Source of the DNA: Deltaproteobacteria bacterium
GTDB lineage: Bacteria > Desulfobacterota > Desulfomonilia > UBA1062
Direction of reading: 5' to 3'
NCBI GenBank assembly: GCA_015486075.1
Contig: WFSG01000005.1
Location: forward strand, 62,001-126,000
Length of the DNA stretch: 64,000 bases
Shown: positions 1-64,000 of the stretch, piece after piece
How the letters are laid out: every line of letters starts with the position of its first letter
How positions within the stretch are numbered: the first letter of the stretch is position 1
Notes under the pieces: model-generated
Databases searched by the model: none
The model's input: only the letters and a program-made list of their open reading frames with translations
What the model was told of the DNA's origin: nothing
Translations under genes and position numbers: made by a program

Positions 1-31
1 TATCTTCTTTATAACTTGATAGGCAAAAAAG

Positions 32-775
32 ATGCCAGTATTAAGAAATATAAAGCTGACGCTTAGTTATGATGGCACTGACTTCAATGGTTGGCAGCAT
101 CAGAAAGGGTTAAGGACCGTACAGGGCGTTTTGGAGGATGCCTTAGACAAGATTTTCCCGTCTTATTCTAGGCTTGTATCGGCCGGTAGAACAGATGCAG
201 GCGTGCATGCCTTAGGACAGGTTGTAAACTTTTTTACACCCGCCTCCATGGAGACAGGGTCCATAAAGAGGGCACTGAACTCGCTACTTCCTGAAGATGT
301 GTATGTGCGCTCTGCCGAGGATGTTGAGCCGGGTTTCCATGCTAGATTTATGGCGGAATCGAAGACATATGTCTATATTATTGACACTGCTGTAGACATG
401 AACCCGTTCATAAGAAAATATGCCTTGCAAGTATCTGGTAGTCTTGATATCCGTGGCATGGAAATCGCTGCAGGAGCTCTGGTTGGTGAGCATGACTTTT
501 CTTCGTTTATGGGATCAGGTTCATCTGTAAAGACAGTGACAAGGAAGGTTTTTGTCTCGACGGTGTTCGTGAAGGGAAGCAGGGTATATTACATAATACG
601 TGGTAGTGGCTTCTTGAGGCATATGGTAAGAAACATAGTGGGTACTCTTATCAAGGTAGGACAGGCAAAAATTGATCCTGAAGATATTGTGTATATAATG
701 AATGCAAGGGATAGAACAAAGGCAGGACCAACAGCTCCGCCCCAGGGGCTGTACTTGCTGGGAGTAAGTTATTAG
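32..775 (+). CDS. truA: tRNA pseudouridine(38-40) synthase TruA
   Basis: TruA converts uridines 38-40 of the tRNA anticodon stem to pseudouridine in the cytoplasm. The 247-residue length fits the family. The catalytic motif AGRTDAGVHA is at residues 51-60, with the nucleophilic Asp at 55. An N-terminal LSYDGTDFNGWQ segment and a C-terminal FLRHMVRNIVGTL segment are also family signatures. ATG at 32 is used; the upstream purine stretch is a weak ribosome site. The next gene begins about 10 bases after the stop. The gene is complete. Identification is firm from motifs. Confidence 0.97.
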   Translation: MPVLRNIKLTLSYDGTDFNGWQHQKGLRTVQGVLEDALDKIFPSYSRLVSAGRTDAGVHALGQVVNFFTPASMETGSIKRALNSLLPEDVYVRSAEDVEPGFHARFMAESKTYVYIIDTAVDMNPFIRKYALQVSGSLDIRGMEIAAGALVGEHDFSSFMGSGSSVKTVTRKVFVSTVFVKGSRVYYIIRGSGFLRHMVRNIVGTLIKVGQAKIDPEDIVYIMNARDRTKAGPTAPPQGLYLLGVSY

Positions 776-785
776 GGAGGTGAAT

Positions 786-1517
786 ATGAGAGGAGTGGTT
801 CTTGCGGGAGGTCTAGGCACCAGGTTGTATCCTTTGACAAAGGTCACGAACAAGCACCTTTTACCGGTATATAATAAGCCCATGATATACTATCCCATTG
901 AGACGTTGACCAATGCCGGTATCGAGGATATCCTTGTGGTAACGGGTGGAAATAATGCCGGGGATTTCTTAAGATTGCTGGGAAACGGAAAGGCCTTTGG
1001 CCTTAAGCGGCTCCATTACGCGTACCAGGAAGGAGAGGGTGGTATAGCAGAGGCCCTTGGTCTTGCCGAGGCCTTTGCAGAAGGGCATCCCATCTGCGTG
1101 GTTCTAGGTGATAATATCATAGAAAAGAACATAGTGAAGGCCGTGGAGGCTTACATGCAGGAAGCAAGAGGAGCAAGGATTATGTTGAAGGAGGTGGAAG
1201 ATCCAAGAAGGTTCGGCGTTCCAGAGATTGAAGGCAATAGGATCGTCTGTATAGAAGAAAAACCTGAGCACCCAAAGAGCAATTATGCTGTGACAGGCAT
1301 TTACATGTACGATGCAAGGGTGTTTGATATCATAAAGGGCCTGAAACCCTCTAATAGGGGGGAGCTCGAAATAACAGACGTGAATAACGCATACATAGAG
1401 ATGTCAGAGATGCAATGGTCTGTGCTAGATGGTTGGTGGACAGATGCAGGTACAATAGAAAGTCTGCTTAGGGCAGGCAACTTGGTTGCGAAGACAGGGG
1501 CAAACAAGCTTCACTAG
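786..1517 (+). CDS. rfbA: Glucose-1-phosphate thymidylyltransferase, short form
   Basis: A nucleotidyltransferase predicted to make dTDP-glucose from dTTP and glucose-1-phosphate, the first step of dTDP-deoxysugar synthesis for surface glycans. It opens with the VVLAGGLGTRLYPLT nucleotide-binding loop, followed by KHLLPVYNKPMIYYP and VLGDNII (metal-binding Asp). At about 243 residues it is the short form, lacking the C-terminal extension of the usual ~290-residue RmlA. ATG 786 is preferred over the in-frame GTG at 780 because that GTG is part of the GGGAGGTG ribosome site. rfbB and rfbD follow. The exact sugar-1-phosphate preference is inferred. Confidence 0.9.
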   Translation: MRGVVLAGGLGTRLYPLTKVTNKHLLPVYNKPMIYYPIETLTNAGIEDILVVTGGNNAGDFLRLLGNGKAFGLKRLHYAYQEGEGGIAEALGLAEAFAEGHPICVVLGDNIIEKNIVKAVEAYMQEARGARIMLKEVEDPRRFGVPEIEGNRIVCIEEKPEHPKSNYAVTGIYMYDARVFDIIKGLKPSNRGELEITDVNNAYIEMSEMQWSVLDGWWTDAGTIESLLRAGNLVAKTGANKLH

Positions 1518-1569
1518 GAAGCGTAAAAGCAATTCTTCATGAGGCCTAAAAAGTAATAGGGGTTTTAAG

Positions 1570-2586
1570 ATGAAGGTTTTGATAACAGGGGGATGCGGCT
1601 TTATCGGTAGTAACCTTGTGAGGTACTGCCTCGAGAGGTACAGCGACTGGGAGATAATAAACCTAGATCTTCTAACGTATGCTGGAAACTTGGAGAATAC
1701 AGAAGGACTCGAAGATGCCTACCCGGGCAGGTATACCTTGGTCAAGGGAGACATAGCCGACAGGGTCCTCGTCGCAGACCTTTTTGATAGATACAGTATA
1801 GACCTGATTCTCAACTTGGCAGCAGAATCCCACGTGGACAGGAGCATAAAGGATGCCAGCGCATTTATGAGGACAAACGTAGTGGGCACTCAGATCTTGC
1901 TGGATGCAGCGATAAGGCATGGAACAGGACGATTTGTACAGATCTCAACCGATGAGGTCTACGGTAGTCTTGGCAAGGCTGGTAAATTTACAGAGGATTT
2001 GCCTCTAGAGCCCAATAGTCCGTATTCTGCATCGAAAGCATCGGCTGACCTCCTTGTCAGGGCTTATATAAAGACATATGGCTTGGATGCAATAGTCACC
2101 AGGTGCTCGAACAATTACGGGCCATACCAGTTCCCGGAAAAGTTGATACCACTCATGGTTATAAACGCATATAATAACAAGGAGTTGCCGGTATACGGGG
2201 ATGGAAGAAACGTGAGGGACTGGATACATGTTAAGGACCATTGCAGGGGTATATGCATGGTTGCCTTGGATGGTAAGCCTGGAGAGATCTATAACATGGG
2301 TGGGAGAGCAGAAAAGGAGAACATTGAAATAGTACGGGCTATCCTTGCTTACATGGGCAAGGACGAAGGCCTGATCCGTTTTGTCAAGGACAGGCCAGGC
2401 CACGATTTCAGATATGCAATGGATTTTTCAAAGATCGAAAGTCAACTGGGATGGCGACCCGAGATAGACTTTGAAGAGGGACTAAGGTCCACGGTGGATT
2501 GGTACCTAGGTCATAAGACCTGGTGGGAGAAGATCATATCCGGCGAGTATATGAGATATTACGAAAGGATGTATGGCAATAGATGA
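1570..2586 (+). CDS. rfbB: dTDP-glucose 4,6-dehydratase
   Basis: An extended short-chain dehydrogenase that converts dTDP-glucose to dTDP-4-keto-6-deoxyglucose with bound NAD. The Rossmann motif GGCGFIGSN is at residues 7-15. The diagnostic dehydratase motif STDEVYG (catalytic Asp128-Glu129) and the YxxxK pair Tyr152/Lys156 are all present. The length of 338 residues is normal. Its stop overlaps the start of rfbD by four bases (ATGA), implying translational coupling. It acts after rfbA in the same operon. Confidence 0.95.
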   Translation: MKVLITGGCGFIGSNLVRYCLERYSDWEIINLDLLTYAGNLENTEGLEDAYPGRYTLVKGDIADRVLVADLFDRYSIDLILNLAAESHVDRSIKDASAFMRTNVVGTQILLDAAIRHGTGRFVQISTDEVYGSLGKAGKFTEDLPLEPNSPYSASKASADLLVRAYIKTYGLDAIVTRCSNNYGPYQFPEKLIPLMVINAYNNKELPVYGDGRNVRDWIHVKDHCRGICMVALDGKPGEIYNMGGRAEKENIEIVRAILAYMGKDEGLIRFVKDRPGHDFRYAMDFSKIESQLGWRPEIDFEEGLRSTVDWYLGHKTWWEKIISGEYMRYYERMYGNR

Positions 2587-3437
2587 GGGTTATTGTAACT
2601 GGTGCAGGTGGACTGGCTGGTAGGGAGGTTGTAACATGTTTTAGCACGGCAGGACACGAGGTGATACCAAGGGCCCATGAAGATCTAGATATTACAAATT
2701 ATGAAGCTCTGCGTAGCCTTATCATAGAAAGTAGGCCAGATTGGGTTATTAACTGCGCTGCATACACCAACGTGGATGCATGCGAGGACCATGAAGATTT
2801 TGCATACAGCGTAAATGGAAAGGCACCTGGAATGATGGCAGGGATTTGCAAGGAGTGTGACATAAGGTTATGTCACATAAGCACGGATTATGTATTCGAT
2901 GGCACAAAATCAACCCCCTATACTGAGGATGACAAGCCCAGCCCTCTGAACACCTACGGCAAAAGCAAGCTCTATGGTGAAACAGAGATAGAGCGCAACA
3001 TGGATCATTATTTGATAATAAGGACCCAGTGGCTTTTTGGCCCAGGGGGAGCCAATTTTGTGGAGAATATACTTAACCTTGCTAGGCAGCGGAAGATAAT
3101 AGAGGTCGTTGATGACCAGAGAGGGTGCCCCACCTATTCAAAAGACTTGGCATCGGCCTTGCTTACGCTTGTTGAAATGGGCGCAGAAGGCATTTACAAC
3201 GTATCAGGGAGCGGAGATGCAACGTGGTACAAACTGGCCAAGAAGGCTATAGAATATGCAGGGCTAGACACCAAGGCGGTCCCGGTTGAAACTTCTAGAT
3301 TCCCAAGGCCAGCTGCAAGGCCTAAAAACAGTGTTCTTTCCAAGGATAAATTCAAACGTTTAACCAGCATGGAACTACCCTTATGGAAAGATTCCCTTAA
3401 AGATTATATACAGGGCTTTTTGCTAAAGGCCGATTAA
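2583..3437 (+). CDS. rfbD: dTDP-4-dehydrorhamnose reductase
   Basis: An NAD(P)H-dependent reductase expected to form dTDP-L-rhamnose from the 4-keto intermediate. It has an N-terminal VTGAGGLAG Rossmann loop, the family signatures NCAAYTNVDACE and STDYVFDG, and the YGKSK catalytic pair Tyr125/Lys129. Its 284 residues match RmlD. It overlaps rfbB by four bases. The 3,5-epimerase RfbC, which normally acts between RfbB and RfbD, is not in this operon or elsewhere in the window. Either rfbC lies elsewhere or the pathway ends in another deoxysugar. Confidence 0.9.
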   Translation: MRVIVTGAGGLAGREVVTCFSTAGHEVIPRAHEDLDITNYEALRSLIIESRPDWVINCAAYTNVDACEDHEDFAYSVNGKAPGMMAGICKECDIRLCHISTDYVFDGTKSTPYTEDDKPSPLNTYGKSKLYGETEIERNMDHYLIIRTQWLFGPGGANFVENILNLARQRKIIEVVDDQRGCPTYSKDLASALLTLVEMGAEGIYNVSGSGDATWYKLAKKAIEYAGLDTKAVPVETSRFPRPAARPKNSVLSKDKFKRLTSMELPLWKDSLKDYIQGFLLKAD

Positions 3438-3458
3438 AAAGACAAGGCGAGAGTCAAT

Positions 3459-4403
3459 ATGTCTAGGTATATGATTACAGGGGGTGCAGGTTTCATAGGT
3501 TCGCACCTAACGCACAGGTTGGTTGAGTCCGGGGAAGATGTTGTTGTCTATGACAATCTTTTTTCCGGGAGCCTTTCTAACCTGCAAGATATCCTTGATG
3601 ATATAAAGTTCAAGGAAGCAGACATAAGGGACAAGGACAGCCTTCTCAGAAGCCTGAGGGGATGCGATTACGTGATACATTTAGCCGCGGTTGCCTCTGT
3701 GCCCCTATCGCTGGAAAGGCCTGTGTTTGCACACGAGGTAAATATAACTGGTACTCTCAATGTATTGATAGCGGCTAGGGATGCTGGCGTAAAAAGGGTG
3801 ATCTTCGCATCCAGTTCTGCCGTTTACGGCGACCAGGCCCCTGGACGCCCGAAGACAGAGACAACACATCTCAGGCCACTTTCTCCTTACGGGTCTCAGA
3901 AGCTGGCCGGGGAGTGCTACATGAGGAACTTTTATGATTGCTATTCTCTGGAGACTGTAAGCCTCAGATTCTTCAATATCTTTGGCCCGAGGCAGGATCC
4001 TAATTCAGAGTATTCGGCGGTAATTTCAAAGTTCATGAAACGCCTTATTGCAGGCCAGAGACCAGTGATCTACGGCGATGGAAAGCAGTCTAGGGACTTC
4101 ACCTACGTTGATGACGTGGTTAATGCAGTCCTCCTTGCTTTAAGGACAAAGACCGCCAAGGGGGATGTCTTCAACATAGCAAGGGGAGAGGCAATCTCCC
4201 TGCTTCGACTCATAGGTGCTTTGGAGATAATAACTGGGCAAAATATTGAGCCGGAATTTGCTTCCCCAAGGACGGGAGACATAAGACATTCTTGGTCAGA
4301 TATATCCCTTGCCCGCCAGAAACTTGGATATACGCCAGGCGTGGACCTTATTGATGGTCTTTCCAGGACATTCTCTTATTTCACTGAGGAAGAAAAAAAG
4401 TGA
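3459..4403 (+). CDS. NAD-dependent nucleotide-sugar epimerase (GalE/WbpP-like)
   Basis: An extended SDR predicted to be a UDP-hexose or UDP-N-acetylhexosamine C4-epimerase for surface polysaccharide precursors. It has the NAD-binding loop [10 protein letters not shown], an [10 protein letters not shown] segment carrying the catalytic Ser/Thr position, and the pair Tyr144/Lys148 in YGSQK. The segments [11 protein letters not shown] and [16 protein letters not shown] are typical of WbpP/Gne-type enzymes. It is 314 residues long and follows the rfb genes after 21 bases. Its last base overlaps lepA (TGATG). Substrate choice cannot be read from sequence alone. Confidence 0.85.
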
Positions 4404-6190
4404 TGAAAAACACAAGAAATTTTGCCATAATTGCACACATAGACCATGGTAAATCTACCCTCGCTGACAGGTTAATGGAATATACAGGGCTTTTGAGAGG
4501 GGGGGCTGAGCAGTACCTTGACAGGATGGATCTGGAGAGGGAAAAGGGTATAACCATAAAGGCCCAGGCGGTCAGGATGCCATACAGGGCTTTGGATGGA
4601 AAGGAATACATACTCAATCTTATTGATACACCAGGGCATGTGGACTTCTCGTACGAGGTATCAAGGTCTTTGGCTGCGTGCGAAGGGGCGGTTCTCCTTG
4701 TGGATGCAGTCCAGGGAGTAGAGGCCCAGACCGTTGCAAATGCATTCCTTGCCTTGGAACAGGATCTGGAGATGATCCCTGTAATAAACAAGGTTGACCT
4801 TCCATCGGCTAGGCCTGATGTGGTCAGGGCCGAGATTGAGGAAATGACAGGGCTTGATGCCGGTGATACAATATTGATATCTGCAAAGAACGGCACAGGT
4901 ATACCTGACGTACTAGAGGCGATTGTTAAAAGATGTCCTGCACCGCAAGGTGAAATAGACGCGCAATTCTCTGCCCTTATATTCGATTCGTGGTTTGATC
5001 CTTACCAGGGTGTGTTTGTTCTTTTTAGGGTAGTACAGGGCAGGGTGAATAAGGGCATGCGGATACGTTTTATGGCAACAGGGGCAGAGCATGAGGTGCT
5101 TAACCTGGGTGTTTTTTCGCCAGATGCTGTGTACGTAGATAAGCTTAGTGCAGGGGATGTAGGTTTCTTAAGTGCATCAATAAGAAACATAAAAGACGTG
5201 CTTGTAGGTGACACCATAACCGATGCTAGGGAGCCTGTTGGTAAACCTATACCGGGTTTCAAGCGGATAAAGCCCATGGTGTTCGCTGGCTTGTACCCAG
5301 CGGATAACGTGCAGTACGAAGAGCTAAGGGATGCACTGGAGAAGCTTGCGTTGAATGACGCCTCGCTTTTTTACGAGCCAGAAAGCAGTACTGCTTTGGG
5401 TTTTGGATTTCGTTGTGGTTTCCTTGGCCTGTTACACATGGAGATAGTACAGGAGCGGCTCGAGAGGGAATTTGACCTTAACCTCATAATAACCGCTCCC
5501 ACTGTGGTATACAGAATAGTCAGGACAGATGGCAAAATAATGGAGATACAGAACCCATCGGAGATGCCCGAACCCCAGTTCATAAGCCACATAGAGGAAC
5601 CTTACATCAGGACGTCCATACATACCCCCTCTGAGTATGTTGGCCCCATACTTTCTCTTTGCACCGAAAGGAGAGGTATACAGCGCGAAATACAGTACTT
5701 CGCAGGCGATAGGGTGATAATGGTATTTGATTTGCCTTTAAACGAGGTTGTGCTTGATTTTTTTGGCAGGCTGAAGGCAGTAAGTAGGGGATATGCATCC
5801 ATGGACTACGAGCCAATAGGTTACAGGGAATCGAAGCTCGTGAGGTTGAGCATACTTGTGAATAAAGAACCTGTTGATGCATTGTCCTCCATAGTACATA
5901 GGGACATGGCCTACAAACGGGGTAAGGAGCTAGTATCCAGGATAAAGCAGTCTATACCAAGACAGTTGTTCGAGGTGGATATACAGGCAGCTATTGGGAG
6001 CAGGGTCATAGCAAGGGAAACCGTGAAGCCCTTGAGGAAGAATGTAACGGCAAAATGCTATGGTGGTGACATAACTAGGAAAAGAAAGCTTCTCGAGAAG
6101 CAGAAGGAAGGCAAGAAAAGGATGAAACGACTGGGCAAGGTGGAATTGCCACAAGAAGCATTTTTGGCAATACTGAAGGTGGAGGGCTAA
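4403..6190 (+). CDS. lepA: Translation elongation factor 4 (LepA)
   Basis: A membrane-associated translational GTPase that can back-translocate stalled ribosomes. The G1 loop AHIDHGKST lies near the N terminus, G2 in [12 protein letters not shown]3 in DTPGHVDF and G4 in NKVD. The unique LepA C-terminal domain ends in the basic segment [21 protein letters not shown]. The length of about 595 residues is standard. ATG 4403 overlaps the previous stop as TGATG; an in-frame GTG sits three bases upstream. The 3' end supplies the GGAGG ribosome site for lepB, a common lepA-lepB arrangement. Confidence 0.97.
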
Positions 6191-6193
6191 AAA

Positions 6194-6823
6194 TTGGCTA
6201 AGGAAGTGGAAAAGAAAAAAAGCGCGGCAAGGGAATGGTTAGATGCCCTTATTTTTGCCATAATTCTAGCATCCATAATAAGGGCATTTGTTGTTCAGGC
6301 ATACAGGATACCATCTTCCTCCATGGAGGATACCATACTTAAGGGAGACCATATACTAGCAACAAAGTATAATTACGGGCTAACCATACCCTTTACAACG
6401 CATAAGCTGTGGGGAAAAGGCTGGCTTCCTAAGAGAGGGGACATAATAATCTTTACCTTTCCTCTCAATCATGCCATGGATTTTGTCAAGCGAGTGGTAG
6501 GACTGCCTGGGGATACAATACAAATCAAGGACAAGATCCTGTACGTAAATGGCAAGAAGTACGTGACAGGCCACGAGAAATACACGGATCCGTACATTAT
6601 CACAGAAGGCAAGGGAAAGGTAAGGGATAATTACGGCCCTGTAAAGATAAAGAAAGGCCATGTCTTCGTAATGGGTGATAACAGGGATCAGAGCTATGAT
6701 AGCCGTTTCTGGGGGCAGTTGCCCGTGGAGAACATCAAGGGAAAGGCTTTGCTCATCTACTTTTCATGGGATAGCGTGCATCATCGGATCAGGTTCTCCA
6801 GGATAGGCCATATTTTGCGTTAG
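6194..6823 (+). CDS. lepB: Signal peptidase I
   Basis: A membrane serine protease that removes Sec and Tat signal peptides on the outer face of the inner membrane. One N-terminal membrane helix spans roughly residues 16-36. The catalytic Ser43 lies in IPSSSMEDT and the general-base Lys99 in DFVKRVVGLPGD. Box E is MGDNRDQSYDSRFWG. The gene starts with TTG at 6194, eight bases after a clear GGAGG. It follows lepA by three bases and precedes pyrR by nine, so it is probably cotranscribed with both. Confidence 0.96.
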   Translation: MAKEVEKKKSAAREWLDALIFAIILASIIRAFVVQAYRIPSSSMEDTILKGDHILATKYNYGLTIPFTTHKLWGKGWLPKRGDIIIFTFPLNHAMDFVKRVVGLPGDTIQIKDKILYVNGKKYVTGHEKYTDPYIITEGKGKVRDNYGPVKIKKGHVFVMGDNRDQSYDSRFWGQLPVENIKGKALLIYFSWDSVHHRIRFSRIGHILR

Positions 6824-6832
6824 GAGGCCTTC

Positions 6833-7369
6833 ATGCAGGACGTTTTCATGGGTTCAGAGGAGATTCAGGGGATAATAGCGGGGCTTGTAGACGCAATGGA
6901 AAAGCACTTCAGCTCCTGGAATGACGTGTGCTTCATAGGGATACGACAGGGAGGGGTCCACGTTGCACGGCACATAGTGAAGGCCTTGAAAGGAAGAGGA
7001 ATAAATGTTCCCCTCGGTGTCCTTGACATATCCCTTTACAGGGATGACATATCCAGGAGGCTGTTTTACCCAGAGGTCAAGGGCACTGACATACCCTTTG
7101 ATTTAAATGACATGCGTATAATACTAGTGGATGACGTTCTATGGACAGGTAGGTCTGCCAGGGCTGCCATAGACCACATAGTGGATCTGGGAAGGCCAAA
7201 AAGGATATACCTCCTAGTCCTTTTTGATAGGGGTGGTAGGGAGATACCCATACAGCCAGATTTCGTGGGTAGAAAGGTGGATTTAGAGCCAACCAAGCTG
7301 ATCAAGTTGATAGTACCAGAGGATGGTAAAGGCATAGGTAGTGTTGTGGTGACGGAGTTGGTGGGATGA
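6833..7369 (+). CDS. pyrR: PyrR: pyr regulator / uracil phosphoribosyltransferase
   Basis: A type I phosphoribosyltransferase-fold protein. In Gram-positives PyrR binds pyr mRNA attenuators in response to UMP/UTP, and it has weak uracil phosphoribosyltransferase activity. The PRPP-binding motif IILVDDVLWTGRSA is at about residues 96-109. FIGIRQGGVHVARH and DISLYRDD are PyrR-typical. Its 178 residues match the family. It overlaps pyrB by four bases. Only nine bases separate it from lepB, leaving no room for a leader attenuator directly upstream, so its regulatory role here is uncertain. Confidence 0.92.
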   Translation: MQDVFMGSEEIQGIIAGLVDAMEKHFSSWNDVCFIGIRQGGVHVARHIVKALKGRGINVPLGVLDISLYRDDISRRLFYPEVKGTDIPFDLNDMRIILVDDVLWTGRSARAAIDHIVDLGRPKRIYLLVLFDRGGREIPIQPDFVGRKVDLEPTKLIKLIVPEDGKGIGSVVVTELVG

Positions 7370-8295
7370 TCTGGAACCACAAGGACCTGATAAGTATTCA
7401 GAATCTGGAAAGAGAAGAGATAGAGAATATACTAGAGATGGCCACTTCTTTCAAGGAGATATCGACAAGGGAAATAAAGAAGGTCCCTACGCTTAGAGGT
7501 AAGACCGTTGTACTCCTGTTCTACGAACCTAGTACCAGGACCAAGCTTTCCTTTGAGATCGCGGCAAAGAGGCTTAGTGCGGATACAGTGTCATTGTCGG
7601 TTTCAGGATCTTCCTTTGAAAAGGGAGAAACCATTATGGATGCTACAAGAAACGTCATGGCAATGGCTCCTGATTGTATCATAATAAGGTACCCGTATGC
7701 TGGCACTCCCGAGAGGTTAGGCAAGGCACTGCCCTGCTCGGTTATAAATGCAGGAGACGGCTTTCACGAACATCCCACGCAGGCTCTGCTGGACATGTAT
7801 TCCATAAAGGAGCGTTTTGGACGTCTAGATGGTCTAAACATAGCCATCGTGGGCGATATAATGCATTCAAGGGTGGCGAGATCAAACGTCTATGGAATGA
7901 AAAAGCTGGGGGCAAAGGTTGTCCTGGTTGCGCCAAGGACTCTGCTGCCCGTGGGTGTTGAGGCCTGGGGGGTGGAGGTGTCTAGTGACTTTGATCCAAT
8001 AATACCTGATATGGACATTATCATGATGCTTAGGGTCCAGAGGGAGAGGATGAAACAGTGCTTTTTCTCGGATGAAAGGGAGTACACGGTGTTTTATGGC
8101 CTGGACATGCCGAGGATAAAGAAGATGAAGCCTGATGCTATAATAATGCATCCAGGTCCTTTTAACAGGGGGGTTGAGATTACGGGTGACATTGCCTATT
8201 CACCGAGATCTGTGATTTTCAGGCAGGTCGAGAACGGTGTTGCCGTACGCATGACGTTACTCTACCTATACCTCGGAGGTGCCCATGTGGATTAA
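7366..8295 (+). CDS. pyrB: Aspartate carbamoyltransferase catalytic subunit
   Basis: Condenses carbamoyl phosphate with aspartate, the committed step of pyrimidine synthesis. The carbamoyl-phosphate loop STRT is at residues 56-59 and HPTQALLDM is the second substrate motif. The 309-residue length is usual. No pyrI regulatory subunit follows; pyrC starts inside the 3' end instead. Overlaps at both ends (four bases with pyrR, eleven with pyrC) indicate one transcript and translational coupling. Confidence 0.96.
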   Translation: MIWNHKDLISIQNLEREEIENILEMATSFKEISTREIKKVPTLRGKTVVLLFYEPSTRTKLSFEIAAKRLSADTVSLSVSGSSFEKGETIMDATRNVMAMAPDCIIIRYPYAGTPERLGKALPCSVINAGDGFHEHPTQALLDMYSIKERFGRLDGLNIAIVGDIMHSRVARSNVYGMKKLGAKVVLVAPRTLLPVGVEAWGVEVSSDFDPIIPDMDIIMMLRVQRERMKQCFFSDEREYTVFYGLDMPRIKKMKPDAIIMHPGPFNRGVEITGDIAYSPRSVIFRQVENGVAVRMTLLYLYLGGAHVD

Positions 8296-9571
8296 GAGCG
8301 CAAGGATCGTTGATCCTGGGCAGCAACTGGATTTCACGGGTAATATACACATAGAAAAGGGCAAGATTAAGGCAGTGGAGAAAGCATCCTCCCCTATGCC
8401 TGGCACTATGCACGAAGAGGTCATAGACGCAAGAGGTCTATGGGTGTTCCCTGGCATCATTGACATGCATGCCCATCTGAGGGAACCAGGTTACGAATAC
8501 AAGGAAGACGTTTACACCGGGAGCCTTGCAGCAGCGGCTGGTGGAGTAACAACGGTTGTTTGTATGGCAAACACAGAGCCAATTAATGATAACCCATCGG
8601 TTACAAAATATATCCTAGATAAGGCAGAAGAGGCTGGTCTTGTAAGGATATTACCTGCGGGTGCTGTGACTAAGGGACAGGAAGGGAAGGTTTTGTCTGA
8701 AATGGGGCTTATGAAAAAGGCAGGTATTGTGGCGGTCTCTGATGATGGAAAGCCTGTTGAAGATACATCTATCATGAGGAGGGCGCTAGAGTATGCTGCC
8801 ACGTTTGGTCTATTGCTTATATCCCATTGCGAGGACAGAAGGCTTAGCGAGGCCGGGGTGATGAACGAGGGTGCGCTATCTTCCGAGCTGGGTCTTCCCG
8901 GTATACCGTCTGCGGCAGAAGAGGTCATGGTCGCAAGGGACACCATTATTTCTAGCTACACGTCATGCCCGGTCCACATAACACATGTCTCGACGCAAGG
9001 TAGCTTAGAGATAATAAGAAATGCAAAGGCAAAAGGCATAAAGGTGAGTTGTGACGTAACACCCCACCATCTTTTGCTGGATGAAACAAGGCTATATGAC
9101 TACGATACAAATGCCAAGATGTACCCTCCTCTAAGAACGGGTGCCGACAGGAAGGCCTTGCTACAGGGTCTTGCTTCCGGGGTGATTGATGTAATAGCAA
9201 GTGATCATGCTCCGCATGCAAGGGACGAGAAAGACCTTGATTTTGACGTTGCCCCTTTTGGCGCCATTGGCCTTCAGACCTTGCTTCCCGCAGTACTGAG
9301 ACTTCATTTCGATTACGGCCTGGGCCTGATGCAGGTACTCTCCCTAGTCACGGTGAACCCCGCCCGTCTACTGGGTATAGATGGTGGAACATTGAAACCC
9401 GGGTCAAGGGCCGATATAACCATAGTGGATCCAAGTACAAACTGGACGCTTTCTGAGGACATGATCATGTCCAAGTCAAAGAACAGCCCTTTTCTGGGGG
9501 AGACCTTTAGGGGAGAAGTAGTGTACACGATCTGTAATGGACAGATTGTCTACCGTAAAAATGGGATCTAG
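8285..9571 (+). CDS. pyrC: Dihydroorotase
   Basis: A zinc amidohydrolase that closes carbamoyl-aspartate to dihydroorotate. The metal-binding H-x-H (His62, His64 from ATG 8285) lies in IDMHAHLREPG. Further motifs are ISHCEDR, HITHVSTQGS and the catalytic SDHAPH. At about 428 residues it is the type I, long form that associates with PyrB in many bacteria. ATG 8285 is chosen because the upstream GGAGGTG is its ribosome site, and the in-frame GTG at 8279 lies inside that site. Its 3' end overlaps the convergent AhpD-like gene by four bases. Confidence 0.95.
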   Translation: MWIKSARIVDPGQQLDFTGNIHIEKGKIKAVEKASSPMPGTMHEEVIDARGLWVFPGIIDMHAHLREPGYEYKEDVYTGSLAAAAGGVTTVVCMANTEPINDNPSVTKYILDKAEEAGLVRILPAGAVTKGQEGKVLSEMGLMKKAGIVAVSDDGKPVEDTSIMRRALEYAATFGLLLISHCEDRRLSEAGVMNEGALSSELGLPGIPSAAEEVMVARDTIISSYTSCPVHITHVSTQGSLEIIRNAKAKGIKVSCDVTPHHLLLDETRLYDYDTNAKMYPPLRTGADRKALLQGLASGVIDVIASDHAPHARDEKDLDFDVAPFGAIGLQTLLPAVLRLHFDYGLGLMQVLSLVTVNPARLLGIDGGTLKPGSRADITIVDPSTNWTLSEDMIMSKSKNSPFLGETFRGEVVYTICNGQIVYRKNGI

Positions 9572-10101
9572 ATATCCTTGCCAGCACCCAAGGCATTTAC
9601 AACGGTGTTGATATAGTTGAAGTATCCAACTATTGCCACTGCCTCTACCAGTTGCGAGTCCGTGTACCCGGACTCCCTTAGTAGGTCTAGGTCCTTTTTC
9701 ATTACCTTATAGCTGCTCCTGGCACTCTTGATACAGAACTTTAAGAGGTTTTTCTTGTGTTCCGGCAAGTCCATGGTATCCACGCCCTGCTTTATCTTTT
9801 CCACCTTATCTGCGTCAATACCTAGCATGGTGGCGATTCTCTCGTGCTCGCCAGCACACATGGTACACCCGTTTTCCAGGGATACCGCAATAGCAATCAG
9901 TTCTTTTGTCTCATAATCCAGCTCTGTTTGCGGGACAAGGAGTGTGTTTACCATTTTGTTGGTCATGCTCAGTATGTCTGGCCTTGTTGCAAGTATTCTA
10001 ACTGTCTCACCGAGCTCACCAGTGAGGGCCTTGGTTGCTTCGAACTGCCTTTTGGTAGGCTCGTCAACTGTATCAATATCGGGCAAATAGATATACGCCA
10101 T
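9568..10101 (-). CDS. Carboxymuconolactone decarboxylase / AhpD-like protein
   Basis: A small thiol peroxidase-like protein of the CMD/AhpD fold. Glu67, Cys79, Cys82 and His86 reproduce the spacing of the AhpD catalytic set (E-x11-C-x2-C-x3-H), so peroxide or disulfide chemistry is likely. It has 177 residues with no signal peptide, so it is cytoplasmic. A GGAG ribosome site lies six bases before ATG. It stands alone in its own direction, with a 319-base upstream region. The physiological substrate is unknown. Family membership is clear. Confidence 0.85.
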   Translation of the reverse strand: MAYIYLPDIDTVDEPTKRQFEATKALTGELGETVRILATRPDILSMTNKMVNTLLVPQTELDYETKELIAIAVSLENGCTMCAGEHERIATMLGIDADKVEKIKQGVDTMDLPEHKKNLLKFCIKSARSSYKVMKKDLDLLRESGYTDSQLVEAVAIVGYFNYINTVVNALGAGKDI

Positions 10102-10420
10102 GTAGTTCTCCTTCTCTCTAGTTTTTCTCTATACATCTTTTTGATAGTTTTATTATGTCCAAGCTGTTGCATTACTCCCTTTAGCATCATTTTAACAAAG
10201 CCATGTCCAAGTATGGTATACAATATATTAAATTGATAAGCGATTCAACACCGCTATTGCTAGGGACAAGCTTTTTCAAAAGAAAACCTCTTTAGGGCAT
10301 ATAGCAGAAAGGGCGGTATGATTGAACATCCATTAAAACAAGGATCCTTGCCTGAAGGCAGAATAGATCAAGAGGGGAGGCATTCGTGAGTTGTGAGGCA
10401 GGTAATAAGATTTAAGGGGT
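10102..10420. other. Intergenic region, 319 bases: possible promoter and small palindromes
   Basis: It lies downstream of the hybrid kinase and upstream of the AhpD-like gene, both on the minus strand. A weak minus-strand promoter candidate is TTGAAT at 10243-10248 and TATTGT at 10220-10225 with a 17-base spacer. A perfect 12-base palindrome CAAGGATCCTTG sits at 10339-10350 beside a short CTGCCT/AGGCAG-type inverted repeat, followed on the minus strand by TTTT. Together these could make a weak terminator for the kinase. No convincing small gene or RNA is visible. Confidence 0.35.
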
Positions 10421-13400
10421 TTACTTGTCCAGCTCTGTTCTTACTGCAAGGCCTATCTGTTCCAGGGGGTAAGGCTTTTTTATATAAGCTCCAGCGCCCA
10501 GTCTCTGGGCCTCCTTGACCAGTTCTGTTTCAGAGAAACCGCTTGCAATGATTGCCTTCTGGCCGGGATGAATTTCCAGTATTTTTTTGTAGGTTTCAAG
10601 ACCGTCAATACCGGGGTCCATTATCATGTCCAGGATCACCAAGTCTGCTGAATTGTTTTTCATATACTCAATTGCCTCTTCACCACTTGAGACAGAGGTA
10701 ACATGGTATCCTAGCTTTCTCAGCATGCCGCACGCTATTTCTCTCTGCTCCTTCATATCGTCAACAAGCAGTATTGATTCTCCATTACCCTTGTATTTAT
10801 CAATAGGAACATGGACTTTTGTTTTATCTGGTATATTTTCGGACGCAGGGAAGAAAAGGGTAAAGGTAGTTCCCTTGTTTTGCTTGCTTTTGACCTCGAT
10901 GTGACCACCATGATCCTTTACCGTTGCCCATACAACGGCCAGACCTAAGCCTGTACCACTTCTTCCCATGATTTTTTTTGTATAAAAGGGCTCGAAAATT
11001 CTCTCCATATTTTCGGGAGATATGCCCATGCCAGTGTCAGAAACCCTAAGGACTATGTAATTACCAGCCTTGATTTCATGGTCACTTTTAAGTGGATTCT
11101 CGACGCTCTTGTTCTCCGTTGATATGAAAATTTTCCCTCCTTCAGACATGGCCTCGGCTGCATTTGATACCAGGTTCATTATAACCTTGGATAACTGCAC
11201 CCGAGATCCAGAGATGTACGACAGGTCGCTCGACAAGTTGGTCTCTATCTTGACCGAAGGGTGGTATAACTGCAACTTTTCAAATTCAGGACTTTTCAGG
11301 TACTCAGATATGATATCGTTAAGGCTAATCGTGTCTTTTTTGTTAACCCCTCTCCTTGCAAGGGTCAGTAGATCTTGAACAATAGCTGCCGCCTTTTCGC
11401 CTGATTTTTGTATGGTTAGTAGAGGCTTTCTTAAAGGGCTGTCCTCGGGGATCTCCATTAATAATAGTTCAGGATAACTCACAATACCGGTGAGAATATT
11501 GTTAAGGTCATGTGCAACACCGCCGGCAAGCATTCCAATTGCCTCCATCTTTTTTGCCTGCTGTAGCTGGACCTGGAGTCTCTGTTGCTCGGTTATGTCC
11601 TTGAGCATGCCAATAATACCGGTTACATGGCCACTCTGGTTTATGTTTGGAGCCGCGCTGATTGTAAACAGGTGTATGGAACCGTCTTTGTGTATGAGAG
11701 GTGCATTGATATCCCTTATCACCTCCTTGTTATGCCTCAGGCGCCTGAAAATCTTTTTATACCTCTTTGTATCCGCCTTGGTTACAAAGTCAAGGAAAGG
11801 CCTTCCTATGAGTTCTTCCATTTTGTAGCCCAGTATCTTTTCAAATGCAGGGTTAACATAGGTTATGTATCCATCGGTTCCCAAGGTTAGAATTATGTCA
11901 GGCGAGTTTTCACTTAAAGACCTGAATCTCTCTTCGCTCTCTTTAAGAGCCCTTTTGGCCTGGATGCTTTCTGTGATGTCCCTGGCCACGCCACGGACCC
12001 CGATTGCCTTTCCATCTGTATCATAGACCAGTGAATTTCTGTACTCAATGATACGCTCCCTGCCGTCATTTGTTACAATGGCCATCAGTCCATCGTCTGT
12101 GCCGCTTGATTTTATTCTTTTGAGGTAGTCCTCGAAAAGGTGCTTGTACCTTTCGGGGATAAAGTCCTTGATATTCCGGGTATAAATATCTTGCTCGGTA
12201 TATTTATAGGTTTCCTTAAAGCCGAGATTGGTCTCTATAAAGTTGCCCTCGAGGTCATGAAAGTATAGAAAGTCTGATACGTTTTTGAAAATATCGTAGT
12301 ATTTTGTCTCTTTTTCCCTGAGCTCAATCTCTGCTTGTTTTTTCTCTGTGATATCACGCAGGAATGCGACTATCTGGCCTTTATTTGCATCGAAGCAGGT
12401 CGCGCTGATGTCAACGTCTATCAATCTTCCGTCCTTTGCCCTGTGACGGGATTCAAACCGGGCCTGGCCTTTTTCCAAGATGAATTTTAATCGCTTCCGT
12501 ACGTCCTGCTTATTTTCTATTGCCTCCACATCGGAGATGCTCATGGAAAGAAGCTCTTCACGCGTGAATCCCACCATCTTGCAATAGGAATCATTGACAT
12601 CAAGGATCCGGCCATTTTTATTACAGATCCAGAAACCATCGATACTTGTCCGTATTATGGTGGTGTATTTTTCTTCTACCTGTTTGCGCTCTGTAATGTC
12701 TCTTACTGACATGACCTCGGCAGGCCTTCCATAAAACGTAAAAGGTGCAAGGCTGACCTCGATATCTAGCTTCTCTCCTCCCTTTTTAAGCAGTCTTGCT
12801 GCATATGTCCCTGGTGAAGGATGTTCCTGAGCAATGCCCCTTGGGGAGGGAACTATGTGCTTGTAAGGTATTGATGCTAGCTCTTCAGACGTGTATCCGC
12901 TTAAGGTTTCATAGGCTGGGTTGGTGTATTTGTGCCTGCCGTTTTGGATTATGGCAATACCATCGTTTAGATGATCGGCAAGGGCCCTGTACTTCTCTTC
13001 GGAATATTGCAAGCGCTTATAGTTCAGAGAGCTATTGATTGCCAGTGCCACGAAGCCGGCAATTATAGTGAACAGGTTGATATCAGTTGTTTCAAATTTA
13101 TCCTTTTTGGGGTGGCTCAGCGTTAACACGCCTATTACTGAGTCCTGAACCATAAGCGGTACGCAAAGTAGTGCACCTATTTTTACTTTGGTTATGCTTT
13201 TAGAAAACGTCTTGGACTTGTCCACGTCCCGAACAAGCACGGGTTTTTTATGAAGTACGGCCTCTCCGGCTGTACCCTCACCCGTTGAAAATGTATATTG
13301 CACTTTGTCCCTTGAGAGTATTTTCTCTGCGTCGATGTTGTAACTTTCTCCCTCGGTATTGGTGGCTGCTACCAGGAAAAGCCTGTCTCGGTCATGATCC

Positions 13401-13651
13401 ATGAGCATTATTGAACAGTTTTTGGCAACAGTATTATTAATAATGATTTCCAGGATTGACTGGCATGTACGATTGAAATTGTTGATATGAACCAAGACGC
13501 CAGTTAATTCTCTTAATATTGAGAGTTGATTTAGCTTGTCCTCAAGTTTACTGTAGGTATCATTTATATGATCGAGTAAAAACTTTTTCTCGTCGTTGTT
13601 TGTATCTGCACTCTCCTCATGGATTCTTTTGCCTTGCATTTTATTATTCAA
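10421..13651 (-). CDS. Hybrid sensor histidine kinase (GAF, 4 PAS, HisKA, HATPase, receiver)
   Basis: A soluble 1076-residue hybrid kinase. Domain order by residue: GAF about 45-210; PAS domains about 215-325, 326-440, 447-565 and 572-690, several ending in the PAC-type DIT(E/D) junction; HisKA with phospho-accepting His714 in GGVAHDLNNI; ATPase with N830, DTGMGI and GTGLGLA boxes; receiver from about 958 with Asp1008 and Lys1059. No membrane segment is seen, so it senses an intracellular signal. The TTG start at 13651 follows GGAGG by three bases and overlaps the HDOD gene; ATG 13639 is an alternative. The ligand is unknown. Confidence 0.9.
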   Translation of the reverse strand: MNNKMQGKRIHEESADTNNDEKKFLLDHINDTYSKLEDKLNQLSILRELTGVLVHINNFNRTCQSILEIIINNTVAKNCSIMLMDHDRDRLFLVAATNTEGESYNIDAEKILSRDKVQYTFSTGEGTAGEAVLHKKPVLVRDVDKSKTFSKSITKVKIGALLCVPLMVQDSVIGVLTLSHPKKDKFETTDINLFTIIAGFVALAINSSLNYKRLQYSEEKYRALADHLNDGIAIIQNGRHKYTNPAYETLSGYTSEELASIPYKHIVPSPRGIAQEHPSPGTYAARLLKKGGEKLDIEVSLAPFTFYGRPAEVMSVRDITERKQVEEKYTTIIRTSIDGFWICNKNGRILDVNDSYCKMVGFTREELLSMSISDVEAIENKQDVRKRLKFILEKGQARFESRHRAKDGRLIDVDISATCFDANKGQIVAFLRDITEKKQAEIELREKETKYYDIFKNVSDFLYFHDLEGNFIETNLGFKETYKYTEQDIYTRNIKDFIPERYKHLFEDYLKRIKSSGTDDGLMAIVTNDGRERIIEYRNSLVYDTDGKAIGVRGVARDITESIQAKRALKESEERFRSLSENSPDIILTLGTDGYITYVNPAFEKILGYKMEELIGRPFLDFVTKADTKRYKKIFRRLRHNKEVIRDINAPLIHKDGSIHLFTISAAPNINQSGHVTGIIGMLKDITEQQRLQVQLQQAKKMEAIGMLAGGVAHDLNNILTGIVSYPELLLMEIPEDSPLRKPLLTIQKSGEKAAAIVQDLLTLARRGVNKKDTISLNDIISEYLKSPEFEKLQLYHPSVKIETNLSSDLSYISGSRVQLSKVIMNLVSNAAEAMSEGGKIFISTENKSVENPLKSDHEIKAGNYIVLRVSDTGMGISPENMERIFEPFYTKKIMGRSGTGLGLAVVWATVKDHGGHIEVKSKQNKGTTFTLFFPASENIPDKTKVHVPIDKYKGNGESILLVDDMKEQREIACGMLRKLGYHVTSVSSGEEAIEYMKNNSADLVILDMIMDPGIDGLETYKKILEIHPGQKAIIASGFSETELVKEAQRLGAGAYIKKPYPLEQIGLAVRTELDK

Positions 13652-14504
13652 TGGCCTCCAGGAAATATTCTATATTGTGCTCTTCATGCTTTAACGTTCT
13701 TGTGAGTGGCAGTATATCATCGGAACACATGCCTATGCTTGCTAGAATCTTGTTGTCTTTTTTTACCTTCTGGTTTCCACTATTGCCTATGTAGGCCTGG
13801 TGGCATATGAAGTCTGCCGTGCTTAGTACCATGGCCATGTGCTTGAATTTGCCTGGGCAAGTATGTGGTTCATGGTGGTACCGGATGGGTTCTATGATGC
13901 GGGAGGGGAACTTCCAGTGCTCCATTATAGAACCGGCCAGTTCTGCATGGTCCATGCCCATGCCATCTTTTTCTAGCTCGTTGAGAGCTTGATTGTTGAT
14001 TGATGCTTTTTCCAGTATACCTGCATACTCGTCGGGAAAGTATATAGAGAATATAACCTTGCCGAGGTCATGCAGGAGCCCGATTAACATGGTTGACTCG
14101 TCTGCTTTCTTACCTGTTTTGTCCAGTATTATTTTTGACGCAAATCCCGTTCCTATTGAGTGTTTCCAAAGCGCTTTCATGTCCATGAGCGTGTTTTTGG
14201 GTAGTGATGTTATCACGCCTGTTGCCAAGGCGAGGGATATAACCTCTCGGAAGCCTATTACCACTATGGCCCGGCTTATGGAGTCGATCTTGCTAGACAT
14301 CCCGTAATAAGGGGAATTGGCTATCTTGAGTACACGGGCTGAGATTGCTTGGTCTTTCGTGATAAACCCGGCCAGGTCCCTAGCCGAGGTGTTTTTGTCT
14401 CTGGCGGTTGCAATGATGTTGTTCATAACCACGGGCAACGTAGGAAGCTTTGTCTTTTTGTCTCTTACAAGATCAGTTATATCCTGTTTGCTTGGCAAAG
14501 GCAT
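13644..14504 (-). CDS. HDOD domain signalling protein
   Basis: A 286-residue protein made mostly of an HDOD domain, a degenerate HD-phosphohydrolase relative found in bacterial signalling proteins. Typical segments are LPTLPVVMNNII at the start, ITKDQAISARVLKIANSPYYG and LLHDLGKVIF. AAGGAG precedes the ATG by two bases. It overlaps the downstream hybrid kinase by eight bases, so the two are translated together and probably share a pathway. A partner or output cannot be read from sequence. Confidence 0.85.
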   Translation of the reverse strand: MPLPSKQDITDLVRDKKTKLPTLPVVMNNIIATARDKNTSARDLAGFITKDQAISARVLKIANSPYYGMSSKIDSISRAIVVIGFREVISLALATGVITSLPKNTLMDMKALWKHSIGTGFASKIILDKTGKKADESTMLIGLLHDLGKVIFSIYFPDEYAGILEKASINNQALNELEKDGMGMDHAELAGSIMEHWKFPSRIIEPIRYHHEPHTCPGKFKHMAMVLSTADFICHQAYIGNSGNQKVKKDNKILASIGMCSDDILPLTRTLKHEEHNIEYFLEAIE

Positions 14505-14665
14505 TTCTCCTTGTTCCTGTTACCTCTTGCTTTTTGTTAACTTTATCACCCTTAGCCTGGATAATACGAGCATAGCTTCATTGATTGTATCGGAATATCT
14601 TATAGGAAAGATTAGTTTTATAAAGGACATATGATATGAGAACTTTTTGTTTAAAGTAACGGGGC

Positions 14666-14693
14666 TTGACTTGGGGAATAATACCGTCATACT
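14666..14693 (+). promoter_or_regulatory. Candidate sigma70 promoter for the biotin carboxylase gene
   Basis: TTGACT (14666-14671) and CATACT (14688-14693) are separated by 16 bases. The predicted start of transcription, near 14700, is only about three bases before the ATG at 14703. No ribosome-binding site is visible there, so the message may be nearly leaderless. This is a pattern match only. Confidence 0.4.
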
Positions 14694-14702
14694 AGTAGCA
14701 TT

Positions 14703-16037
14703 ATGAAGAGGATCTTGATTGCCGATAGGGGAGAGGTTGCCTTGAGGGTGATCAGAACAGTGAAAGAACTTGGCATCGAAGCCATAGTTGTGTACTCGGA
14801 GGCTGACTCTGACATGCGTTACTTGAGGTATGCCGACGAGAAGGTGCAGATAGGTCCGACACATCCTGCAAAGAGTTACCTCAACATGGAAGCAATTATG
14901 AGTGCTGCCCTTACCTGGAAGGCAAATGCCATACATCCGGGATATGGCTTCCTTGCGGAAAATCCCATGTTTGCTTCCTGGTGCGAGGAAAACGGCATAG
15001 TGTTCATAGGCCCGTCCAGCGTGATACTTAGGATTATTGCCAACAAGGCAAGGGCAAAGGACTTGGCTGCGTCCATAGGAGTGCCAACCATCCCTGGTTC
15101 ATTTGGTGAGGTGGATACCGTTGAAGAAGCACTTGTAATGGCCAGGGATATAGGTATGCCCGTTATGCTAAAGTCCCTGTATGGCGGTGGGGGTAGGGGT
15201 ATGAGGGTAGCGAATGACGAGGGTCAGTTGCGCTCACTGTTTGCTAGGGTCCAGTCCGAGGCCCAGGCAGCCTTTGGAAAGTCGGGTGTATACATAGAGC
15301 ACTACATAAGTGCCCCTCGGCACCTAGAGGTCCAGGTGATGGCAGACGAGTTTGGCAACATTCAAATCCTTGGCGATAGGGAATGCTCCATACAGAGGAG
15401 ACATCAGAAGATAATAGAAGAAGCTCCTATCCCAAATATCGATGAGACTGCAAGGGAAAAACTATGGCTGTGGGCAAGGCAGATAATGGAAGCCATAGAG
15501 TTCAGGGGCTTGGGCACAGTTGAATTTCTCATGGACCAGTTAGGTAATATCTACTTTATGGAGATTAATGGCAGGCTTCAGGTAGAACACCCGGTAACAG
15601 AAATGATAACAGGTATGGATATGGTGAGACAGCAGATATTGATAGCTGCTGGTGCGCATCTCGACGAAAAGGCGCCAACCCTGCACGGTCATGCCATTGA
15701 GTGCAGGGTTAATGCAGAAGACCCATCGAGAAACTTCATGCCTACCACTGGGGTCATAAGACAGGTCTTCCTGCCGGGGGGGCCTGGTGTGAGGGTGGAT
15801 ACCCACATCTTCCCTGGTTGCGAGATAACATCTTACTATGATCCTCTCCTTGTAAAGCTTATTGCATACAATACAACTAGGAAAGGTGCCATAAAGAGGA
15901 TGCTGAGAATGCTGGACGAGACCGTTATACAGGGTATTACAACGAACAAGGATTTCCTCCACCAGTTGCTGCTTAACCCCAAATTTTACAATGGAAATGG
16001 CGATACATCCCTGGTGAGTGCTGTACTCGAGCAATAG
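14703..16037 (+). CDS. Biotin carboxylase (AccC / pyruvate carboxylase A-like)
   Basis: An ATP-grasp enzyme that carboxylates biotin on a carrier protein, using bicarbonate and ATP. Signatures include ILIADRGEVALRVIRT at the N terminus, HPGYGFLAEN, the glycine-rich ATP loop GGGGRGMR, ECSIQRRHQK and a VEHPVTEM segment. The last is preceded by EINGRLQ rather than the usual EMNTRLQ. The 444-residue length suits a stand-alone biotin carboxylase. No carrier protein or carboxyltransferase gene is adjacent. It could serve acetyl-CoA, pyruvate or another acyl-CoA carboxylase. Confidence 0.9.
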   Translation: MKRILIADRGEVALRVIRTVKELGIEAIVVYSEADSDMRYLRYADEKVQIGPTHPAKSYLNMEAIMSAALTWKANAIHPGYGFLAENPMFASWCEENGIVFIGPSSVILRIIANKARAKDLAASIGVPTIPGSFGEVDTVEEALVMARDIGMPVMLKSLYGGGGRGMRVANDEGQLRSLFARVQSEAQAAFGKSGVYIEHYISAPRHLEVQVMADEFGNIQILGDRECSIQRRHQKIIEEAPIPNIDETAREKLWLWARQIMEAIEFRGLGTVEFLMDQLGNIYFMEINGRLQVEHPVTEMITGMDMVRQQILIAAGAHLDEKAPTLHGHAIECRVNAEDPSRNFMPTTGVIRQVFLPGGPGVRVDTHIFPGCEITSYYDPLLVKLIAYNTTRKGAIKRMLRMLDETVIQGITTNKDFLHQLLLNPKFYNGNGDTSLVSAVLEQ

Positions 16038-16064
16038 GCTTTACCAGGTCGCGGATTCTAGCAC

Positions 16065-17207
16065 ATGGCCCATAGAAAACTTTTCGTTGTTTCGTTAATC
16101 GGCTTTGTGGTGTTGCTTGGCGTAGGCATAGTGGTTCCCATTCTTCCCTTGTACGCTAAGGATCTGGGGGCAAGTGCATTTCAGATAGGTCTTATATTTG
16201 CAAGCTTTTCCCTAAGCAAAACCATATTTACCCCTATCATAGGAAACCTTTCTGACATTACGGGCAGGAAAAGGCTCATCATAATGGGTCTTGCTTCATA
16301 CACAGTGGTAGCTCTGATGTACGTGCTTGCAACAGGCCCTGTAACGCTCATAGTCATACGCTCCATACACGGCATTGCATCGGCATTCATCCTGCCAGTT
16401 GCCATGTCATATGCAGGCATTATTGCAGAAAAAGGAGAGGAAGGCCTTTTCATGGGCACTTTTAACATGGCCCTTTTTATAGGGATGGGGTCAGGACCAT
16501 TTATAGGAGGTGCATTGACCAAGTTTTTTGGCATAGATACTGCCTTCTATGCATTGTCTCTTCTTTCTCTTCTAGCGCTTATCATTACGTGGGGCATGCT
16601 TCCTGTTGCAAACCATCTAAGCCTGGGACATGAAACTAGCAAGTCGCAATCCCTTGGCATTGTATTTAAATCACGTATGATGAAGGGTCTTCTTGTCTCA
16701 AGACTGATAAACGCTATAGGCAGGGGCGGTTTGCTAGCATTCCTACCCCTGCTTGCAACTGCAAGGGGTATAGGTAAGGCCGAGGTTGGTCTTCTTATAT
16801 CTGTAACAGTCTTTACAACAGGCTTACTCCAGAGGCCATTTGGCAGGCTGGCGAATGACAAGAACACTGTATGCATGGTGGTTGCAGGGTCTATCTTGGG
16901 GGGGCTAACCTTTGCTGGTTTGCCTCTTGGCAGGGGATTCTGGTCTTTCATGGGTATTGCCTCCCTTATGGGCCTTGGTGGGGCCATATCCATACCCGCG
17001 ATATCAGCAATGGCAGTGAACGAGGGCAGAATTTTAGGTATGGGCAAAACCATGGGTTTCCTTGATACGGCAAGGAGCCTCGGCATGATAGTTGGCCCTG
17101 TTATAGCGGGTGCCGTGATGTCAACGATGGGCATTGATAGTGTATTCTACACCGGGGGTATCCTTATCATGGCTGGTGTGGTGGTATTTCTGTTTTATGT
17201 GAGGTAA
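16065..17207 (+). CDS. MFS transporter
   Basis: An inner-membrane protein of 380 residues with about twelve hydrophobic helices. The GNLSDITGRKRLI segment after the second helix is the typical major facilitator loop motif (G-x-x-x-D-x-x-G-R-K/R-R). This pattern resembles drug/H+ antiporters or sugar-efflux proteins, but the substrate cannot be assigned. It starts 27 bases after the biotin carboxylase. Its 3' end overlaps the convergent AIR-synthase-like gene by 41 bases, which is unusually long. Confidence 0.85.
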   Translation: MAHRKLFVVSLIGFVVLLGVGIVVPILPLYAKDLGASAFQIGLIFASFSLSKTIFTPIIGNLSDITGRKRLIIMGLASYTVVALMYVLATGPVTLIVIRSIHGIASAFILPVAMSYAGIIAEKGEEGLFMGTFNMALFIGMGSGPFIGGALTKFFGIDTAFYALSLLSLLALIITWGMLPVANHLSLGHETSKSQSLGIVFKSRMMKGLLVSRLINAIGRGGLLAFLPLLATARGIGKAEVGLLISVTVFTTGLLQRPFGRLANDKNTVCMVVAGSILGGLTFAGLPLGRGFWSFMGIASLMGLGGAISIPAISAMAVNEGRILGMGKTMGFLDTARSLGMIVGPVIAGAVMSTMGIDSVFYTGGILIMAGVVVFLFYVR

Positions 17208-18216
17208 AGGCCTTGGTTATCTCGTCTCTAGGAAATTCCGGCAAATTAAGTTCCTTTCCGTCCCTGTGAAGTATGCACTTTTTATCGCTCCTAACATACC
17301 CTATTATGCTACCTTTTATTGATGCAGCTTGCCATGCATCCAGAATGTCACTTGCACTTTCACTGCTGCAGCATACAATTAGGGCACCAGAAGATATGGC
17401 ACCGAGGGGATCCATGTTAAACTGCCCGAGTATATCTTCAGCATGTTCTATGATGGGTATCTTATCCATGTACACTTCTAGTCCGTAACCGCAAGCCCTT
17501 GCTATCTCTAAGAGCCCTGTTGCAATACCACCTTCAGTAGGATCATGCATTGCAGTGACCTCTCCATTTTCCAGGGCTATCCTTGCATCTCTCAACACGC
17601 TTATGCCTGGGTTCTTTACAAGGTCCCTTGCCTTCGTTAGCGTGGGCCCGTCAAGCTTCAACAGGCCTGCTTTCTCCCTTGCCAGGATGGATAGGGCCTC
17701 TATGGGAATGCCCTTTGATAGAAGCAATACATCTCCCGGCTTGGCCCCTGATGTCCTTACTATCTTGCCAGACGGGCTGTAACCCACCATGAATCCCGCT
17801 GCTATGGGCCTGTCTATGCCATGTGTTATCTCGGTATGGCCACCTACAAGAGATATGCCATATTCCTTACAGGCAATTATAATCTCTTTGAATATACCTT
17901 CTGCCATGGAATAGGTTGTCTTTGCTTCAGGAAGCAGTAGGCTTACCAAAAGATATCGTGGAATGCCTCCCATGCAGGCGATATCATTAGAGTTTACTGC
18001 TATTAGATAATTTGCTAGGTCTTTGGTGGTAAACGTTATCGGATCAGTCTTCAGTATAATGGTCTTGCTACCCAGCCTCAAGACCGTTGCATCCACTCCT
18101 ACCCCGGGCCCCACGAGCACATCTGGATCGTTCCTGGGGATCTGCTTCAGAAGATGATCGAGTAAGTCCATGGGAAGCTTGCCAACAGGTAGTATGTCTT
18201 CTTTACTTTGTTTCAT
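17167..18216 (-). CDS. AIR synthase-related protein (HypE/PurM/SelD superfamily)
   Basis: A 349-residue ATP-binding protein of the PurM/HypE fold. Family features are VGPGVGVDATVLRLG near the N terminus, NDIACMGGIPRYLL, GGHTEITHGI and MHDPTEGGIATGL. It lacks the C-terminal Pro-Arg-Ile-Cys tail that HypE needs to carry the thiocyanate/cyanide group, and no hyp or hydrogenase gene is nearby. It is therefore probably not a hydrogenase maturase. It overlaps folE2 by 14 bases, so it belongs to the folE2-queD transcript. The small-molecule substrate is unknown. Confidence 0.8.
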   Translation of the reverse strand: MKQSKEDILPVGKLPMDLLDHLLKQIPRNDPDVLVGPGVGVDATVLRLGSKTIILKTDPITFTTKDLANYLIAVNSNDIACMGGIPRYLLVSLLLPEAKTTYSMAEGIFKEIIIACKEYGISLVGGHTEITHGIDRPIAAGFMVGYSPSGKIVRTSGAKPGDVLLLSKGIPIEALSILAREKAGLLKLDGPTLTKARDLVKNPGISVLRDARIALENGEVTAMHDPTEGGIATGLLEIARACGYGLEVYMDKIPIIEHAEDILGQFNMDPLGAISSGALIVCCSSESASDILDAWQAASIKGSIIGYVRSDKKCILHRDGKELNLPEFPRDEITKAFTSHKTEIPPHQP

Positions 18217-18982
18217 GTGGCTTGCTTTCTATATAGGCATATACGTTATGGTTGTGTATGCTCTCAAAGTTTTCTGCCTCAACGCTATACCAGGAAAACT
18301 CTTTTTTCTTCTCAAGCATGGATGCCACTTCCCTTACGACATCCTCTACGAACATTGGATGGTCGTAGGCATATTCTGTCACGTACTTCTCGTCAGGGCG
18401 CTTTAGGATGGGATATACCGGGGAAGAAGCACATTCCTCCACTATGGCTATAAGGTCCTCTATCCAGAAGAAACTATTGTAACGTACCACAACGCTTACT
18501 ATACTTCTTTGGTTATGTGCTCCATTATCGCTTATTTCTTTAGAGCATGGACACAGCGTTTGAACAGGCACTTTTACCCCCACCCTGAAATCTTTTTTCT
18601 CCCCTACGGTACCGATGAGTTTGCATCCGTACTCCATGAGTCCCACAGCACCTGTAACAGGAGCCTTTTTTTCTATGAAATAAGGAAAGCTTATCTCCAA
18701 ATGGGCGCTTGAAGCACCCAGTGTCCTTTTGATCTCTTCCAGTATGTGTTCGAACTTCCTTATGTGTATCTCCTGCCTATACTCGTTTAAGACCTCGATG
18801 AACCTGCTCATGTGCGTTCCCTTGAACTCGCGGGGCAGGTCCACGTATATGTTCAGAGACGCCACTGTGTGCTGATATTTCCTTGCCTTGTCCAGGACTA
18901 CTATCGGGTACTTGAGGCCCTTTACACCTACCTTGTTTATGTACAGGGGGTGTTCGGGCTTTTGCCTCTGTACGTCTTTCAT
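18203..18982 (-). CDS. folE2: GTP cyclohydrolase IB (FolE2)
   Basis: Makes 7,8-dihydroneopterin triphosphate from GTP, the entry point to folate and to queuosine. It is the metal-flexible type IB enzyme, not zinc-dependent FolE. The family motif VPVQTLCPCSKEIS includes Cys144 and Cys146, followed by GAHNQRS. At 259 residues it is normal length. It sits five bases after queD on the same strand, so its main role here is probably to feed QueD with substrate for preQ0. Confidence 0.93.
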   Translation of the reverse strand: MKDVQRQKPEHPLYINKVGVKGLKYPIVVLDKARKYQHTVASLNIYVDLPREFKGTHMSRFIEVLNEYRQEIHIRKFEHILEEIKRTLGASSAHLEISFPYFIEKKAPVTGAVGLMEYGCKLIGTVGEKKDFRVGVKVPVQTLCPCSKEISDNGAHNQRSIVSVVVRYNSFFWIEDLIAIVEECASSPVYPILKRPDEKYVTEYAYDHPMFVEDVVREVASMLEKKKEFSWYSVEAENFESIHNHNVYAYIESKPHETK

Positions 18983-18987
18983 TTAGA

Positions 18988-19356
18988 TTAGTCCTCCCTG
19001 TACAGGGCGCTGCTGTTTTCCGTTTCCCATACTTCCACGCTTAATAATCGTACAGGCGGAACTAACTCATGGACCATGGATTTATATATGTACCTTGCAA
19101 TATTCTCGGAGGACGGGTTTATGTCCCTGAACCCTGGTAGGTCGTTGAGGTAGGTATGGTCCATCTGACTTATTATATCTTTCAACAAGGATCTAATATC
19201 CCGGAAGTCCATAGCTAGACCCATGTCATCAAGTGATGGAGATGACACCCTGACTTCGACCCTGTAATTGTGCCCATGCAGTCTCTCACAGTCGCCCTTG
19301 TACCCCTTCAGGTTGTGGGCTGCGCTGAACCTGTCAGATACCCTTATCTCAAACAT
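18988..19356 (-). CDS. queD: 6-carboxy-5,6,7,8-tetrahydropterin synthase (QueD)
   Basis: Converts dihydroneopterin triphosphate to 6-carboxytetrahydropterin, the second step of preQ0/queuosine synthesis. The zinc ligands His14, His27 and His29 and the catalytic Cys23 (C-x3-H-x-H) are visible. The 122-residue length is typical. It is transcribed with folE2. The remaining preQ1 genes (queE, queC, queF) lie 27 kb away on the same strand. A eukaryote-type pyruvoyl-tetrahydropterin synthase activity is possible but unlikely given the que genes. Confidence 0.92.
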   Translation of the reverse strand: MFEIRVSDRFSAAHNLKGYKGDCERLHGHNYRVEVRVSSPSLDDMGLAMDFRDIRSLLKDIISQMDHTYLNDLPGFRDINPSSENIARYIYKSMVHELVPPVRLLSVEVWETENSSALYRED

Positions 19357-19472
19357 GGTGTGAACATATTACAAGATTTTGAGCTCTGCAAGGCGAGAAT
19401 CTAATATTGTAAGTTCCAAATTTTTGGTATATTCAAAGGTTACCTCGCAAAAAAAAGGTAGAATCGATACAG

Positions 19473-20417
19473 ATGCCGGTTATAAACTTTGAAGATATAG
19501 ACATTTTGAGAAAGCTGGCCGGTGATAGCTGTGAGCACCTAAAGATACTTGAAGAGACCATAGGGATCAGGTGTTCGTTAAAAGGTGACAACATTGAGAT
19601 CCTGGGCGATGACTTCAATGTCGAGCTTGCAAAGCACACCCTGAGAGGGCTTTATTCAATCATCAAAGAAGGCTTTCCTGTGTATCCATCGGACGTATGG
19701 TATGCCGTGAGGATGCTTGCAAAGGACAGTGGCATAAACCTCAAGGATGTGTTTATGGATACCATTTACATATCGTCGTCCAAGAAGGTAATAACTCCGA
19801 AGAGTTTTCAGCAAAAGGTCTACATAGACAAGATGAGGACAAACGATATACTTTTTGGTATTGGCCCCGCTGGTACAGGTAAGACATATCTTGCAATGGC
19901 AATGGCCGTTTCATACCTGCTCAAGAAAAAGACATCTAGGATTATACTTACGAGACCTGCAGTGGAAGCAGGGGAAAGGCTGGGTTTCTTGCCCGGGGAC
20001 ATGTATGAGAAGGTAAATCCATATCTTCACCCACTATACGATGCCCTTTATGACATGATGCACTATGAGCAGGTTACTAGGATGATAGAGAGGAATACCA
20101 TGGAGGTTATTCCTCTTGCATTCATGAGGGGAAGGACATTGAACGATGCTTTTGTTATACTGGACGAGGCTCAGAACACAACGTCTGAACAGATGAAGAT
20201 GTTCCTGACGCGGCTAGGATACAACTCCAAGGCAGTAATAACAGGGGATGTCACCCAGGTAGATCTTCCCGGTGATGTCAAGTCAGGGCTCATAGAAGCG
20301 AGCCATATACTTAAAGGCATAGAGGGCATAGACTTTGTCTATTTCTCAGAGGACGACGTTGTCAGACACAGGATAGTATCAGAGATTATAAAGGCATATG
20401 ACAAGGGTGGTGTATGA
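19473..20417 (+). CDS. PhoH-like ATPase
   Basis: A cytoplasmic P-loop ATPase of 314 residues in the PhoH/PhoL family, linked to RNA metabolism and usually paired with ybeY. Walker A is GPAGTGKTYLA and Walker B is VILDEAQN. The N-terminal part (about 1-100) matches the KH-like extension of PhoL proteins. It overlaps ybeY by four bases, which supports the PhoH-YbeY pairing seen widely in bacteria. Confidence 0.93.
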   Translation: MPVINFEDIDILRKLAGDSCEHLKILEETIGIRCSLKGDNIEILGDDFNVELAKHTLRGLYSIIKEGFPVYPSDVWYAVRMLAKDSGINLKDVFMDTIYISSSKKVITPKSFQQKVYIDKMRTNDILFGIGPAGTGKTYLAMAMAVSYLLKKKTSRIILTRPAVEAGERLGFLPGDMYEKVNPYLHPLYDALYDMMHYEQVTRMIERNTMEVIPLAFMRGRTLNDAFVILDEAQNTTSEQMKMFLTRLGYNSKAVITGDVTQVDLPGDVKSGLIEASHILKGIEGIDFVYFSEDDVVRHRIVSEIIKAYDKGGV

Positions 20418-20857
20418 TCATCGTGGATGTTCAAGCACTTATACCACTTGAGGAAATGGATAAAAAAACCGTAGAAAACTGGGTAATAGAGGCCGTCCAA
20501 GAGCTAGGATATAAGGATGTGGAGATGTCTGTACTACTGGTAAGCGATGAATACATAAGGGATTTGAACAATAGGTACCTAAACAGGGACATGCCTACCA
20601 ACGTGATATCTTTCTCTCAACAGGAGGGTATGGGGCCTGCAGACAATAACCATTTGGGGGATGTTGTCGTGTCAGTGGACAGGGCTAGAGCCGAGGCAGT
20701 GGAAGCAGGAATGGACTTGCATGACAGGCTTCTTGAACTACTTGTTCACGGTATCTGTCACCTTGCAGGCTTTGAACATGAGGGGGTGGACTCTAAACAG
20801 TCCAAGGAGATGGCGCGTGTGGAAAAGAGACTGATACAAAAGATAAGAAGATATTGA
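20414..20857 (+). CDS. ybeY: Endoribonuclease YbeY
   Basis: A metal-dependent single-strand endoribonuclease needed for 16S rRNA 3' maturation and ribosome quality control. The zinc motif HGICHLAGFEH gives ligands His112, His116 and His122. PTNVISF is the other family signature (usually PTDVLSF). Its 147 residues are standard. It is coupled to phoH at the front and to the TTG start of the EamA gene at the back by four-base overlaps. Confidence 0.95.
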   Translation: MIIVDVQALIPLEEMDKKTVENWVIEAVQELGYKDVEMSVLLVSDEYIRDLNNRYLNRDMPTNVISFSQQEGMGPADNNHLGDVVVSVDRARAEAVEAGMDLHDRLLELLVHGICHLAGFEHEGVDSKQSKEMARVEKRLIQKIRRY

Positions 20858-21705
20858 CTGAGTCAAAGGCGACATTATTTGTAATAGTAGTTGCAATTCT
20901 CTGGGCTGCCAGCACTCTTGCCGGACGGGCAATAGCTGGTGGACTGGATCCAGGCTTTTTCCTCCTGGCAGAGTTCATGGTGGCTTACCTTGCCCTGGGC
21001 ATTATCTACAGATCACGTATGAGAAACCTTGACCTCAGGTCTGCAGTCCAGGGCCTTATCCTTGGCATGTTGCTGTTTTGCGTCCACTACCTTGTGGTTT
21101 CTCGTCCAGATGTCACTCCCCTTATGGCCATTAATGCTCAATCTCTATCTGTTGTCGTCATCACTGTTCTATGGGGTGCAATGCGTAGAAATGATCTTGG
21201 CACCAGGGCTGTTGCCTCTGTAGTAATATGTGGTCTGGGGGTTTACATGGTAAACCCAATGTTCAACACTGCATTCCTAGCCATTCTGGTTTTATTTGCC
21301 CTTCACGTGGTGTTTACAGCTTTATTTGTAAGGCATTCTTCGCCCGAGCATCTGGTGGTAGTTCAGACTGCTGTTGCTACTATTTTATCGATTATTGCGC
21401 TACATCTGGACAGGCCGGTCATTGCCAATGCATGGACATGGATCTTTGTGTTGCTTTCAGCCCTGGTGTGCGTTGCATGGGGTGTATTGGTCCAGACAAA
21501 GGCACTGGTGCTTTTGTCTCCCATCAAGGTAGGTCTCTTATTCACGCTCCAGACTGTTTTTGCCGTTGGCTTTCTCTGTCTTTTTTCGGGTATTGAAGTT
21601 AGACGCTGGGCCATTACAGGTATACTCTTAGTAATTTTGGGCATAGTTGCAGGCCTAAAGATAGCTTCAAGTCCTGTGGAGACAATGCCTAGGCCTAGTA
21701 ATTAA
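20854..21705 (+). CDS. EamA/DMT family transporter
   Basis: An inner-membrane protein of 283 residues with about ten hydrophobic helices arranged as two five-helix halves, as in the drug/metabolite transporter superfamily. The ALSVVVITVLWGAMRR and LLSPIKVGLLFTL segments resemble EamA repeats. The TTG start at 20854 overlaps the ybeY stop. The substrate is unknown; members export amino acids or metabolites. Association with phoH-ybeY is probably positional only. Confidence 0.82.
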   Translation: MTESKATLFVIVVAILWAASTLAGRAIAGGLDPGFFLLAEFMVAYLALGIIYRSRMRNLDLRSAVQGLILGMLLFCVHYLVVSRPDVTPLMAINAQSLSVVVITVLWGAMRRNDLGTRAVASVVICGLGVYMVNPMFNTAFLAILVLFALHVVFTALFVRHSSPEHLVVVQTAVATILSIIALHLDRPVIANAWTWIFVLLSALVCVAWGVLVQTKALVLLSPIKVGLLFTLQTVFAVGFLCLFSGIEVRRWAITGILLVILGIVAGLKIASSPVETMPRPSN

Positions 21706-21781
21706 TCCACGCAAGTTATAACCAGTACCTGATAATACTTAATGTACTATAATAAGTCTGTATGAACTGTGCTGGACTAGT

Positions 21782-22546
21782 TTAAATCAAGGCCCCTCCA
21801 TCGCAGATAATGCAGGTTCCTGTTGTATAAGATGCTGCATCTGAAACAAGATACAAGACGGCACCTGCCATCTCAGGGGGCTCTGCATGCCTTTTCATGG
21901 GTATCCTACTAAGTGCAATGTTGTAGATATCCTTGTTTTGGAAAAGAGCTGATGAGAATTTTGTCTCAGTAAGACCGGGCAGAAGTGCGTTCACGCGTAT
22001 ATTCTTGTCAGCAAGTTCCATGGCATATGCCTTTGTTAGCATTATCAATGCTGCCTTTGTAATAGAGTAAATACCTTGAAGAGGGGCTGGCCTTATACCA
22101 TTTATAGATGCAACGTTAACTATGGAACCTCCTCCTGTTTCTATCATCAGTTTTGCCGCGTATTGGATCATGAAGAACGGGCCCTTGAGGTTGACTTCGT
22201 TGGTCTTGTCCCATATGCCCTCGTCCGCACCTAGCATGTCACCGAAGTAGGGGTTTGTGGCAGCATTGTTTATGAGTATGTCAACTCTGCCAAATCTTTG
22301 CTTTATTTGTTTGAAGAGATTTTCTATCTGGTCCATCTTGCCAACATGGCATGCTATTGCTGTTGCCATGCCGCCAGTATCTTTGATTTTTTTTGCCACC
22401 TTGTCCAATGCATCCTGTTTCCTGCTGGTAAGCACCACATGCGCCCCGTACTCGGCAAGGGTTATGGCTATGGCCTCTCCTATGCCCCTACTTGCTCCCG
22501 TAACTAAAGCTATTTTGCCATCCAGCGAAAAATTGACCATGCCCAT
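21782..22546 (-). CDS. SDR-family oxidoreductase (DHRS4-like)
   Basis: A classical short-chain dehydrogenase of 254 residues. It has the TGASRGIG cofactor loop, the INNAA segment, catalytic Ser in VNVASING and the YSITK pair. The N-N-P-Y-F-G stretch and LPGLTETKFSSALF segment resemble DHRS4-type carbonyl reductases. AAAGGAGG precedes the start by five bases. It lies 40 bases after etfA and is the last gene of the left arm of the catabolic island. By analogy with LvaD of the levulinate pathway it could interconvert a 4-keto and a 4-hydroxy acyl-CoA. That role is inference. Confidence 0.85.
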   Translation of the reverse strand: MGMVNFSLDGKIALVTGASRGIGEAIAITLAEYGAHVVLTSRKQDALDKVAKKIKDTGGMATAIACHVGKMDQIENLFKQIKQRFGRVDILINNAATNPYFGDMLGADEGIWDKTNEVNLKGPFFMIQYAAKLMIETGGGSIVNVASINGIRPAPLQGIYSITKAALIMLTKAYAMELADKNIRVNALLPGLTETKFSSALFQNKDIYNIALSRIPMKRHAEPPEMAGAVLYLVSDAASYTTGTCIICDGGALI

Positions 22547-22586
22547 GTTTTCCTCCTTTTAATTAGGTATTTCCCCGCACTTTGTT

Positions 22587-23573
22587 TTACGTTGTGCCCA
22601 CAAAGTTTCTAAATTCCTCCAACAGCACAGGTATAAATGTTGCTAAGTCTTCAACTATACAATAATGAGATACATTAAATATAGCGGCATTTGGATCAAT
22701 GTTGATGGAGACCACGATCTGAGAGTCCTTCATGCCCGAGATGTGCTGGGAAGAGCCTGATATCCCACATGCAATGTATAACCTGGGAGAGACGGTGCGT
22801 CCTGTCATGCCTATCTGGTGCTTGTAACCCAGCCAACCCAGGTCACAGACGGCCTTGGACGCGCCAATGGCTGACTTGTTGAAAATCTTTGCCAGGTCTT
22901 TTACAAGGTGAAGGTTCTCCTCGTTACCGATGCCCCTGCCTGCGGCCACTATGACCTCTGCATCGTCAAGGTTTAGTGTTTCTTCTTCAGCTTCTTTTAC
23001 TGTAATGGTACGTGACGTGGATATACTGGATGGTGCGGCTTTTATGTCTACGTGGCCATTTTCCATCGGGTCTAGTTCCTGGGCCTTCCATGCCCCGGGT
23101 AATATGGTTATGACGCTTTTTTTTAGTTTAGGCATGATCTCGGCCCGTAATTTGCCACCGAACATGGATCTTAAAAAAGAAATCTTTCCGTCTTGGCTTT
23201 TTATGCCTTCAACCGCTGTTATACAAGATGCATCAAGACGGGTGGCAAGGCCTGGCGCTAGGTCGAGACCCATGGCGGTATGTGTCATGCAGATGTATTC
23301 GGGATCAATGCTTTCGAGGTAATACTTCAAGGTAAACTTGTATTGCTCAGCGTTGTAGAATTCAAGCGGTCCGCCTTCTATCCCGACCACGTCGAGGCCG
23401 GTTTTTTTAGAAAGATTCTCTGCCATCTCCTTGATGGATTTTCCAAGTACTATAATGACGGGCTTTGCCTCGGTAAGGTTGGAGAGCTCAAGGGCAAAGG
23501 ATACGGCTTCAAAGGTTGCAGAAACCACGCTTTCCTTGTGATGCTCTGCAATTATTGCTATCTGTTTTTTCAT
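22587..23573 (-). CDS. etfA: Electron transfer flavoprotein alpha subunit
   Basis: The FAD-carrying subunit of ETF, which takes electrons from acyl-CoA dehydrogenase in the cytoplasm. The C-terminal FAD-binding signature runs through VAAGRGIG, then GWLGYKHQIGMTGRTVSPRL, split over neighbouring segments, and GMKDSQIVVSINIDP. The usual GAIQH reads GSSQH here. Its length of 328 residues is typical. It lies eight bases after etfB. The downstream SDR and the divergent acyl-CoA dehydrogenase operon identify the likely electron donor. Confidence 0.94.
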   Translation of the reverse strand: MKKQIAIIAEHHKESVVSATFEAVSFALELSNLTEAKPVIIVLGKSIKEMAENLSKKTGLDVVGIEGGPLEFYNAEQYKFTLKYYLESIDPEYICMTHTAMGLDLAPGLATRLDASCITAVEGIKSQDGKISFLRSMFGGKLRAEIMPKLKKSVITILPGAWKAQELDPMENGHVDIKAAPSSISTSRTITVKEAEEETLNLDDAEVIVAAGRGIGNEENLHLVKDLAKIFNKSAIGASKAVCDLGWLGYKHQIGMTGRTVSPRLYIACGISGSSQHISGMKDSQIVVSINIDPNAAIFNVSHYCIVEDLATFIPVLLEEFRNFVGTT

Positions 23574-23581
23574 GTAACACC

Positions 23582-24358
23582 TTATATCAACGATTTTTCG
23601 TGAAGTATACTGACCAATTCCTTTGCCTTTTCACGCTGAGAACCCTCTATGAATGTACCCCTTGATGAAACCTCGGGGTAAGAAAGCGCTACAAGATGCT
23701 CTCTTTTTGCTGGTATATTCATGGCCGTTGCCTCAATGGTGAGGATCTGAGCTTTTCTTGCCCTTAAGACATTGCTAAGAGAAGGATATCTGGGGATATT
23801 GATGCCGGATTGAATGGTGAGTACTGCGGGCAACTGCAGATTAAGACATTCCCTCTTCCCACCTTCAATCTCCCTTTCGACGTAGACCTCTTTCTTATCC
23901 TCTCTTATCTCTTGGTGCATGACCAGGGTTGCGCACGGACGGTTTAGAATTTCAGCTATAACTTGGCCCACCTGGGAATTCATGTCATCTTCTGACATGG
24001 CCCCTGTTAGGATTAGCGCATAGTTATTTGTCTGGACATAGGATGCTATGGTTGAAGCCACCTCGAAGGGGGTTATGAAGAAATCTCCCTCGGTGAGTAT
24101 GTGTATGCCTTTCTCGGCTCCCATTTCCATAGCCTTTCTCACGGTAGAACTCACCCTTGGCGGTCCAACTGATATTGCATCAACACTTACATCATTGAGT
24201 GTTTCTTTTATCCTCAAGGCCTCTTCTATTGCAAATTCATCATAGCGGTTCATCCTGAAAGGGGATGAATCTCCATATTTTACCCACTTACCGGACTCAT
24301 CAATCGTAACAGGTGCCTGACTGTCAATAACCTGCTTTACACATATAAGGATCTTCAT
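23582..24358 (-). CDS. etfB: Electron transfer flavoprotein beta subunit
   Basis: The AMP-binding (or second-flavin) subunit of ETF. It starts with MKILICVKQVIDS and has the family segments DEFAIEEALRIKE and NSQVGQVIAEILNRP. ATG 24358 is preferred over the in-frame GTG at 24364 because AAGGG lies nine bases upstream of it. It is the first gene of the left transcript, driven by the minus-strand promoter next to the TetR-type operator. Sequence alone does not settle whether this ETF bifurcates electrons. Confidence 0.94.
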   Translation of the reverse strand: MKILICVKQVIDSQAPVTIDESGKWVKYGDSSPFRMNRYDEFAIEEALRIKETLNDVSVDAISVGPPRVSSTVRKAMEMGAEKGIHILTEGDFFITPFEVASTIASYVQTNNYALILTGAMSEDDMNSQVGQVIAEILNRPCATLVMHQEIREDKKEVYVEREIEGGKRECLNLQLPAVLTIQSGINIPRYPSLSNVLRARKAQILTIEATAMNIPAKREHLVALSYPEVSSRGTFIEGSQREKAKELVSILHEKSLI

Positions 24359-24384
24359 GCCCACAACCCTTTCTTTTTATAAAC

Positions 24385-24413
24385 TTTATAAAACAAAACC
24401 ATAACTACCTCAA
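24385..24413 (-). promoter_or_regulatory. Sigma70-like promoter for etfB-etfA-SDR
   Basis: Reading the minus strand, TTGAGG (24408-24413) and TATAAA (24385-24390) are separated by exactly 17 bases. The predicted start is near 24378, about 20 bases before the etfB ATG. The -35 box lies four bases from the TetR-type palindrome. Confidence 0.6.
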
Positions 24414-24416
24414 GAA

Positions 24417-24440
24417 AAAAACGAACGCTCGCTCGTTTTT
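24417..24440. promoter_or_regulatory. TetR-type operator palindrome between divergent promoters
   Basis: A 24-base imperfect palindrome with ten of twelve symmetric base pairs. The core is ACGAACGCTCGCTCGT with A-tract and T-tract flanks. It resembles the short ACGA/TCGT-armed operators of TetR regulators of fatty-acid breakdown. It lies between the -35 boxes of both divergent promoters, so one dimer pair could repress both. The TetR gene at 26665 is in the right-hand operon and is the obvious candidate ligand. Binding is inferred. Confidence 0.65.
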
Positions 24441-24442
24441 CC

Positions 24443-24471
24443 TTGACATAACCTTATTTACTTCTTATGAT
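24443..24471 (+). promoter_or_regulatory. Strong sigma70 promoter for the phosphatase-ACAD-TetR operon
   Basis: TTGACA (24443-24448), a perfect -35 box, and TATGAT (24466-24471) are separated by 17 bases. Transcription should start near 24478, inside the first heptamer repeat. The TetR-type palindrome ends two bases before the -35 box. Confidence 0.7.
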
Positions 24472-24475
24472 TGGT

Positions 24476-24531
24476 GTACAAGGTACAAGGTACAAGGTAC
24501 AAGGTACAAGGTACAAGGTACAAGGTACAAG
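24476..24531 (+). repeat. Tandem heptamer GTACAAG, 8 perfect copies
   Basis: Eight uninterrupted copies of GTACAAG fill 56 bases, preceded by a partial unit. The array starts at the predicted transcription start of the right-hand operon and so would form the first 50 or so bases of its leader. It is non-coding. A seven-base unit in such an array can change copy number by slippage, which would alter leader length without moving the promoter boxes. Confidence 0.95.
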
Positions 24532-24708
24532 GAGTTATAGGCTCTTGGCAAGGAGCTGGTTAGTAAGGTTAAGTACGTAGGGGCAAGGATTCAGGCATCG
24601 GTGGTGGGTGTAGATTCAGGGCTAGTATAGTTCCTTTAGACGTTAAAGAGTATAGTCCGGGGGGTCGGTTGTTTTCCTTATAGAGTCTATCTTGTTAAGG
24701 GGTTTTTC

Positions 24709-25419
24709 ATGGGAGTGATATTTCTTGTGAGGCATGGCCAGGCATCCTTTGGAGAAGAGAACTATGACATGCTCTCGGAGACTGGTATCCTGCAGTCCAG
24801 GATCCTAGGCGATTACCTTGCTGAAACTGGCCTTAAGATAGATGTCGTGTACTCGGGAAAGATGGAACGGCAGAAGATGACGGCTAACGAAGCCATCAAG
24901 AGTTATAAGAGACATGGCAAGGAGGTCCCGGATCCAGTGATAATAGATGACCTCGGGGAATACGATTTTAGAGGCGTACTATTGTCTCAGGTCCCTGACA
25001 TGCTGAAAGAGGACCCATCTCTTAAAAGAGATATGGACTTAATCTATTCAGACATGAAGGCCTTTCAACGGATTTTTGAAGGTGCAATGCTAAGATGGGT
25101 CTCTGGTAGGTATAACAAAGAAGGTGTGGAGACATGGGAAGATTTTGCAGAGAGGTCAGTCAACGCAGTACTGGGCATTATTGCTGAGCAAGGTAGGGGG
25201 AAAAACATATTCGTGTTCACCTCAGGAGGGATTATTGCAGCCACTATGCAAAAGGCGCTGTCATTATCTAACGAGGCCACCATGAGAATTAACTGGCAGC
25301 TTATAAATTCGTCCATAACTAGATTTATGTACAGGGATGAAATAATCACCCTTGCTGGGTTTAATTGCATACCACACCTGGAATTGAGAAAAGACAAAAC
25401 ATTGCTGACTTACCGTTAG
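24709..25419 (+). CDS. Histidine phosphatase family protein
   Basis: A 236-residue phosphatase of the phosphoglycerate-mutase-like branch. The catalytic Arg-His-Gly triad is at residues 8-10 in FLVRHGQASF. The C-terminal VFTSGGI segment differs from the common second-His motif (usually V-x-H-G), so the second catalytic His is not where I would expect it. It opens the right-hand operon, 16 bases before the acyl-CoA dehydrogenase. Placement next to a phosphotransferase and an ACAD suggests it acts on phosphorylated acyl intermediates or proofreads them. That role is inferred. Confidence 0.8.
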   Translation: MGVIFLVRHGQASFGEENYDMLSETGILQSRILGDYLAETGLKIDVVYSGKMERQKMTANEAIKSYKRHGKEVPDPVIIDDLGEYDFRGVLLSQVPDMLKEDPSLKRDMDLIYSDMKAFQRIFEGAMLRWVSGRYNKEGVETWEDFAERSVNAVLGIIAEQGRGKNIFVFTSGGIIAATMQKALSLSNEATMRINWQLINSSITRFMYRDEIITLAGFNCIPHLELRKDKTLLTYR

Positions 25420-25435
25420 CTATAAGGAGGATCTT

Positions 25436-26644
25436 ATGGATTTCGAGGTACCGGAAAAGATTAAGGTGATAACCAGTATGATAGATGAGTTCGTCGACAA
25501 GGAACTTATTCCTCTCGAGCCAGAGTTCCTGACGCATGACTTCAGGTCTATGGTCCCTGTGCTTGAGGAGAAAAGGAAAATGGTAAAGCAGATGGAGTTG
25601 TGGGCGCCGAACCATCCAAAGGAGTACGGTGGCATGGGGCTGAACCTCGTAGAGCACGCTTTTGTATCAGAATCTCTAGGGAGGACTCCCATAGGCCACT
25701 ACGTGTTCGGCTGCCAGGCCCCGGATGCAGGAAACGCCGAAATACTCTACCTTCATGGCACAGAGGAGCAGAAGGAAAAGTATCTCAGGCCTCTTATCGA
25801 GGGAAAGATAAGGAGTTGCTTCTCGATGACCGAGGTTGACATGCCTGGATCAAACCCGGTAATGATGAATACAACTGCTGTAAAAGATGGCGATGACTAT
25901 GTAATAAACGGTCACAAGTGGTATACCAGCTCGTCGGACGGTGCAGCCTTTGCCATTGTCATGGCTGTAACCAACCCGGATGCACCGAAATACCTTCAGG
26001 CAAGCATGATCATCGTGCCTTGCGATACCCCGGGATTCAATCAGGTAAGGACGATCCCTGTTATGGGAGAGCCTGGAACAGACTACGCGGGTCACGGTGA
26101 AATTCTTTATCAATCGTGCCGTGTACCTCAGAAAAACCTTTTAGGACCAGAGGGGCAGGGGTTTGTGATTGCACAACAGAGGCTTGGACCGGGCAGGATT
26201 CATCACTGCATGAGATGGCTAGGTATATGCAGAAGGAGCTTTGACCTTATGTGCAAGAGGGCGCAGGAGAGAATAATGACACCTGATGGTAAGACCTTGG
26301 CCACAAAGCAGATTATACAGGCATGGATTGCAGAGTCTGCTGCAGATATTCTGGCTGCGCGACTGATGACCATTAGTACAGCGTGGAAGATCGAGAAGCT
26401 GGGAGTAAAGGAGGCCAGGCAAGATATCTCTCTGATAAAATTCTACGTGGCAAATGTCATGCAGAAGGTTGTTGACAGGGCGCTCCAGGTTTATGGTGGT
26501 ATGGGTATGACAGACGATATCATTATACCGTTTTTCTATCGCCACGAGCGTGCCGCTAGGATATACGATGGTGCCGACGAGGTCCATAAGATGTCTGTAT
26601 CAAGGCGGATCTTGAGGGAATACGAGGGCCGCGAGGTTAAATAG
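25436..26644 (+). CDS. Acyl-CoA dehydrogenase, ACAD10/11 type
   Basis: A FAD enzyme of 402 residues. Three segments closely recall the dehydrogenase part of mammalian ACAD10/11 (compared from memory): GNAEILYLHGTEEQKEKYL, IRSCFSMTE, and GPGRIHHCMRWLG at 251-263. The catalytic-base region reads YDGADEVH (377-384), with Asp378 where straight-chain enzymes have Glu; ACAD11 also has DG-DEVH. A good ribosome site (AAGGAGG) precedes ATG. ACAD10/11 and the bacterial LvaC handle 4-phospho-acyl-CoA, removing phosphate to give an enoyl-CoA. I infer the same here because the matching kinase is two genes downstream. EtfAB is the likely electron acceptor if it also dehydrogenates. Confidence 0.88.
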   Translation: MDFEVPEKIKVITSMIDEFVDKELIPLEPEFLTHDFRSMVPVLEEKRKMVKQMELWAPNHPKEYGGMGLNLVEHAFVSESLGRTPIGHYVFGCQAPDAGNAEILYLHGTEEQKEKYLRPLIEGKIRSCFSMTEVDMPGSNPVMMNTTAVKDGDDYVINGHKWYTSSSDGAAFAIVMAVTNPDAPKYLQASMIIVPCDTPGFNQVRTIPVMGEPGTDYAGHGEILYQSCRVPQKNLLGPEGQGFVIAQQRLGPGRIHHCMRWLGICRRSFDLMCKRAQERIMTPDGKTLATKQIIQAWIAESAADILAARLMTISTAWKIEKLGVKEARQDISLIKFYVANVMQKVVDRALQVYGGMGMTDDIIIPFFYRHERAARIYDGADEVHKMSVSRRILREYEGREVK

Positions 26645-26664
26645 GGTTTCCGGGGTAAGGTGCA

Positions 26665-27387
26665 TTGACATTTGACGCATTTCAAGGGCTTGTAAACATC
26701 TCTAGTGAAGACATCTGGAGGGATTTTTACCGTAACAACAGGGATAAGATCAAGGTCAAGAAGGAAGACGTTGCGGTAAAAAACCTTGTAAAGATATCTA
26801 GTGCTGCCTTATCCATAAGTAATAGAAAAGGTTTCCCTCTCATGACGCTAAGGGATCTAAGCGAGGAGTCGGGCCTGAGCATGGGGGCACTTTACTCTTA
26901 TTTCTCGAGCAAGGATGATCTATTGAACATGATACAGCAGCAGAGGATGGCAGCCATAGTAAAGGTCTTTTCTGCCCACCTTTCAGGTATTGGTGAACCT
27001 CTGGAGAAGTTAAGGACTGCCATTCAGATTCACCTGTATCTCAGCGAGGTGATGCAACCATGGTTTTATTTCTCTTACATGGAGGCAAAAAATCTCAGCA
27101 AGGAAGACAGGAGAAAGGCAATCGAGGCAGAGGTTTTCACAGAGCGCATATTCATAGACATCATTGAGCAGGGGCAGAAAGATAGAATATTCGTGGACGT
27201 TGACTCTATGACCACGGCTGCTATTATCAAGGCATTGCTCCAGGACTGGTATCTGAAGAGATGGAAATATGAAAGTAGGGGGGTCTCTGTAGAAGAATAT
27301 TCCAGAATTGTTATTGATTTTGTTGAATCGTATCTTTTGCCTCAAGATAATTTGAAGCAGGAGGAAAAAAATGGATCTAATGGATAA
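26665..27387 (+). CDS. TetR family transcriptional regulator
   Basis: A 240-residue repressor-type protein. The helix-turn-helix lies at about residues 45-95, after an unusually long N-terminal extension of about 40 residues. LRDLSEESGLSMGALYSYF is the recognition region. The C-terminal part is a ligand-binding bundle, probably for an acyl-CoA given the neighbours. The start is TTG at 26665, with GGGGTAAGG just upstream; no better in-frame start was seen. It overlaps the kinase gene by 17 bases. It most likely controls the palindrome at 24417-24440 and hence both arms of the island. Confidence 0.88.
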   Translation: MTFDAFQGLVNISSEDIWRDFYRNNRDKIKVKKEDVAVKNLVKISSAALSISNRKGFPLMTLRDLSEESGLSMGALYSYFSSKDDLLNMIQQQRMAAIVKVFSAHLSGIGEPLEKLRTAIQIHLYLSEVMQPWFYFSYMEAKNLSKEDRRKAIEAEVFTERIFIDIIEQGQKDRIFVDVDSMTTAAIIKALLQDWYLKRWKYESRGVSVEEYSRIVIDFVESYLLPQDNLKQEEKNGSNG

Positions 27388-28438
27388 GCCGAAGAAGCCA
27401 AGACAAGGCGAGGAACTTGATGCAAAGGCCGTTGAAAGCTTTCTGAAAGATAGTATTCCAGGACTCAAGGGAAGTATTACTATACAGCAATTTCCCAGTG
27501 GATTTTCGAACCTAACCTACATGCTGAGTGTGGGGGACAGGAATTTTGTTCTTAGGAGACCGCCCTTTGGAAGGAAGGCAAAATCTGCGCATGACATGGG
27601 TAGAGAATATCGTATATTAAATGCATTGAAAGACGTTTTTCCTTATGCACCTAGACCGGTTGCGTATACTGAAGACACGTCCATAATTGGTTGCCCTTTT
27701 TACGTGATGGAACGAATAGAGGGCATTATACTAAGAAAAGACCTTCCTGAAGGGTTAAGTTTCAGCCCGGGTGAGGCAAGGCAGCTGTGCGAGAATCTCC
27801 TGGATGTTCAATGCGAGCTCCATTCCATTGATTATAAAAAAGTTGGTCTTGAAACATTCGGCAAGCCAGAAGGCTACGTAAAGAGACAGGTAGAGGGTTG
27901 GTCTGAACGTTACAGGGCAGCAAAGACACCAGATGCCCCTGATTTTGAGGATGTTATGAAATGGCTCCATGAAAAAATGCCGTCTGAGTTTAGGAAACCT
28001 TGCATAATACATAATGATTTCAAGCTAGATAATGTTGTACTCGACCCAAAGAATCCCCTGAAAATCATAGGGGTGCTTGACTGGGAAATGGCAACCATAG
28101 GGGATCCCATCATGGATCTTGGCAACTCTCTTGCTTACTGGGTGCAGGCAGACGATCCACCTAATGTCCAGGCAATACGCATGATGCCGACAAACATACC
28201 CGGTGCGCTCACCAGGGATGAAATGGTGGCTAGGTATGCTGAAAAGACCGGTATTTCCATAGATAACTTTGATTTCTACCTATGCTTTGGCCTATTTCGA
28301 CTTGCAGTCATTGCACAGCAGATCTATTATCGTTATTATCATGGACAGACAAAGGACGAAAGGTTCGCACTCCTCATAATCGCTGTCAAGGTATTAGAGG
28401 AATCCTCGTTAAGGATTATAAACAACTCTCATTTGTAA
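27371..28438 (+). CDS. APH-type phosphotransferase, ACAD10/11 kinase-domain type
   Basis: A 355-residue kinase of the aminoglycoside-phosphotransferase fold. The catalytic loop is HNDFKLDN (His214, Asp216, Asn221) and the metal-binding Asp237 lies in VLDWEMATIGDP. GCPFYVMERIEG and ELHSIDYKKVGLETFG match the N-terminal kinase region of ACAD10/11. The bacterial LvaA of levulinate catabolism is a known relative that phosphorylates the 4-hydroxyl of 4-hydroxyacyl-CoA. An antibiotic-resistance role is unlikely given the genes around it. GAGG six bases upstream supports ATG 27371. Confidence 0.87.
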   Translation: MDLMDKPKKPRQGEELDAKAVESFLKDSIPGLKGSITIQQFPSGFSNLTYMLSVGDRNFVLRRPPFGRKAKSAHDMGREYRILNALKDVFPYAPRPVAYTEDTSIIGCPFYVMERIEGIILRKDLPEGLSFSPGEARQLCENLLDVQCELHSIDYKKVGLETFGKPEGYVKRQVEGWSERYRAAKTPDAPDFEDVMKWLHEKMPSEFRKPCIIHNDFKLDNVVLDPKNPLKIIGVLDWEMATIGDPIMDLGNSLAYWVQADDPPNVQAIRMMPTNIPGALTRDEMVARYAEKTGISIDNFDFYLCFGLFRLAVIAQQIYYRYYHGQTKDERFALLIIAVKVLEESSLRIINNSHL

Positions 28439-28519
28439 AGTGGCTCGTAGTGCTGGATACTTTTAAAAAAGTACCAAGCAATGGATAAATTGACCAAGTA
28501 AGAGAAAAGGAGGATGCTT

Positions 28520-29539
28520 ATGAATGATTTAAAGTTTAGTCCTGATGTCTGTGCCAAGTGCGATACATATGACTGCCTCATGAAGTGCCAATACATGGAC
28601 TTTGATCTTGAGAGTGCAAAGGAGGAGAGGTGGAAGCTTATAAGGGGTGAAGACACTCGTATTCTTTATGATTGCGTGACGTGCTATGCATGCGAGGAAT
28701 ATTGTCCTTACAATAATCATCCATTTTACCTTATCGTGGAGAGGCAAGAGGAAAAGGGTATCCATCCTGTTCCAAAACCTATTGAGAAGTCCCAGATCAG
28801 GGCCATGGCACCAAGAGGAGAAATAACACCCATGAAGGTACATGCACCTGTTATAAACATGTGCTATTTTCCCATGATGCTAGGCACAATAAGGGGAAAG
28901 CTCTTTGAAGGGGCCTCTGCCATAGTCGGTAGCGATATATTCTGTAACCTTATGTACCTGCATTTTGCCAGGAATTCGGTTATAAAGGAGAGGCTTCCAA
29001 GGATGATAGAGAACATCCAGAAGAACTATCTGGAGCCAAGTGGAGTAAAGGAACTCATCTGTTATCATGACGAATGCTACGGGACGTATACGTCCTGGGC
29101 CCCTGCCTTTGATATTAAGGTGCCTTTTAAGCCTATACATCTATTTGAGTACCTGTATAACAGGTTACTTGAATTGAAAACTGAGATAAAGCCTTTGAAC
29201 TTAAAGGTCGCTTACCAGAGACCATGCTCAAACCGATTGAGTCCAGAGATCGATCACTTTGTGGATGATATATTTTCGCTTATAGGTGTGGAGAGGGTGG
29301 AGAGAAAGTATGACCATGAAAATGCCCTTTGCTGTGGAGGTGTGTTCGAAGCGCAGCAAAAGTTCGATCTGATGGAACAGAATCAAACACGTAACGTGGA
29401 TGACATGAAGGAACACGGTGCTACCCACTGTGTATTCAACTGTCCTTTCTGTTTCTGGACGCTATCCGACTTGGTAAGCCAGAAGGGTATGACACCAATA
29501 ATGATGTCTGATCTTTGCCATCAGGCCTTGGGCGAATAA
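28520..29539 (+). CDS. CCG-domain Fe-S oxidoreductase (HdrD/GlcF-like), first copy
   Basis: A cytoplasmic Fe-S protein of 339 residues. An N-terminal ferredoxin-like part has an unusual cluster CAKCDTYDCLMKC (C-x2-C-x4-C-x3-C) and a standard one in CVTCYACEEYCPY. Cys-rich CCG-type motifs follow: CYHDECYG, ALCCGG and FNCPFCF. ATG 28520 is chosen because AAAGGAGG abuts the upstream ATG at 28514. It precedes the FAD oxidase by 22 bases. The likely job is electron transfer with the next two proteins. The redox partner is unknown. Confidence 0.85.
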   Translation: MNDLKFSPDVCAKCDTYDCLMKCQYMDFDLESAKEERWKLIRGEDTRILYDCVTCYACEEYCPYNNHPFYLIVERQEEKGIHPVPKPIEKSQIRAMAPRGEITPMKVHAPVINMCYFPMMLGTIRGKLFEGASAIVGSDIFCNLMYLHFARNSVIKERLPRMIENIQKNYLEPSGVKELICYHDECYGTYTSWAPAFDIKVPFKPIHLFEYLYNRLLELKTEIKPLNLKVAYQRPCSNRLSPEIDHFVDDIFSLIGVERVERKYDHENALCCGGVFEAQQKFDLMEQNQTRNVDDMKEHGATHCVFNCPFCFWTLSDLVSQKGMTPIMMSDLCHQALGE

Positions 29540-29561
29540 ACTCTGAGGAGGTGATATAGCT

Positions 29562-30947
29562 ATGGATAGAATCTTTGAACGTCTGTCTGATATAGTCGGC
29601 AGCGATTACGTTTCAAACGCGGCTGAGGAACGTTTTATATACTCTAGGGATCCGGGTGTCCAGAGGCCGCATGAGCCTGATTATGTGGTGCTTCCGAACA
29701 CTACTGAAGAAGTCCAGAAGATAGTGCTGCTTGCAAACGAGGAAAAGATACCTGTTGTACCTTTGGGTGGGGGTCTGGTCCTGTCCGGGCTCAGCATCCC
29801 GTTAAAGGGAGGTATAGTACTAGACATGAAGAGGATGAACCGTATTATAGAGGTGAATGAGAAGAGCCATTATGCTGTTGTAGAGGCAGGCACGGCCATG
29901 GGCATGCTCTCTGCATATCTCGCCAAGCATTATCCCACCCTGAAAAATTCCTTACCGGATGCCCCCCCTGTTGCAACTGTTGCAGGTAATGTCATGATAC
30001 ACGGATCGGGCCATCTCTCGCAGAGCGAAGGTGGTTTTCATTCGGAGATGGTTACGGGTCTAGAGGTTGTACTCCCCACAGGCAAGGTAGTAAAGCTTGG
30101 TTCATGTTCAACTGTGCCTTACTGGTTTTCTAGGGCACCGCTGCCTGACTTGGCAGGGCTATTCTTGGGCTGGAATGGTACAACCGGCATTATAACCAAG
30201 GTGGGGATAAAGTTATATCCAAGACCACTTTTGAACGATGGGCTCATGTTCTTGACAGAGGACGTTGATACTGTACCTGATATAATGTTCCGCATTGTAA
30301 ACACGGAGATGTGCGAGGACCTGACATTCTTTATAACACCCAAGCCAGCCATGTTCGAAGGCTTCCAGATGACTATCATCTCCATCACGGCGAATTCTGA
30401 CAAGGAGATGAGGCTAAAGAAGGAGATAATAAGAGATACGTTGAAGGACTACTATGAAAGCAAGGAAGCAGGGTTCGTACCCATTCCCAAGGAAATGAAG
30501 GCCTTTCTGCTTGAGGCGCCTCAGAAGAACCTGAGTGCCTTTGCAGACGTGAGGAAAGGCGGAGGGTTTGAATACGTGGGGGCCATTATACCGGTTGAAA
30601 AGATACCTGATGCTTATAGGGCTGGGCTTGAAATATCGGCAAGAAATGGCATTACCTATTCTCTGGGAGGGCGGATGATAGGCAGAGGGCACTCCTTCAT
30701 GTTTTACTTTGCGTACCCGTTTAACAGGGCGGACGAAGATGACATGAACAGGGTAAGACAAGCCCTGGATGATACAAACCATGCTGCTCTGAAGATGGGG
30801 GGGATACCGTGGAAGGCCGAGGTAAGTGGCCAGCAATTAATATTAAAGCAGATGTGGCCTGCTACCTACGAGTTTATGCAGGAAATAAGGGGATTGCTTG
30901 ATCCGAATGGTATCATGAATCCCGGGAACTGGGAGGTGAATCCATGA
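29562..30947 (+). CDS. FAD-binding oxidoreductase (GlcD/lactate dehydrogenase type)
   Basis: A VAO-family flavoprotein of 461 residues. The FAD-binding region is VPLGGGLVLSGLSIPLKGG, in which the usual GGGTGLSGG loop is altered to GGGLVLSG. FLGWNGTTGIITKVGIKLYP and the C-terminal PNGIMNPGNWE are family signatures. Relatives oxidise D-lactate, glycolate or other 2-hydroxy acids. It lies between two CCG-type Fe-S proteins and overlaps the second by four bases, so the three probably form one complex. The altered loop suggests a substrate that is not simple lactate. Confidence 0.87.
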   Translation: MDRIFERLSDIVGSDYVSNAAEERFIYSRDPGVQRPHEPDYVVLPNTTEEVQKIVLLANEEKIPVVPLGGGLVLSGLSIPLKGGIVLDMKRMNRIIEVNEKSHYAVVEAGTAMGMLSAYLAKHYPTLKNSLPDAPPVATVAGNVMIHGSGHLSQSEGGFHSEMVTGLEVVLPTGKVVKLGSCSTVPYWFSRAPLPDLAGLFLGWNGTTGIITKVGIKLYPRPLLNDGLMFLTEDVDTVPDIMFRIVNTEMCEDLTFFITPKPAMFEGFQMTIISITANSDKEMRLKKEIIRDTLKDYYESKEAGFVPIPKEMKAFLLEAPQKNLSAFADVRKGGGFEYVGAIIPVEKIPDAYRAGLEISARNGITYSLGGRMIGRGHSFMFYFAYPFNRADEDDMNRVRQALDDTNHAALKMGGIPWKAEVSGQQLILKQMWPATYEFMQEIRGLLDPNGIMNPGNWEVNP

Positions 30948-32104
30948 AAAAGGAATATGCCGATATCATTCACAGGTGCTTCAGGTGCGGTTGGTGCAAG
31001 TTACCCCTCAATTTCAAGGATTTCAACTGCCCGTCATATCTAAAGTACCGTTTCGAGTCTTTTTCGTCTGGCGGCAGGCTTTGGCTTATAAGGGCTTGGA
31101 TGAACGGGGAAATACAGACTAGCGAACGCTTTGCAAAGATCCTTTTTTCATGTGTTACGTGCAAGAATTGTGTGGAGGCATGCGCCATGCCAAAGATAAG
31201 GCAATACCTGGTGGACATGGTCATAGCCGCAAGGGAAGACATGGTGGAGCAGGGTGTGATACCTCCAGGTGTGAGGGACTACCTTAAGGCAGTAAGCATA
31301 AGTGGTAACGCGTACAAGATGCCACAGGAGCAAAGGGCTATCTGGGCAGATGGGCTTGATATTCCCCTGTACTCGGGTCAGGAATACCTTTTCTACGTGG
31401 GTGATGTTGGCTCCTACGACGAGGTTGGCAAGAAGATGGCGCGCTCGGTTGCCATGCTTCTAAAGAAGGCGGATATATCGTTTGGCATACTGGCATCAGA
31501 TGAGATTACCGATGGTAACGAAGTGAAGACCCTTGGAGAGGCAGGCCTGTTCGAGCAAATTGCATCGCAGAACATAGAGAAATTTAAAGGGCTAGGCGTG
31601 AGAAAAATTATCACGCTCTCGCCGCATGCCTTCAACAGCATGAAGAACGAGTACCCGAAGTTAGGGGGTAATTTTGACGTTTATCACTATACGCAGGTAT
31701 TGAATGCAGCAATCAAAGATATTTCCATGGCAGAGGTAGATTTAAAGGTAACTTACCATGATCCATGTTATCTTGGCAGGTGGAACAACGAGTACTGGGC
31801 ACCGAGGTCGGTCTTGAGGTCTGTGCCTGGCCTTGAGCTCGTAGAGATGGACAGGAACATGCAGAATGCACTTTGTTGTGGAGGTGGAGGAGGCAATTTC
31901 TTCACCGACATACTGGGCACTGGACCGGACAGCTCAAGCAGGGTACGCGTAAAAGAGGCAATTGATACAGGGGCCAGCGTGCTGGCTGTTGCATGTCCCA
32001 TCTGTTACAGGATGCTGAGCGATGCAGTGAAGGCAGAAGGTCTTGAAGATAGAATAGAGGTAAGGGATATTGCAGACATAGTAAATGATGCAGTTGCTGT
32101 TTAG
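30944..32104 (+). CDS. CCG-domain Fe-S oxidoreductase (GlcF/HdrD-like), second copy
   Basis: A 386-residue Fe-S protein. The N-terminal cysteines fall in CFRCGWCKLP and SCVTCKNCVEAC, which suit two Fe-S clusters. The C-terminal half has YHDPCYLGR and the glycine-rich CCGGGGGN, plus a CPICY motif, as in heterodisulfide-reductase-like subunits. It is translationally coupled to the FAD subunit. The set resembles a lactate- or glycolate-oxidase module connected to quinone or ferredoxin. Direction and acceptor cannot be told from sequence. Confidence 0.86.
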   Translation: MKKEYADIIHRCFRCGWCKLPLNFKDFNCPSYLKYRFESFSSGGRLWLIRAWMNGEIQTSERFAKILFSCVTCKNCVEACAMPKIRQYLVDMVIAAREDMVEQGVIPPGVRDYLKAVSISGNAYKMPQEQRAIWADGLDIPLYSGQEYLFYVGDVGSYDEVGKKMARSVAMLLKKADISFGILASDEITDGNEVKTLGEAGLFEQIASQNIEKFKGLGVRKIITLSPHAFNSMKNEYPKLGGNFDVYHYTQVLNAAIKDISMAEVDLKVTYHDPCYLGRWNNEYWAPRSVLRSVPGLELVEMDRNMQNALCCGGGGGNFFTDILGTGPDSSSRVRVKEAIDTGASVLAVACPICYRMLSDAVKAEGLEDRIEVRDIADIVNDAVAV

Positions 32105-32189
32105 CCCTAAAGGATTCTGAAAACAGGGCATAAAATATAAATAATTTATTGTCATGTAATTAAGTCAAAAAAAAGAAGGAGGTAGTAGT

Positions 32190-32924
32190 ATGTCTAAGAA
32201 GTTATCCATAAGGCCTTTACAGCTGGTAAGGATGCAAGGCCCAGGGGCTATAATGACCTACCTTACCAACTTTGATGGCAAGGGTGAGGCAGGCGGTTAC
32301 ATGTTTCTTATAGAAGGCACGGACAAAAATATCATCGTTGATACATCTGGCAGTGCAGATTCTCTCAAGATGGCAGGCTTCGAAGCAGAGCAGGTGTCCA
32401 CACCTGAAGAGGCATTGAAAAACGTGGGGCTCAGGCCTGAAGACATTGACATGGTAATATTTACACACCTCCATTTTGACCACGTTGAATATGCCACTAG
32501 ATTCACCAATGCCACTTTTATTTGCCAGGCAGATGAATTAAGGGAGGCTCTCAACCCGCATCCCGGTCTTGATAAGCTCCTGTACTGGCCAAACCTGTAC
32601 AGTGACATAAAGTTCCGGACAGTGACTGGTGATCTTGATATATACGATGGAATAAGGGTTATGCTTACCCCTGGGCATACTCCCGGGGGGCAGACCGTGC
32701 TGGTGGAGACAGAGGATGGTATTGCAGCCATAACAGGTATGTGCTCGGTGCTAGACAACTTTTACCCCCCAGAAGATTCGGGTGCTATGATGGAGGTGAT
32801 ATTACCTGGGATCCACGAGGACGTAAGGCTTATATACGATAGCATGATGAAGATAAAGCATACAGCGGATACAATCATTCCTTTGCATGATATCAAGTGG
32901 AGCACGGTTGAGAGAATACCGTGA
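32190..32924 (+). CDS. MBL-fold metallohydrolase (lactonase-like)
   Basis: A 244-residue metallo-beta-lactamase-fold hydrolase. The dinuclear metal motif is THLHFDHVEY (H-x-H-x-D-H), followed by TPGHTPGGQTVLV and a C-terminal IIPLHD. The layout resembles N-acyl-homoserine lactonases and related hydrolases. Next to the acyl-CoA ligase and amidohydrolase, it could open a lactone to the hydroxy acid that the ligase then activates. That substrate is inferred. GAAGGAGG precedes the start. Confidence 0.82.
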   Translation: MSKKLSIRPLQLVRMQGPGAIMTYLTNFDGKGEAGGYMFLIEGTDKNIIVDTSGSADSLKMAGFEAEQVSTPEEALKNVGLRPEDIDMVIFTHLHFDHVEYATRFTNATFICQADELREALNPHPGLDKLLYWPNLYSDIKFRTVTGDLDIYDGIRVMLTPGHTPGGQTVLVETEDGIAAITGMCSVLDNFYPPEDSGAMMEVILPGIHEDVRLIYDSMMKIKHTADTIIPLHDIKWSTVERIP

Positions 32925-32981
32925 TTGTCCGCGAGAACGATATCTCAAGAAGAGAGGTAATATAAAGAAAGGAGGTCTAAA

Positions 32982-34604
32982 ATGACAGGCAAGAAGGTGG
33001 TAATAGAGACGGTCCCCATGGATCAGCTGGAGTTTCTCAAGGGGAAACGTACGGATTTTGAAAGCGTATCCGAGATGATAGTTGCAAGAGCAAACGAGAT
33101 ACCTGATAAACCCTACGTTTTATTCTATGACGATGTAATAACCTATGCTCAGACCAATGAAGGGGCAAACAGGGTAGCCAATTATCTCAAGGCAAAGGGT
33201 ATCAAAAAGGGGGACGTGGTATCCATTCTAGTGATGAATTCGCCGGAGATTTACTACATCATGTTTGGGATACAGAAGCTTGGTGCAATAGCAGGTTCTA
33301 TTAATTTTATGTTGAAGGGCCCAGAAATTGCCTATCTGTTGGATGATTCAAAGCCTAGGATAGTCTTTGTTGGTAGCGAGTTTATGCAGGAATTTGCCCG
33401 TGGCTACGAGCAGGCATCTCATAAGCCCGGTGTCGTTGAGGTGGTAACAGGGGTAGAGCATGGTATAGATCTAAAGCAGGAAAAATTGTCCGATATACTT
33501 GCTAGTTATCCAGCTGATGAGGCCATTGTTGAGCAGAAGGGATCTGATCCGTTCCTTCTGCTGTATTCCTCGGGGACAACGGGAAGGCCAAAGGGTATAC
33601 TACTTTCCAACAAAGGACAGCTTTCTGTATGTCGTGCCATGGCAGGTATAGGCCTTGTTGAGGATGGAGATGTAATGCTTCTGCTGTTGCCCATGTTTCA
33701 CACCAACCCCATATGCGTGTGGACGTACCCGATCGCTTACTGCGGCCAGACCGTGTGCATAAGAAAGACCTTTTCACCGACCGACTTTTGGCCATCGATC
33801 ACGGATTACGGTGTTACCATACTTATGGGAGTACCTGCCATGTACAACTATGTCTTTTATGCTATTGATGCTAGCACCATCGACAGATCAAAGCTCAAAC
33901 TAAGATTCGCCTTTTGTGGGGCAGCACCCCTGTCTGTTGAGTTGATAAGAGGTTTTAAGGAGAAGTTCAATGTTGAGATAATAGAAGGCTATGGTCTTAC
34001 AGAGGCAACAGGTGTGTCCACTGTTAATCCACCACTTGGAAAGAGGAAGCCGGGTTCCATCGGAGTGGCCTTGCCTGAACAGGAAATCAAGATCATGGAT
34101 GACGATAACAACGAGATGCCGGTAGGCGAGAAAGGTGAGATCTGTATAAAGGGCGACGCAGTGATGCTTGGTTACCTGAACCAGCCGGAAGCCACAAAGG
34201 AGACCATAAAGGATGGTTGGCTCCATACCGGCGACATGGCATACATGGATGAAGAGGGATTCATGTACATCATTGACAGGAAGAAAGATATGATAAACCG
34301 CGGTGGCGAGAACATCTACCCGAGGGAGGTCGAAATAGCCCTTGAGTCCAATCCAAAGGTTAGGGAGGTGGCTGTTATAGGAACGCCAGACGAGGCACTA
34401 GGAGAAAGGGTGAAGGCGTTTATAATACCGACAGAGCCTGGATCTCTTACAGAGGAAGAGGTGAAAGAATACCTGAAAGACAAGCTTGCAAAGTACAAAA
34501 TACCAGAGGTGGTTGAATTCGTGGAGGATCTTCCCAGGACCATGACAGGTAAGGTTATGAAAAAGGAACTAAGGAAAATGGAACAGGAGAAACAAAAAAA
34601 GTAA
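32982..34604 (+). CDS. AMP-binding acyl-CoA ligase
   Basis: An adenylate-forming enzyme of 540 residues that activates a carboxylic acid to its acyl-CoA using ATP and CoA. Core motifs are YSSGTTGRPKG, EGYGLTEATG, DGWLHTGDMAYMDEEGF, and the C-terminal MTGKVMKKELRK with the adenylation lysine. AAGGAGGTC precedes ATG. It is the only acyl-CoA-forming enzyme in the island. The carboxylate substrate cannot be read; medium-chain, branched, hydroxy or aromatic acids are all possible. Confidence 0.92.
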   Translation: MTGKKVVIETVPMDQLEFLKGKRTDFESVSEMIVARANEIPDKPYVLFYDDVITYAQTNEGANRVANYLKAKGIKKGDVVSILVMNSPEIYYIMFGIQKLGAIAGSINFMLKGPEIAYLLDDSKPRIVFVGSEFMQEFARGYEQASHKPGVVEVVTGVEHGIDLKQEKLSDILASYPADEAIVEQKGSDPFLLLYSSGTTGRPKGILLSNKGQLSVCRAMAGIGLVEDGDVMLLLLPMFHTNPICVWTYPIAYCGQTVCIRKTFSPTDFWPSITDYGVTILMGVPAMYNYVFYAIDASTIDRSKLKLRFAFCGAAPLSVELIRGFKEKFNVEIIEGYGLTEATGVSTVNPPLGKRKPGSIGVALPEQEIKIMDDDNNEMPVGEKGEICIKGDAVMLGYLNQPEATKETIKDGWLHTGDMAYMDEEGFMYIIDRKKDMINRGGENIYPREVEIALESNPKVREVAVIGTPDEALGERVKAFIIPTEPGSLTEEEVKEYLKDKLAKYKIPEVVEFVEDLPRTMTGKVMKKELRKMEQEKQKK

Positions 34605-34635
34605 TAAATTTATTCAAAGAAAGGAGGAGGTAAAG

Positions 34636-35571
34636 ATGATTATAGATGCACATTGTCACGTGTGGACGTGGGATATTGTCCCGGATAGTTACTGGGATGA
34701 ACTGGCAGAGATCGTCATAGATTTTTTCAGGAAGAATAATCTCGGATCACCCACTGTGGACGAGGTGAAGAAAAACGTTATGGATCCCATGATGGATCCC
34801 GATGGCTCCAAGTTAGTTGCAAACATGGATGCATCCGGTGTTGATATGGCTTTTATAATGGCATTGGACTGGGGCTATGGCATTGGAGAAGCAAGGAAAT
34901 CAGTGGACGAGATAAACCAGTTCTACGGATCTATCGCAAAAAAATACCCGGACAGGGTTGTTGCCTTCGCAGGGGTTGATCCTAGGCGTCCAGGTGCTGT
35001 TGAGATCCTTGACCGTGCAGTTAACGACTATGGCTGCCGAGGTCTCAAGTATCACCCCACGTCTGGTTTTTATCCTGACGGAGAGGATTCTTACAAGGTA
35101 TTGGAAAAGGCACAGGAGCTAGGTATACCCTTGCTCAGCCACATGGGCCCGATCTCTAAGCCACTCAAGAGCAAGTATGCAAGACCAATATACCTGGATA
35201 CCATTGTAAGCGATTTTCCAAAGCTGAAGGTAATAGGCGCACACATGGCCTTCTGCTGGTGGCGCGAGTTCGTGAACATCATTGCTGCAAAGGCAACCAC
35301 CCTTTATGCTGACTTCTCGGGTCACCAGGTAACGGCAAAGAGGAATTTCTCGGAGTTCTGCCATATGATGAGGGATGCCTTTGACGAGGCAACTGCATAC
35401 AAATTTCTGTGGGGCACAGATAATCCTATTCTAGAGGCTGTAATTCCCATGAAAGACTGGTTACAGATGATAAAAGATCTTCCCGAGAATGCACCCGACG
35501 GGATTAAGTTTACCAAGGAAGAGATAGATGCTGTGCTAGGTGAAAATGCGGCAAAGATAATAGAGCGCTGA
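34636..35571 (+). CDS. Amidohydrolase-2 family protein (ACMSD/lactonase-like)
   Basis: A TIM-barrel metal-dependent hydrolase or decarboxylase of 311 residues. The metal-binding H-x-H lies in IIDAHCHVW, GLKYHP carries the next His, LLSHMG another, and WGTDNP the active-site Asp. Members include aminocarboxymuconate decarboxylase, resorcylate decarboxylase and several lactonases. AAGGAGGAGG precedes ATG. In this operon a lactone-opening or decarboxylation step is plausible. The family is clear but the reaction is not. Confidence 0.85.
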   Translation: MIIDAHCHVWTWDIVPDSYWDELAEIVIDFFRKNNLGSPTVDEVKKNVMDPMMDPDGSKLVANMDASGVDMAFIMALDWGYGIGEARKSVDEINQFYGSIAKKYPDRVVAFAGVDPRRPGAVEILDRAVNDYGCRGLKYHPTSGFYPDGEDSYKVLEKAQELGIPLLSHMGPISKPLKSKYARPIYLDTIVSDFPKLKVIGAHMAFCWWREFVNIIAAKATTLYADFSGHQVTAKRNFSEFCHMMRDAFDEATAYKFLWGTDNPILEAVIPMKDWLQMIKDLPENAPDGIKFTKEEIDAVLGENAAKIIER

Positions 35572-35707
35572 CTGCTTATAAAGGAGTTGATCGCTTAAGG
35601 GCAAGAAAATGTTGTAAGCATAAAAGGTAACACAATAACGTAGGCGATGTTCCCTTGGGTGGGGGGCAAGTGTATACTATTATATGTGTTGTTCATGGAG
35701 GTGATTA

Positions 35708-36217
35708 ATGGGCGATTCCAGGGAAGACAGGCTAAAAAAGGCCTTTGATTGTGCAAAGGCCTATGAGATGAAGTGTACGGGTTGTGCCCAGACAGCCATG
35801 GCAGGGATATTTGATGCATTGGGCACTTGGAATGATGACGTGTTTAAATGTGCAAGCGGACTTGCCGATGGTCTCGGACTTACAGGGGATGGCTCCTGCG
35901 GTGCGCTTGTTGGCTCTTCCCTGGTAATCGGATATATGTTCGGCAGGGAGAAAAAGGACTTCGAGGATGTGCTAAAGCCCATGCAGACTTATCTCATGGT
36001 AAAGGATCTGCACGACAGGTTTGTTGCCAAGTATGGCTCCTCCAGGTGTTACGATATCCAAAAAAGGCTTATGGGGAGGACTTATGACCTTTACAAAAAG
36101 GAAGATCTCAAAGCTGCGTTCAAATCCGGGATGGTAGATGTATGCTCCACTCTGGTAGGCACGTGCGCAAGCATGGCGGTGGATATCATACTAGACGTGC
36201 TTGAGAACAAAGAATAG
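35708..36217 (+). CDS. C_GCAxxG_C_C family protein
   Basis: A 169-residue protein of the C_GCAxxG_C_C family (possible redox-active or metal-binding, function unknown). The family motif appears as CTGCAQTAMAG near the N terminus, with further Cys in KCASGL, GSCGAL, SSRCYD, VCSTL and GTCAS. CATGGAGG lies before ATG. Members are often next to oxidoreductases in anaerobes. It lies just upstream of a DUF169 gene, again a frequent pairing in anaerobes by my recollection. No function is assigned. Confidence 0.8.
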   Translation: MGDSREDRLKKAFDCAKAYEMKCTGCAQTAMAGIFDALGTWNDDVFKCASGLADGLGLTGDGSCGALVGSSLVIGYMFGREKKDFEDVLKPMQTYLMVKDLHDRFVAKYGSSRCYDIQKRLMGRTYDLYKKEDLKAAFKSGMVDVCSTLVGTCASMAVDIILDVLENKE

Positions 36218-36240
36218 AGAACCTGGGATAAGGAGGAATC

Positions 36241-37020
36241 ATGCCAGAGATAGGCTGGAAAGACGTAGAAGATAGGTTAAATAGGCTGCTTCATCTGAAC
36301 ACATATCCCCTGGGTATAAGGTTCCTTGGAAAGGAAGAAGGCTTTCCAGCAAAGACAAGAAAGCCGAGAGACTTTGGGATCAAGGTGGCGGTGTGCCAGG
36401 CAGAGACCCTTGCTAGGCGTTGGGGCTGGGCGATTGGACTTACATGCGATGACATTGGCTGTGTTCCTGCAATACTGGGGTTTGGCTGCAAGACGCTGGA
36501 CAGTATTGATCCGCTGATAGACTTTTTTATGAGCATGTCGTACTTTGAAACAAGGGATGCTGCAATAAAGACTATAGATAGATTTAAGATCATGGATATA
36601 GGCTCATGGGACAAGATGTACATTTCTCCCCTATCTAAAACAGAGCTTGATCCTGAAGTGATTGTAATCTACGGAGATCCGGCCCAGATGTCCAGGCTTG
36701 CCCAGGGGTACATCTACAGGCATGGAGGCGTTGTAATATCGGAGACGAACCTTGGGTTTAGCTGTACCAATGAGATTATATGGCCACTGAAGGATGGACG
36801 AGCATACCTTGTTCACCCGGGCAGGGGGGAAAGGGTAGTAGGTGTATGCCAAGACAACGAGATGGCCTTCTCCATGCCTGCATCTCAGATAGAAGGCCTT
36901 CTGGCCGGGCTAGAGGCAACCCACAAGGCAGGTACTCGCTACCCTATACAAAGCTATGCAATGTACGAGGCCATAAAACTACCACAATTCCAAGAGCTTG
37001 AGAATAAATTTAAGGACTGA
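36241..37020 (+). CDS. DUF169 domain protein
   Basis: A 259-residue member of the DUF169 family, uncharacterised. It starts with a segment resembling [12 protein letters not shown], and has conserved-looking [14 protein letters not shown] and [13 protein letters not shown] stretches (Cys at two positions, possibly metal ligands) and [23 protein letters not shown]. It lies 23 bases after the C_GCAxxG_C_C gene with AAGGAGG before ATG. A role in redox or metal biology is only suggested by neighbours. Confidence 0.8.
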
Positions 37021-37145
37021 GACCAAGCCTGGCTGAGCCAAGGCCTAAAAGAGGTCTTGCGTATAATGATTTGACAAATACTCGTCTTATACTTATTATT
37101 CCTAGCTGGTGTTTTATATTACTTGAAACAGAGGGGAAAGCTGGC

Positions 37146-38069
37146 ATGGTTAAGAAGGTTGAAAAGATATGGATGGATGGAGAGCTAGTTTCGTGGGATG
37201 ATGCGAACATACATATACTCTCCCACAGCATACATTATGGACTTGCTGCCTTTGAAGGCATAAGGTGTTATCTGTGCGAAAATGGCAGGTCAGCCATTTT
37301 CAGACATGTTGACCATACAAAAAGACTGTTTGATTCAACCAGGATATATCTCATGGAGATCCCTTTCTCTGAGGAGGAAATAGTAGGTGCGACAAAGGAG
37401 ACCCTCAAGGTGAACGGTCTTAGAGAGGCATACATTAGGCCGATCGTGTTTATAGGCGACGGAAACATGGGTGTGCATCCAGGGGATAACCCCATAAGGG
37501 TCTCCATAATATGCTGGGAATGGGGTGCTTATCTTGGAGACGAGGCATTGGCAAAGGGTATAAGGGTGAAGACCTCTTCCTTTACTAGGCATCATCCGAA
37601 TATAATGATGACAAAGGCAAAGGTGAGTGGTAATTATGTCAATTCTATACTGGCAAAGAGAGAGGTGACCCTCGCTGGTTACGATGAAGCCTTGATGCTT
37701 GATCACCAAGGCTACGTGGCAGAGGGTAGCGGGGAGAACATATTTTATGTAAGGGATGGCGTACTCACAACACCCCCACTTACTTCGGTATTACCAGGCA
37801 TAACGAGGGATACGGTCATCAGGCTTGCAGGTGACATGGGCTACGATGTAAAAGAAACCCTTTTCCCTAGGGATGCACTGTACACGGCAGACGAGGTCTT
37901 TTTCACGGGTACTGCAGCAGAGATTACACCCATAAGGGAGATAGATGACCGTGTTATAGCGGATGGTTTGCCTGGTCCTATTACAAAGCAACTTCAGGAT
38001 GCCTTTTTTGATGTTGTAAGGGGTAAAAACAAGAAGTATCTTCATTGGCTTGATTTCCTTGACGACTAG
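37146..38069 (+). CDS. ilvE: Branched-chain amino acid aminotransferase
   Basis: A PLP-dependent fold-type IV transaminase interconverting Val, Leu and Ile with their 2-oxo acids. It starts with [20 protein letters not shown], has the PLP-lysine region KAKVSGNY and the phosphate-binding [16 protein letters not shown] 37146 gives a normal length of about 307 residues, so the longer reading from 37071 is rejected. It lies directly before the Vor genes, which would oxidise its 2-oxo acid products. This suggests amino-acid fermentation or, in reverse, reductive synthesis. Confidence 0.94.
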
Positions 38070-38168
38070 GATCTTTTCAAAGTACAGGCCTCTAAAAACC
38101 TCTGTACAAGAATTTTCCTTGATGCTATAATCTTTAATCTTTCAGAGATAGGATGGTTAACAAACAAG

Positions 38169-38384
38169 ATGGCAGCTAATGGAATGATAAAAATTGACCA
38201 GAACCTATGCAAGGCATGTGAGCTGTGCATCAACGTGTGTCCTGACAATGCGATAAAACTCTCTAGTAGCTTGAATCATAAGGGATATCATCCTGCCGAG
38301 TTTGTTTCCGAGAGATGTAAAGCATGCGCGCTGTGTGCAATCGTGTGCCCAGAAATAGCAATAGAGGTTTACCGTGACAGATAA
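38169..38384 (+). CDS. vorD: Ferredoxin-type delta subunit of 2-oxoacid oxidoreductase
   Basis: A 71-residue protein with two [4Fe-4S] motifs: CKACELCINVCP and CKACALCAIVCP. It is the electron-carrying delta subunit for the following three genes and overlaps the alpha gene by eleven bases. Its size and position fit VorD/KorD. The ribosome site is weak. Confidence 0.88.
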   Translation: MAANGMIKIDQNLCKACELCINVCPDNAIKLSSSLNHKGYHPAEFVSERCKACALCAIVCPEIAIEVYRDR

Positions 38385-39438
38385 GATCTTGATGAAAGGT
38401 ACAAATGCCCTTGGAGAAGCCGCGGTGCAGGCTGGTTGCAGGTGTTACTTTGGCTATCCCATAACACCGCAGAACGAGTTGACAGAATACATGGCAAAAA
38501 GAATGGCCGAGGTGGGAGGAGTCTTTGTCCAGGGCGAGAGCGAGACTGCGTCCATAAATATGGTGCTTGGAGCAGCCGCATCAGGTGTACGAGCTATGAC
38601 GAGTTCTTCTTCGCCAGGTATAAGCTTGAAACAAGAAGGGATTTCTTTTATAGCTGCAGATGAGCTTCCGGCAGTTATTGTTAATATAATGAGGGGAGGG
38701 CCAGGACTGGGTAACATAGCCCCTAGCCAAGGAGACTACTTCCAGGCAACTCGTGGTGGGGGGCATGGTGACTATAGAACACCTGTCTTTGCCCCTGCAT
38801 CAGTACAGGAACTTTACGATATAACCATGCATGCATTCGACGTGGCAGATATTTACAGGACACCGGTCATAATCCTGGGAGATGGCATGCTGGGCCAGAT
38901 AATGGAGCCCATTGTACTCAACGAAAAACCCAAGGTGAAGCTTCCCCCAAAGGATTATATTCTGGATGGTGCAAAGGGAAGGCCGTCAAGGATAATCCGT
39001 TCCCTGATCCTGGATACGCGCGAGATGGAGGCCCATAACTGGAAATTGAAAAGAAAATACGATCTCATGCGTAAGGAACTCCCTATGTGGGAGGAGTTCA
39101 TGACCGATGATGCAAAATTGGTCGTGGTTGCATATGGTACTGCGGCCAGGATAGCAAAGGGCGCAGTAAAGCGATCTAGGAAAGAAGGAATTTCTGTTGG
39201 ACTCTTGAGGCCCATAACGCTGTGGCCATTTCCAGAAGAGGCCATTAAGGCCGTCGCCAAAAACGCCAGGGTGTTTCTTGTATTTGAGATGAACACTGGG
39301 CAGATGGTTGACGATGTGAAGCTGGCTCTCGAAGACAACTCAAGATGCGTTTTCTATGGCAGGCCAGGAGGAGAGGTGCCTTCTCCTATGGAGATATCAA
39401 GGATCATTGGTCGCCACTGGGTTCAAAAGGAGCTCTAG
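38374..39438 (+). CDS. vorB: 2-oxoacid:ferredoxin oxidoreductase alpha subunit (VorB/KorA)
   Basis: The pyrimidine-binding subunit of a CoA-dependent 2-oxoacid:ferredoxin oxidoreductase (354 residues). The hallmark YPITPQNELTEYMA lies near the N terminus, followed by GESETASINMVLGAAASG. The GTG start at 38374 is placed after a GAGG site. The complex turns branched-chain 2-oxo acids (Vor) or 2-oxoglutarate (Kor) into acyl-CoA and CO2, reducing ferredoxin. The IlvE neighbour favours Vor. Confidence 0.9.
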   Translation: MTDKILMKGTNALGEAAVQAGCRCYFGYPITPQNELTEYMAKRMAEVGGVFVQGESETASINMVLGAAASGVRAMTSSSSPGISLKQEGISFIAADELPAVIVNIMRGGPGLGNIAPSQGDYFQATRGGGHGDYRTPVFAPASVQELYDITMHAFDVADIYRTPVIILGDGMLGQIMEPIVLNEKPKVKLPPKDYILDGAKGRPSRIIRSLILDTREMEAHNWKLKRKYDLMRKELPMWEEFMTDDAKLVVVAYGTAARIAKGAVKRSRKEGISVGLLRPITLWPFPEEAIKAVAKNARVFLVFEMNTGQMVDDVKLALEDNSRCVFYGRPGGEVPSPMEISRIIGRHWVQKEL

Positions 39439-39439
39439 G

Positions 39440-40192
39440 ATGAAAAAGGTCTACACTAAGCCTAAAAGCTTAAAGGATGCACCGTTCCATTACTGTCCTG
39501 GATGTGGCCATTCCATAATTCATCGTCTCGTTGCAGAGGTGATTGATGAACTTGGTATAAGAGACAAGGTTATCGGTATACCCCCTGCAGGATGCGCAGT
39601 GCTTGCCTATAACTACTTTGACGTGGACATGTGTGAGTCCGCACATGGAAGAGGTTGTGCTGTTGGTACTGGGTTCAAGAGGGCACAACCTGACAAGATA
39701 ATCTTTACCTACCAAGGTGATGGTGATATGGCCGCGATTGGGACTGCCGAGACCCTACATGCAGCAAACAGGGGCGAATGCATAACATCCATATTTGTCA
39801 ACAACGCTGTGTATGGTATGACCGGTGGCCAGATGGCTCCTACCACCATGCTTGGGCAAAAAACAACCACCTCCCCCATGGGTAGGAGACCAGATGTTGA
39901 AGGATATCCCCTTATGATAACCGATATCATAGCAACTCTAAAAGGTGCTGCTTTTGTGGCAAGGCATTCCCTTGCTACTCCGGCAAAGATACTTGCTGCG
40001 AAGAGATCCATAAAAAAGGCCTTTGAAGTGCAGATGCAAGGCCTGGGGTATTCTCTTGTAGAGTGCCTATCACCGTGTCCTACAAACTGGAAAGTAACGC
40101 CTGTGGAAGCTTTCAAGCTCCTTGAGACAAGGATGGAGAAGGAGTTTCCTCTAGGGATATTAAAAGATGTAACAAAGAAGGCCAAGGGGTAG
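39440..40192 (+). CDS. vorA: 2-oxoacid:ferredoxin oxidoreductase beta subunit (TPP-binding)
   Basis: The thiamine-diphosphate subunit (about 250 residues). The cluster and TPP motifs are CPGCGHSIIHR, GIPPAGCAV, GDGDMAAIG (TPP-Mg2+ binding) and NAVYGMTGGQMAPTT. ATG 39440 is chosen because AAGGAG is seven bases upstream and the alpha stop lies just before it. The longer reading from 39356 would overlap alpha by 83 bases without support. It works with VorB, VorC and VorD. Confidence 0.93.
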   Translation: MKKVYTKPKSLKDAPFHYCPGCGHSIIHRLVAEVIDELGIRDKVIGIPPAGCAVLAYNYFDVDMCESAHGRGCAVGTGFKRAQPDKIIFTYQGDGDMAAIGTAETLHAANRGECITSIFVNNAVYGMTGGQMAPTTMLGQKTTTSPMGRRPDVEGYPLMITDIIATLKGAAFVARHSLATPAKILAAKRSIKKAFEVQMQGLGYSLVECLSPCPTNWKVTPVEAFKLLETRMEKEFPLGILKDVTKKAKG

Positions 40193-40199
40193 GGTAAAG

Positions 40200-40745
40200 A
40201 TGCTGACCAAAACAGTAATGAGTGGCATTGGCGGGCAAGGTGTACTGTTTTCAGGCATATGCCTGGCATGGGCTGCCATGAAGGAAAAATGGGAAGTTAC
40301 CTACTTGCCTTCTTATGGTGCTGAGATGCGAGGGGGTGTGGCCTCCTGCACCATTGCAATATCCGACGAGGAAATAGCGTCTCCTGTATCTTCTTCCCCT
40401 GACTACTTGGTGATAATGGATAATCTTTCCCTCCTGAGGTTGCAGAACCTGTGTGCTTCAGGCGGAGAGATATTTATAAATACAAGCCTGGTAACGGAAA
40501 GGCCACTCAGGGGTGATATAGAGTTGGTGGAATTGCCGGTGACTGACGTGGCAGAGGAGAACATGGGCCTGAGATATGCCAACATGGTGATGCTTGGAGC
40601 CTTTATAGAAAGGACTCATCTCGTGAAACTTTCCACCATAATTGAGAACATGGGCGAGATCCTTGGCAAGGAAAAGGCAAAGTTCAGGGACAAGAATATA
40701 GAAGCACTTAAGGTTGGCAGTAGACTTATCTCAAAGGAGTTATAA
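40200..40745 (+). CDS. vorC: 2-oxoacid:ferredoxin oxidoreductase gamma subunit
   Basis: The gamma subunit (181 residues), recognised by SGIGGQGVLFSG near the N terminus and YLPSYGAEMRGG. It completes the VorDBAC complex in the order delta-alpha-beta-gamma. It is followed after three bases by the tandem-ACT gene. Confidence 0.92.
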   Translation: MLTKTVMSGIGGQGVLFSGICLAWAAMKEKWEVTYLPSYGAEMRGGVASCTIAISDEEIASPVSSSPDYLVIMDNLSLLRLQNLCASGGEIFINTSLVTERPLRGDIELVELPVTDVAEENMGLRYANMVMLGAFIERTHLVKLSTIIENMGEILGKEKAKFRDKNIEALKVGSRLISKEL

Positions 40746-40748
40746 CAT

Positions 40749-41180
40749 ATGGCTGGTATTAAGCAGATTTCTCTTAAGATTGAAAGTGTATCGGGTAAAC
40801 TCTCTTTCCTAAGTGATATACTTGGGCAGGAGGGAGTAAACATAAGGGCCATCTCCGTGAAGATGGATTCTCCGAACCTCTCTGTTATATATATCGTGGT
40901 AGACGATCCAAAGAAAGCCATCTATGCCTTGAAACTAAAAGGTCTAGGATGTGAAGAATCAGAAGTTCTGGCGGTCGAGGTTCCAGACCACCCGGGTGGA
41001 CTAAATGCTGTGCTCAGGCCACTCAAGGATGCCAACATAAACGTTATTACCATGTATCCTTACATAGGGAGGGCATCAAGGCCCATAATAGTTATGGAAG
41101 TGGATAAGCTGGATGAGGCAGCTCGTATACTGGAAAGGAACTGGGTAAAGATATGGGGCGAGGATGTGTACCGCCTGTAG
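40749..41180 (+). CDS. Tandem ACT-domain protein
   Basis: A 143-residue protein that is essentially two ACT domains (about 5-70 and 72-140). The first begins with QISLKIESVSGKLSFLSDIL and the second with VPDHPGGLNAVLRPLKDANI. ACT domains bind amino acids and regulate partners. No catalytic domain is present. Lying three bases after vorC, with ilvE upstream, it probably senses a branched-chain amino acid and modulates VOR or IlvE, or another enzyme. That is inference. Confidence 0.85.
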   Translation: MAGIKQISLKIESVSGKLSFLSDILGQEGVNIRAISVKMDSPNLSVIYIVVDDPKKAIYALKLKGLGCEESEVLAVEVPDHPGGLNAVLRPLKDANINVITMYPYIGRASRPIIVMEVDKLDEAARILERNWVKIWGEDVYRL

Positions 41181-41228
41181 TTATTTTTTGGATACCGGGA
41201 TATTGTAAATTACTAAGAGGGTCTTTCC

Positions 41229-41660
41229 ATGGCATATTCGATAACTGATCTTTGCACAGGGTGTGGTGCATGCATGAGGGTATGCCCTACAGGTGCAATA
41301 TTGGGTAAAAGGAAGGCCCAACACACAATAGACCAGTCGAGATGCATTGATTGTGGGGCTTGTGGCAGGGTATGCCCGGTGGAGGGGGCCGTGCTTGATC
41401 AGCACCTAAGGCCAACAAGGATCTTAAAAAGGTCCCTGTGGCCTCGGCCTGTTGTGATAAGGTCCATGTGCAGTGCCTGTAGCATGTGCGTTGATATATG
41501 TCCGTTTGGATGCCTAGCCATTACAGAGCCTGAAGGTTTTCCAGAGAACCTCTCGGTCTATGCCTATTTGAAAGATTCAAAGGCCTGCGTAAGCTGCAAC
41601 CTCTGTGCAGACACATGCCCGGAAGAGGCCATCTACCTGGCAAGGAATGTAGGTCAGTAA
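41229..41660 (+). CDS. Polyferredoxin-type protein with four [4Fe-4S] motifs
   Basis: A 143-residue soluble iron-sulfur protein with four clusters: CTGCGACMRVCP, CIDCGACGRVCP, CSACSMCVDICP and CVSCNLCADTCP. No other domain or membrane segment is seen. It follows the VOR-ACT genes and could carry electrons away from VOR. The ribosome site is weak (AGAGGG). An unlinked electron carrier is also possible. Confidence 0.85.
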   Translation: MAYSITDLCTGCGACMRVCPTGAILGKRKAQHTIDQSRCIDCGACGRVCPVEGAVLDQHLRPTRILKRSLWPRPVVIRSMCSACSMCVDICPFGCLAITEPEGFPENLSVYAYLKDSKACVSCNLCADTCPEEAIYLARNVGQ

Positions 41661-41747
41661 TACCCTATACATTTCTGCTTAGATCTTGATGGCTCTTATT
41701 TTAAGTGGTATTTTTGCCTTTATACCTTTTTATACTAGGGGCTGGAT

Positions 41748-42626
41748 TTGAGCTTGCTTAGGGACCTCGATAATAAGAAAAGCCAGTTTGAAGACTTTTT
41801 GAAGGCATACCTTTCGGATCATGATAACAGGTCCGGGCTTTACAGGGCATGTGTTTATAGCCTGGCGTCTCCTGGCAAGAGGATTAGACCTATTATTCTA
41901 ATGTTGAGTTGCGAGTCCGTGGGTGGGCAGCCTGAGGATACACTTCACGCAGGTCTTGCAATAGAGATGATACACACCTTCAGTCTTATCCATGATGATC
42001 TTCCTGCAATAGATAATGATAACATGAGGAGAGGCATGCCAACTTGCCATAACAAGTTTGGAGAGGCTACCGCCATACTCGCTGGGGATAGCCTCATCTT
42101 CTTAGCCATTGAAGCTATAGCTGTTGCAGGCTATACACCTGATATTAAACTGGATCTCCTTGGTGCAATAGGCGATATGTGCGGTATGGGGGGGCTGGTT
42201 TTAGGAGAGTACGAAGATATAATGGCTGAAGGGAAAGACGTAACACTAAATGACGTGGAGAACATATACCTTAAAAAGACATCGAGGTTGTTTGAACTGG
42301 CCGCTTATGCAGGGGCAAGGATAGCAGGTGCAAGCGATAGGGATATGTTCTCCCTGAGATACTATGGCAGGGAGCTTGGTTTGGCTTTCCAGACGATTGA
42401 TGATATACTTGATATTACTTCTACCGAAGATGCCCTTGGAAAGGCGGTTGGAAGGGATGTGCTTAAGAAAAAGGCAACCATGGTAAGGGTCCTGGGAATG
42501 GATGCTGCTAGGAAATGGGCAAAGGAAAGGACAAATAGGGCCATTGATTCTATCTCATACATGACTTCTCCTGCAGCAGAAACACTCAGGGAACTGGCAA
42601 AGAAACTTCTGGGGAGGATTAGCTGA
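41748..42626 (+). CDS. ispA: Polyprenyl (farnesyl/geranyl) diphosphate synthase
   Basis: A trans-prenyltransferase of 292 residues that joins IPP to DMAPP and geranyl diphosphate. It has the first Asp-rich motif HDDLPAIDND, the second DDILD, and KRIRPIILM near the N terminus. The start is TTG at 41748 with a poor ribosome site. It is separated from dxs by one base, consistent with an isoprenoid operon. Product chain length is inferred from similarity to IspA. Confidence 0.93.
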   Translation: MSLLRDLDNKKSQFEDFLKAYLSDHDNRSGLYRACVYSLASPGKRIRPIILMLSCESVGGQPEDTLHAGLAIEMIHTFSLIHDDLPAIDNDNMRRGMPTCHNKFGEATAILAGDSLIFLAIEAIAVAGYTPDIKLDLLGAIGDMCGMGGLVLGEYEDIMAEGKDVTLNDVENIYLKKTSRLFELAAYAGARIAGASDRDMFSLRYYGRELGLAFQTIDDILDITSTEDALGKAVGRDVLKKKATMVRVLGMDAARKWAKERTNRAIDSISYMTSPAAETLRELAKKLLGRIS

Positions 42627-42627
42627 C

Positions 42628-44478
42628 GTGGCTAGTATGCTGGAGTCTGTAAATACACCTGACGACTTAAAAAAGCTTAGCATTTATGAACTGGAGGACC
42701 TTGCAAAAGAGATAAGGACGTTTATCTTAAAGAACGTGAGCCGTACAGGTGGACACCTTGCATCTAGCCTCGGTGCCGTAGAACTAACGTTGGCACTTCA
42801 CTATGTGTTTAATGCGCCCCTCGACAAGATTGTATGGGATGTTGGCCACCAGGCCTATGCCCACAAGATCGTTACAGGAAGAAGGGATAGGTTTTCCACG
42901 TTGAGACAGTACAGGGGCTTGAGCCCATTTGTTAACCCCAAGGAAAGCGCTTACGACACCTTTGTCTCAGGCCATGTAGGTAATGCCATATCAGCGGCAA
43001 GTGGCTTATGCGAGGCGATGAGGCTTGCTGGAAATCCCAATAAGGTCATTGCAGTGATAGGAGATGGTTCCCTTTCCAACGGCCTTACTTTCGAGGGTCT
43101 TAACTTTGTTGGCAAAAGGGAACAGAACCTGATAGTAGTCCTCAACGACAACAAGATGTCCATATCTAATACAGTAGGAGCACTTGCGGATTATCTAAGT
43201 AGGATGATGACGTCAAAGACCGTGAGAGACCTTAAGGAAGAGGTCAAGTCAAGGATAAGAAAAGTTCCCGTGTTTGGGGACAGGGTATTTAGGCTCGTTA
43301 AATATGTTGAAAACAACCTAAAGGGCATGATCACTCCTGGCGTGTTGTTTGAAGAGATGGGGTTGCGGTACGTGGGTCCTATCGATGGCCATAACATATC
43401 ACATATGGTGGAGACGTTCAGAAACATCTCTAGGATGAAGGGTCCAATAATTATACATGTGCATACGGAGAAGGGGCATGGCTACAAGCCTGCCCAGCGT
43501 GATCCCGAGCATTATCATGGAGTGGGGAGCTTTAATCTGAAGAATGGGGAACCTGAAGCAGGTGGGAGAAAACAGACATATTCCCATGTGTTTGGTGATA
43601 CCATGATGAGCTTGGCATCAACCGATCCAAGGGTGATAGCCATAAGTGCAGCCATGACTGCAGGAACAGGGCTTAAAAAATTTGCACATGCCTTCCCCGA
43701 AAGGTTTTACGATGTTGGAATAGCCGAAGGTCATGCTGTCACTATGGCAGCTGCCATGGCATTGAATGGCCTAAGGCCCTATGTTGCCATATATTCAACC
43801 TTTTTACAGAGAGGCTACGACGAGATCATACATGATGTGGCGTTGCAGAAGGCCCCGGTTGTATTTGCAATAGATAGGGCAGGCTTGGTTGGTGAAGATG
43901 GGCCTACCCACCACGGTATCTTCGATATCCCTTACCTTAGATGTATACCAAACATAACACTCATGGTACCAAGGGACCAGGTCATGCTTTTCCACATGCT
44001 TAAAGAGGCCCTGAAGATACAGGGCCCTGTTGCTATAAGGTATCCGCGTGGTGCCGTGGAACCTAATCCACTGGAATACAAGGGGCTTGAGATCGGCAAG
44101 GCAGAGGTCTTAAGGGATGGTGACAAGGCTAGCGTGTTTTGCTGTGGTCCTCTTTGTTATTCTGCGCTAGAGGCTACGAGGGATATAGATGGGGTAGCTG
44201 TGATAGACTTGGTTTTTGCAAAGCCTATAGATGACCACGCCATACGGGACTTTGTGGCCAAGACAAGTGGTAGATTTGTGGTAGTGGAGGGAAGTTCTGT
44301 CAAGGGAGGTATAGGGTCTTCCGTACTCGAGACACTTGATGGCATGGACATGCCACTTAAATTTAAGCTTTTGGGAATACCTGACAGGTTTGTAGAACAC
44401 GGATCGGTCGGCAGTTTGACTAAGCTACTTAATCTTGACGCAGAAGGCATTAGGAAGGCTGTAAAAGCTATACTATGA
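42628..44478 (+). CDS. dxs: 1-deoxy-D-xylulose-5-phosphate synthase
   Basis: A TPP enzyme (616 residues) that condenses pyruvate and glyceraldehyde-3-phosphate, the entry step of the MEP pathway. Features are TGGHLASSLGAVELTLALH, GDGSLSNGLTFEGLN (TPP motif), YVGPIDGHN and GLVGEDGPTHHG. The GTG start at 42628 follows GGGGAGG by ten bases. It overlaps tlyA by four bases. The adjacent ispA and ispH make this an isoprenoid precursor cluster. Confidence 0.96.
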   Translation: MASMLESVNTPDDLKKLSIYELEDLAKEIRTFILKNVSRTGGHLASSLGAVELTLALHYVFNAPLDKIVWDVGHQAYAHKIVTGRRDRFSTLRQYRGLSPFVNPKESAYDTFVSGHVGNAISAASGLCEAMRLAGNPNKVIAVIGDGSLSNGLTFEGLNFVGKREQNLIVVLNDNKMSISNTVGALADYLSRMMTSKTVRDLKEEVKSRIRKVPVFGDRVFRLVKYVENNLKGMITPGVLFEEMGLRYVGPIDGHNISHMVETFRNISRMKGPIIIHVHTEKGHGYKPAQRDPEHYHGVGSFNLKNGEPEAGGRKQTYSHVFGDTMMSLASTDPRVIAISAAMTAGTGLKKFAHAFPERFYDVGIAEGHAVTMAAAMALNGLRPYVAIYSTFLQRGYDEIIHDVALQKAPVVFAIDRAGLVGEDGPTHHGIFDIPYLRCIPNITLMVPRDQVMLFHMLKEALKIQGPVAIRYPRGAVEPNPLEYKGLEIGKAEVLRDGDKASVFCCGPLCYSALEATRDIDGVAVIDLVFAKPIDDHAIRDFVAKTSGRFVVVEGSSVKGGIGSSVLETLDGMDMPLKFKLLGIPDRFVEHGSVGSLTKLLNLDAEGIRKAVKAIL

Positions 44479-45212
44479 ATACGCGCCTGGACAAACTCCT
44501 CGTGAAGAGGGGTATTGCAGAATCCAGGGCAAAGGCCCAGGCCCTTATCATGGCAGGAGAGGTAATGGTCGGTGGTAGGGTCATAACAAAGGCCGGGCAT
44601 GGTGTTTCCACAGACGCGGTAATAGAGGTTAAGAGGCCTTTTCCCTACGTAAGCAGGTCAGCACTTAAATTAAAGGCTGGGCTGGACTATTTCAGCCTAG
44701 ATATATCGGACAAGGTGGCCATTGACATAGGTGCCTCCACTGGTGGATTCACAGAAGTACTACTGGAATACGGTGCAAGGCGTGTATATGCAGTTGATGT
44801 CGGCCACGGGCAATTACACTGGAAGCTAAGAAATGACAAGAGGGTTATAAACCTCGAAGGCATAAATGCGAGGTATCTGGAAAGAGACATGATACCTGAG
44901 AGATGCGATGTTGCAACCCTTGACGTATCATTTATCTCATTGAGGCTTCTGGTGGGAAAGGTCAAGGGAGTGTTGAAAGACCGTGCAGCAATATTGGCCC
45001 TTGTAAAACCACAGTTCGAGGCAGAAAGGAAAGATGTTACACGTGGGGGGCTGGTAAGGGATGATAGTGTTACCATCCGTGTACTTTCAGATATGGAGGT
45101 TTTCTTCAGGGACGAGGGCATGGATGTTATAGGTATAATACCTGCCCCCATAAAGGGGTTAAAGGGTAACCAGGAATACCTGTTACACGCATTGTATAGG
45201 CAAGGGTCTTAA
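44475..45212 (+). CDS. tlyA: TlyA-type 2'-O-methyltransferase (S4-FtsJ)
   Basis: A ribosomal RNA cytidine 2'-O-methyltransferase of 245 residues. An N-terminal S4 RNA-binding domain (about 1-60) is followed by an FtsJ/RrmJ-type Rossmann domain with SAM motif AIDIGASTGGFTEVLL. It resembles TlyA, once called hemolysin A. It is coupled to dxs by a four-base overlap and abuts ispH with no gap. tlyA-dxs linkage is common and does not imply an isoprenoid role. Confidence 0.92.
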   Translation: MNTRLDKLLVKRGIAESRAKAQALIMAGEVMVGGRVITKAGHGVSTDAVIEVKRPFPYVSRSALKLKAGLDYFSLDISDKVAIDIGASTGGFTEVLLEYGARRVYAVDVGHGQLHWKLRNDKRVINLEGINARYLERDMIPERCDVATLDVSFISLRLLVGKVKGVLKDRAAILALVKPQFEAERKDVTRGGLVRDDSVTIRVLSDMEVFFRDEGMDVIGIIPAPIKGLKGNQEYLLHALYRQGS

Positions 45213-46841
45213 ATGAAGATTACCATTGCCAAGAACGCGGGTTTCTGTTTCGGGGTAAGGAGGGCTATAAATATAGCCCTTAAGGTGAGGCAGAAGAACC
45301 CGGGGGTAAGGATATATACCCTAGGGCCTATTATTCATAACCCGCAGGTAATAGGTGCCCTTAAGAATAGGGGTATAGGTAGTATAGATGACCCATCTGA
45401 TCCGAGCCTCAAACCTGGAGACATAGTAATCATAAGGGCCCACGGTGTTTCCCCTGAAAAAAGTGCAATGCTTAAGACAAGGGGTGTGAACATCGTTGAT
45501 GCAACCTGTCCTATGGTTATAAAGGTCCATGCAATTATAAAAAAGGCAAAAAAGAATCATGAACATATATTAATAATCGGACACAAGAACCACCCGGAGG
45601 TGGAGTCACATTTAGGTGTGGCAGGAAAGTCTGGGTTGGTAATTCAGGACAAGGAAGATGCCTTGGCTTTGTCAAGTATTACAAGTGCGGCCATTGTTGC
45701 ACAGACAACCTTTGATGCCAGCCTTTTCAAGGAGATGGTCTCTATATTGAGGCAAAGAGTAGAGAGGGTAGATGTATTTGATACCATATGCGAGTCCACG
45801 GTCAACCGGCAGAAAGAGGTGGCAATCCTTGCAAAGAAACATGATACCTTCGTGGTGATAGGGGGAAGGATGTCTGCCAATACTGCGAGACTGGCCGAGA
45901 TAGCTCGCAAACACAGAAAAAGGGTGTTAAGGATAGAATCGGCCAGGGAACTTGATAATATTGACGTCTCTGACATGAGCAAGATTGCTGTGCTAGCCGG
46001 TGCATCAACACCCCAGTGGATTATAGAGGAGTGTGTGGACCGTCTTGAGTCCATTAGAAAGGGATTGAAGCTAAGGCAAAAGATCGTTGAGTTCCTTGAG
46101 GAAAGCCCCCTATTGGGTGCGGTAGGGAGTATAGGGATAGCAATGGCCACTTTAGTTTTCTTGAAGGCCAGGTTTTCCCTGGGGCAGATACTTCCTATAT
46201 TCTTCCTTTCCTGCGCTGTACTGAAGCCTATATCAGGCGCCTTTGGCTGGATCTTGTGGGGCTCTTGCTCAATGATAGCTGTATCTCTTGGAACAGTTTT
46301 GGCCGGGGGTACGGCTGCTGCCTTGATTGGAGGTATAGCTGCACTGAGACCTTTACTGTGCATCCGGGGAGCCGATGCATACATGAGAAGTGTATACGAT
46401 CTTGTCATGTTTGTACTTGTTTCCATGATAGTACCACTCAGCACAGTAAATAAACCGTTAAACGAGGGAATAATTCTTCTTTTTGCGTATAGCGTGGTTC
46501 ATTTCACTGGTTCAGAGATCTTAAAGGGGCTCAAGTCCGTTGAAAGGGACTCCATACAAGGAAGTAAAAGTCTGGTTCATTACATAGGTGAGACCAGGTC
46601 TATACTTTTATTGGAATACAGTATAATGATACTTGCCCTTTCCCTTTTCCTTAGCTTTCCCTTGAAAATAGCCCCTGCCCTGTCCTACGGTTTTCTTGCA
46701 CCTCTGTTTTTTCTTGCAAAGGGTATAGATTTTTACACGGACAATACCATATTCGATACAAGGTTATATGCTTTGTATGTGGACGGACTCTGGCTAATAG
46801 TAACTTTCATGGCCGTCCTGTGGCAATTGACCATGGGATAA
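45213..46841 (+). CDS. ispH: IspH fused to a C-terminal multi-pass membrane domain
   Basis: Residues 1-285 form a complete IspH/LytB, the [4Fe-4S] enzyme that reduces HMBPP to IPP and DMAPP. The cluster cysteines are Cys12, Cys99 and Cys193, the catalytic Glu129 lies in NHPE and ASTPQW is intact. Residues about 298-542 form a hydrophobic region with roughly eight predicted helices. It resembles the UbiA prenyltransferase shape, with a segment near 439-460 (GLKSVERDSIQGS) that recalls the second UbiA Asp-rich motif but lacks most of its Asp residues. Normal IspH ends near residue 290. No stop or frameshift separates the two parts. The membrane part may tether the enzyme, or act on isoprenoids. 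Confidence 0.88.
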   Translation: MKITIAKNAGFCFGVRRAINIALKVRQKNPGVRIYTLGPIIHNPQVIGALKNRGIGSIDDPSDPSLKPGDIVIIRAHGVSPEKSAMLKTRGVNIVDATCPMVIKVHAIIKKAKKNHEHILIIGHKNHPEVESHLGVAGKSGLVIQDKEDALALSSITSAAIVAQTTFDASLFKEMVSILRQRVERVDVFDTICESTVNRQKEVAILAKKHDTFVVIGGRMSANTARLAEIARKHRKRVLRIESARELDNIDVSDMSKIAVLAGASTPQWIIEECVDRLESIRKGLKLRQKIVEFLEESPLLGAVGSIGIAMATLVFLKARFSLGQILPIFFLSCAVLKPISGAFGWILWGSCSMIAVSLGTVLAGGTAAALIGGIAALRPLLCIRGADAYMRSVYDLVMFVLVSMIVPLSTVNKPLNEGIILLFAYSVVHFTGSEILKGLKSVERDSIQGSKSLVHYIGETRSILLLEYSIMILALSLFLSFPLKIAPALSYGFLAPLFFLAKGIDFYTDNTIFDTRLYALYVDGLWLIVTFMAVLWQLTMG

Positions 46842-46862
46842 CCGGTGATCTGCAAGGGATCA

Positions 46863-47663
46863 TTATTGCCTGTTCAGGCGCCAGGCTGGTATATCAGAAG
46901 GGAGAATTTGTTGTGTGGCTCTTACGGGATTTATATCTATGCCGCCCCTTCGCGTGTACCTCAGGCTGACAAGGAGGTAAGATGGTTTACACCTTTCGAG
47001 TATATCCTTGTAGACAAGATCACAGCAGGTTTCGCTGAACCCCCTGAATTCCCTGTAGGAAACGATATACTTGAGTAGAGAGGCATGGTCTATGGCAGGG
47101 CCTCTGTAGTGCACAATTACACTTGCCCAATCAGGTTGGCCTGTGACAGGGCACACGGTTTTTAGGAGATGCGTGTAAAGAATTTCCTCTTTAGTTTTGC
47201 CTCTAGCAACTAGTAGATCTGGGTCACGTTTGTACTTGTCAATCTTTACATCAAGGGTATCTATGCATGTACCTTTGATCAAGTACTCCCATTGACCTGG
47301 AAGCGGCTGGTCGGCATCGTATAGCTTGATTGAAATAGAACCCGTATCCAGGACAGTCCCGAGGTCTTTCTTTATAAGAGATATCACTTCAACTCTCGAC
47401 CTAAAGACCTTTGATGCAAGGCTGTTTATGTATAGCTTGAAGGACTTTGATTCTATTATAGATCGCGTACTTCTTGGGTATGACATCTCAAGAATGGCAA
47501 CCTCCGGCTTTCCTTTGGGCCCGAGCCAGGAGAGCTCATAGGCCCTCCACAGGTCAAAGCCATGCATGGGTGTTCTTACAAAGTGCCTAGCCACTGTGTA
47601 GAGCAATCCTGGGTCATAATGTTCGGGGGGGCTTACCTTTTTGCCCAGCAGGGAATCATTCAT
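46863..47663 (-). CDS. queF: NADPH-dependent preQ0 reductase QueF, bimodular type
   Basis: Reduces preQ0 to preQ1 in queuosine synthesis. At 266 residues it is the long, two-module QueF. The catalytic Cys171 lies in TVCPVTGQPDWAS together with Asp178. The ESKSFKLYINS segment (71-81) is the NADPH/substrate motif. The final FSETCCDLVYKDI part matches the family. It overlaps queC by four bases and converges with ispH, leaving a 21-base gap. Confidence 0.93.
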   Translation of the reverse strand: MNDSLLGKKVSPPEHYDPGLLYTVARHFVRTPMHGFDLWRAYELSWLGPKGKPEVAILEMSYPRSTRSIIESKSFKLYINSLASKVFRSRVEVISLIKKDLGTVLDTGSISIKLYDADQPLPGQWEYLIKGTCIDTLDVKIDKYKRDPDLLVARGKTKEEILYTHLLKTVCPVTGQPDWASVIVHYRGPAIDHASLLKYIVSYREFRGFSETCCDLVYKDILERCKPSYLLVSLRYTRRGGIDINPVRATQQILPSDIPAWRLNRQ

Positions 47664-48319
47664 TCCATGTACCTTGTTGGATCAAGGCCCTTGTCAAACT
47701 CAAGGGCATACTTTCTTTCCAGACATGCAGGGCATTTCCCGCAGTGTAGCTCAAGGCCCTTGTAACATGTCCACGTGAGAGTGAAGTCAAACCCGAGGTC
47801 TCTGCCTAGACGGGCTATATCCCTTTTGTCCATGTTCCCAAAAGGGGCTTTTACCTCTACGTGCGTATTTGTGCCCTCAATAGCTGCCAATGAGATGGCA
47901 TCTATAAACTTGTTCCTGCAATCAGGGTATACTGGGTGGTCACCTGCGTGAGACGCTATGAGCACCTTATTTATGTGCAGATTTTCTGCGTAGCCAACCG
48001 CGATAGATATAAAGATACCGTTCCTGAAAGGTACTACGGTAGAGGACATGAGCTCCCTTGAATAAGGCCCGTCTGGTATGGGCTCTCCAGTACTAAGTAG
48101 GGAGGATGAGAAAAGCTCTGCAATAAAAGGTATGTTTATCCTTGTGTACGTTGCATTGTACTTTCTAGCTAGGTTTTCGGCCATAAACATCTCCTTTTTT
48201 GCGTGCTTGGAGCCATAGTCAATGTTGAGGGCGTATATTTTGCTGTATCTTTTGCTTGCCCAGGCTAGGAGGACACCCGAATCCATGCCACCTGAAAGAA
48301 GGAGTACAGCTTCTCCCAT
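47660..48319 (-). CDS. queC: 7-cyano-7-deazaguanine (preQ0) synthase QueC
   Basis: Uses ATP and ammonia to convert 7-carboxy-7-deazaguanine to preQ0. The PP-loop is LLSGGMDSGVLLA. The C-terminal Zn-binding set is in CYKGLELHCGKCPACLERK. ATG 48319 is preferred because GGGGTG is six bases upstream; a GTG seven codons earlier is possible but overlaps queE. It acts between QueE and QueF. Confidence 0.93.
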   Translation of the reverse strand: MGEAVLLLSGGMDSGVLLAWASKRYSKIYALNIDYGSKHAKKEMFMAENLARKYNATYTRINIPFIAELFSSSLLSTGEPIPDGPYSRELMSSTVVPFRNGIFISIAVGYAENLHINKVLIASHAGDHPVYPDCRNKFIDAISLAAIEGTNTHVEVKAPFGNMDKRDIARLGRDLGFDFTLTWTCYKGLELHCGKCPACLERKYALEFDKGLDPTRYME

Positions 48320-48320
48320 A

Positions 48321-48950
48321 TCATACACCCCTTTTTGCACCGAATGTCAGTATGTGTAACCTTGGTGTCATCCTGAATCCCTTTTCCCTGCAAAAATTGA
48401 ATATTCGGGGCATATTTTCCATCTGCTCTCTCCTGGTTGCTCCCTCTGGCATGATGTAAACCCTGTCTTTATCTATCCTGTTTTCTTCCACGAATCTCTC
48501 TATGAGGTGGAGATCTTTTTCATTATGGGCTACGAATTTGAACACGTCAACTCTCTCGATGGTTTTCCTTTCAATAAGCCATCTTTCTTTCATGTATTTC
48601 GGGGAGCATACTATGAGGGCGTTTCCGCAATGGCTGAAGTCTACCTTGCCGCTTGTCTCGTACTGCAGGCTATAGCCAAGTTCCAGGAGCTTTTCATGCA
48701 GGTCTGATAGGCCTGAATCCCACTGAGCAAATGGCTCACCTCCGGTGATGACCACGCGCATGCACGAGAATTTCTTTATGGAGGCAATTATCTCATCTGG
48801 AAACATCTCCCTGTACTCGTACCATGCATACTTTGTATCACACCATGAGCAGTAAGGCTCAACACATCCACCAAGCCTTATAAATATGGAGGGAAATCCT
48901 ATCCAGGGCCCTTCTCCCTGAAGTGAATAGAATATCTCGTTAACCCTCAT
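48321..48950 (-). CDS. queE: 7-carboxy-7-deazaguanine synthase QueE (radical SAM)
   Basis: A radical SAM enzyme (209 residues) that contracts 6-carboxytetrahydropterin to 7-carboxy-7-deazaguanine. FYSLQGEGPWIG and the SAM motif TGGEPF are intact. The cluster motif reads CVEPYCSWC, that is C-x4-C-x2-C instead of the common C-x3-C-x2-C of QueE. It leads the queE-queC-queF operon. Upstream lies a 142-base non-coding stretch after the GAPDH-like gene. Confidence 0.92.
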   Translation of the reverse strand: MRVNEIFYSLQGEGPWIGFPSIFIRLGGCVEPYCSWCDTKYAWYEYREMFPDEIIASIKKFSCMRVVITGGEPFAQWDSGLSDLHEKLLELGYSLQYETSGKVDFSHCGNALIVCSPKYMKERWLIERKTIERVDVFKFVAHNEKDLHLIERFVEENRIDKDRVYIMPEGATRREQMENMPRIFNFCREKGFRMTPRLHILTFGAKRGV

Positions 48951-49092
48951 GTTCTGTAAAGGCCTTGATATCTGGCCTAGTGCCCTCTGTCATAAGATGC
49001 CTGTAGTCTTCCCGCATTATCTATAAAAGTACGCATGCCTTTTAGTAGGCTAAATGTTTTGGCCTTATGACATAAGTATATAGACGAGAAGA

Positions 49093-50892
49093 TTATTTTA
49101 TTGCAGCCTTATCCTTTGCCACATCCTTTGAGTGCTCAACCATGTCCAGAACCCTGAGGATATGTATTGACCTGTCGAGTTGCTTAAGGGTTTGATCTAT
49201 TTGTTCAATGGACCGCTCTAGGAGCTCTTTTCTCTGGCTCTGTCCAATTGTCTTGTATTCTTCGGTTAGCGTGTTTTTAAGCCCGGTGTAGTACTCGACT
49301 TCCCTGTCGGGCAGGGATAGAATTTTGGGTACCTCGGTCTGTGAGCCTGATGTTGTCTCCCTCAGGAATGGAATTACATCAGGCGATTCTGACCTTGTGA
49401 GACCATGTTGCATATCCGTGTCTATGAATTCCACCTCATCGTAGTAGAAATTGAATACGGTTCTTATCATGTGAGACCTAGTGCTTGTAAGGTCCTCTAG
49501 ATATCTCGCGAATTTTTCAAACCCCTTTTCGATGATTTCCTCGTAGTGCTTGTCTGTCTTATCGTCAGCCGATACGTAGTAGCCCCTAATCCTTGGGTAG
49601 AAGAAGTCATAGTAGCAGTACAGAGCTGTGAACATTATGAAATCACCTACAATATTGCCGTTTGTGGTGCAAGAGCTTGTGGAGACAGCACCACCCCTTG
49701 ATATGATGTCTCCAGGAGACATCTTCATCCAGGTAGTACCAAAGATCCCGGGTATATTAGTTATTACCTCGTAGTTTACCTCTTTCTCCCTGAGCTGTTT
49801 TACCAGTTCGGTATTTTGGTATACCAAACCAAGGGCTTTAAGATTGGGTATCATGGCAGAGCATACATAACCGTACTCGTTGTCCTCGTAAAAACTGAAC
49901 TTAAGATACTTGGGTGATATCACGGTTAGAAAATCTGGCGGGAAATTGATAAGTATGCTTTCCCCTTCTATTTCCTTTATAGTCACGGGTTTTTTGGCCA
50001 AGAATTTTGCATAGGGCCTGAACATGTCGAGGGAGATTATCTCTGATATAATCCTATTCATAATTCCCTTGAACTTCTCACTGGCCCTTCTGAATTCAAA
50101 GGTGTTGAACTCGAAAAGGGCCTTTTTTAGCGAGAACCCTGTTCTGAATAATGTTCCTGTTGGACTGAAATTTCGCGATACCAGTATACTTATAACGTCC
50201 TGCCTGGAAAGCATTCTTTTTCCCCAGCCCTTTGCAGGAGCTGATTCCAAGAATCCAAACGTGTATCCTTTCTCGTGTATCTTATCTAGCCACTTCACCA
50301 TGCTTGGTGCCTTTTTGGCCGTATCTCCAACACATGATAATAATACGGTCGCCCCAAGTGATGATGCCATATCAAGGACCTTGTCCATTATGGCCTCACC
50401 AGAGAGTTCACCGTAACGTACGTTTACGTGCCTTATGATTGAAAGCACTTCCTTTTTATCTTTTGAGAGGATCTTGATTCCTGGGATGCCTTCGGGTGTA
50501 TCCACCAGCTCCTGTCTGTCAAATGGTATAATATGATCCCTTTGAGGTTCTTCGGAGAGATCCTGTTCAACGTATTTTGTCCTCAACTCAGGCTTGCCAT
50601 CAGGTTTCAACCTATATATTGGATGTCCGTCATGATCGTATCCTTCGAATATCTTGTCCTTTTCCGAGCGCATAATACCGGCCAAGAGTTTCTGTACCGT
50701 TGGTATATCAGCTGTAAATGCACCAAATACTATGTCTATCCATACATCGTCATCTCCAAGTGCATGTCGTTTTGCCTTTTCGAGGATAGCCTCGTTGTTT
50801 TCCATGGATGCATATATGGCCTGCAATCCCATCCTTCCGTTTGCACCTCTAATCGCTACCTTTACAACAGGTATTTCGCGACGGATATCCAT
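49093..50892 (-). CDS. Large GAPDH-like Rossmann protein with SCTTN motif, function unknown
   Basis: About 599 residues. Residue numbers below count from an in-frame GTG two codons upstream of the chosen start. The N terminus VVKVAIRGANGRMG (11-24) is a NAD-type Rossmann loop. Near the middle, AVSTSSCTTN (404-413, Cys410) is the catalytic motif of glyceraldehyde-3-phosphate dehydrogenase. Near 337-344 is YEDNEYGY, similar to the GAPDH YDNEWGYS motif, but here it comes before SCTTN instead of after. The C-terminal ~60 residues are charged and helical, probably coiled coil. Ordinary GAPDH is ~335 residues. ATG 50892 is chosen because the upstream GTG lies in the AGGAGGTG ribosome site. The substrate is unknown. 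Confidence 0.75.
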   Translation of the reverse strand: MDIRREIPVVKVAIRGANGRMGLQAIYASMENNEAILEKAKRHALGDDDVWIDIVFGAFTADIPTVQKLLAGIMRSEKDKIFEGYDHDGHPIYRLKPDGKPELRTKYVEQDLSEEPQRDHIIPFDRQELVDTPEGIPGIKILSKDKKEVLSIIRHVNVRYGELSGEAIMDKVLDMASSLGATVLLSCVGDTAKKAPSMVKWLDKIHEKGYTFGFLESAPAKGWGKRMLSRQDVISILVSRNFSPTGTLFRTGFSLKKALFEFNTFEFRRASEKFKGIMNRIISEIISLDMFRPYAKFLAKKPVTIKEIEGESILINFPPDFLTVISPKYLKFSFYEDNEYGYVCSAMIPNLKALGLVYQNTELVKQLREKEVNYEVITNIPGIFGTTWMKMSPGDIISRGGAVSTSSCTTNGNIVGDFIMFTALYCYYDFFYPRIRGYYVSADDKTDKHYEEIIEKGFEKFARYLEDLTSTRSHMIRTVFNFYYDEVEFIDTDMQHGLTRSESPDVIPFLRETTSGSQTEVPKILSLPDREVEYYTGLKNTLTEEYKTIGQSQRKELLERSIEQIDQTLKQLDRSIHILRVLDMVEHSKDVAKDKAAIK

Positions 50893-51108
50893 AAACACCT
50901 CCTGGAAAGTTTTATAAACGTTTACCTCATATCAACGGGTTGATTAAAAATCAAGTCAAAGTCTTAACAGGCCTTGAATACGATTGATATCGTATTATTA
51001 TTTGTAGAAATAATAACCATCTAGTTTTTCTAATCACCTTTGCAAGGTGTTCCAAGAGAATAGCATCTCACTATAGCTAGTAGTTTTTATTACATGAAAG
51101 GATAAACC
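50893..51108. other. Divergent intergenic region with four inverted repeats
   Basis: Between the GAPDH-like and the cyclase genes. It holds four perfect short inverted repeats: TTGATT-3-AATCAA at 50940-50954, AATACGAT-4-ATCGTATT at 50977-50996, ATTATTT-4-AAATAAT at 50997-51014 and CACCTT-3-AAGGTG at 51035-51049. They could be operators for one or more regulators of the two divergent genes. No promoter is clear-cut. Confidence 0.6.
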
Positions 51109-54100
51109 TTGGCAAGAGGACTAAACAAGAGGTGCCCTTCATGCATGCAAGTTGTTGGTAACGAGGACAGGTTTTGCAGGCACTGTGGTTACCCTCTGTG
51201 GAAGGAGAGGCAGGAAGAAACACAGAGGCTAGTTACGGTAGTCTTCTCTGACCTGAGCGGTTATAGTACCATATCGGAGGCCCTTGATCCAGGAGACCTT
51301 GGAGAACTGGTGGATAGGATATTCTCTTCCGCCGTAGAGATAATATCAGCCCGTGGAGGCTTGGTGGAAAAATTTATAGGTGATGCCATTGTAGCCTTGT
51401 TCGGCGCCCGCATGACACGAGAGGACGATCCCATAAATGCTATCAGGGCGGCCATGGAGGTGCACAAGGCCCTTGATACCATCGCGGCTGAACTCGGTCC
51501 TGTAGCCGGTGTTACTCTCAAGATGCACACGGGTATAAATGCCGGATACGTTTTGCTCAAGGGGATCAAGGCAAAGAATTTTTCTCCAAAGACCCTTGGT
51601 AGTCCCATCAATCAGGCCTCGCGGCTTTCAGATATGGCAGCACCCGGTGAAATACTCATAGGTGATGCAATGTATTCCTTTGCAAAAAAACGTTTTATCC
51701 TGGAGGAGAAAGGCAGGCACCAGTTAAAGGGCTTCCGTGAAGATATCCACGTCTACAGGGTTGTCTCAGAGAAAGAGGCCACGTTTTTTTCCAACATGGT
51801 GCAGAGCTCCTCTTCTAAATTTATAGGTAGGCAGAAGCAGCTACAGGCATTGAAGGAGGTTGCAAGGGACCTTGATGGTTCCATGGGCACGGTTATCTCT
51901 ATTGGTGGAGAAGCGGGCATAGGTAAGACTAGGCTAATCACTGAATGCAGGAAGGGGCTTGGTGATGTGAACTGGTACGAGGCGTGTTGCTTTCAATCCC
52001 ATAGTAAAGTACCTTATTCTCCTTTTGCAGAGATTGCTGCGAAGGTCCTAGGTTCAGGTCTTTCTGGAACACATATGGAAGAACTAGAAAAGAGATTTGT
52101 CTCTATTACCGGGTCAAGGGTGCATTTTAGATATTTGGCGAGCATTATGGGACTTGCGGAAGATAGCGCAATGGTACATGAGAGCCCTGGACTATGGAAG
52201 GGAAAGATATTTGAGGCCTTTGACTTGTTGATAGCTTGTGTCTCCAGGCTTGGGAAGACAGTTTTCTCAATTGAGGACCTGCACTGGGCCGACAATTCAT
52301 CCATTGAGCTGCTTGAATTTCTCTTGTCTAGGAAAAGAAAGCGCCCGCCTTGTATTTTTATGCTAAGTCACCGAGGCCGTCTTCCATTACCCTATGTTGA
52401 CAGGGCAATAGAGCTAGAGGAGCTTGATAGGAACCAGGTCAAGGATATGATAGTGTCTTTGGTAGTATCGAGATCACCTGATATTGATACAGAGGTGCTC
52501 AACCTTATTTATTCTATGGCAGGTGGCAATCCCTTTTACGTTGAGGAACTTACAACATATCTCCTCGACAAGGGTATGATATACCCGGTGTACAAAACAA
52601 GGAAAGGTGTTTTGTCAAAGATGCCCCTTACAGTCAATGCCCTTGTGTCTGCGCGCCTAGATAATCTAGATAGAGGTTCTAGGCGTTTGCTCCAGGAGGC
52701 ATCCGCTATGGCAAATACATTTTCAAGGGGACTGCTGTTGGATGTGGCATCAGAACCTGCAAGCTTGGACGAGCACATCAATACCCTTCTTGACGCAGGT
52801 TTCATAGATGTAAAGGATGCCTCACTTGGTGTATACGGGTTCAAACACGAGCTTGCAAGGGAAGTGGTGTATAATAGCATACTAAGGAGGGATAGGGTGG
52901 CACTTCACGCCAGGATAGCATCTGCACTTGCTGCAAGTGATGATGCAGAAAAACAGGGATTATTTGACATGCTTGCATATCATTATCGCAATGGTGGTGA
53001 TATAAACATGGCACTCAAGTATGGCCTCCTGGCAGCCGGTAGGCATCAAAGGTCAGGGTCATTGGCAGAGGCTGCAAGCCTGTATTTAACAGCAGAAAGG
53101 GACATCAAGCATGCAGGCAAGGATGCTTACCTTGATGAGATGTTACCTGCGATATGGGAAGGAATGTGGTCCTGCTCAAGGATAGTTAACCCTGACTTGG
53201 CGATATATGCACTTGTAAGGCTTGCTAATTATTACAAGGATAAGGGAGATAAACAGGCAGGGTGGTTCGCTTTGCTTCGCCTTGTGAATGTGTATTCCCA
53301 GAAAGGCAGGTTTAAGAAGGCCATCGATGTGTTCAAGGAGGTTTACCGTAATGTCAAGGAGGAGAGATTGTGGAAAGCCGTCGCATTTACATCGGTTGCT
53401 TATACCCACACGTACCTAGGGAGGCCAAGGATATCATTAAAATACCTTGAGAGGGCAAGGCCTGTGTTTAATACCGAGGAACATAAATTTTTCCTGACGG
53501 CAAATTATATTACCACCCTTGCAGCATATGTGTGGATGGCCGATATTCACAATGCCATTGCTTGGCATCAAAAGACCCGAGCAATGTGCTCTGAGGAAAG
53601 GGATATGGATATAGCCATGATGGCTGATATCTGGCTAGGTTACATCTATTACCTTACAGGTAAGCCTACCAAGGCAAGACAGATTTTTAACGCGTGCGAT
53701 GAAGCAGACAAGAGAATGGGAAGACTTAGTGGGGGCCTTTCCTACATAAGGATGCAGAGTGCCATATACTTTGAAAGCATATACATGGGGCAGGCCCAGG
53801 TGGCTAGGAGAGAACTACAAAAATTTACAGAATTATCGTCTCATTTCAGGATGATAGGCTCAGATGCATTAGAGCGTTTGTACAAGGCATGGATACTTAT
53901 ATCTGAAGGCAAACTGGAAGAGGCTGCGAGTCAACTGGAAAAGTCGGTATCTACCTTGAGAACAGGGATTGCAAATAGATTCCCGTATGCCATTAATGCC
54001 TTGGCAGGAACATACATGAAACTTGGGTCCTTAGACCATGCTAGCAACCTGGTGGAAGAGGCTCTTTCCTGGAACCTGAAGAATGGAAACAAGGATCAGC

Positions 54101-54372
54101 TTATATGGTCATGGAGAATAAAGGGAGACATTGCCACTAGTATGGGGGACATGGACATGGCCTATGGCTGCATAACAAAGTCCCTCAATCTATCACAGAC
54201 ATCTGGCATGTCCCCGCATGTTGCTTGGTCATTTGCCAGCCTTGCACGCCTTTTTGAGAGGCAAGGCGAGTTGGAAAAGGCAGATATTTTTTATAGGAAG
54301 GCATATAGGATGTGGCTCGGCATGTCCAATCCATACCAGGCTGATAGGATTAGAGAATGGTCAGACGATTGA
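51109..54372 (+). CDS. Class III cyclase / AAA ATPase / TPR signalling protein
   Basis: A 1087-residue cytoplasmic regulator. A zinc ribbon (Cys9, 12, 23, 26) comes first, then a class III nucleotide cyclase domain at about 40-200 with metal Asp48 and Asp92 (VVFSDLSGYS, GDAIVALFG). A P-loop ATPase domain begins near 240 with GGEAGIGKT and Walker B-like FSIEDLHWAD. TPR-like helical repeats fill about 610-1080. The layout resembles cyclase-AAA-TPR proteins of Actinobacteria and Deltaproteobacteria. The TTG start follows GAAAGGA. Both catalytic Asp residues are present, so cAMP or cGMP synthesis is plausible. Confidence 0.88.
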   Translation: MARGLNKRCPSCMQVVGNEDRFCRHCGYPLWKERQEETQRLVTVVFSDLSGYSTISEALDPGDLGELVDRIFSSAVEIISARGGLVEKFIGDAIVALFGARMTREDDPINAIRAAMEVHKALDTIAAELGPVAGVTLKMHTGINAGYVLLKGIKAKNFSPKTLGSPINQASRLSDMAAPGEILIGDAMYSFAKKRFILEEKGRHQLKGFREDIHVYRVVSEKEATFFSNMVQSSSSKFIGRQKQLQALKEVARDLDGSMGTVISIGGEAGIGKTRLITECRKGLGDVNWYEACCFQSHSKVPYSPFAEIAAKVLGSGLSGTHMEELEKRFVSITGSRVHFRYLASIMGLAEDSAMVHESPGLWKGKIFEAFDLLIACVSRLGKTVFSIEDLHWADNSSIELLEFLLSRKRKRPPCIFMLSHRGRLPLPYVDRAIELEELDRNQVKDMIVSLVVSRSPDIDTEVLNLIYSMAGGNPFYVEELTTYLLDKGMIYPVYKTRKGVLSKMPLTVNALVSARLDNLDRGSRRLLQEASAMANTFSRGLLLDVASEPASLDEHINTLLDAGFIDVKDASLGVYGFKHELAREVVYNSILRRDRVALHARIASALAASDDAEKQGLFDMLAYHYRNGGDINMALKYGLLAAGRHQRSGSLAEAASLYLTAERDIKHAGKDAYLDEMLPAIWEGMWSCSRIVNPDLAIYALVRLANYYKDKGDKQAGWFALLRLVNVYSQKGRFKKAIDVFKEVYRNVKEERLWKAVAFTSVAYTHTYLGRPRISLKYLERARPVFNTEEHKFFLTANYITTLAAYVWMADIHNAIAWHQKTRAMCSEERDMDIAMMADIWLGYIYYLTGKPTKARQIFNACDEADKRMGRLSGGLSYIRMQSAIYFESIYMGQAQVARRELQKFTELSSHFRMIGSDALERLYKAWILISEGKLEEAASQLEKSVSTLRTGIANRFPYAINALAGTYMKLGSLDHASNLVEEALSWNLKNGNKDQLIWSWRIKGDIATSMGDMDMAYGCITKSLNLSQTSGMSPHVAWSFASLARLFERQGELEKADIFYRKAYRMWLGMSNPYQADRIREWSDD

Positions 54373-54470
54373 TATCATCTTAAACCATGTATATCTGGCG
54401 GGATTAAGATTGACTGGTATGATCATGTATGGCACATCATTTTATAAATCAAGAATAAGTAGGTGAAGAG

Positions 54471-55277
54471 ATGAAAGGTACACTAGGGTTTATAGGCGCA
54501 GGTAACATGGGAGGGGCTCTCATAGAGGGTATTATCTCAATGGGTGTGTACGGACCTGATAGGATTTTCATCTATGATGTATCTACTGAACGTATGGAAA
54601 GCCTTAAGAGGGATACAGGGGTCAACGTTGTTTCTTCGGGTAGGGAGCTGGTAGAAAATGTAAGCACTGTTCTACTTGCAGTCAAGCCCAAGGAAGTAAG
54701 CAAAGTAGTTTTGGAACTAAAGGACCTACTTAAGACAAGGCTCGTAGTAAGTATTGCAGCTGGTGTAAGGTTACAGCAATACCTGGATGTGCTGGGTGAG
54801 GATGCAAGAGTAGTAAGGGTTATGCCCAACACGCCTGCCCTTGTGTTAAAGGGTACATCTGCCATATCCTCTTCGAGTAAGTGCTCGAGCGATGATGTGG
54901 CCCTTGTGAGGGATATATTTGGTGCTGTGGGACTGTGCCTGCAGGTAGAAGAAGACCTGATGGATGCAGTAACAGGGCTTTCAGGCTCTGGCCCGGCATT
55001 TTGCTTCATGTTTATAGAGGCTATGGCAGATGGAGGTGTAAGGGCAGGGCTACCTAGGGATAAGGCCATGAAGCTGGCGGCATCCACGGTTGCTGGAGCA
55101 GCAGAACTGGTTTTAAAGACAGGAAGGCATCCTGGTGAACTTAAGGATATGGTAGCTTCCCCTGCAGGCACCACGATCGAAGGCATATCCGTCCTAGAGA
55201 AGTCAGGCTTCAGGTCATCTGTGATGGAGGCTGTCTTTGCAGCATTCAGAAAGTCAGTGTCAATGAGTTCATCCTAG
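54471..55277 (+). CDS. proC: Pyrroline-5-carboxylate reductase
   Basis: Reduces 1-pyrroline-5-carboxylate to proline with NAD(P)H. The N-terminal GFIGAGNMGGALIEG Rossmann loop, VRVMPNTPAL, and the C-terminal VTGLSGSGPAF and SPAGTTIEG match the family. Its 268 residues are typical. It stands alone between the cyclase and the convergent LOG gene. Confidence 0.95.
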   Translation: MKGTLGFIGAGNMGGALIEGIISMGVYGPDRIFIYDVSTERMESLKRDTGVNVVSSGRELVENVSTVLLAVKPKEVSKVVLELKDLLKTRLVVSIAAGVRLQQYLDVLGEDARVVRVMPNTPALVLKGTSAISSSSKCSSDDVALVRDIFGAVGLCLQVEEDLMDAVTGLSGSGPAFCFMFIEAMADGGVRAGLPRDKAMKLAASTVAGAAELVLKTGRHPGELKDMVASPAGTTIEGISVLEKSGFRSSVMEAVFAAFRKSVSMSSS

Positions 55278-55334
55278 TAAGCGATCTTTACCAAACCGTC
55301 TGGTTGCCTGGTGTTTGCATATAGACGATGCTTG

Positions 55335-55985
55335 CTAAACATGTGCATTTCTTAATATATTAACCACGTCATCAATGGAATCTGTTATCTTTATTATGGT
55401 CCTGTCGCTGGGGGAGATCTTGCTTTCCTTCAGCATTTTGTTATCTATCCAGTCCAAAAGACCTCTCCAGTAGTCGCTTCCCAGCATTACCACGGGAAAG
55501 GGCTTTACCTTCTCTGTCTGGATTAGCGTGAGTGCTTCAAAGAGCTCATCCATTGTGCCAAAACCACCTGGGAAAATGACGTACCCTATGGCATATTTTA
55601 TGAACATCACCTTTCTCACGAAGAAATACCTGAAACTTAAGTGTACGTCGGTATAGGGATTGAGTTTTTGCTCAAAGGGCAGCTCTATATTCAGACCAAC
55701 TGAAGGGCCACCTGCCTTAAGGGCACCCTTGTTGGCGGCTTCCATGATTCCAGGTCCTCCCCCTGTTATTACTGCATAGCCCTTGTTAACGAGTCTTTGC
55801 CCAAGCTTGTAAGCCATGTCGTAGTATTTCTCTCCTTCCTTGGACCTGGCGGATCCGAATATGGTAACTGCGGATGGCAGCTTTGAGAGTGCTTCTATGC
55901 CGTCCACGAACTCTGCCATTATCCTGAATATCCTCCACGATTCCTGAGGATTTATATTGTCTATGACGAAACGGTTGTTCTTCAT
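55335..55985 (-). CDS. LOG family protein (TIGR00730-like)
   Basis: A 216-residue lysine-decarboxylase-fold protein. The GGGPGIMEAANKGA and PGGFGTMDELFEALT motifs are those of LOG phosphoribohydrolases, which release a base from a nucleoside monophosphate (cytokinin-type or general pyrimidine/purine nucleotide). It is monocistronic and converges with proC. The exact nucleotide substrate is not determined by sequence. Confidence 0.9.
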   Translation of the reverse strand: MKNNRFVIDNINPQESWRIFRIMAEFVDGIEALSKLPSAVTIFGSARSKEGEKYYDMAYKLGQRLVNKGYAVITGGGPGIMEAANKGALKAGGPSVGLNIELPFEQKLNPYTDVHLSFRYFFVRKVMFIKYAIGYVIFPGGFGTMDELFEALTLIQTEKVKPFPVVMLGSDYWRGLLDWIDNKMLKESKISPSDRTIIKITDSIDDVVNILRNAHV

Positions 55986-56196
55986 GCCTTCGCTCCTTGT
56001 AACTTAGTAAATGGCTTTTCGGCATTTACATGTCCATGCTGAAACATGGGATGAAAGTTACAACTTCGTATCGCCCGGGTCAATACAGTAAACTCAACAC
56101 AATTTATAGTACAAGGGATGAAAATTGTGGATGCCACTTCTTGGCAATAAAGGCCCAACTTACCCTGGGGCTATATGGTTGACATGGATATAGCCT

Positions 56197-57087
56197 TTGT
56201 GTGAGATTCTTTTCGTGTTTCGGTGTGCGTGGACAAAATATGCCATGACCCTAGCTGTTGGCCTTTGTTTGGTGGGCTTTCTTCTGTATGCTCCATGTGT
56301 ATTGGCCGTGCCAAATAGGGTTATATCCTTGGTCCCCTCGTTTACCAGGGAGATATGTGAGCTGGGTGCTGCTGATATTCTGGTGGGTGTCACTAGTTTC
56401 AGGCCCAAGTGTGCGGCTACGAAGCAGGTAGTAGGCAATCTGACCGAGGTTAACATTGAGCGGGTGATTGCCTTAAAACCCGACCTTGTTATTGCTAGCA
56501 AAGATAGTAATCCAAAAAAGATTGTTATGAAGCTTAGGACGCTTGGTGTAAACGTTGTTGTGTTTGAAAAACAAAAGGATCTTGATGGTATCCTTTATAC
56601 CTTTTTAAGGCTGGGTAAGATGCTGGGAAGGGAGAACAGGGCAAGGGAGATAGTGACCCGGGTAAGGCTGGAGGTAAAGGCAATTAGCTCAAGGGCACGT
56701 GGGGAAAAAAGCGTACGTGTTTTCTGGCAACTTGGATCTTCACCGCTGGTTACGGCAAGTAATAAGACATTTATAGGTAGCCTTACAAGGCTGGCCGGGG
56801 GTGAAAACATATTTGGGATGCTTGCCGAGAGCTATCCCAGGGTAAACAGGGAAGAGGTCATCCTTAGGAACCCGGATGTTATAATTGTCGTAAAGGACAT
56901 GGGAGGAAGCAAACGCGGTGTTTACGTAAATGAATGGGCACATGTGGATGGTCTGAATGCTGCTAGTGAAGGTAGAATCTACACCTTGGATCCTGATATT
57001 GTATGCCAGCCGACACCATTGAGATTTGCAAGGGCCCTTGATGTGGTTTCTAGGTTATTACAGAGGAATGTGCATGGGGAAAACTAG
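56197..57087 (+). CDS. btuF: ABC transporter substrate-binding protein (BtuF-like)
   Basis: A periplasmic binding protein for a metal chelate, probably cobalamin. A signal peptide (about 16-37, MTLAVGLCLVGFLLYAPCVLA) is followed by PNRVISLVPSFTREICELGAADILVGVTS, a BtuF-like opening. The start is uncertain: GTG 56197 or ATG 56245 (the latter gives a signal peptide directly at the N terminus). The final 14 bases overlap btuC. Iron-siderophore transport is an alternative. Confidence 0.85.
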   Translation: MCEILFVFRCAWTKYAMTLAVGLCLVGFLLYAPCVLAVPNRVISLVPSFTREICELGAADILVGVTSFRPKCAATKQVVGNLTEVNIERVIALKPDLVIASKDSNPKKIVMKLRTLGVNVVVFEKQKDLDGILYTFLRLGKMLGRENRAREIVTRVRLEVKAISSRARGEKSVRVFWQLGSSPLVTASNKTFIGSLTRLAGGENIFGMLAESYPRVNREEVILRNPDVIIVVKDMGGSKRGVYVNEWAHVDGLNAASEGRIYTLDPDIVCQPTPLRFARALDVVSRLLQRNVHGEN

Positions 57088-58066
57088 GTTAATACCTATC
57101 TTGTCCTTGGGTTTTACTCTGATTACCGTAATGTTCCTTGCCCTCCTGGTTGGTGGAAGCCCGATCCCGACGCGATATGTTATCCGTTCTTTGAGTAATC
57201 CTGGTGGATCAGGCGTTTTCCACACGCTTATATGGGACGTACGCATGCCGAGGATCGTATTGGGAACCGTTGTGGGTGCAGCGCTTGCAGGTTGTGGGGT
57301 AGTATTCCAGGCGATTCTCAGGAATCCACTGGCTGAGCCGTATACTCTAGGCGTATCAGGCGGTGGGGCACTCGGGGCGTCTCTTGCCATAGTTCTTGGC
57401 ATAGGTGGTCTTGGCATGGTTGGAATGTGTTTCGGAGGGTGTCTTGTGAGCGTTTTTACCGTGTATATGGTCGCATCTATGAGAAATTTCTCAAATACCG
57501 TGGTTATACTTGCAGGTGTCGTGTTCAGCTTTCTCTTTTCATCGCTGGTCATGCTTATATTTTCCCTTTCTAGTACCAGGGATGTATATGCAGCAGTTAT
57601 ATGGCTCATGGGTAGTCTTTCTTCGGCAGATACGAATCTTGTGTGGGTCATATCCATTGCAGTGACATCCAGCTTGGTATTTCTCCTGTTCTTTGCCAGG
57701 GACCTAGACCTGATGAGTCTGGGAGACGAACGTGCCACATATCTTGGCCTTGATGCAAAGAAATCAAAGATCTTTTTCTTTGTCCTTGCATCCTTTATAA
57801 CCGCATCATGCGTTGCAGTTGCAGGCATAATAAGTTTTGTGGGCCTGATGGTCCCGCATTTTGTGAGAAAATTAGTTGGTCCCTCACACGGGACCATGCT
57901 TCCCTGTGCCATGCTTGCTGGCTCAAGTTTTCTAGTGATATGCGACACAATATCCCAAAGGCTTTTAAGCCCAGTGGAATTGCCGGTTGGAGTAATAACA
58001 GGTATAGCAGGTGGCATCTTTTTCCTGCTCTTTCTCTTGAGAAGGGACTGGTGGGGATATGATTAA
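57074..58066 (+). CDS. btuC: ABC transporter permease (BtuC/FecCD family)
   Basis: A membrane permease of about 330 residues with roughly ten helices. VWDVRMPRIVLGTVVGAALAG-type, NPLAEPYTLGVSGGGALGA and FVGLMVPHFVRKLVGPSH segments are typical of the FecCD family. ATG 57074 follows GAGGA by six bases; the longer reading from 57026 overlaps btuF more and lacks support. It forms the channel of the importer with btuF and btuD. Confidence 0.9.
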   Translation: MGKTRLIPILSLGFTLITVMFLALLVGGSPIPTRYVIRSLSNPGGSGVFHTLIWDVRMPRIVLGTVVGAALAGCGVVFQAILRNPLAEPYTLGVSGGGALGASLAIVLGIGGLGMVGMCFGGCLVSVFTVYMVASMRNFSNTVVILAGVVFSFLFSSLVMLIFSLSSTRDVYAAVIWLMGSLSSADTNLVWVISIAVTSSLVFLLFFARDLDLMSLGDERATYLGLDAKKSKIFFFVLASFITASCVAVAGIISFVGLMVPHFVRKLVGPSHGTMLPCAMLAGSSFLVICDTISQRLLSPVELPVGVITGIAGGIFFLLFLLRRDWWGYD

Positions 58067-58862
58067 AGTGCCGGTATTAAAGATGGAACATGTCTCGGCA
58101 GGTTACGGGGAAAGGATAGTCATAAAGGATATATCCTTGGAACTGGAAAGTTCCGAACTACTTGGTATTGTTGGTCCTAATGGTTCGGGCAAGACAACAC
58201 TGTTCAGGACGGTGACAGGCCTGATTAAACCACGATCAGGCCGGATTTACTTGAAAGGAAGGGATATCATGCATGTCACACGTAGGGCAATCGCAATGGA
58301 TGTGTCTGCTATTCCCCAGCTACAGAACATTGTCTTTCCGTATTCAGTGGAGGATTTTATCATGATGGGCCGTTTTGTGCAGAGGGGTAGGTCTGGGGCA
58401 CAGGGCAAGACCGATTATGATTTGCTTGAACATGTAATCGACCTTTTTGACCTAGCTTCCCTCCGGTATCAGAGGATTTCCTCTATCTCGGGCGGTGAGC
58501 TACAGAGGGCAATCTTAGCACAGGCCCTTATAAAGGAGCCGGAGATGATGCTGCTTGATGAGCCTACATCTCATCTTGATATCAAGCACCAGTCTTCCAT
58601 AATGGGTATCATTAGGGACCTTGTGGATAAGAGAGACGTGGCGTGCATAATGATACTTCACGATCTTAACCTTGCTGGCCAGTACTGTGACAGGATAGCC
58701 CTTCTCAAAGATGGTTCCATATTTAGAATAGGTAGCCCGGATGAGGTAATCAGGGAGGAATACATAAGGGACGTTTACGGAACTGAGGTGCTTGTTAGGC
58801 AAGGACCTTTTGGGTCAAGACCTTACGTATTTCTAGTACCCGGGGCTTTTAGAGAGGATTGA
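58059..58862 (+). CDS. btuD: ABC transporter ATP-binding protein (BtuD/FecE family)
   Basis: The ATPase of the importer (267 residues). Walker A is GPNGSGKTT, the signature is ISGGELQRAILAQAL and Walker B is MMLLDEPTSHLD. It overlaps btuC by eight bases. The cluster probably imports cobalamin for the corrinoid methyltransferase at the window end and other B12 enzymes. Substrate assignment is by family and context. Confidence 0.9.
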   Translation: MIKVPVLKMEHVSAGYGERIVIKDISLELESSELLGIVGPNGSGKTTLFRTVTGLIKPRSGRIYLKGRDIMHVTRRAIAMDVSAIPQLQNIVFPYSVEDFIMMGRFVQRGRSGAQGKTDYDLLEHVIDLFDLASLRYQRISSISGGELQRAILAQALIKEPEMMLLDEPTSHLDIKHQSSIMGIIRDLVDKRDVACIMILHDLNLAGQYCDRIALLKDGSIFRIGSPDEVIREEYIRDVYGTEVLVRQGPFGSRPYVFLVPGAFRED

Positions 58863-58879
58863 AGGAATTCAGGCCTGCG

Positions 58880-59353
58880 CTATTCCTGTACGATCTCTAG
58901 GACTTCGTACTCCTTTTCTCCGCTTGGCGTTTTTACGGTAACTGTATCGTCAAGCCTTTTTCCTATCAAGGCCTTGGCAATAGGTGACTCAATGGAGATT
59001 TTTCCCTGGTTGATGTCTGATTCATCTACACCCACGATCTGGTAAGTCACCTCTTCGCCTGTTTCAACATTGCACAGCAGTACCTTTGAGCCAAAGACAA
59101 CCTTGTCCTTGGGGAGATTGACGGGATCAATAACCTCGGCATTTGCCAGCCTCTCCTCGAGTTCTTGTATCCTTGTTTCTATAAAGGATTGCCTTTCCTT
59201 TGCGTATATATACTCGGCATTCTCAGTAAGGTCTCCGTGGCCCCTTGCCTCTTCTATGTCTGCAATAATCCTTGGCCGTTCGTTTCTTTTAAGGTTATCC
59301 AGCTCTTCTTTAAGTGCCCTGTATCCCTCGGGGGTCATTGGGCTTCGCCTCAT
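58880..59353 (-). CDS. greA: Transcription elongation factor GreA
   Basis: GreA stimulates cleavage of backtracked RNA in stalled RNA polymerase. Its 157 residues are standard, with an N-terminal coiled coil (about 10-75) starting PMTPEGYRALKEEL and GDLTENAEYIYAKE, and a C-terminal FKBP-like domain. GGAGG lies six bases before ATG. It is preceded by a terminator from the usp transcript, so it probably has its own promoter. Confidence 0.96.
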   Translation of the reverse strand: MRRSPMTPEGYRALKEELDNLKRNERPRIIADIEEARGHGDLTENAEYIYAKERQSFIETRIQELEERLANAEVIDPVNLPKDKVVFGSKVLLCNVETGEEVTYQIVGVDESDINQGKISIESPIAKALIGKRLDDTVTVKTPSGEKEYEVLEIVQE

Positions 59354-59379
59354 TTTTTGCCTCCAGTTTTAAAATAATA

Positions 59380-59417
59380 AAAAGGACACCGGCAGAAGAA
59401 ACCACCAGCATCCTTTT
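59380..59417 (-). terminator. Rho-independent terminator after the universal stress protein gene
   Basis: On the minus strand, a 16-pair stem (arms 59402-59417 and 59380-59395, several G-U pairs) encloses a six-base loop at 59396-59401, followed by a run of U residues. It lies between usp and greA on the same strand. Confidence 0.75.
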
Positions 59418-59480
59418 GCAAGTATATGCGCAAACAGTGCATTATGTCAAGAACCGTGCAATCTTTATCGTCGTTCAAGA

Positions 59481-60302
59481 TCACAGGAAGTTGGGCCCAA
59501 CTATTACCATACTGTTGGGAAGTACCGACTGTATAGTCTCCAGTGTGCTACCAAAAAAGAGTTCCTTTATAAGTCCATGGCCATATGCCCCCACAACTAT
59601 GAGGGCATCATGAGGTACGTTGTACAAATCCTCCATGAGCCTGCCCTTATCAAAGAACAGCCAGTTCACGTTACCTTTCTCTATCTCGTCGTAGAGCATG
59701 TTTTCTCTTAGTATATCCCTGTAGCTTTCTTCAGTGTATGGATCCTCTATCTCCGTGAATAGCGTCAATGGTAGACCTGAGAGCTGGCTTATCTTTATCC
59801 CTGCCTTAAAGGCATTAATTGCATTTGCCGAGCCTCCAAAGAATACCGTGATCCTCTTCCATTCTTTGTATACAGGCGAGGGTATGATTACGGGAAAAGA
59901 TGCGTTTTTTATAATATTCCTGACCCGTGGGCCTATATAGCCTAGGCTTACCTTGGTGGAGAGATTGCTTATTGTCCTTGGGCAGGTCATGTACCTGAAA
60001 TCCACTGGTATGTCTGGAAGGGTGGAAGCCGTGAACCTTTTCGGGGTAAAGAAGTTTGGTTTTAACCCCTGGGAGCGGATGATTTGCTCTGCATGTTCCC
60101 TTGCCGTCTCTGGATCCCTGAGAAATGCCCTGTCTAGGTCCACTGTGACAATCTCTTTTTCAAAATACATCAAGAACTGAGGAAACTCGGGGATGTATAC
60201 ATTTATGGGTGTCTTTGTCATCCTGCAGAAATACACTGACTGTAGTAGGGTTTCTCTTCCAAAGGGTGTGTTTCTAAAGACATGGAGTAATTGGTTTTTC
60301 AT
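59481..60302 (-). CDS. Universal stress protein (UspA family)
   Basis: A 273-residue Usp-type protein. The C-terminal half carries the ATP-site motif GAYGHGLIKELFFGST followed by VLPNSMVIVGP. The N-terminal half is a more divergent Usp-like module. ATG 60302 is chosen because AGGAGG is eight bases upstream; the seven preceding residues would overlap the ClC stop. It follows the ClC channel on the same strand, so it is probably coregulated with it. Confidence 0.82.
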   Translation of the reverse strand: MKNQLLHVFRNTPFGRETLLQSVYFCRMTKTPINVYIPEFPQFLMYFEKEIVTVDLDRAFLRDPETAREHAEQIIRSQGLKPNFFTPKRFTASTLPDIPVDFRYMTCPRTISNLSTKVSLGYIGPRVRNIIKNASFPVIIPSPVYKEWKRITVFFGGSANAINAFKAGIKISQLSGLPLTLFTEIEDPYTEESYRDILRENMLYDEIEKGNVNWLFFDKGRLMEDLYNVPHDALIVVGAYGHGLIKELFFGSTLETIQSVLPNSMVIVGPNFL

Positions 60303-60319
60303 GGCACAAGCCTCCTGTT

Positions 60320-62044
60320 TCATTTTTCTTCTTGGACGATGAGCTCTTTCCTATAGTGGTCCATGAGGGTTGCCTTTGATATAAGCCCTAGGAATTTACC
60401 ATCCTGGACAACGGGTAAACTCCATGTATGCTCGCGGTCAAAGACCGATATAATGTCTGCTAGCTCATCGTCCGGGGATACTGTATATATATTTGTATTC
60501 ATTATTTCACCAACGATTACCGACTCGTAAAGCCCTGGATTAAAAAGGTAGGGCCTCACATCGTCAAGGTGAATCATGCCTAGGAAAGACCCTGTCTTTG
60601 AATCCACCACTGGAAAATAGTTCCTGTGGGAACGCTGGACAATAGATACAAACTCCTTGAGCCTCATCTCAGGATGCACGAGTAGGCAATCTTTCTCTAG
60701 CAATTCCATGACACTTAACTCTGCCAGCACCCTTGCATCTGTACGGGGCCTGAGAAGCTCCCCACGTCTTATCAATTCTTGGTGGTACACGGAGAAGGGC
60801 TCAAAGTAATGGCTAATTGTGGCCGATATCACGGATACAAGAACTACAGGGACAATGAAGTCATAGCCACCTGTTATCTCCACAACCAGGAATATACCGG
60901 TAAGTGGCGCCTGGAGCACACTGCTAAGTACACCTGCCATGCCAAGCAATGCAAAATAACTTTCTCCTGCCCACATGACCGAAGGGAACACCGATGCAAT
61001 GGTAGACTGATAGAAGAGTCCCATGAGGCTACCTATTACCAGACACGGGGCAAAAAGACCTCCAGATCCACCGCTGCCTATGGTAAGCGATGTGGCAACA
61101 ATCTTACCAAGTGTAGCAAAGCCTGATATGACTATACCCGGCGAGTATTGTTCTCCTATGACCCTTCTTATGACCTCGTAACCTTCCCCAAGTACCTGTG
61201 GCAGGAATAGACCTATTATGCCTACGATAAGCCCCCCTAGGGCTGCCCTTAACCAGAAAATAGATGTGACCTTCTTGAAATGTGATTCTGCCATTTTTAA
61301 CAGGCGTATGAGGATGATTGAACCAAGGGAGGTCAGGGCTGCAAGGCCTATGCATGCCACTAGGTCTAATGCGCCTGAATGGAAGATACGGTGATGAAAT
61401 GGAATCTGATTTCCCTGAAGGATTCTACTTACCTCGGTACCTACAACCGAGGCTATGGCAATGGGTGCGAGGTTTATGATGGTCCATTCCCCCAGTATGA
61501 CCTCTAAAGAGAACGCGATGCCAGCAAAAGGTGCGTTGAATATGGACGCTATTGCAGCTGCGGCACCGCAGCCCACTATGACTTCCCTCTGTCTGTCCCT
61601 GAGGTTGAATATAGTCCCTATATTGGATCCTATGCTTGCACCACTTATTACCACTGGGGCCTCTGGGCCCGCAGAACCCCCGCTGGCTATGGTCAGAAAA
61701 CCCGATACAAGACGTGAAAAACTGGAGCGTAACCTCAATAGGCCACCTTTTCTGGATACGCTGTAGATAACCTCGGGTACACTATGTGCCCCTAGATCCC
61801 TAACTACATGCCTGAGGAATATGGATGAAAAAGCTGCCCCGATTGCAGGTAGCAAAGGAGCGTATCTGACATGGCGTATTGTATTCAGGATTTCAGAGAC
61901 GTATCTAAGTGATCTGTTAAGTGCGACAGATGCTAGACCACCGAATATACCTACGATAGCACCTATGATGATCAACTTCAAACGCTCGTCCATGGAGTAA
62001 AAGATATACCTTGGCGATAATCTTAGACCCCTTCCAGCAGCCAT
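60320..62044 (-). CDS. ClC-family chloride channel/transporter with CBS pair
   Basis: A membrane protein of 574 residues. The ClC core spans about 20-440. GPEAP near residue 124 corresponds to the GREGP motif and keeps the gating Glu; the ion-binding motifs are AHSVPE and GSGGSGGLFAP. A tandem CBS pair (about 445-565) follows and may bind adenine nucleotides. The start has a weak ribosome site. It lies one base after the HTH-EIIA gene and 17 bases before usp. Whether it is a channel or H+/Cl- antiporter is open. Confidence 0.88.
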   Translation of the reverse strand: MAAGRGLRLSPRYIFYSMDERLKLIIIGAIVGIFGGLASVALNRSLRYVSEILNTIRHVRYAPLLPAIGAAFSSIFLRHVVRDLGAHSVPEVIYSVSRKGGLLRLRSSFSRLVSGFLTIASGGSAGPEAPVVISGASIGSNIGTIFNLRDRQREVIVGCGAAAAIASIFNAPFAGIAFSLEVILGEWTIINLAPIAIASVVGTEVSRILQGNQIPFHHRIFHSGALDLVACIGLAALTSLGSIILIRLLKMAESHFKKVTSIFWLRAALGGLIVGIIGLFLPQVLGEGYEVIRRVIGEQYSPGIVISGFATLGKIVATSLTIGSGGSGGLFAPCLVIGSLMGLFYQSTIASVFPSVMWAGESYFALLGMAGVLSSVLQAPLTGIFLVVEITGGYDFIVPVVLVSVISATISHYFEPFSVYHQELIRRGELLRPRTDARVLAELSVMELLEKDCLLVHPEMRLKEFVSIVQRSHRNYFPVVDSKTGSFLGMIHLDDVRPYLFNPGLYESVIVGEIMNTNIYTVSPDDELADIISVFDREHTWSLPVVQDGKFLGLISKATLMDHYRKELIVQEEK

Positions 62045-62045
62045 C

Positions 62046-62741
62046 TTAGGATTGAGTACTTGAAGTTGGTTTAAGTCTTGTTTCCATTAACCTGACCTTT
62101 TCCAAAAGATCTTCTTCCCTGGGGATACACCTAAGGAAGTTAACAAATTCCTTGTCTCTCAGACAAAAACTCAGTCTTGAGAGCATGTCGAGGTGAGTCT
62201 TTATGCTGGGGCTTAACATCATGAATGCCACAAACACTGGCTTACCATCGATAGCGTTGAAATCCACCTCTTTCTCCAGGAAGCATGTGCTTATTATGGG
62301 CCAGGGCAAAAGGTCTTTAGGCGTTGTGCGTGGATGCGGTATGGCTATGCCTTCTCCGATACCAGTGGATGCCAATTTTTCTCTTTCCAGCAGGAGTTCT
62401 AAAAGCATTTTCTTATCCAGATTCTCAGGCAGAGTTACAACCCTTACCATGTCTTCAAGCACATCTTTTACGTTGTCCCCCTTTATTCCGTAAAAGACTC
62501 CGCCTCTATGCATGGCCTTGTAGATACTGACATCTTTCCGCTTGGGCTCTGAACCTGTATCTCTTTGTTCCTCGTTCAGGACTATATTATGTTTATCCGC
62601 CCATTTCCTGAGATCATCCTCCCTCACCATGTATTTACCGTTGATCTCTACCGCAGGCAGGCTACCTTTGCGAATCCACCGCTGTATAGTCTCCTCCGGC
62701 ATGTCTATCAATCTCGCAACTTCTCGTGCATTAAGTTTCAT
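62046..62741 (-). CDS. HTH-EIIA (PtsN-like) fusion regulator
   Basis: About 231 residues. The N-terminal part (about 1-55) is a MerR/excisionase-type helix-turn-helix beginning MKLNAREVARLIDMPEET. A PTS EIIA domain follows (about 75-225), with the phospho-accepting His in GIAIPHPRT. No PTS transporter is nearby. It likely couples phosphotransfer state to transcription, perhaps of the downstream ClC-usp genes. M7 of the longer reading (start 62759) is used as start because it matches the family N terminus; neither has a strong ribosome site. Confidence 0.8.
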   Translation of the reverse strand: MKLNAREVARLIDMPEETIQRWIRKGSLPAVEINGKYMVREDDLRKWADKHNIVLNEEQRDTGSEPKRKDVSIYKAMHRGGVFYGIKGDNVKDVLEDMVRVVTLPENLDKKMLLELLLEREKLASTGIGEGIAIPHPRTTPKDLLPWPIISTCFLEKEVDFNAIDGKPVFVAFMMLSPSIKTHLDMLSRLSFCLRDKEFVNFLRCIPREEDLLEKVRLMETRLKPTSSTQS

Positions 62742-62895
62742 ATGTCCATGTTCCCACATTCAGGATAAGAATATAATATTGCTGTTGATAAAGATAACAA
62801 CGAATAAATTTATATATTATAAATAAGTCATGAGGTTACCTTTTTCAATACAAAGAAAAAATTCGTAGCAAGGACTATCCGCGAATTATCTATTT

Positions 62896-64000
62896 TTAGG
62901 ATCTAAGCCTATCTGCAATCCGGGCAGCCTCAACCGCATCTTTTGCGTAGAGTGCACCAATGGAATCCGCGTATGCCCTAGTCACCACTGCACCACCCAC
63001 GATGAACTTGCGCCTTAAACCATTCTTATTTGCAAGGTCTATGACGTCCCTCATGTTTACCATGGTGGTAGTCATGAGTGCCGATAAACCTACTATAAAG
63101 GGGTTGTACTCTTTTATTGCCTTTATTATTTCTTCTTTTGCCACGTCTTTTCCTAGGTCTATGACATTGAACCCGTGGTTTCTAAGCATTAGTGCGACTA
63201 TGTTCTTACCTATGTCATGTATGTCACCCTTCACTGTTGCGAGTAGGATAGTTCCTTTGTCCTGGCTAGTGTTTTCCTCTAACAGTGGTTTAAGGTGCTC
63301 AAACCCTTTTTTCATTGCCTCGGCACTTGCAATGAGCTGTGGCAGGAAATATTCTTTCCTGTCGAACTTCTCACCCACCTCCATAATAGCGGGTATCATG
63401 AGTTCATTTACTAGCTTGTATGCATCCATGCCCACGGCAATCGCCTTATCTAGGCATTCTATGATCCCCTCCCTGTTACCTTCCAGTATGGATATGTATA
63501 CATCCTCTCTAGGCGAACCTTTCTTTTCTGTAGCGCGTTCTTGTTTAGATGTATTATCATTTGCGGCAAAATAAGAGATAAACGCCCCGGCATCCTTGTC
63601 TCTCTGGGTCAGCACATCGCTTGCCATCTTTATGGCCATGAGTTCTGGGTTTGATGGGTTGGCAATGGCCAGTGAAAGACCTGCTTGCACTGCCATTGCT
63701 AGGAATGCGGAGTTTACCCATTTCCTCTGAGGAAGGCCAAAAGAGATGTTCGAAAGCCCTACCACCGTAAGTAGTTTCTGCGTACGTGTGCACCACCTTA
63801 TGGTATCAATGGTCTCTTTCGCTGACCCAGGGCTGGCAGAAACGGTCATCGTGAGCCCATCGATCACTATATCTGACCTATCAAACCCCGCTGCCTTAGC
63901 ACTCTCTAGAATGTCCTTTATGATCTCTTTTCTTCTTCTCGACGTGGCAGGCAATTCTTTGTCCGTAAGGGGTAATAGTATGAACATTGCACCGTACTTC
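62896..64000 (-). CDS. metH: Corrinoid methyltransferase, MetH type (partial, N terminus outside)
   Basis: The gene runs off the right edge: the reading frame continues through the last bases, so ATG 63987 is internal. The visible part includes the end of the pterin-binding domain, VVGLSNISFGLPQRKW, the four-helix cap (about 170-225) and the B12-binding domain with DIHDIGKN. The His of this motif is the cobalt ligand. The C-terminal SAM-activation domain of full MetH is absent. It could be a short methionine synthase or a methyltetrahydrofolate:corrinoid protein. Confidence 0.85.
   Translation of the reverse strand, partial: KYGAMFILLPLTDKELPATSRRRKEIIKDILESAKAAGFDRSDIVIDGLTMTVSASPGSAKETIDTIRWCTRTQKLLTVVGLSNISFGLPQRKWVNSAFLAMAVQAGLSLAIANPSNPELMAIKMASDVLTQRDKDAGAFISYFAANDNTSKQERATEKKGSPREDVYISILEGNREGIIECLDKAIAVGMDAYKLVNELMIPAIMEVGEKFDRKEYFLPQLIASAEAMKKGFEHLKPLLEENTSQDKGTILLATVKGDIHDIGKNIVALMLRNHGFNVIDLGKDVAKEEIIKAIKEYNPFIVGLSALMTTTMVNMRDVIDLANKNGLRRKFIVGGAVVTRAYADSIGALYAKDAVEAARIADRLRS

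Follow-up and report, generated by a model that had tools for sequence, protein, structure and literature searches.

Why should a bacterium keep a dedicated ETF beside a kinase and an acyl-CoA dehydrogenase (ACAD) whose mammalian counterparts are thought to work without one? In mammals, ACAD10 and ACAD11 let 4-hydroxy fatty acids into beta-oxidation by a reaction that is redox-neutral and that has no need for an electron acceptor in vitro (PMC12440821, PMC11342911). In the window, by which we mean the whole 64-kb stretch of Deltaproteobacteria bacterium DNA analysed here, a first-pass annotation had pointed to a possible split version of this system and had drawn from it a route for 4-hydroxy acids or lactones. 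The genome lacks COX1 but has a pyruvate-type ferredoxin oxidoreductase, and we therefore take the host to be anaerobic. Our analysis suggests that this anaerobe wires the kinase and the ACAD under one conserved switch, together with a private ETF.

The kinase and the acyl-CoA dehydrogenase

All the genes that the first-pass annotation named lie where it had placed them and carry the expected Pfam domains. The ACAD (25436-26644, forward strand), a putative 4-phosphoacyl-CoA phosphate-eliminating enzyme, has the Pfam N, M and C domains, and its closest PDB matches are human and mouse ACAD11 (2wbi, 5.8e-81; 8v3u, 1.8e-77), with the first non-member, 1ukw, at 3.1e-51; its closest solved relatives also include a Mycobacterium abscessus homologue, far above ordinary ACADs. 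It is 40% identical to human ACAD11 over the aligned human region. In a tree that included 14 other ACADs sampled from its own genome, human ACAD11 nests with the window ACAD in a 26-row clade with support 100/100, most of whose members adjoin a kinase gene; the window enzyme thus stands outside the straight-chain clade, the placement that had been named as refuting the proposal. Its AlphaFold model (AF2, pLDDT 82.7) has 4hr3, 8v3u and 2wbi as top structure matches.

Alignment equates R249, H257, R260 and D378 of the window ACAD with R626, H634, R637 and D753 of mouse ACAD11, residues tied to 4-phosphate binding and catalysis (PMC12440821); mutating the equivalent residues of ACAD10/11 impairs phosphate elimination (PMC12440821, PMC11342911). 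D378 is the catalytic Asp, which replaces Glu. The full set occurs in every row of the 26-row clade, all of which carry the RRHRD signature, and is conserved in 71/72 related loci, and it is absent as a set from the 14 other ACADs sampled. A further loop reads TEVDMPGSNPV instead of TEPxxASSDAT, a clade-specific change with N140 in 71/72. This is the loop that contacts FAD in ACADs.

The kinase (27371-28438, forward strand; Pfam APH) has the APH fold with both catalytic motifs, HxD (HND216) and DWE, intact, and is a putative 4-hydroxyacyl-CoA kinase. Its closest PDB matches are 9o56 and then the ACAD11 kinase domain and 3dxp. It shares 47-55% identity with a subfamily that includes 9o56 and proteins of Azospirillum and Pseudoalteromonas, about 33% with the kinase domain of mouse ACAD11 and 25% with an lva-like kinase of Stutzerimonas. 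The kinase and the ACAD are separate ORFs, not one fused polypeptide, and an ACAD of the ACAD11 clade lies directly upstream of the kinase in 66/67 loci with enough flank. The motifs on which the first-pass annotation had relied (GPGRIHHCMR and DGxDEVH in the ACAD, HNDFKLDN in the kinase) are genuine and align with ACAD11.

The sequence evidence thus supports the pair as a split ACAD10/11-type system, as had been proposed. Because the ACAD falls in the ACAD11 clade and has the four residues, and because the kinase matches and is linked to it, the best reading is that the kinase would phosphorylate a 4-hydroxyacyl-CoA and the ACAD would then eliminate the phosphate. In this reading the 4-hydroxyl is suggested by the ACAD pocket and the published work; since identity of the kinase is no more than 33% with its ACAD11 counterpart and 25% with the lva-like enzyme, the exact substrate could differ.

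Gene order, the divergent ETF and its probable switch

The kinase operon opens with a histidine phosphatase of the branch 1 fold (24709-25419, forward strand; Pfam His_Phos_1). A phmmer comparison with the PDB gave no match and a profile was used in its place; the AF2 model (pLDDT 94) confirms the histidine phosphatase fold. The nucleophile His of the RHG motif and the pocket Arg54 are intact and invariant, and the second catalytic His has become Ser172, with Ser in 46/46 sequences at the position aligned to the His of PDB phosphatases. Three proteobacterial plasmid relatives have the same Ser variant. By analogy with the HAD domain of ACAD10 (PMC11342911), the phosphatase may clear stray 4-phospho intermediates or serve in regulation.

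A gene left out of the first-pass annotation lies between those of the ACAD and the kinase and overlaps the start of the latter; it encodes a TetR-family (FadR-like) regulator (26665-27387, forward strand; domain search). Also missed was that etfB (23582-24364, its start possibly the ATG near 24358), etfA (22587-23573) and an SDR dehydrogenase (21782-22546), all on the reverse strand, form one regulatory unit with the kinase operon, as its divergent arm. The order etfA-etfB, then, read in the opposite direction, hisPhos-ACAD-TetR-kinase, often followed by an SDR and a 3-hydroxyacyl-CoA dehydrogenase (HADH), recurs in Desulfobacterota, Spirochaetota, Syntrophomonas and SAR324 as well as in other groups; a cultured bacterium, Desulfoluna butyratoxydans (locus L095), has the cluster too. 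Of the loci whose flanks are long, 33/49 have EtfB, leaving about a third without an adjacent ETF, 34/49 have HisPhos and 37/49 have TetR; downstream of the kinase an SDR is found in 24/53 and HADH in 20/53, some of the loci compared being fragments. The window SDR, listed earlier simply as a neighbour, is a true member of the module, with orthologues 57-71% identical beside the kinase in many loci, where they follow it. That SDR and HADH genes occur in these loci is consistent with an enoyl-CoA product entering beta-oxidation.

Downstream of the kinase in the window, all on the forward strand, lie an Fe-S/CCG-domain protein (28514-29539; Pfam CCG) found in only some relatives, a GlcD-like FAD-linked oxidase/dehydrogenase (29562-30947; FAD_binding_4 and FAD-oxidase_C), an HdrD/GlcF-like Fe-S/CCG-domain protein (30944-32104; CCG and Fer4), an MBL-fold hydrolase that is lactonase-like by weak match (32190-32924; Lactamase_B), an acyl-CoA ligase (32982-34604; AMP-binding) that immediately follows the kinase in two other loci (L021 and L106), and an Amidohydro_2 protein (34636-35571; Pfam). 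The GlcD-like protein resembles the VAO/D-lactate dehydrogenase group. Two clusters of antisense ORFs (c8 and c11) were dropped as gene-calling artefacts. Since the CCG-GlcD-CCG trio occurs in just 6/53 loci, the idea that the Fe-S genes give the pathway its electron outlet is a weak one.

The window EtfAB carries the ETF and ETF_alpha FAD-binding domains, the FAD-binding domain of EtfA being intact, and EtfB has the recognition loop PRYPSLSNVLRARK. The genome has exactly two ETF pairs, the housekeeping one on contig C32, and a branch with support 97/92 splits kinase-linked EtfBs from housekeeping EtfBs, the latter together with human ETF and W3A1; since this tree is unrooted, the kinase-linked sequences lie on one side of it and are not thereby established as a single clade. 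The conserved recognition loop is PRYPSLSN in kinase-linked and PRYASLPG in housekeeping EtfBs. That the window EtfAB is the housekeeping pair was therefore rejected, there being two pairs that separate in the tree. Of 42 genomes from the class, 31 have the kinase (in one of the 31 only truncated, at a contig end), and the dedicated EtfB accompanies it in 28/31, as against 0/11 of the genomes without the kinase (Fisher 8.5e-8), the counts coming from related genomes that are not phylogenetically independent. The three kinase genomes that lack it are drafts of 81-86% completeness. No ETF was seen near 11 plasmid comparator loci, mostly from aerobes as judged by taxonomy. Judged from sequence, the divergent EtfAB (22587-24364) counts as a dedicated ETF, distinct from the housekeeping one. 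The first-pass annotation had hinted at EtfAB as an electron outlet; the hint is stronger than it knew, yet it is at odds with the mechanism in the literature, which is redox-neutral. Since ACAD10/11 are acceptor-free in vitro, an ETF is not demanded by the known chemistry, and a private, co-regulated ETF in anaerobes would be an unexplained variant.

The gap between etfB and hisPhos holds a candidate 20-bp palindromic operator, AAACGAACGCTCGCTCGTTT (24419-24438), whose core has here its sole exact match in the 2.3 Mb genome. In 29/44 ETF-linked loci the palindrome stands ahead of the first gene, with 0.012 expected per 800-bp stretch; because the pattern was derived from the same regions that were counted, this enrichment is partly by construction, and matches elsewhere in the loci remain rare. 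It also tracks TetR (33/48 loci with the gene vs 2/17 without, p 5e-5). Abutting it is a sigma-70-like promoter for the kinase operon, TTGACA-17-TATGAT (24443-24471, forward strand), and on its other side a mirror promoter for etfBA-SDR, TTGAGG-17-TATAAA (24385-24413, reverse strand), read by eye, which at 9/12 is weak alone. A TTGACA-like -35 box follows just past the operator in 29/29 cases on the operon side and in 19/29 on the etf side (background 0.058), where it was scored at at least 5/6, the window box itself being 4/6. The operator thus lies between back-to-back promoters of the two arms, and it is probably the operator of the operon's TetR. With the dedicated EtfAB and the TetR itself, this arrangement is new beyond the first-pass annotation. 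A Bacillus FadR-type operator, TGAATGAMTANTCATTCA, has no match anywhere in the window.

Proposed route and competing explanations

How might such a module work? On balance, and with modest confidence, we favour an inducible, TetR-repressed module that would feed 4-hydroxyacyl-CoAs into beta-oxidation in an anaerobe, with EtfAB as the electron partner of the ACAD. The CoA ligase would form the thioester and the APH-fold kinase would put a phosphate on the 4-hydroxyl. Asp378 of the ACAD would then take the alpha proton while a hydride passes to FAD, the phosphate held by R249, H257 and R260 would leave, and the hydride would be returned to give the 2-enoyl-CoA. The dedicated EtfAB would re-oxidise the ACAD if hydride return fails or an oxidised intermediate escapes. 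TetR would repress both divergent arms from the one operator until an acyl-CoA ligand frees it. It is quite possible, if short of probable, that the ACAD11-type enzyme of anaerobes genuinely works as an ETF-linked oxidoreductase, either through oxidative phosphate elimination or through a rebound cycle that needs the private ETF; if so, the published redox-neutral, acceptor-free mechanism would be incomplete.

The part played by the ETF could differ from this in either direction. Phosphate elimination might be a net oxidation that releases 2,4-dienoyl-CoA and passes two electrons to EtfAB at each turnover. The ETF is dedicated and co-regulated, a transient 2,4-dienoyl-CoA with FADH2 has already been postulated in the published mechanism (PMC11342911), and the clade has its own FAD-contact loop; however, we recognised no dedicated 2,4-dienoyl-CoA reductase in the cluster and the nearest studied enzymes are redox-neutral, and we consider net oxidation rather unlikely. 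It is also unlikely, in our estimate, that the same kinase and ACAD chemistry runs without the ETF and that EtfAB is merely co-regulated, serving instead either the GlcD-like protein or an ACAD of beta-oxidation encoded elsewhere. While such an arrangement would agree with the acceptor-free behaviour of the studied ACAD10/11 (PMC12440821, PMC11342911), and while pairing with ETF is known among GlcD relatives (LctD, 7qh2, among the PDB matches), the ETF tracks the kinase and ACAD across genomes, no other ACAD gene was found in the 64-kb window, and the GlcD trio occurs in 6/53 loci as against 33/49 for EtfB. The rarity of that trio among ETF-linked loci is why we judged GlcD unlikely to be the main ETF partner.

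Other doubts concern the substrate. A different hydroxylated CoA ester, modified at another position or bearing a cyclic or aromatic side chain, could be handled by the same kinase-then-eliminate logic, as the closeness of the kinase to the 9o56 subfamily rather than to ACAD11 might suggest, along with odd neighbours such as the amidohydrolase and the GlcD-like protein; the phosphate-pocket residues of the ACAD are nevertheless identical to those of ACAD11, and we give this reading a low probability. The first-pass annotation had drawn a lactone or levulinate route, and a levulinate/gamma-valerolactone catabolic operon in which the MBL protein first hydrolyses a lactone now looks improbable. 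The MBL protein does resemble lactonase models, and genes for a kinase, a histidine phosphatase, an ACAD and an SDR stand together in an lva-like operon on a Stutzerimonas plasmid. However, the lactonase scores fall far under the curated cut-offs, the MBL orthologue is limited to a locus of the same genus (L019) among the kinase clusters compared, and for the amidohydrolase no orthologue turned up in the other clusters compared. Moreover, lva operons have genes for an LvaB-like small protein, a sigma-54 regulator and a transporter, a pattern to which the Stutzerimonas comparator also contributes, and the operon here has none of the three.

Our literature search returned nothing direct on 9o56, on the Ser-variant phosphatase or on anaerobic 4-hydroxyvalerate/ETF work. 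A module that feeds 4-hydroxyacyl-CoAs into beta-oxidation would give many uncultured bacteria, among them Desulfobacterota and Spirochaetota, an added entry route for 4-hydroxy acids. The locus also offers a candidate operator and, in the phosphatase, a candidate safety valve. More generally, a conserved, co-regulated, dedicated ETF beside a bacterial enzyme makes the ETF question directly testable in anaerobes.

Comparison with known systems

Like mammalian ACAD10/ACAD11 (PMC12440821, PMC11342911), the locus has a kinase and ACAD pair with the catalytic Asp and the equivalents of R626, H634 and R637; unlike them, it consists of two separate genes with no HAD domain, in a bacterial anaerobe, with a dedicated co-regulated ETF and the TEVDMPGSNPV loop. 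With the Pseudomonas putida lva operon (LvaA/LvaC/LvaD/LvaE) it shares a kinase and an ACAD encoded by separate genes, an SDR and a CoA ligase lying nearby, but it has TetR for LvaR, has ETF and Fe-S genes, and lacks the LvaB-like gene and transporter. Plasmid clusters of Azospirillum, Pseudoalteromonas and Ideonella likewise combine ACAD, kinase, Ser-variant histidine phosphatase and SDR, whereas their regulator is of the LysR type and no ETF lies within the 7-8 kb examined. Finally, as in ETF-linked acyl-CoA dehydrogenase systems (housekeeping ETF, Bcd/EtfAB), the ETF domains and recognition loop are kept; in contrast to these, the window ETF stands apart from housekeeping ETF and its putative partner is an ACAD of the phosphate-eliminating type.

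Leader and Fe-S/GlcD-like genes of the kinase operon

The 5' leader of the kinase operon carries a tandem repeat of GTACAAG in eight exact copies (24476-24532), the onset of which lies at approximately the predicted transcription start. Within the operon we find a CCG / GlcD-like / CCG gene trio (28514-32104); for its GlcD-like member, matches include D-lactate dehydrogenase as well as vanillyl-alcohol/eugenol oxidases. Only some members of the family were found to carry the trio. Among related clusters, the kinase is duplicated in L036 and L098; in L055 and L075 the ACAD is joined by another from its own clade.

Downstream genes

Past the operon lie genes for a C_GCAxxG_C_C redox-active protein and a DUF169 protein (35708-37020). 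Further on are 2-oxoacid:ferredoxin oxidoreductase genes (38374-40745), which fit an anaerobic host.

Plasmid relatives

On a haloarchaeal plasmid (L135), an ACAD with the full signature (R249, H257, R260 and D378 in the window's ACAD) lies near a gene annotated as N-acyl homoserine lactonase family (2739-3533); no kinase was found near this ACAD. A Stutzerimonas plasmid carries an lva-like operon (L170:5832-9940) whose genes include a histidine phosphatase; this phosphatase lacks the TSGG motif that the others have.
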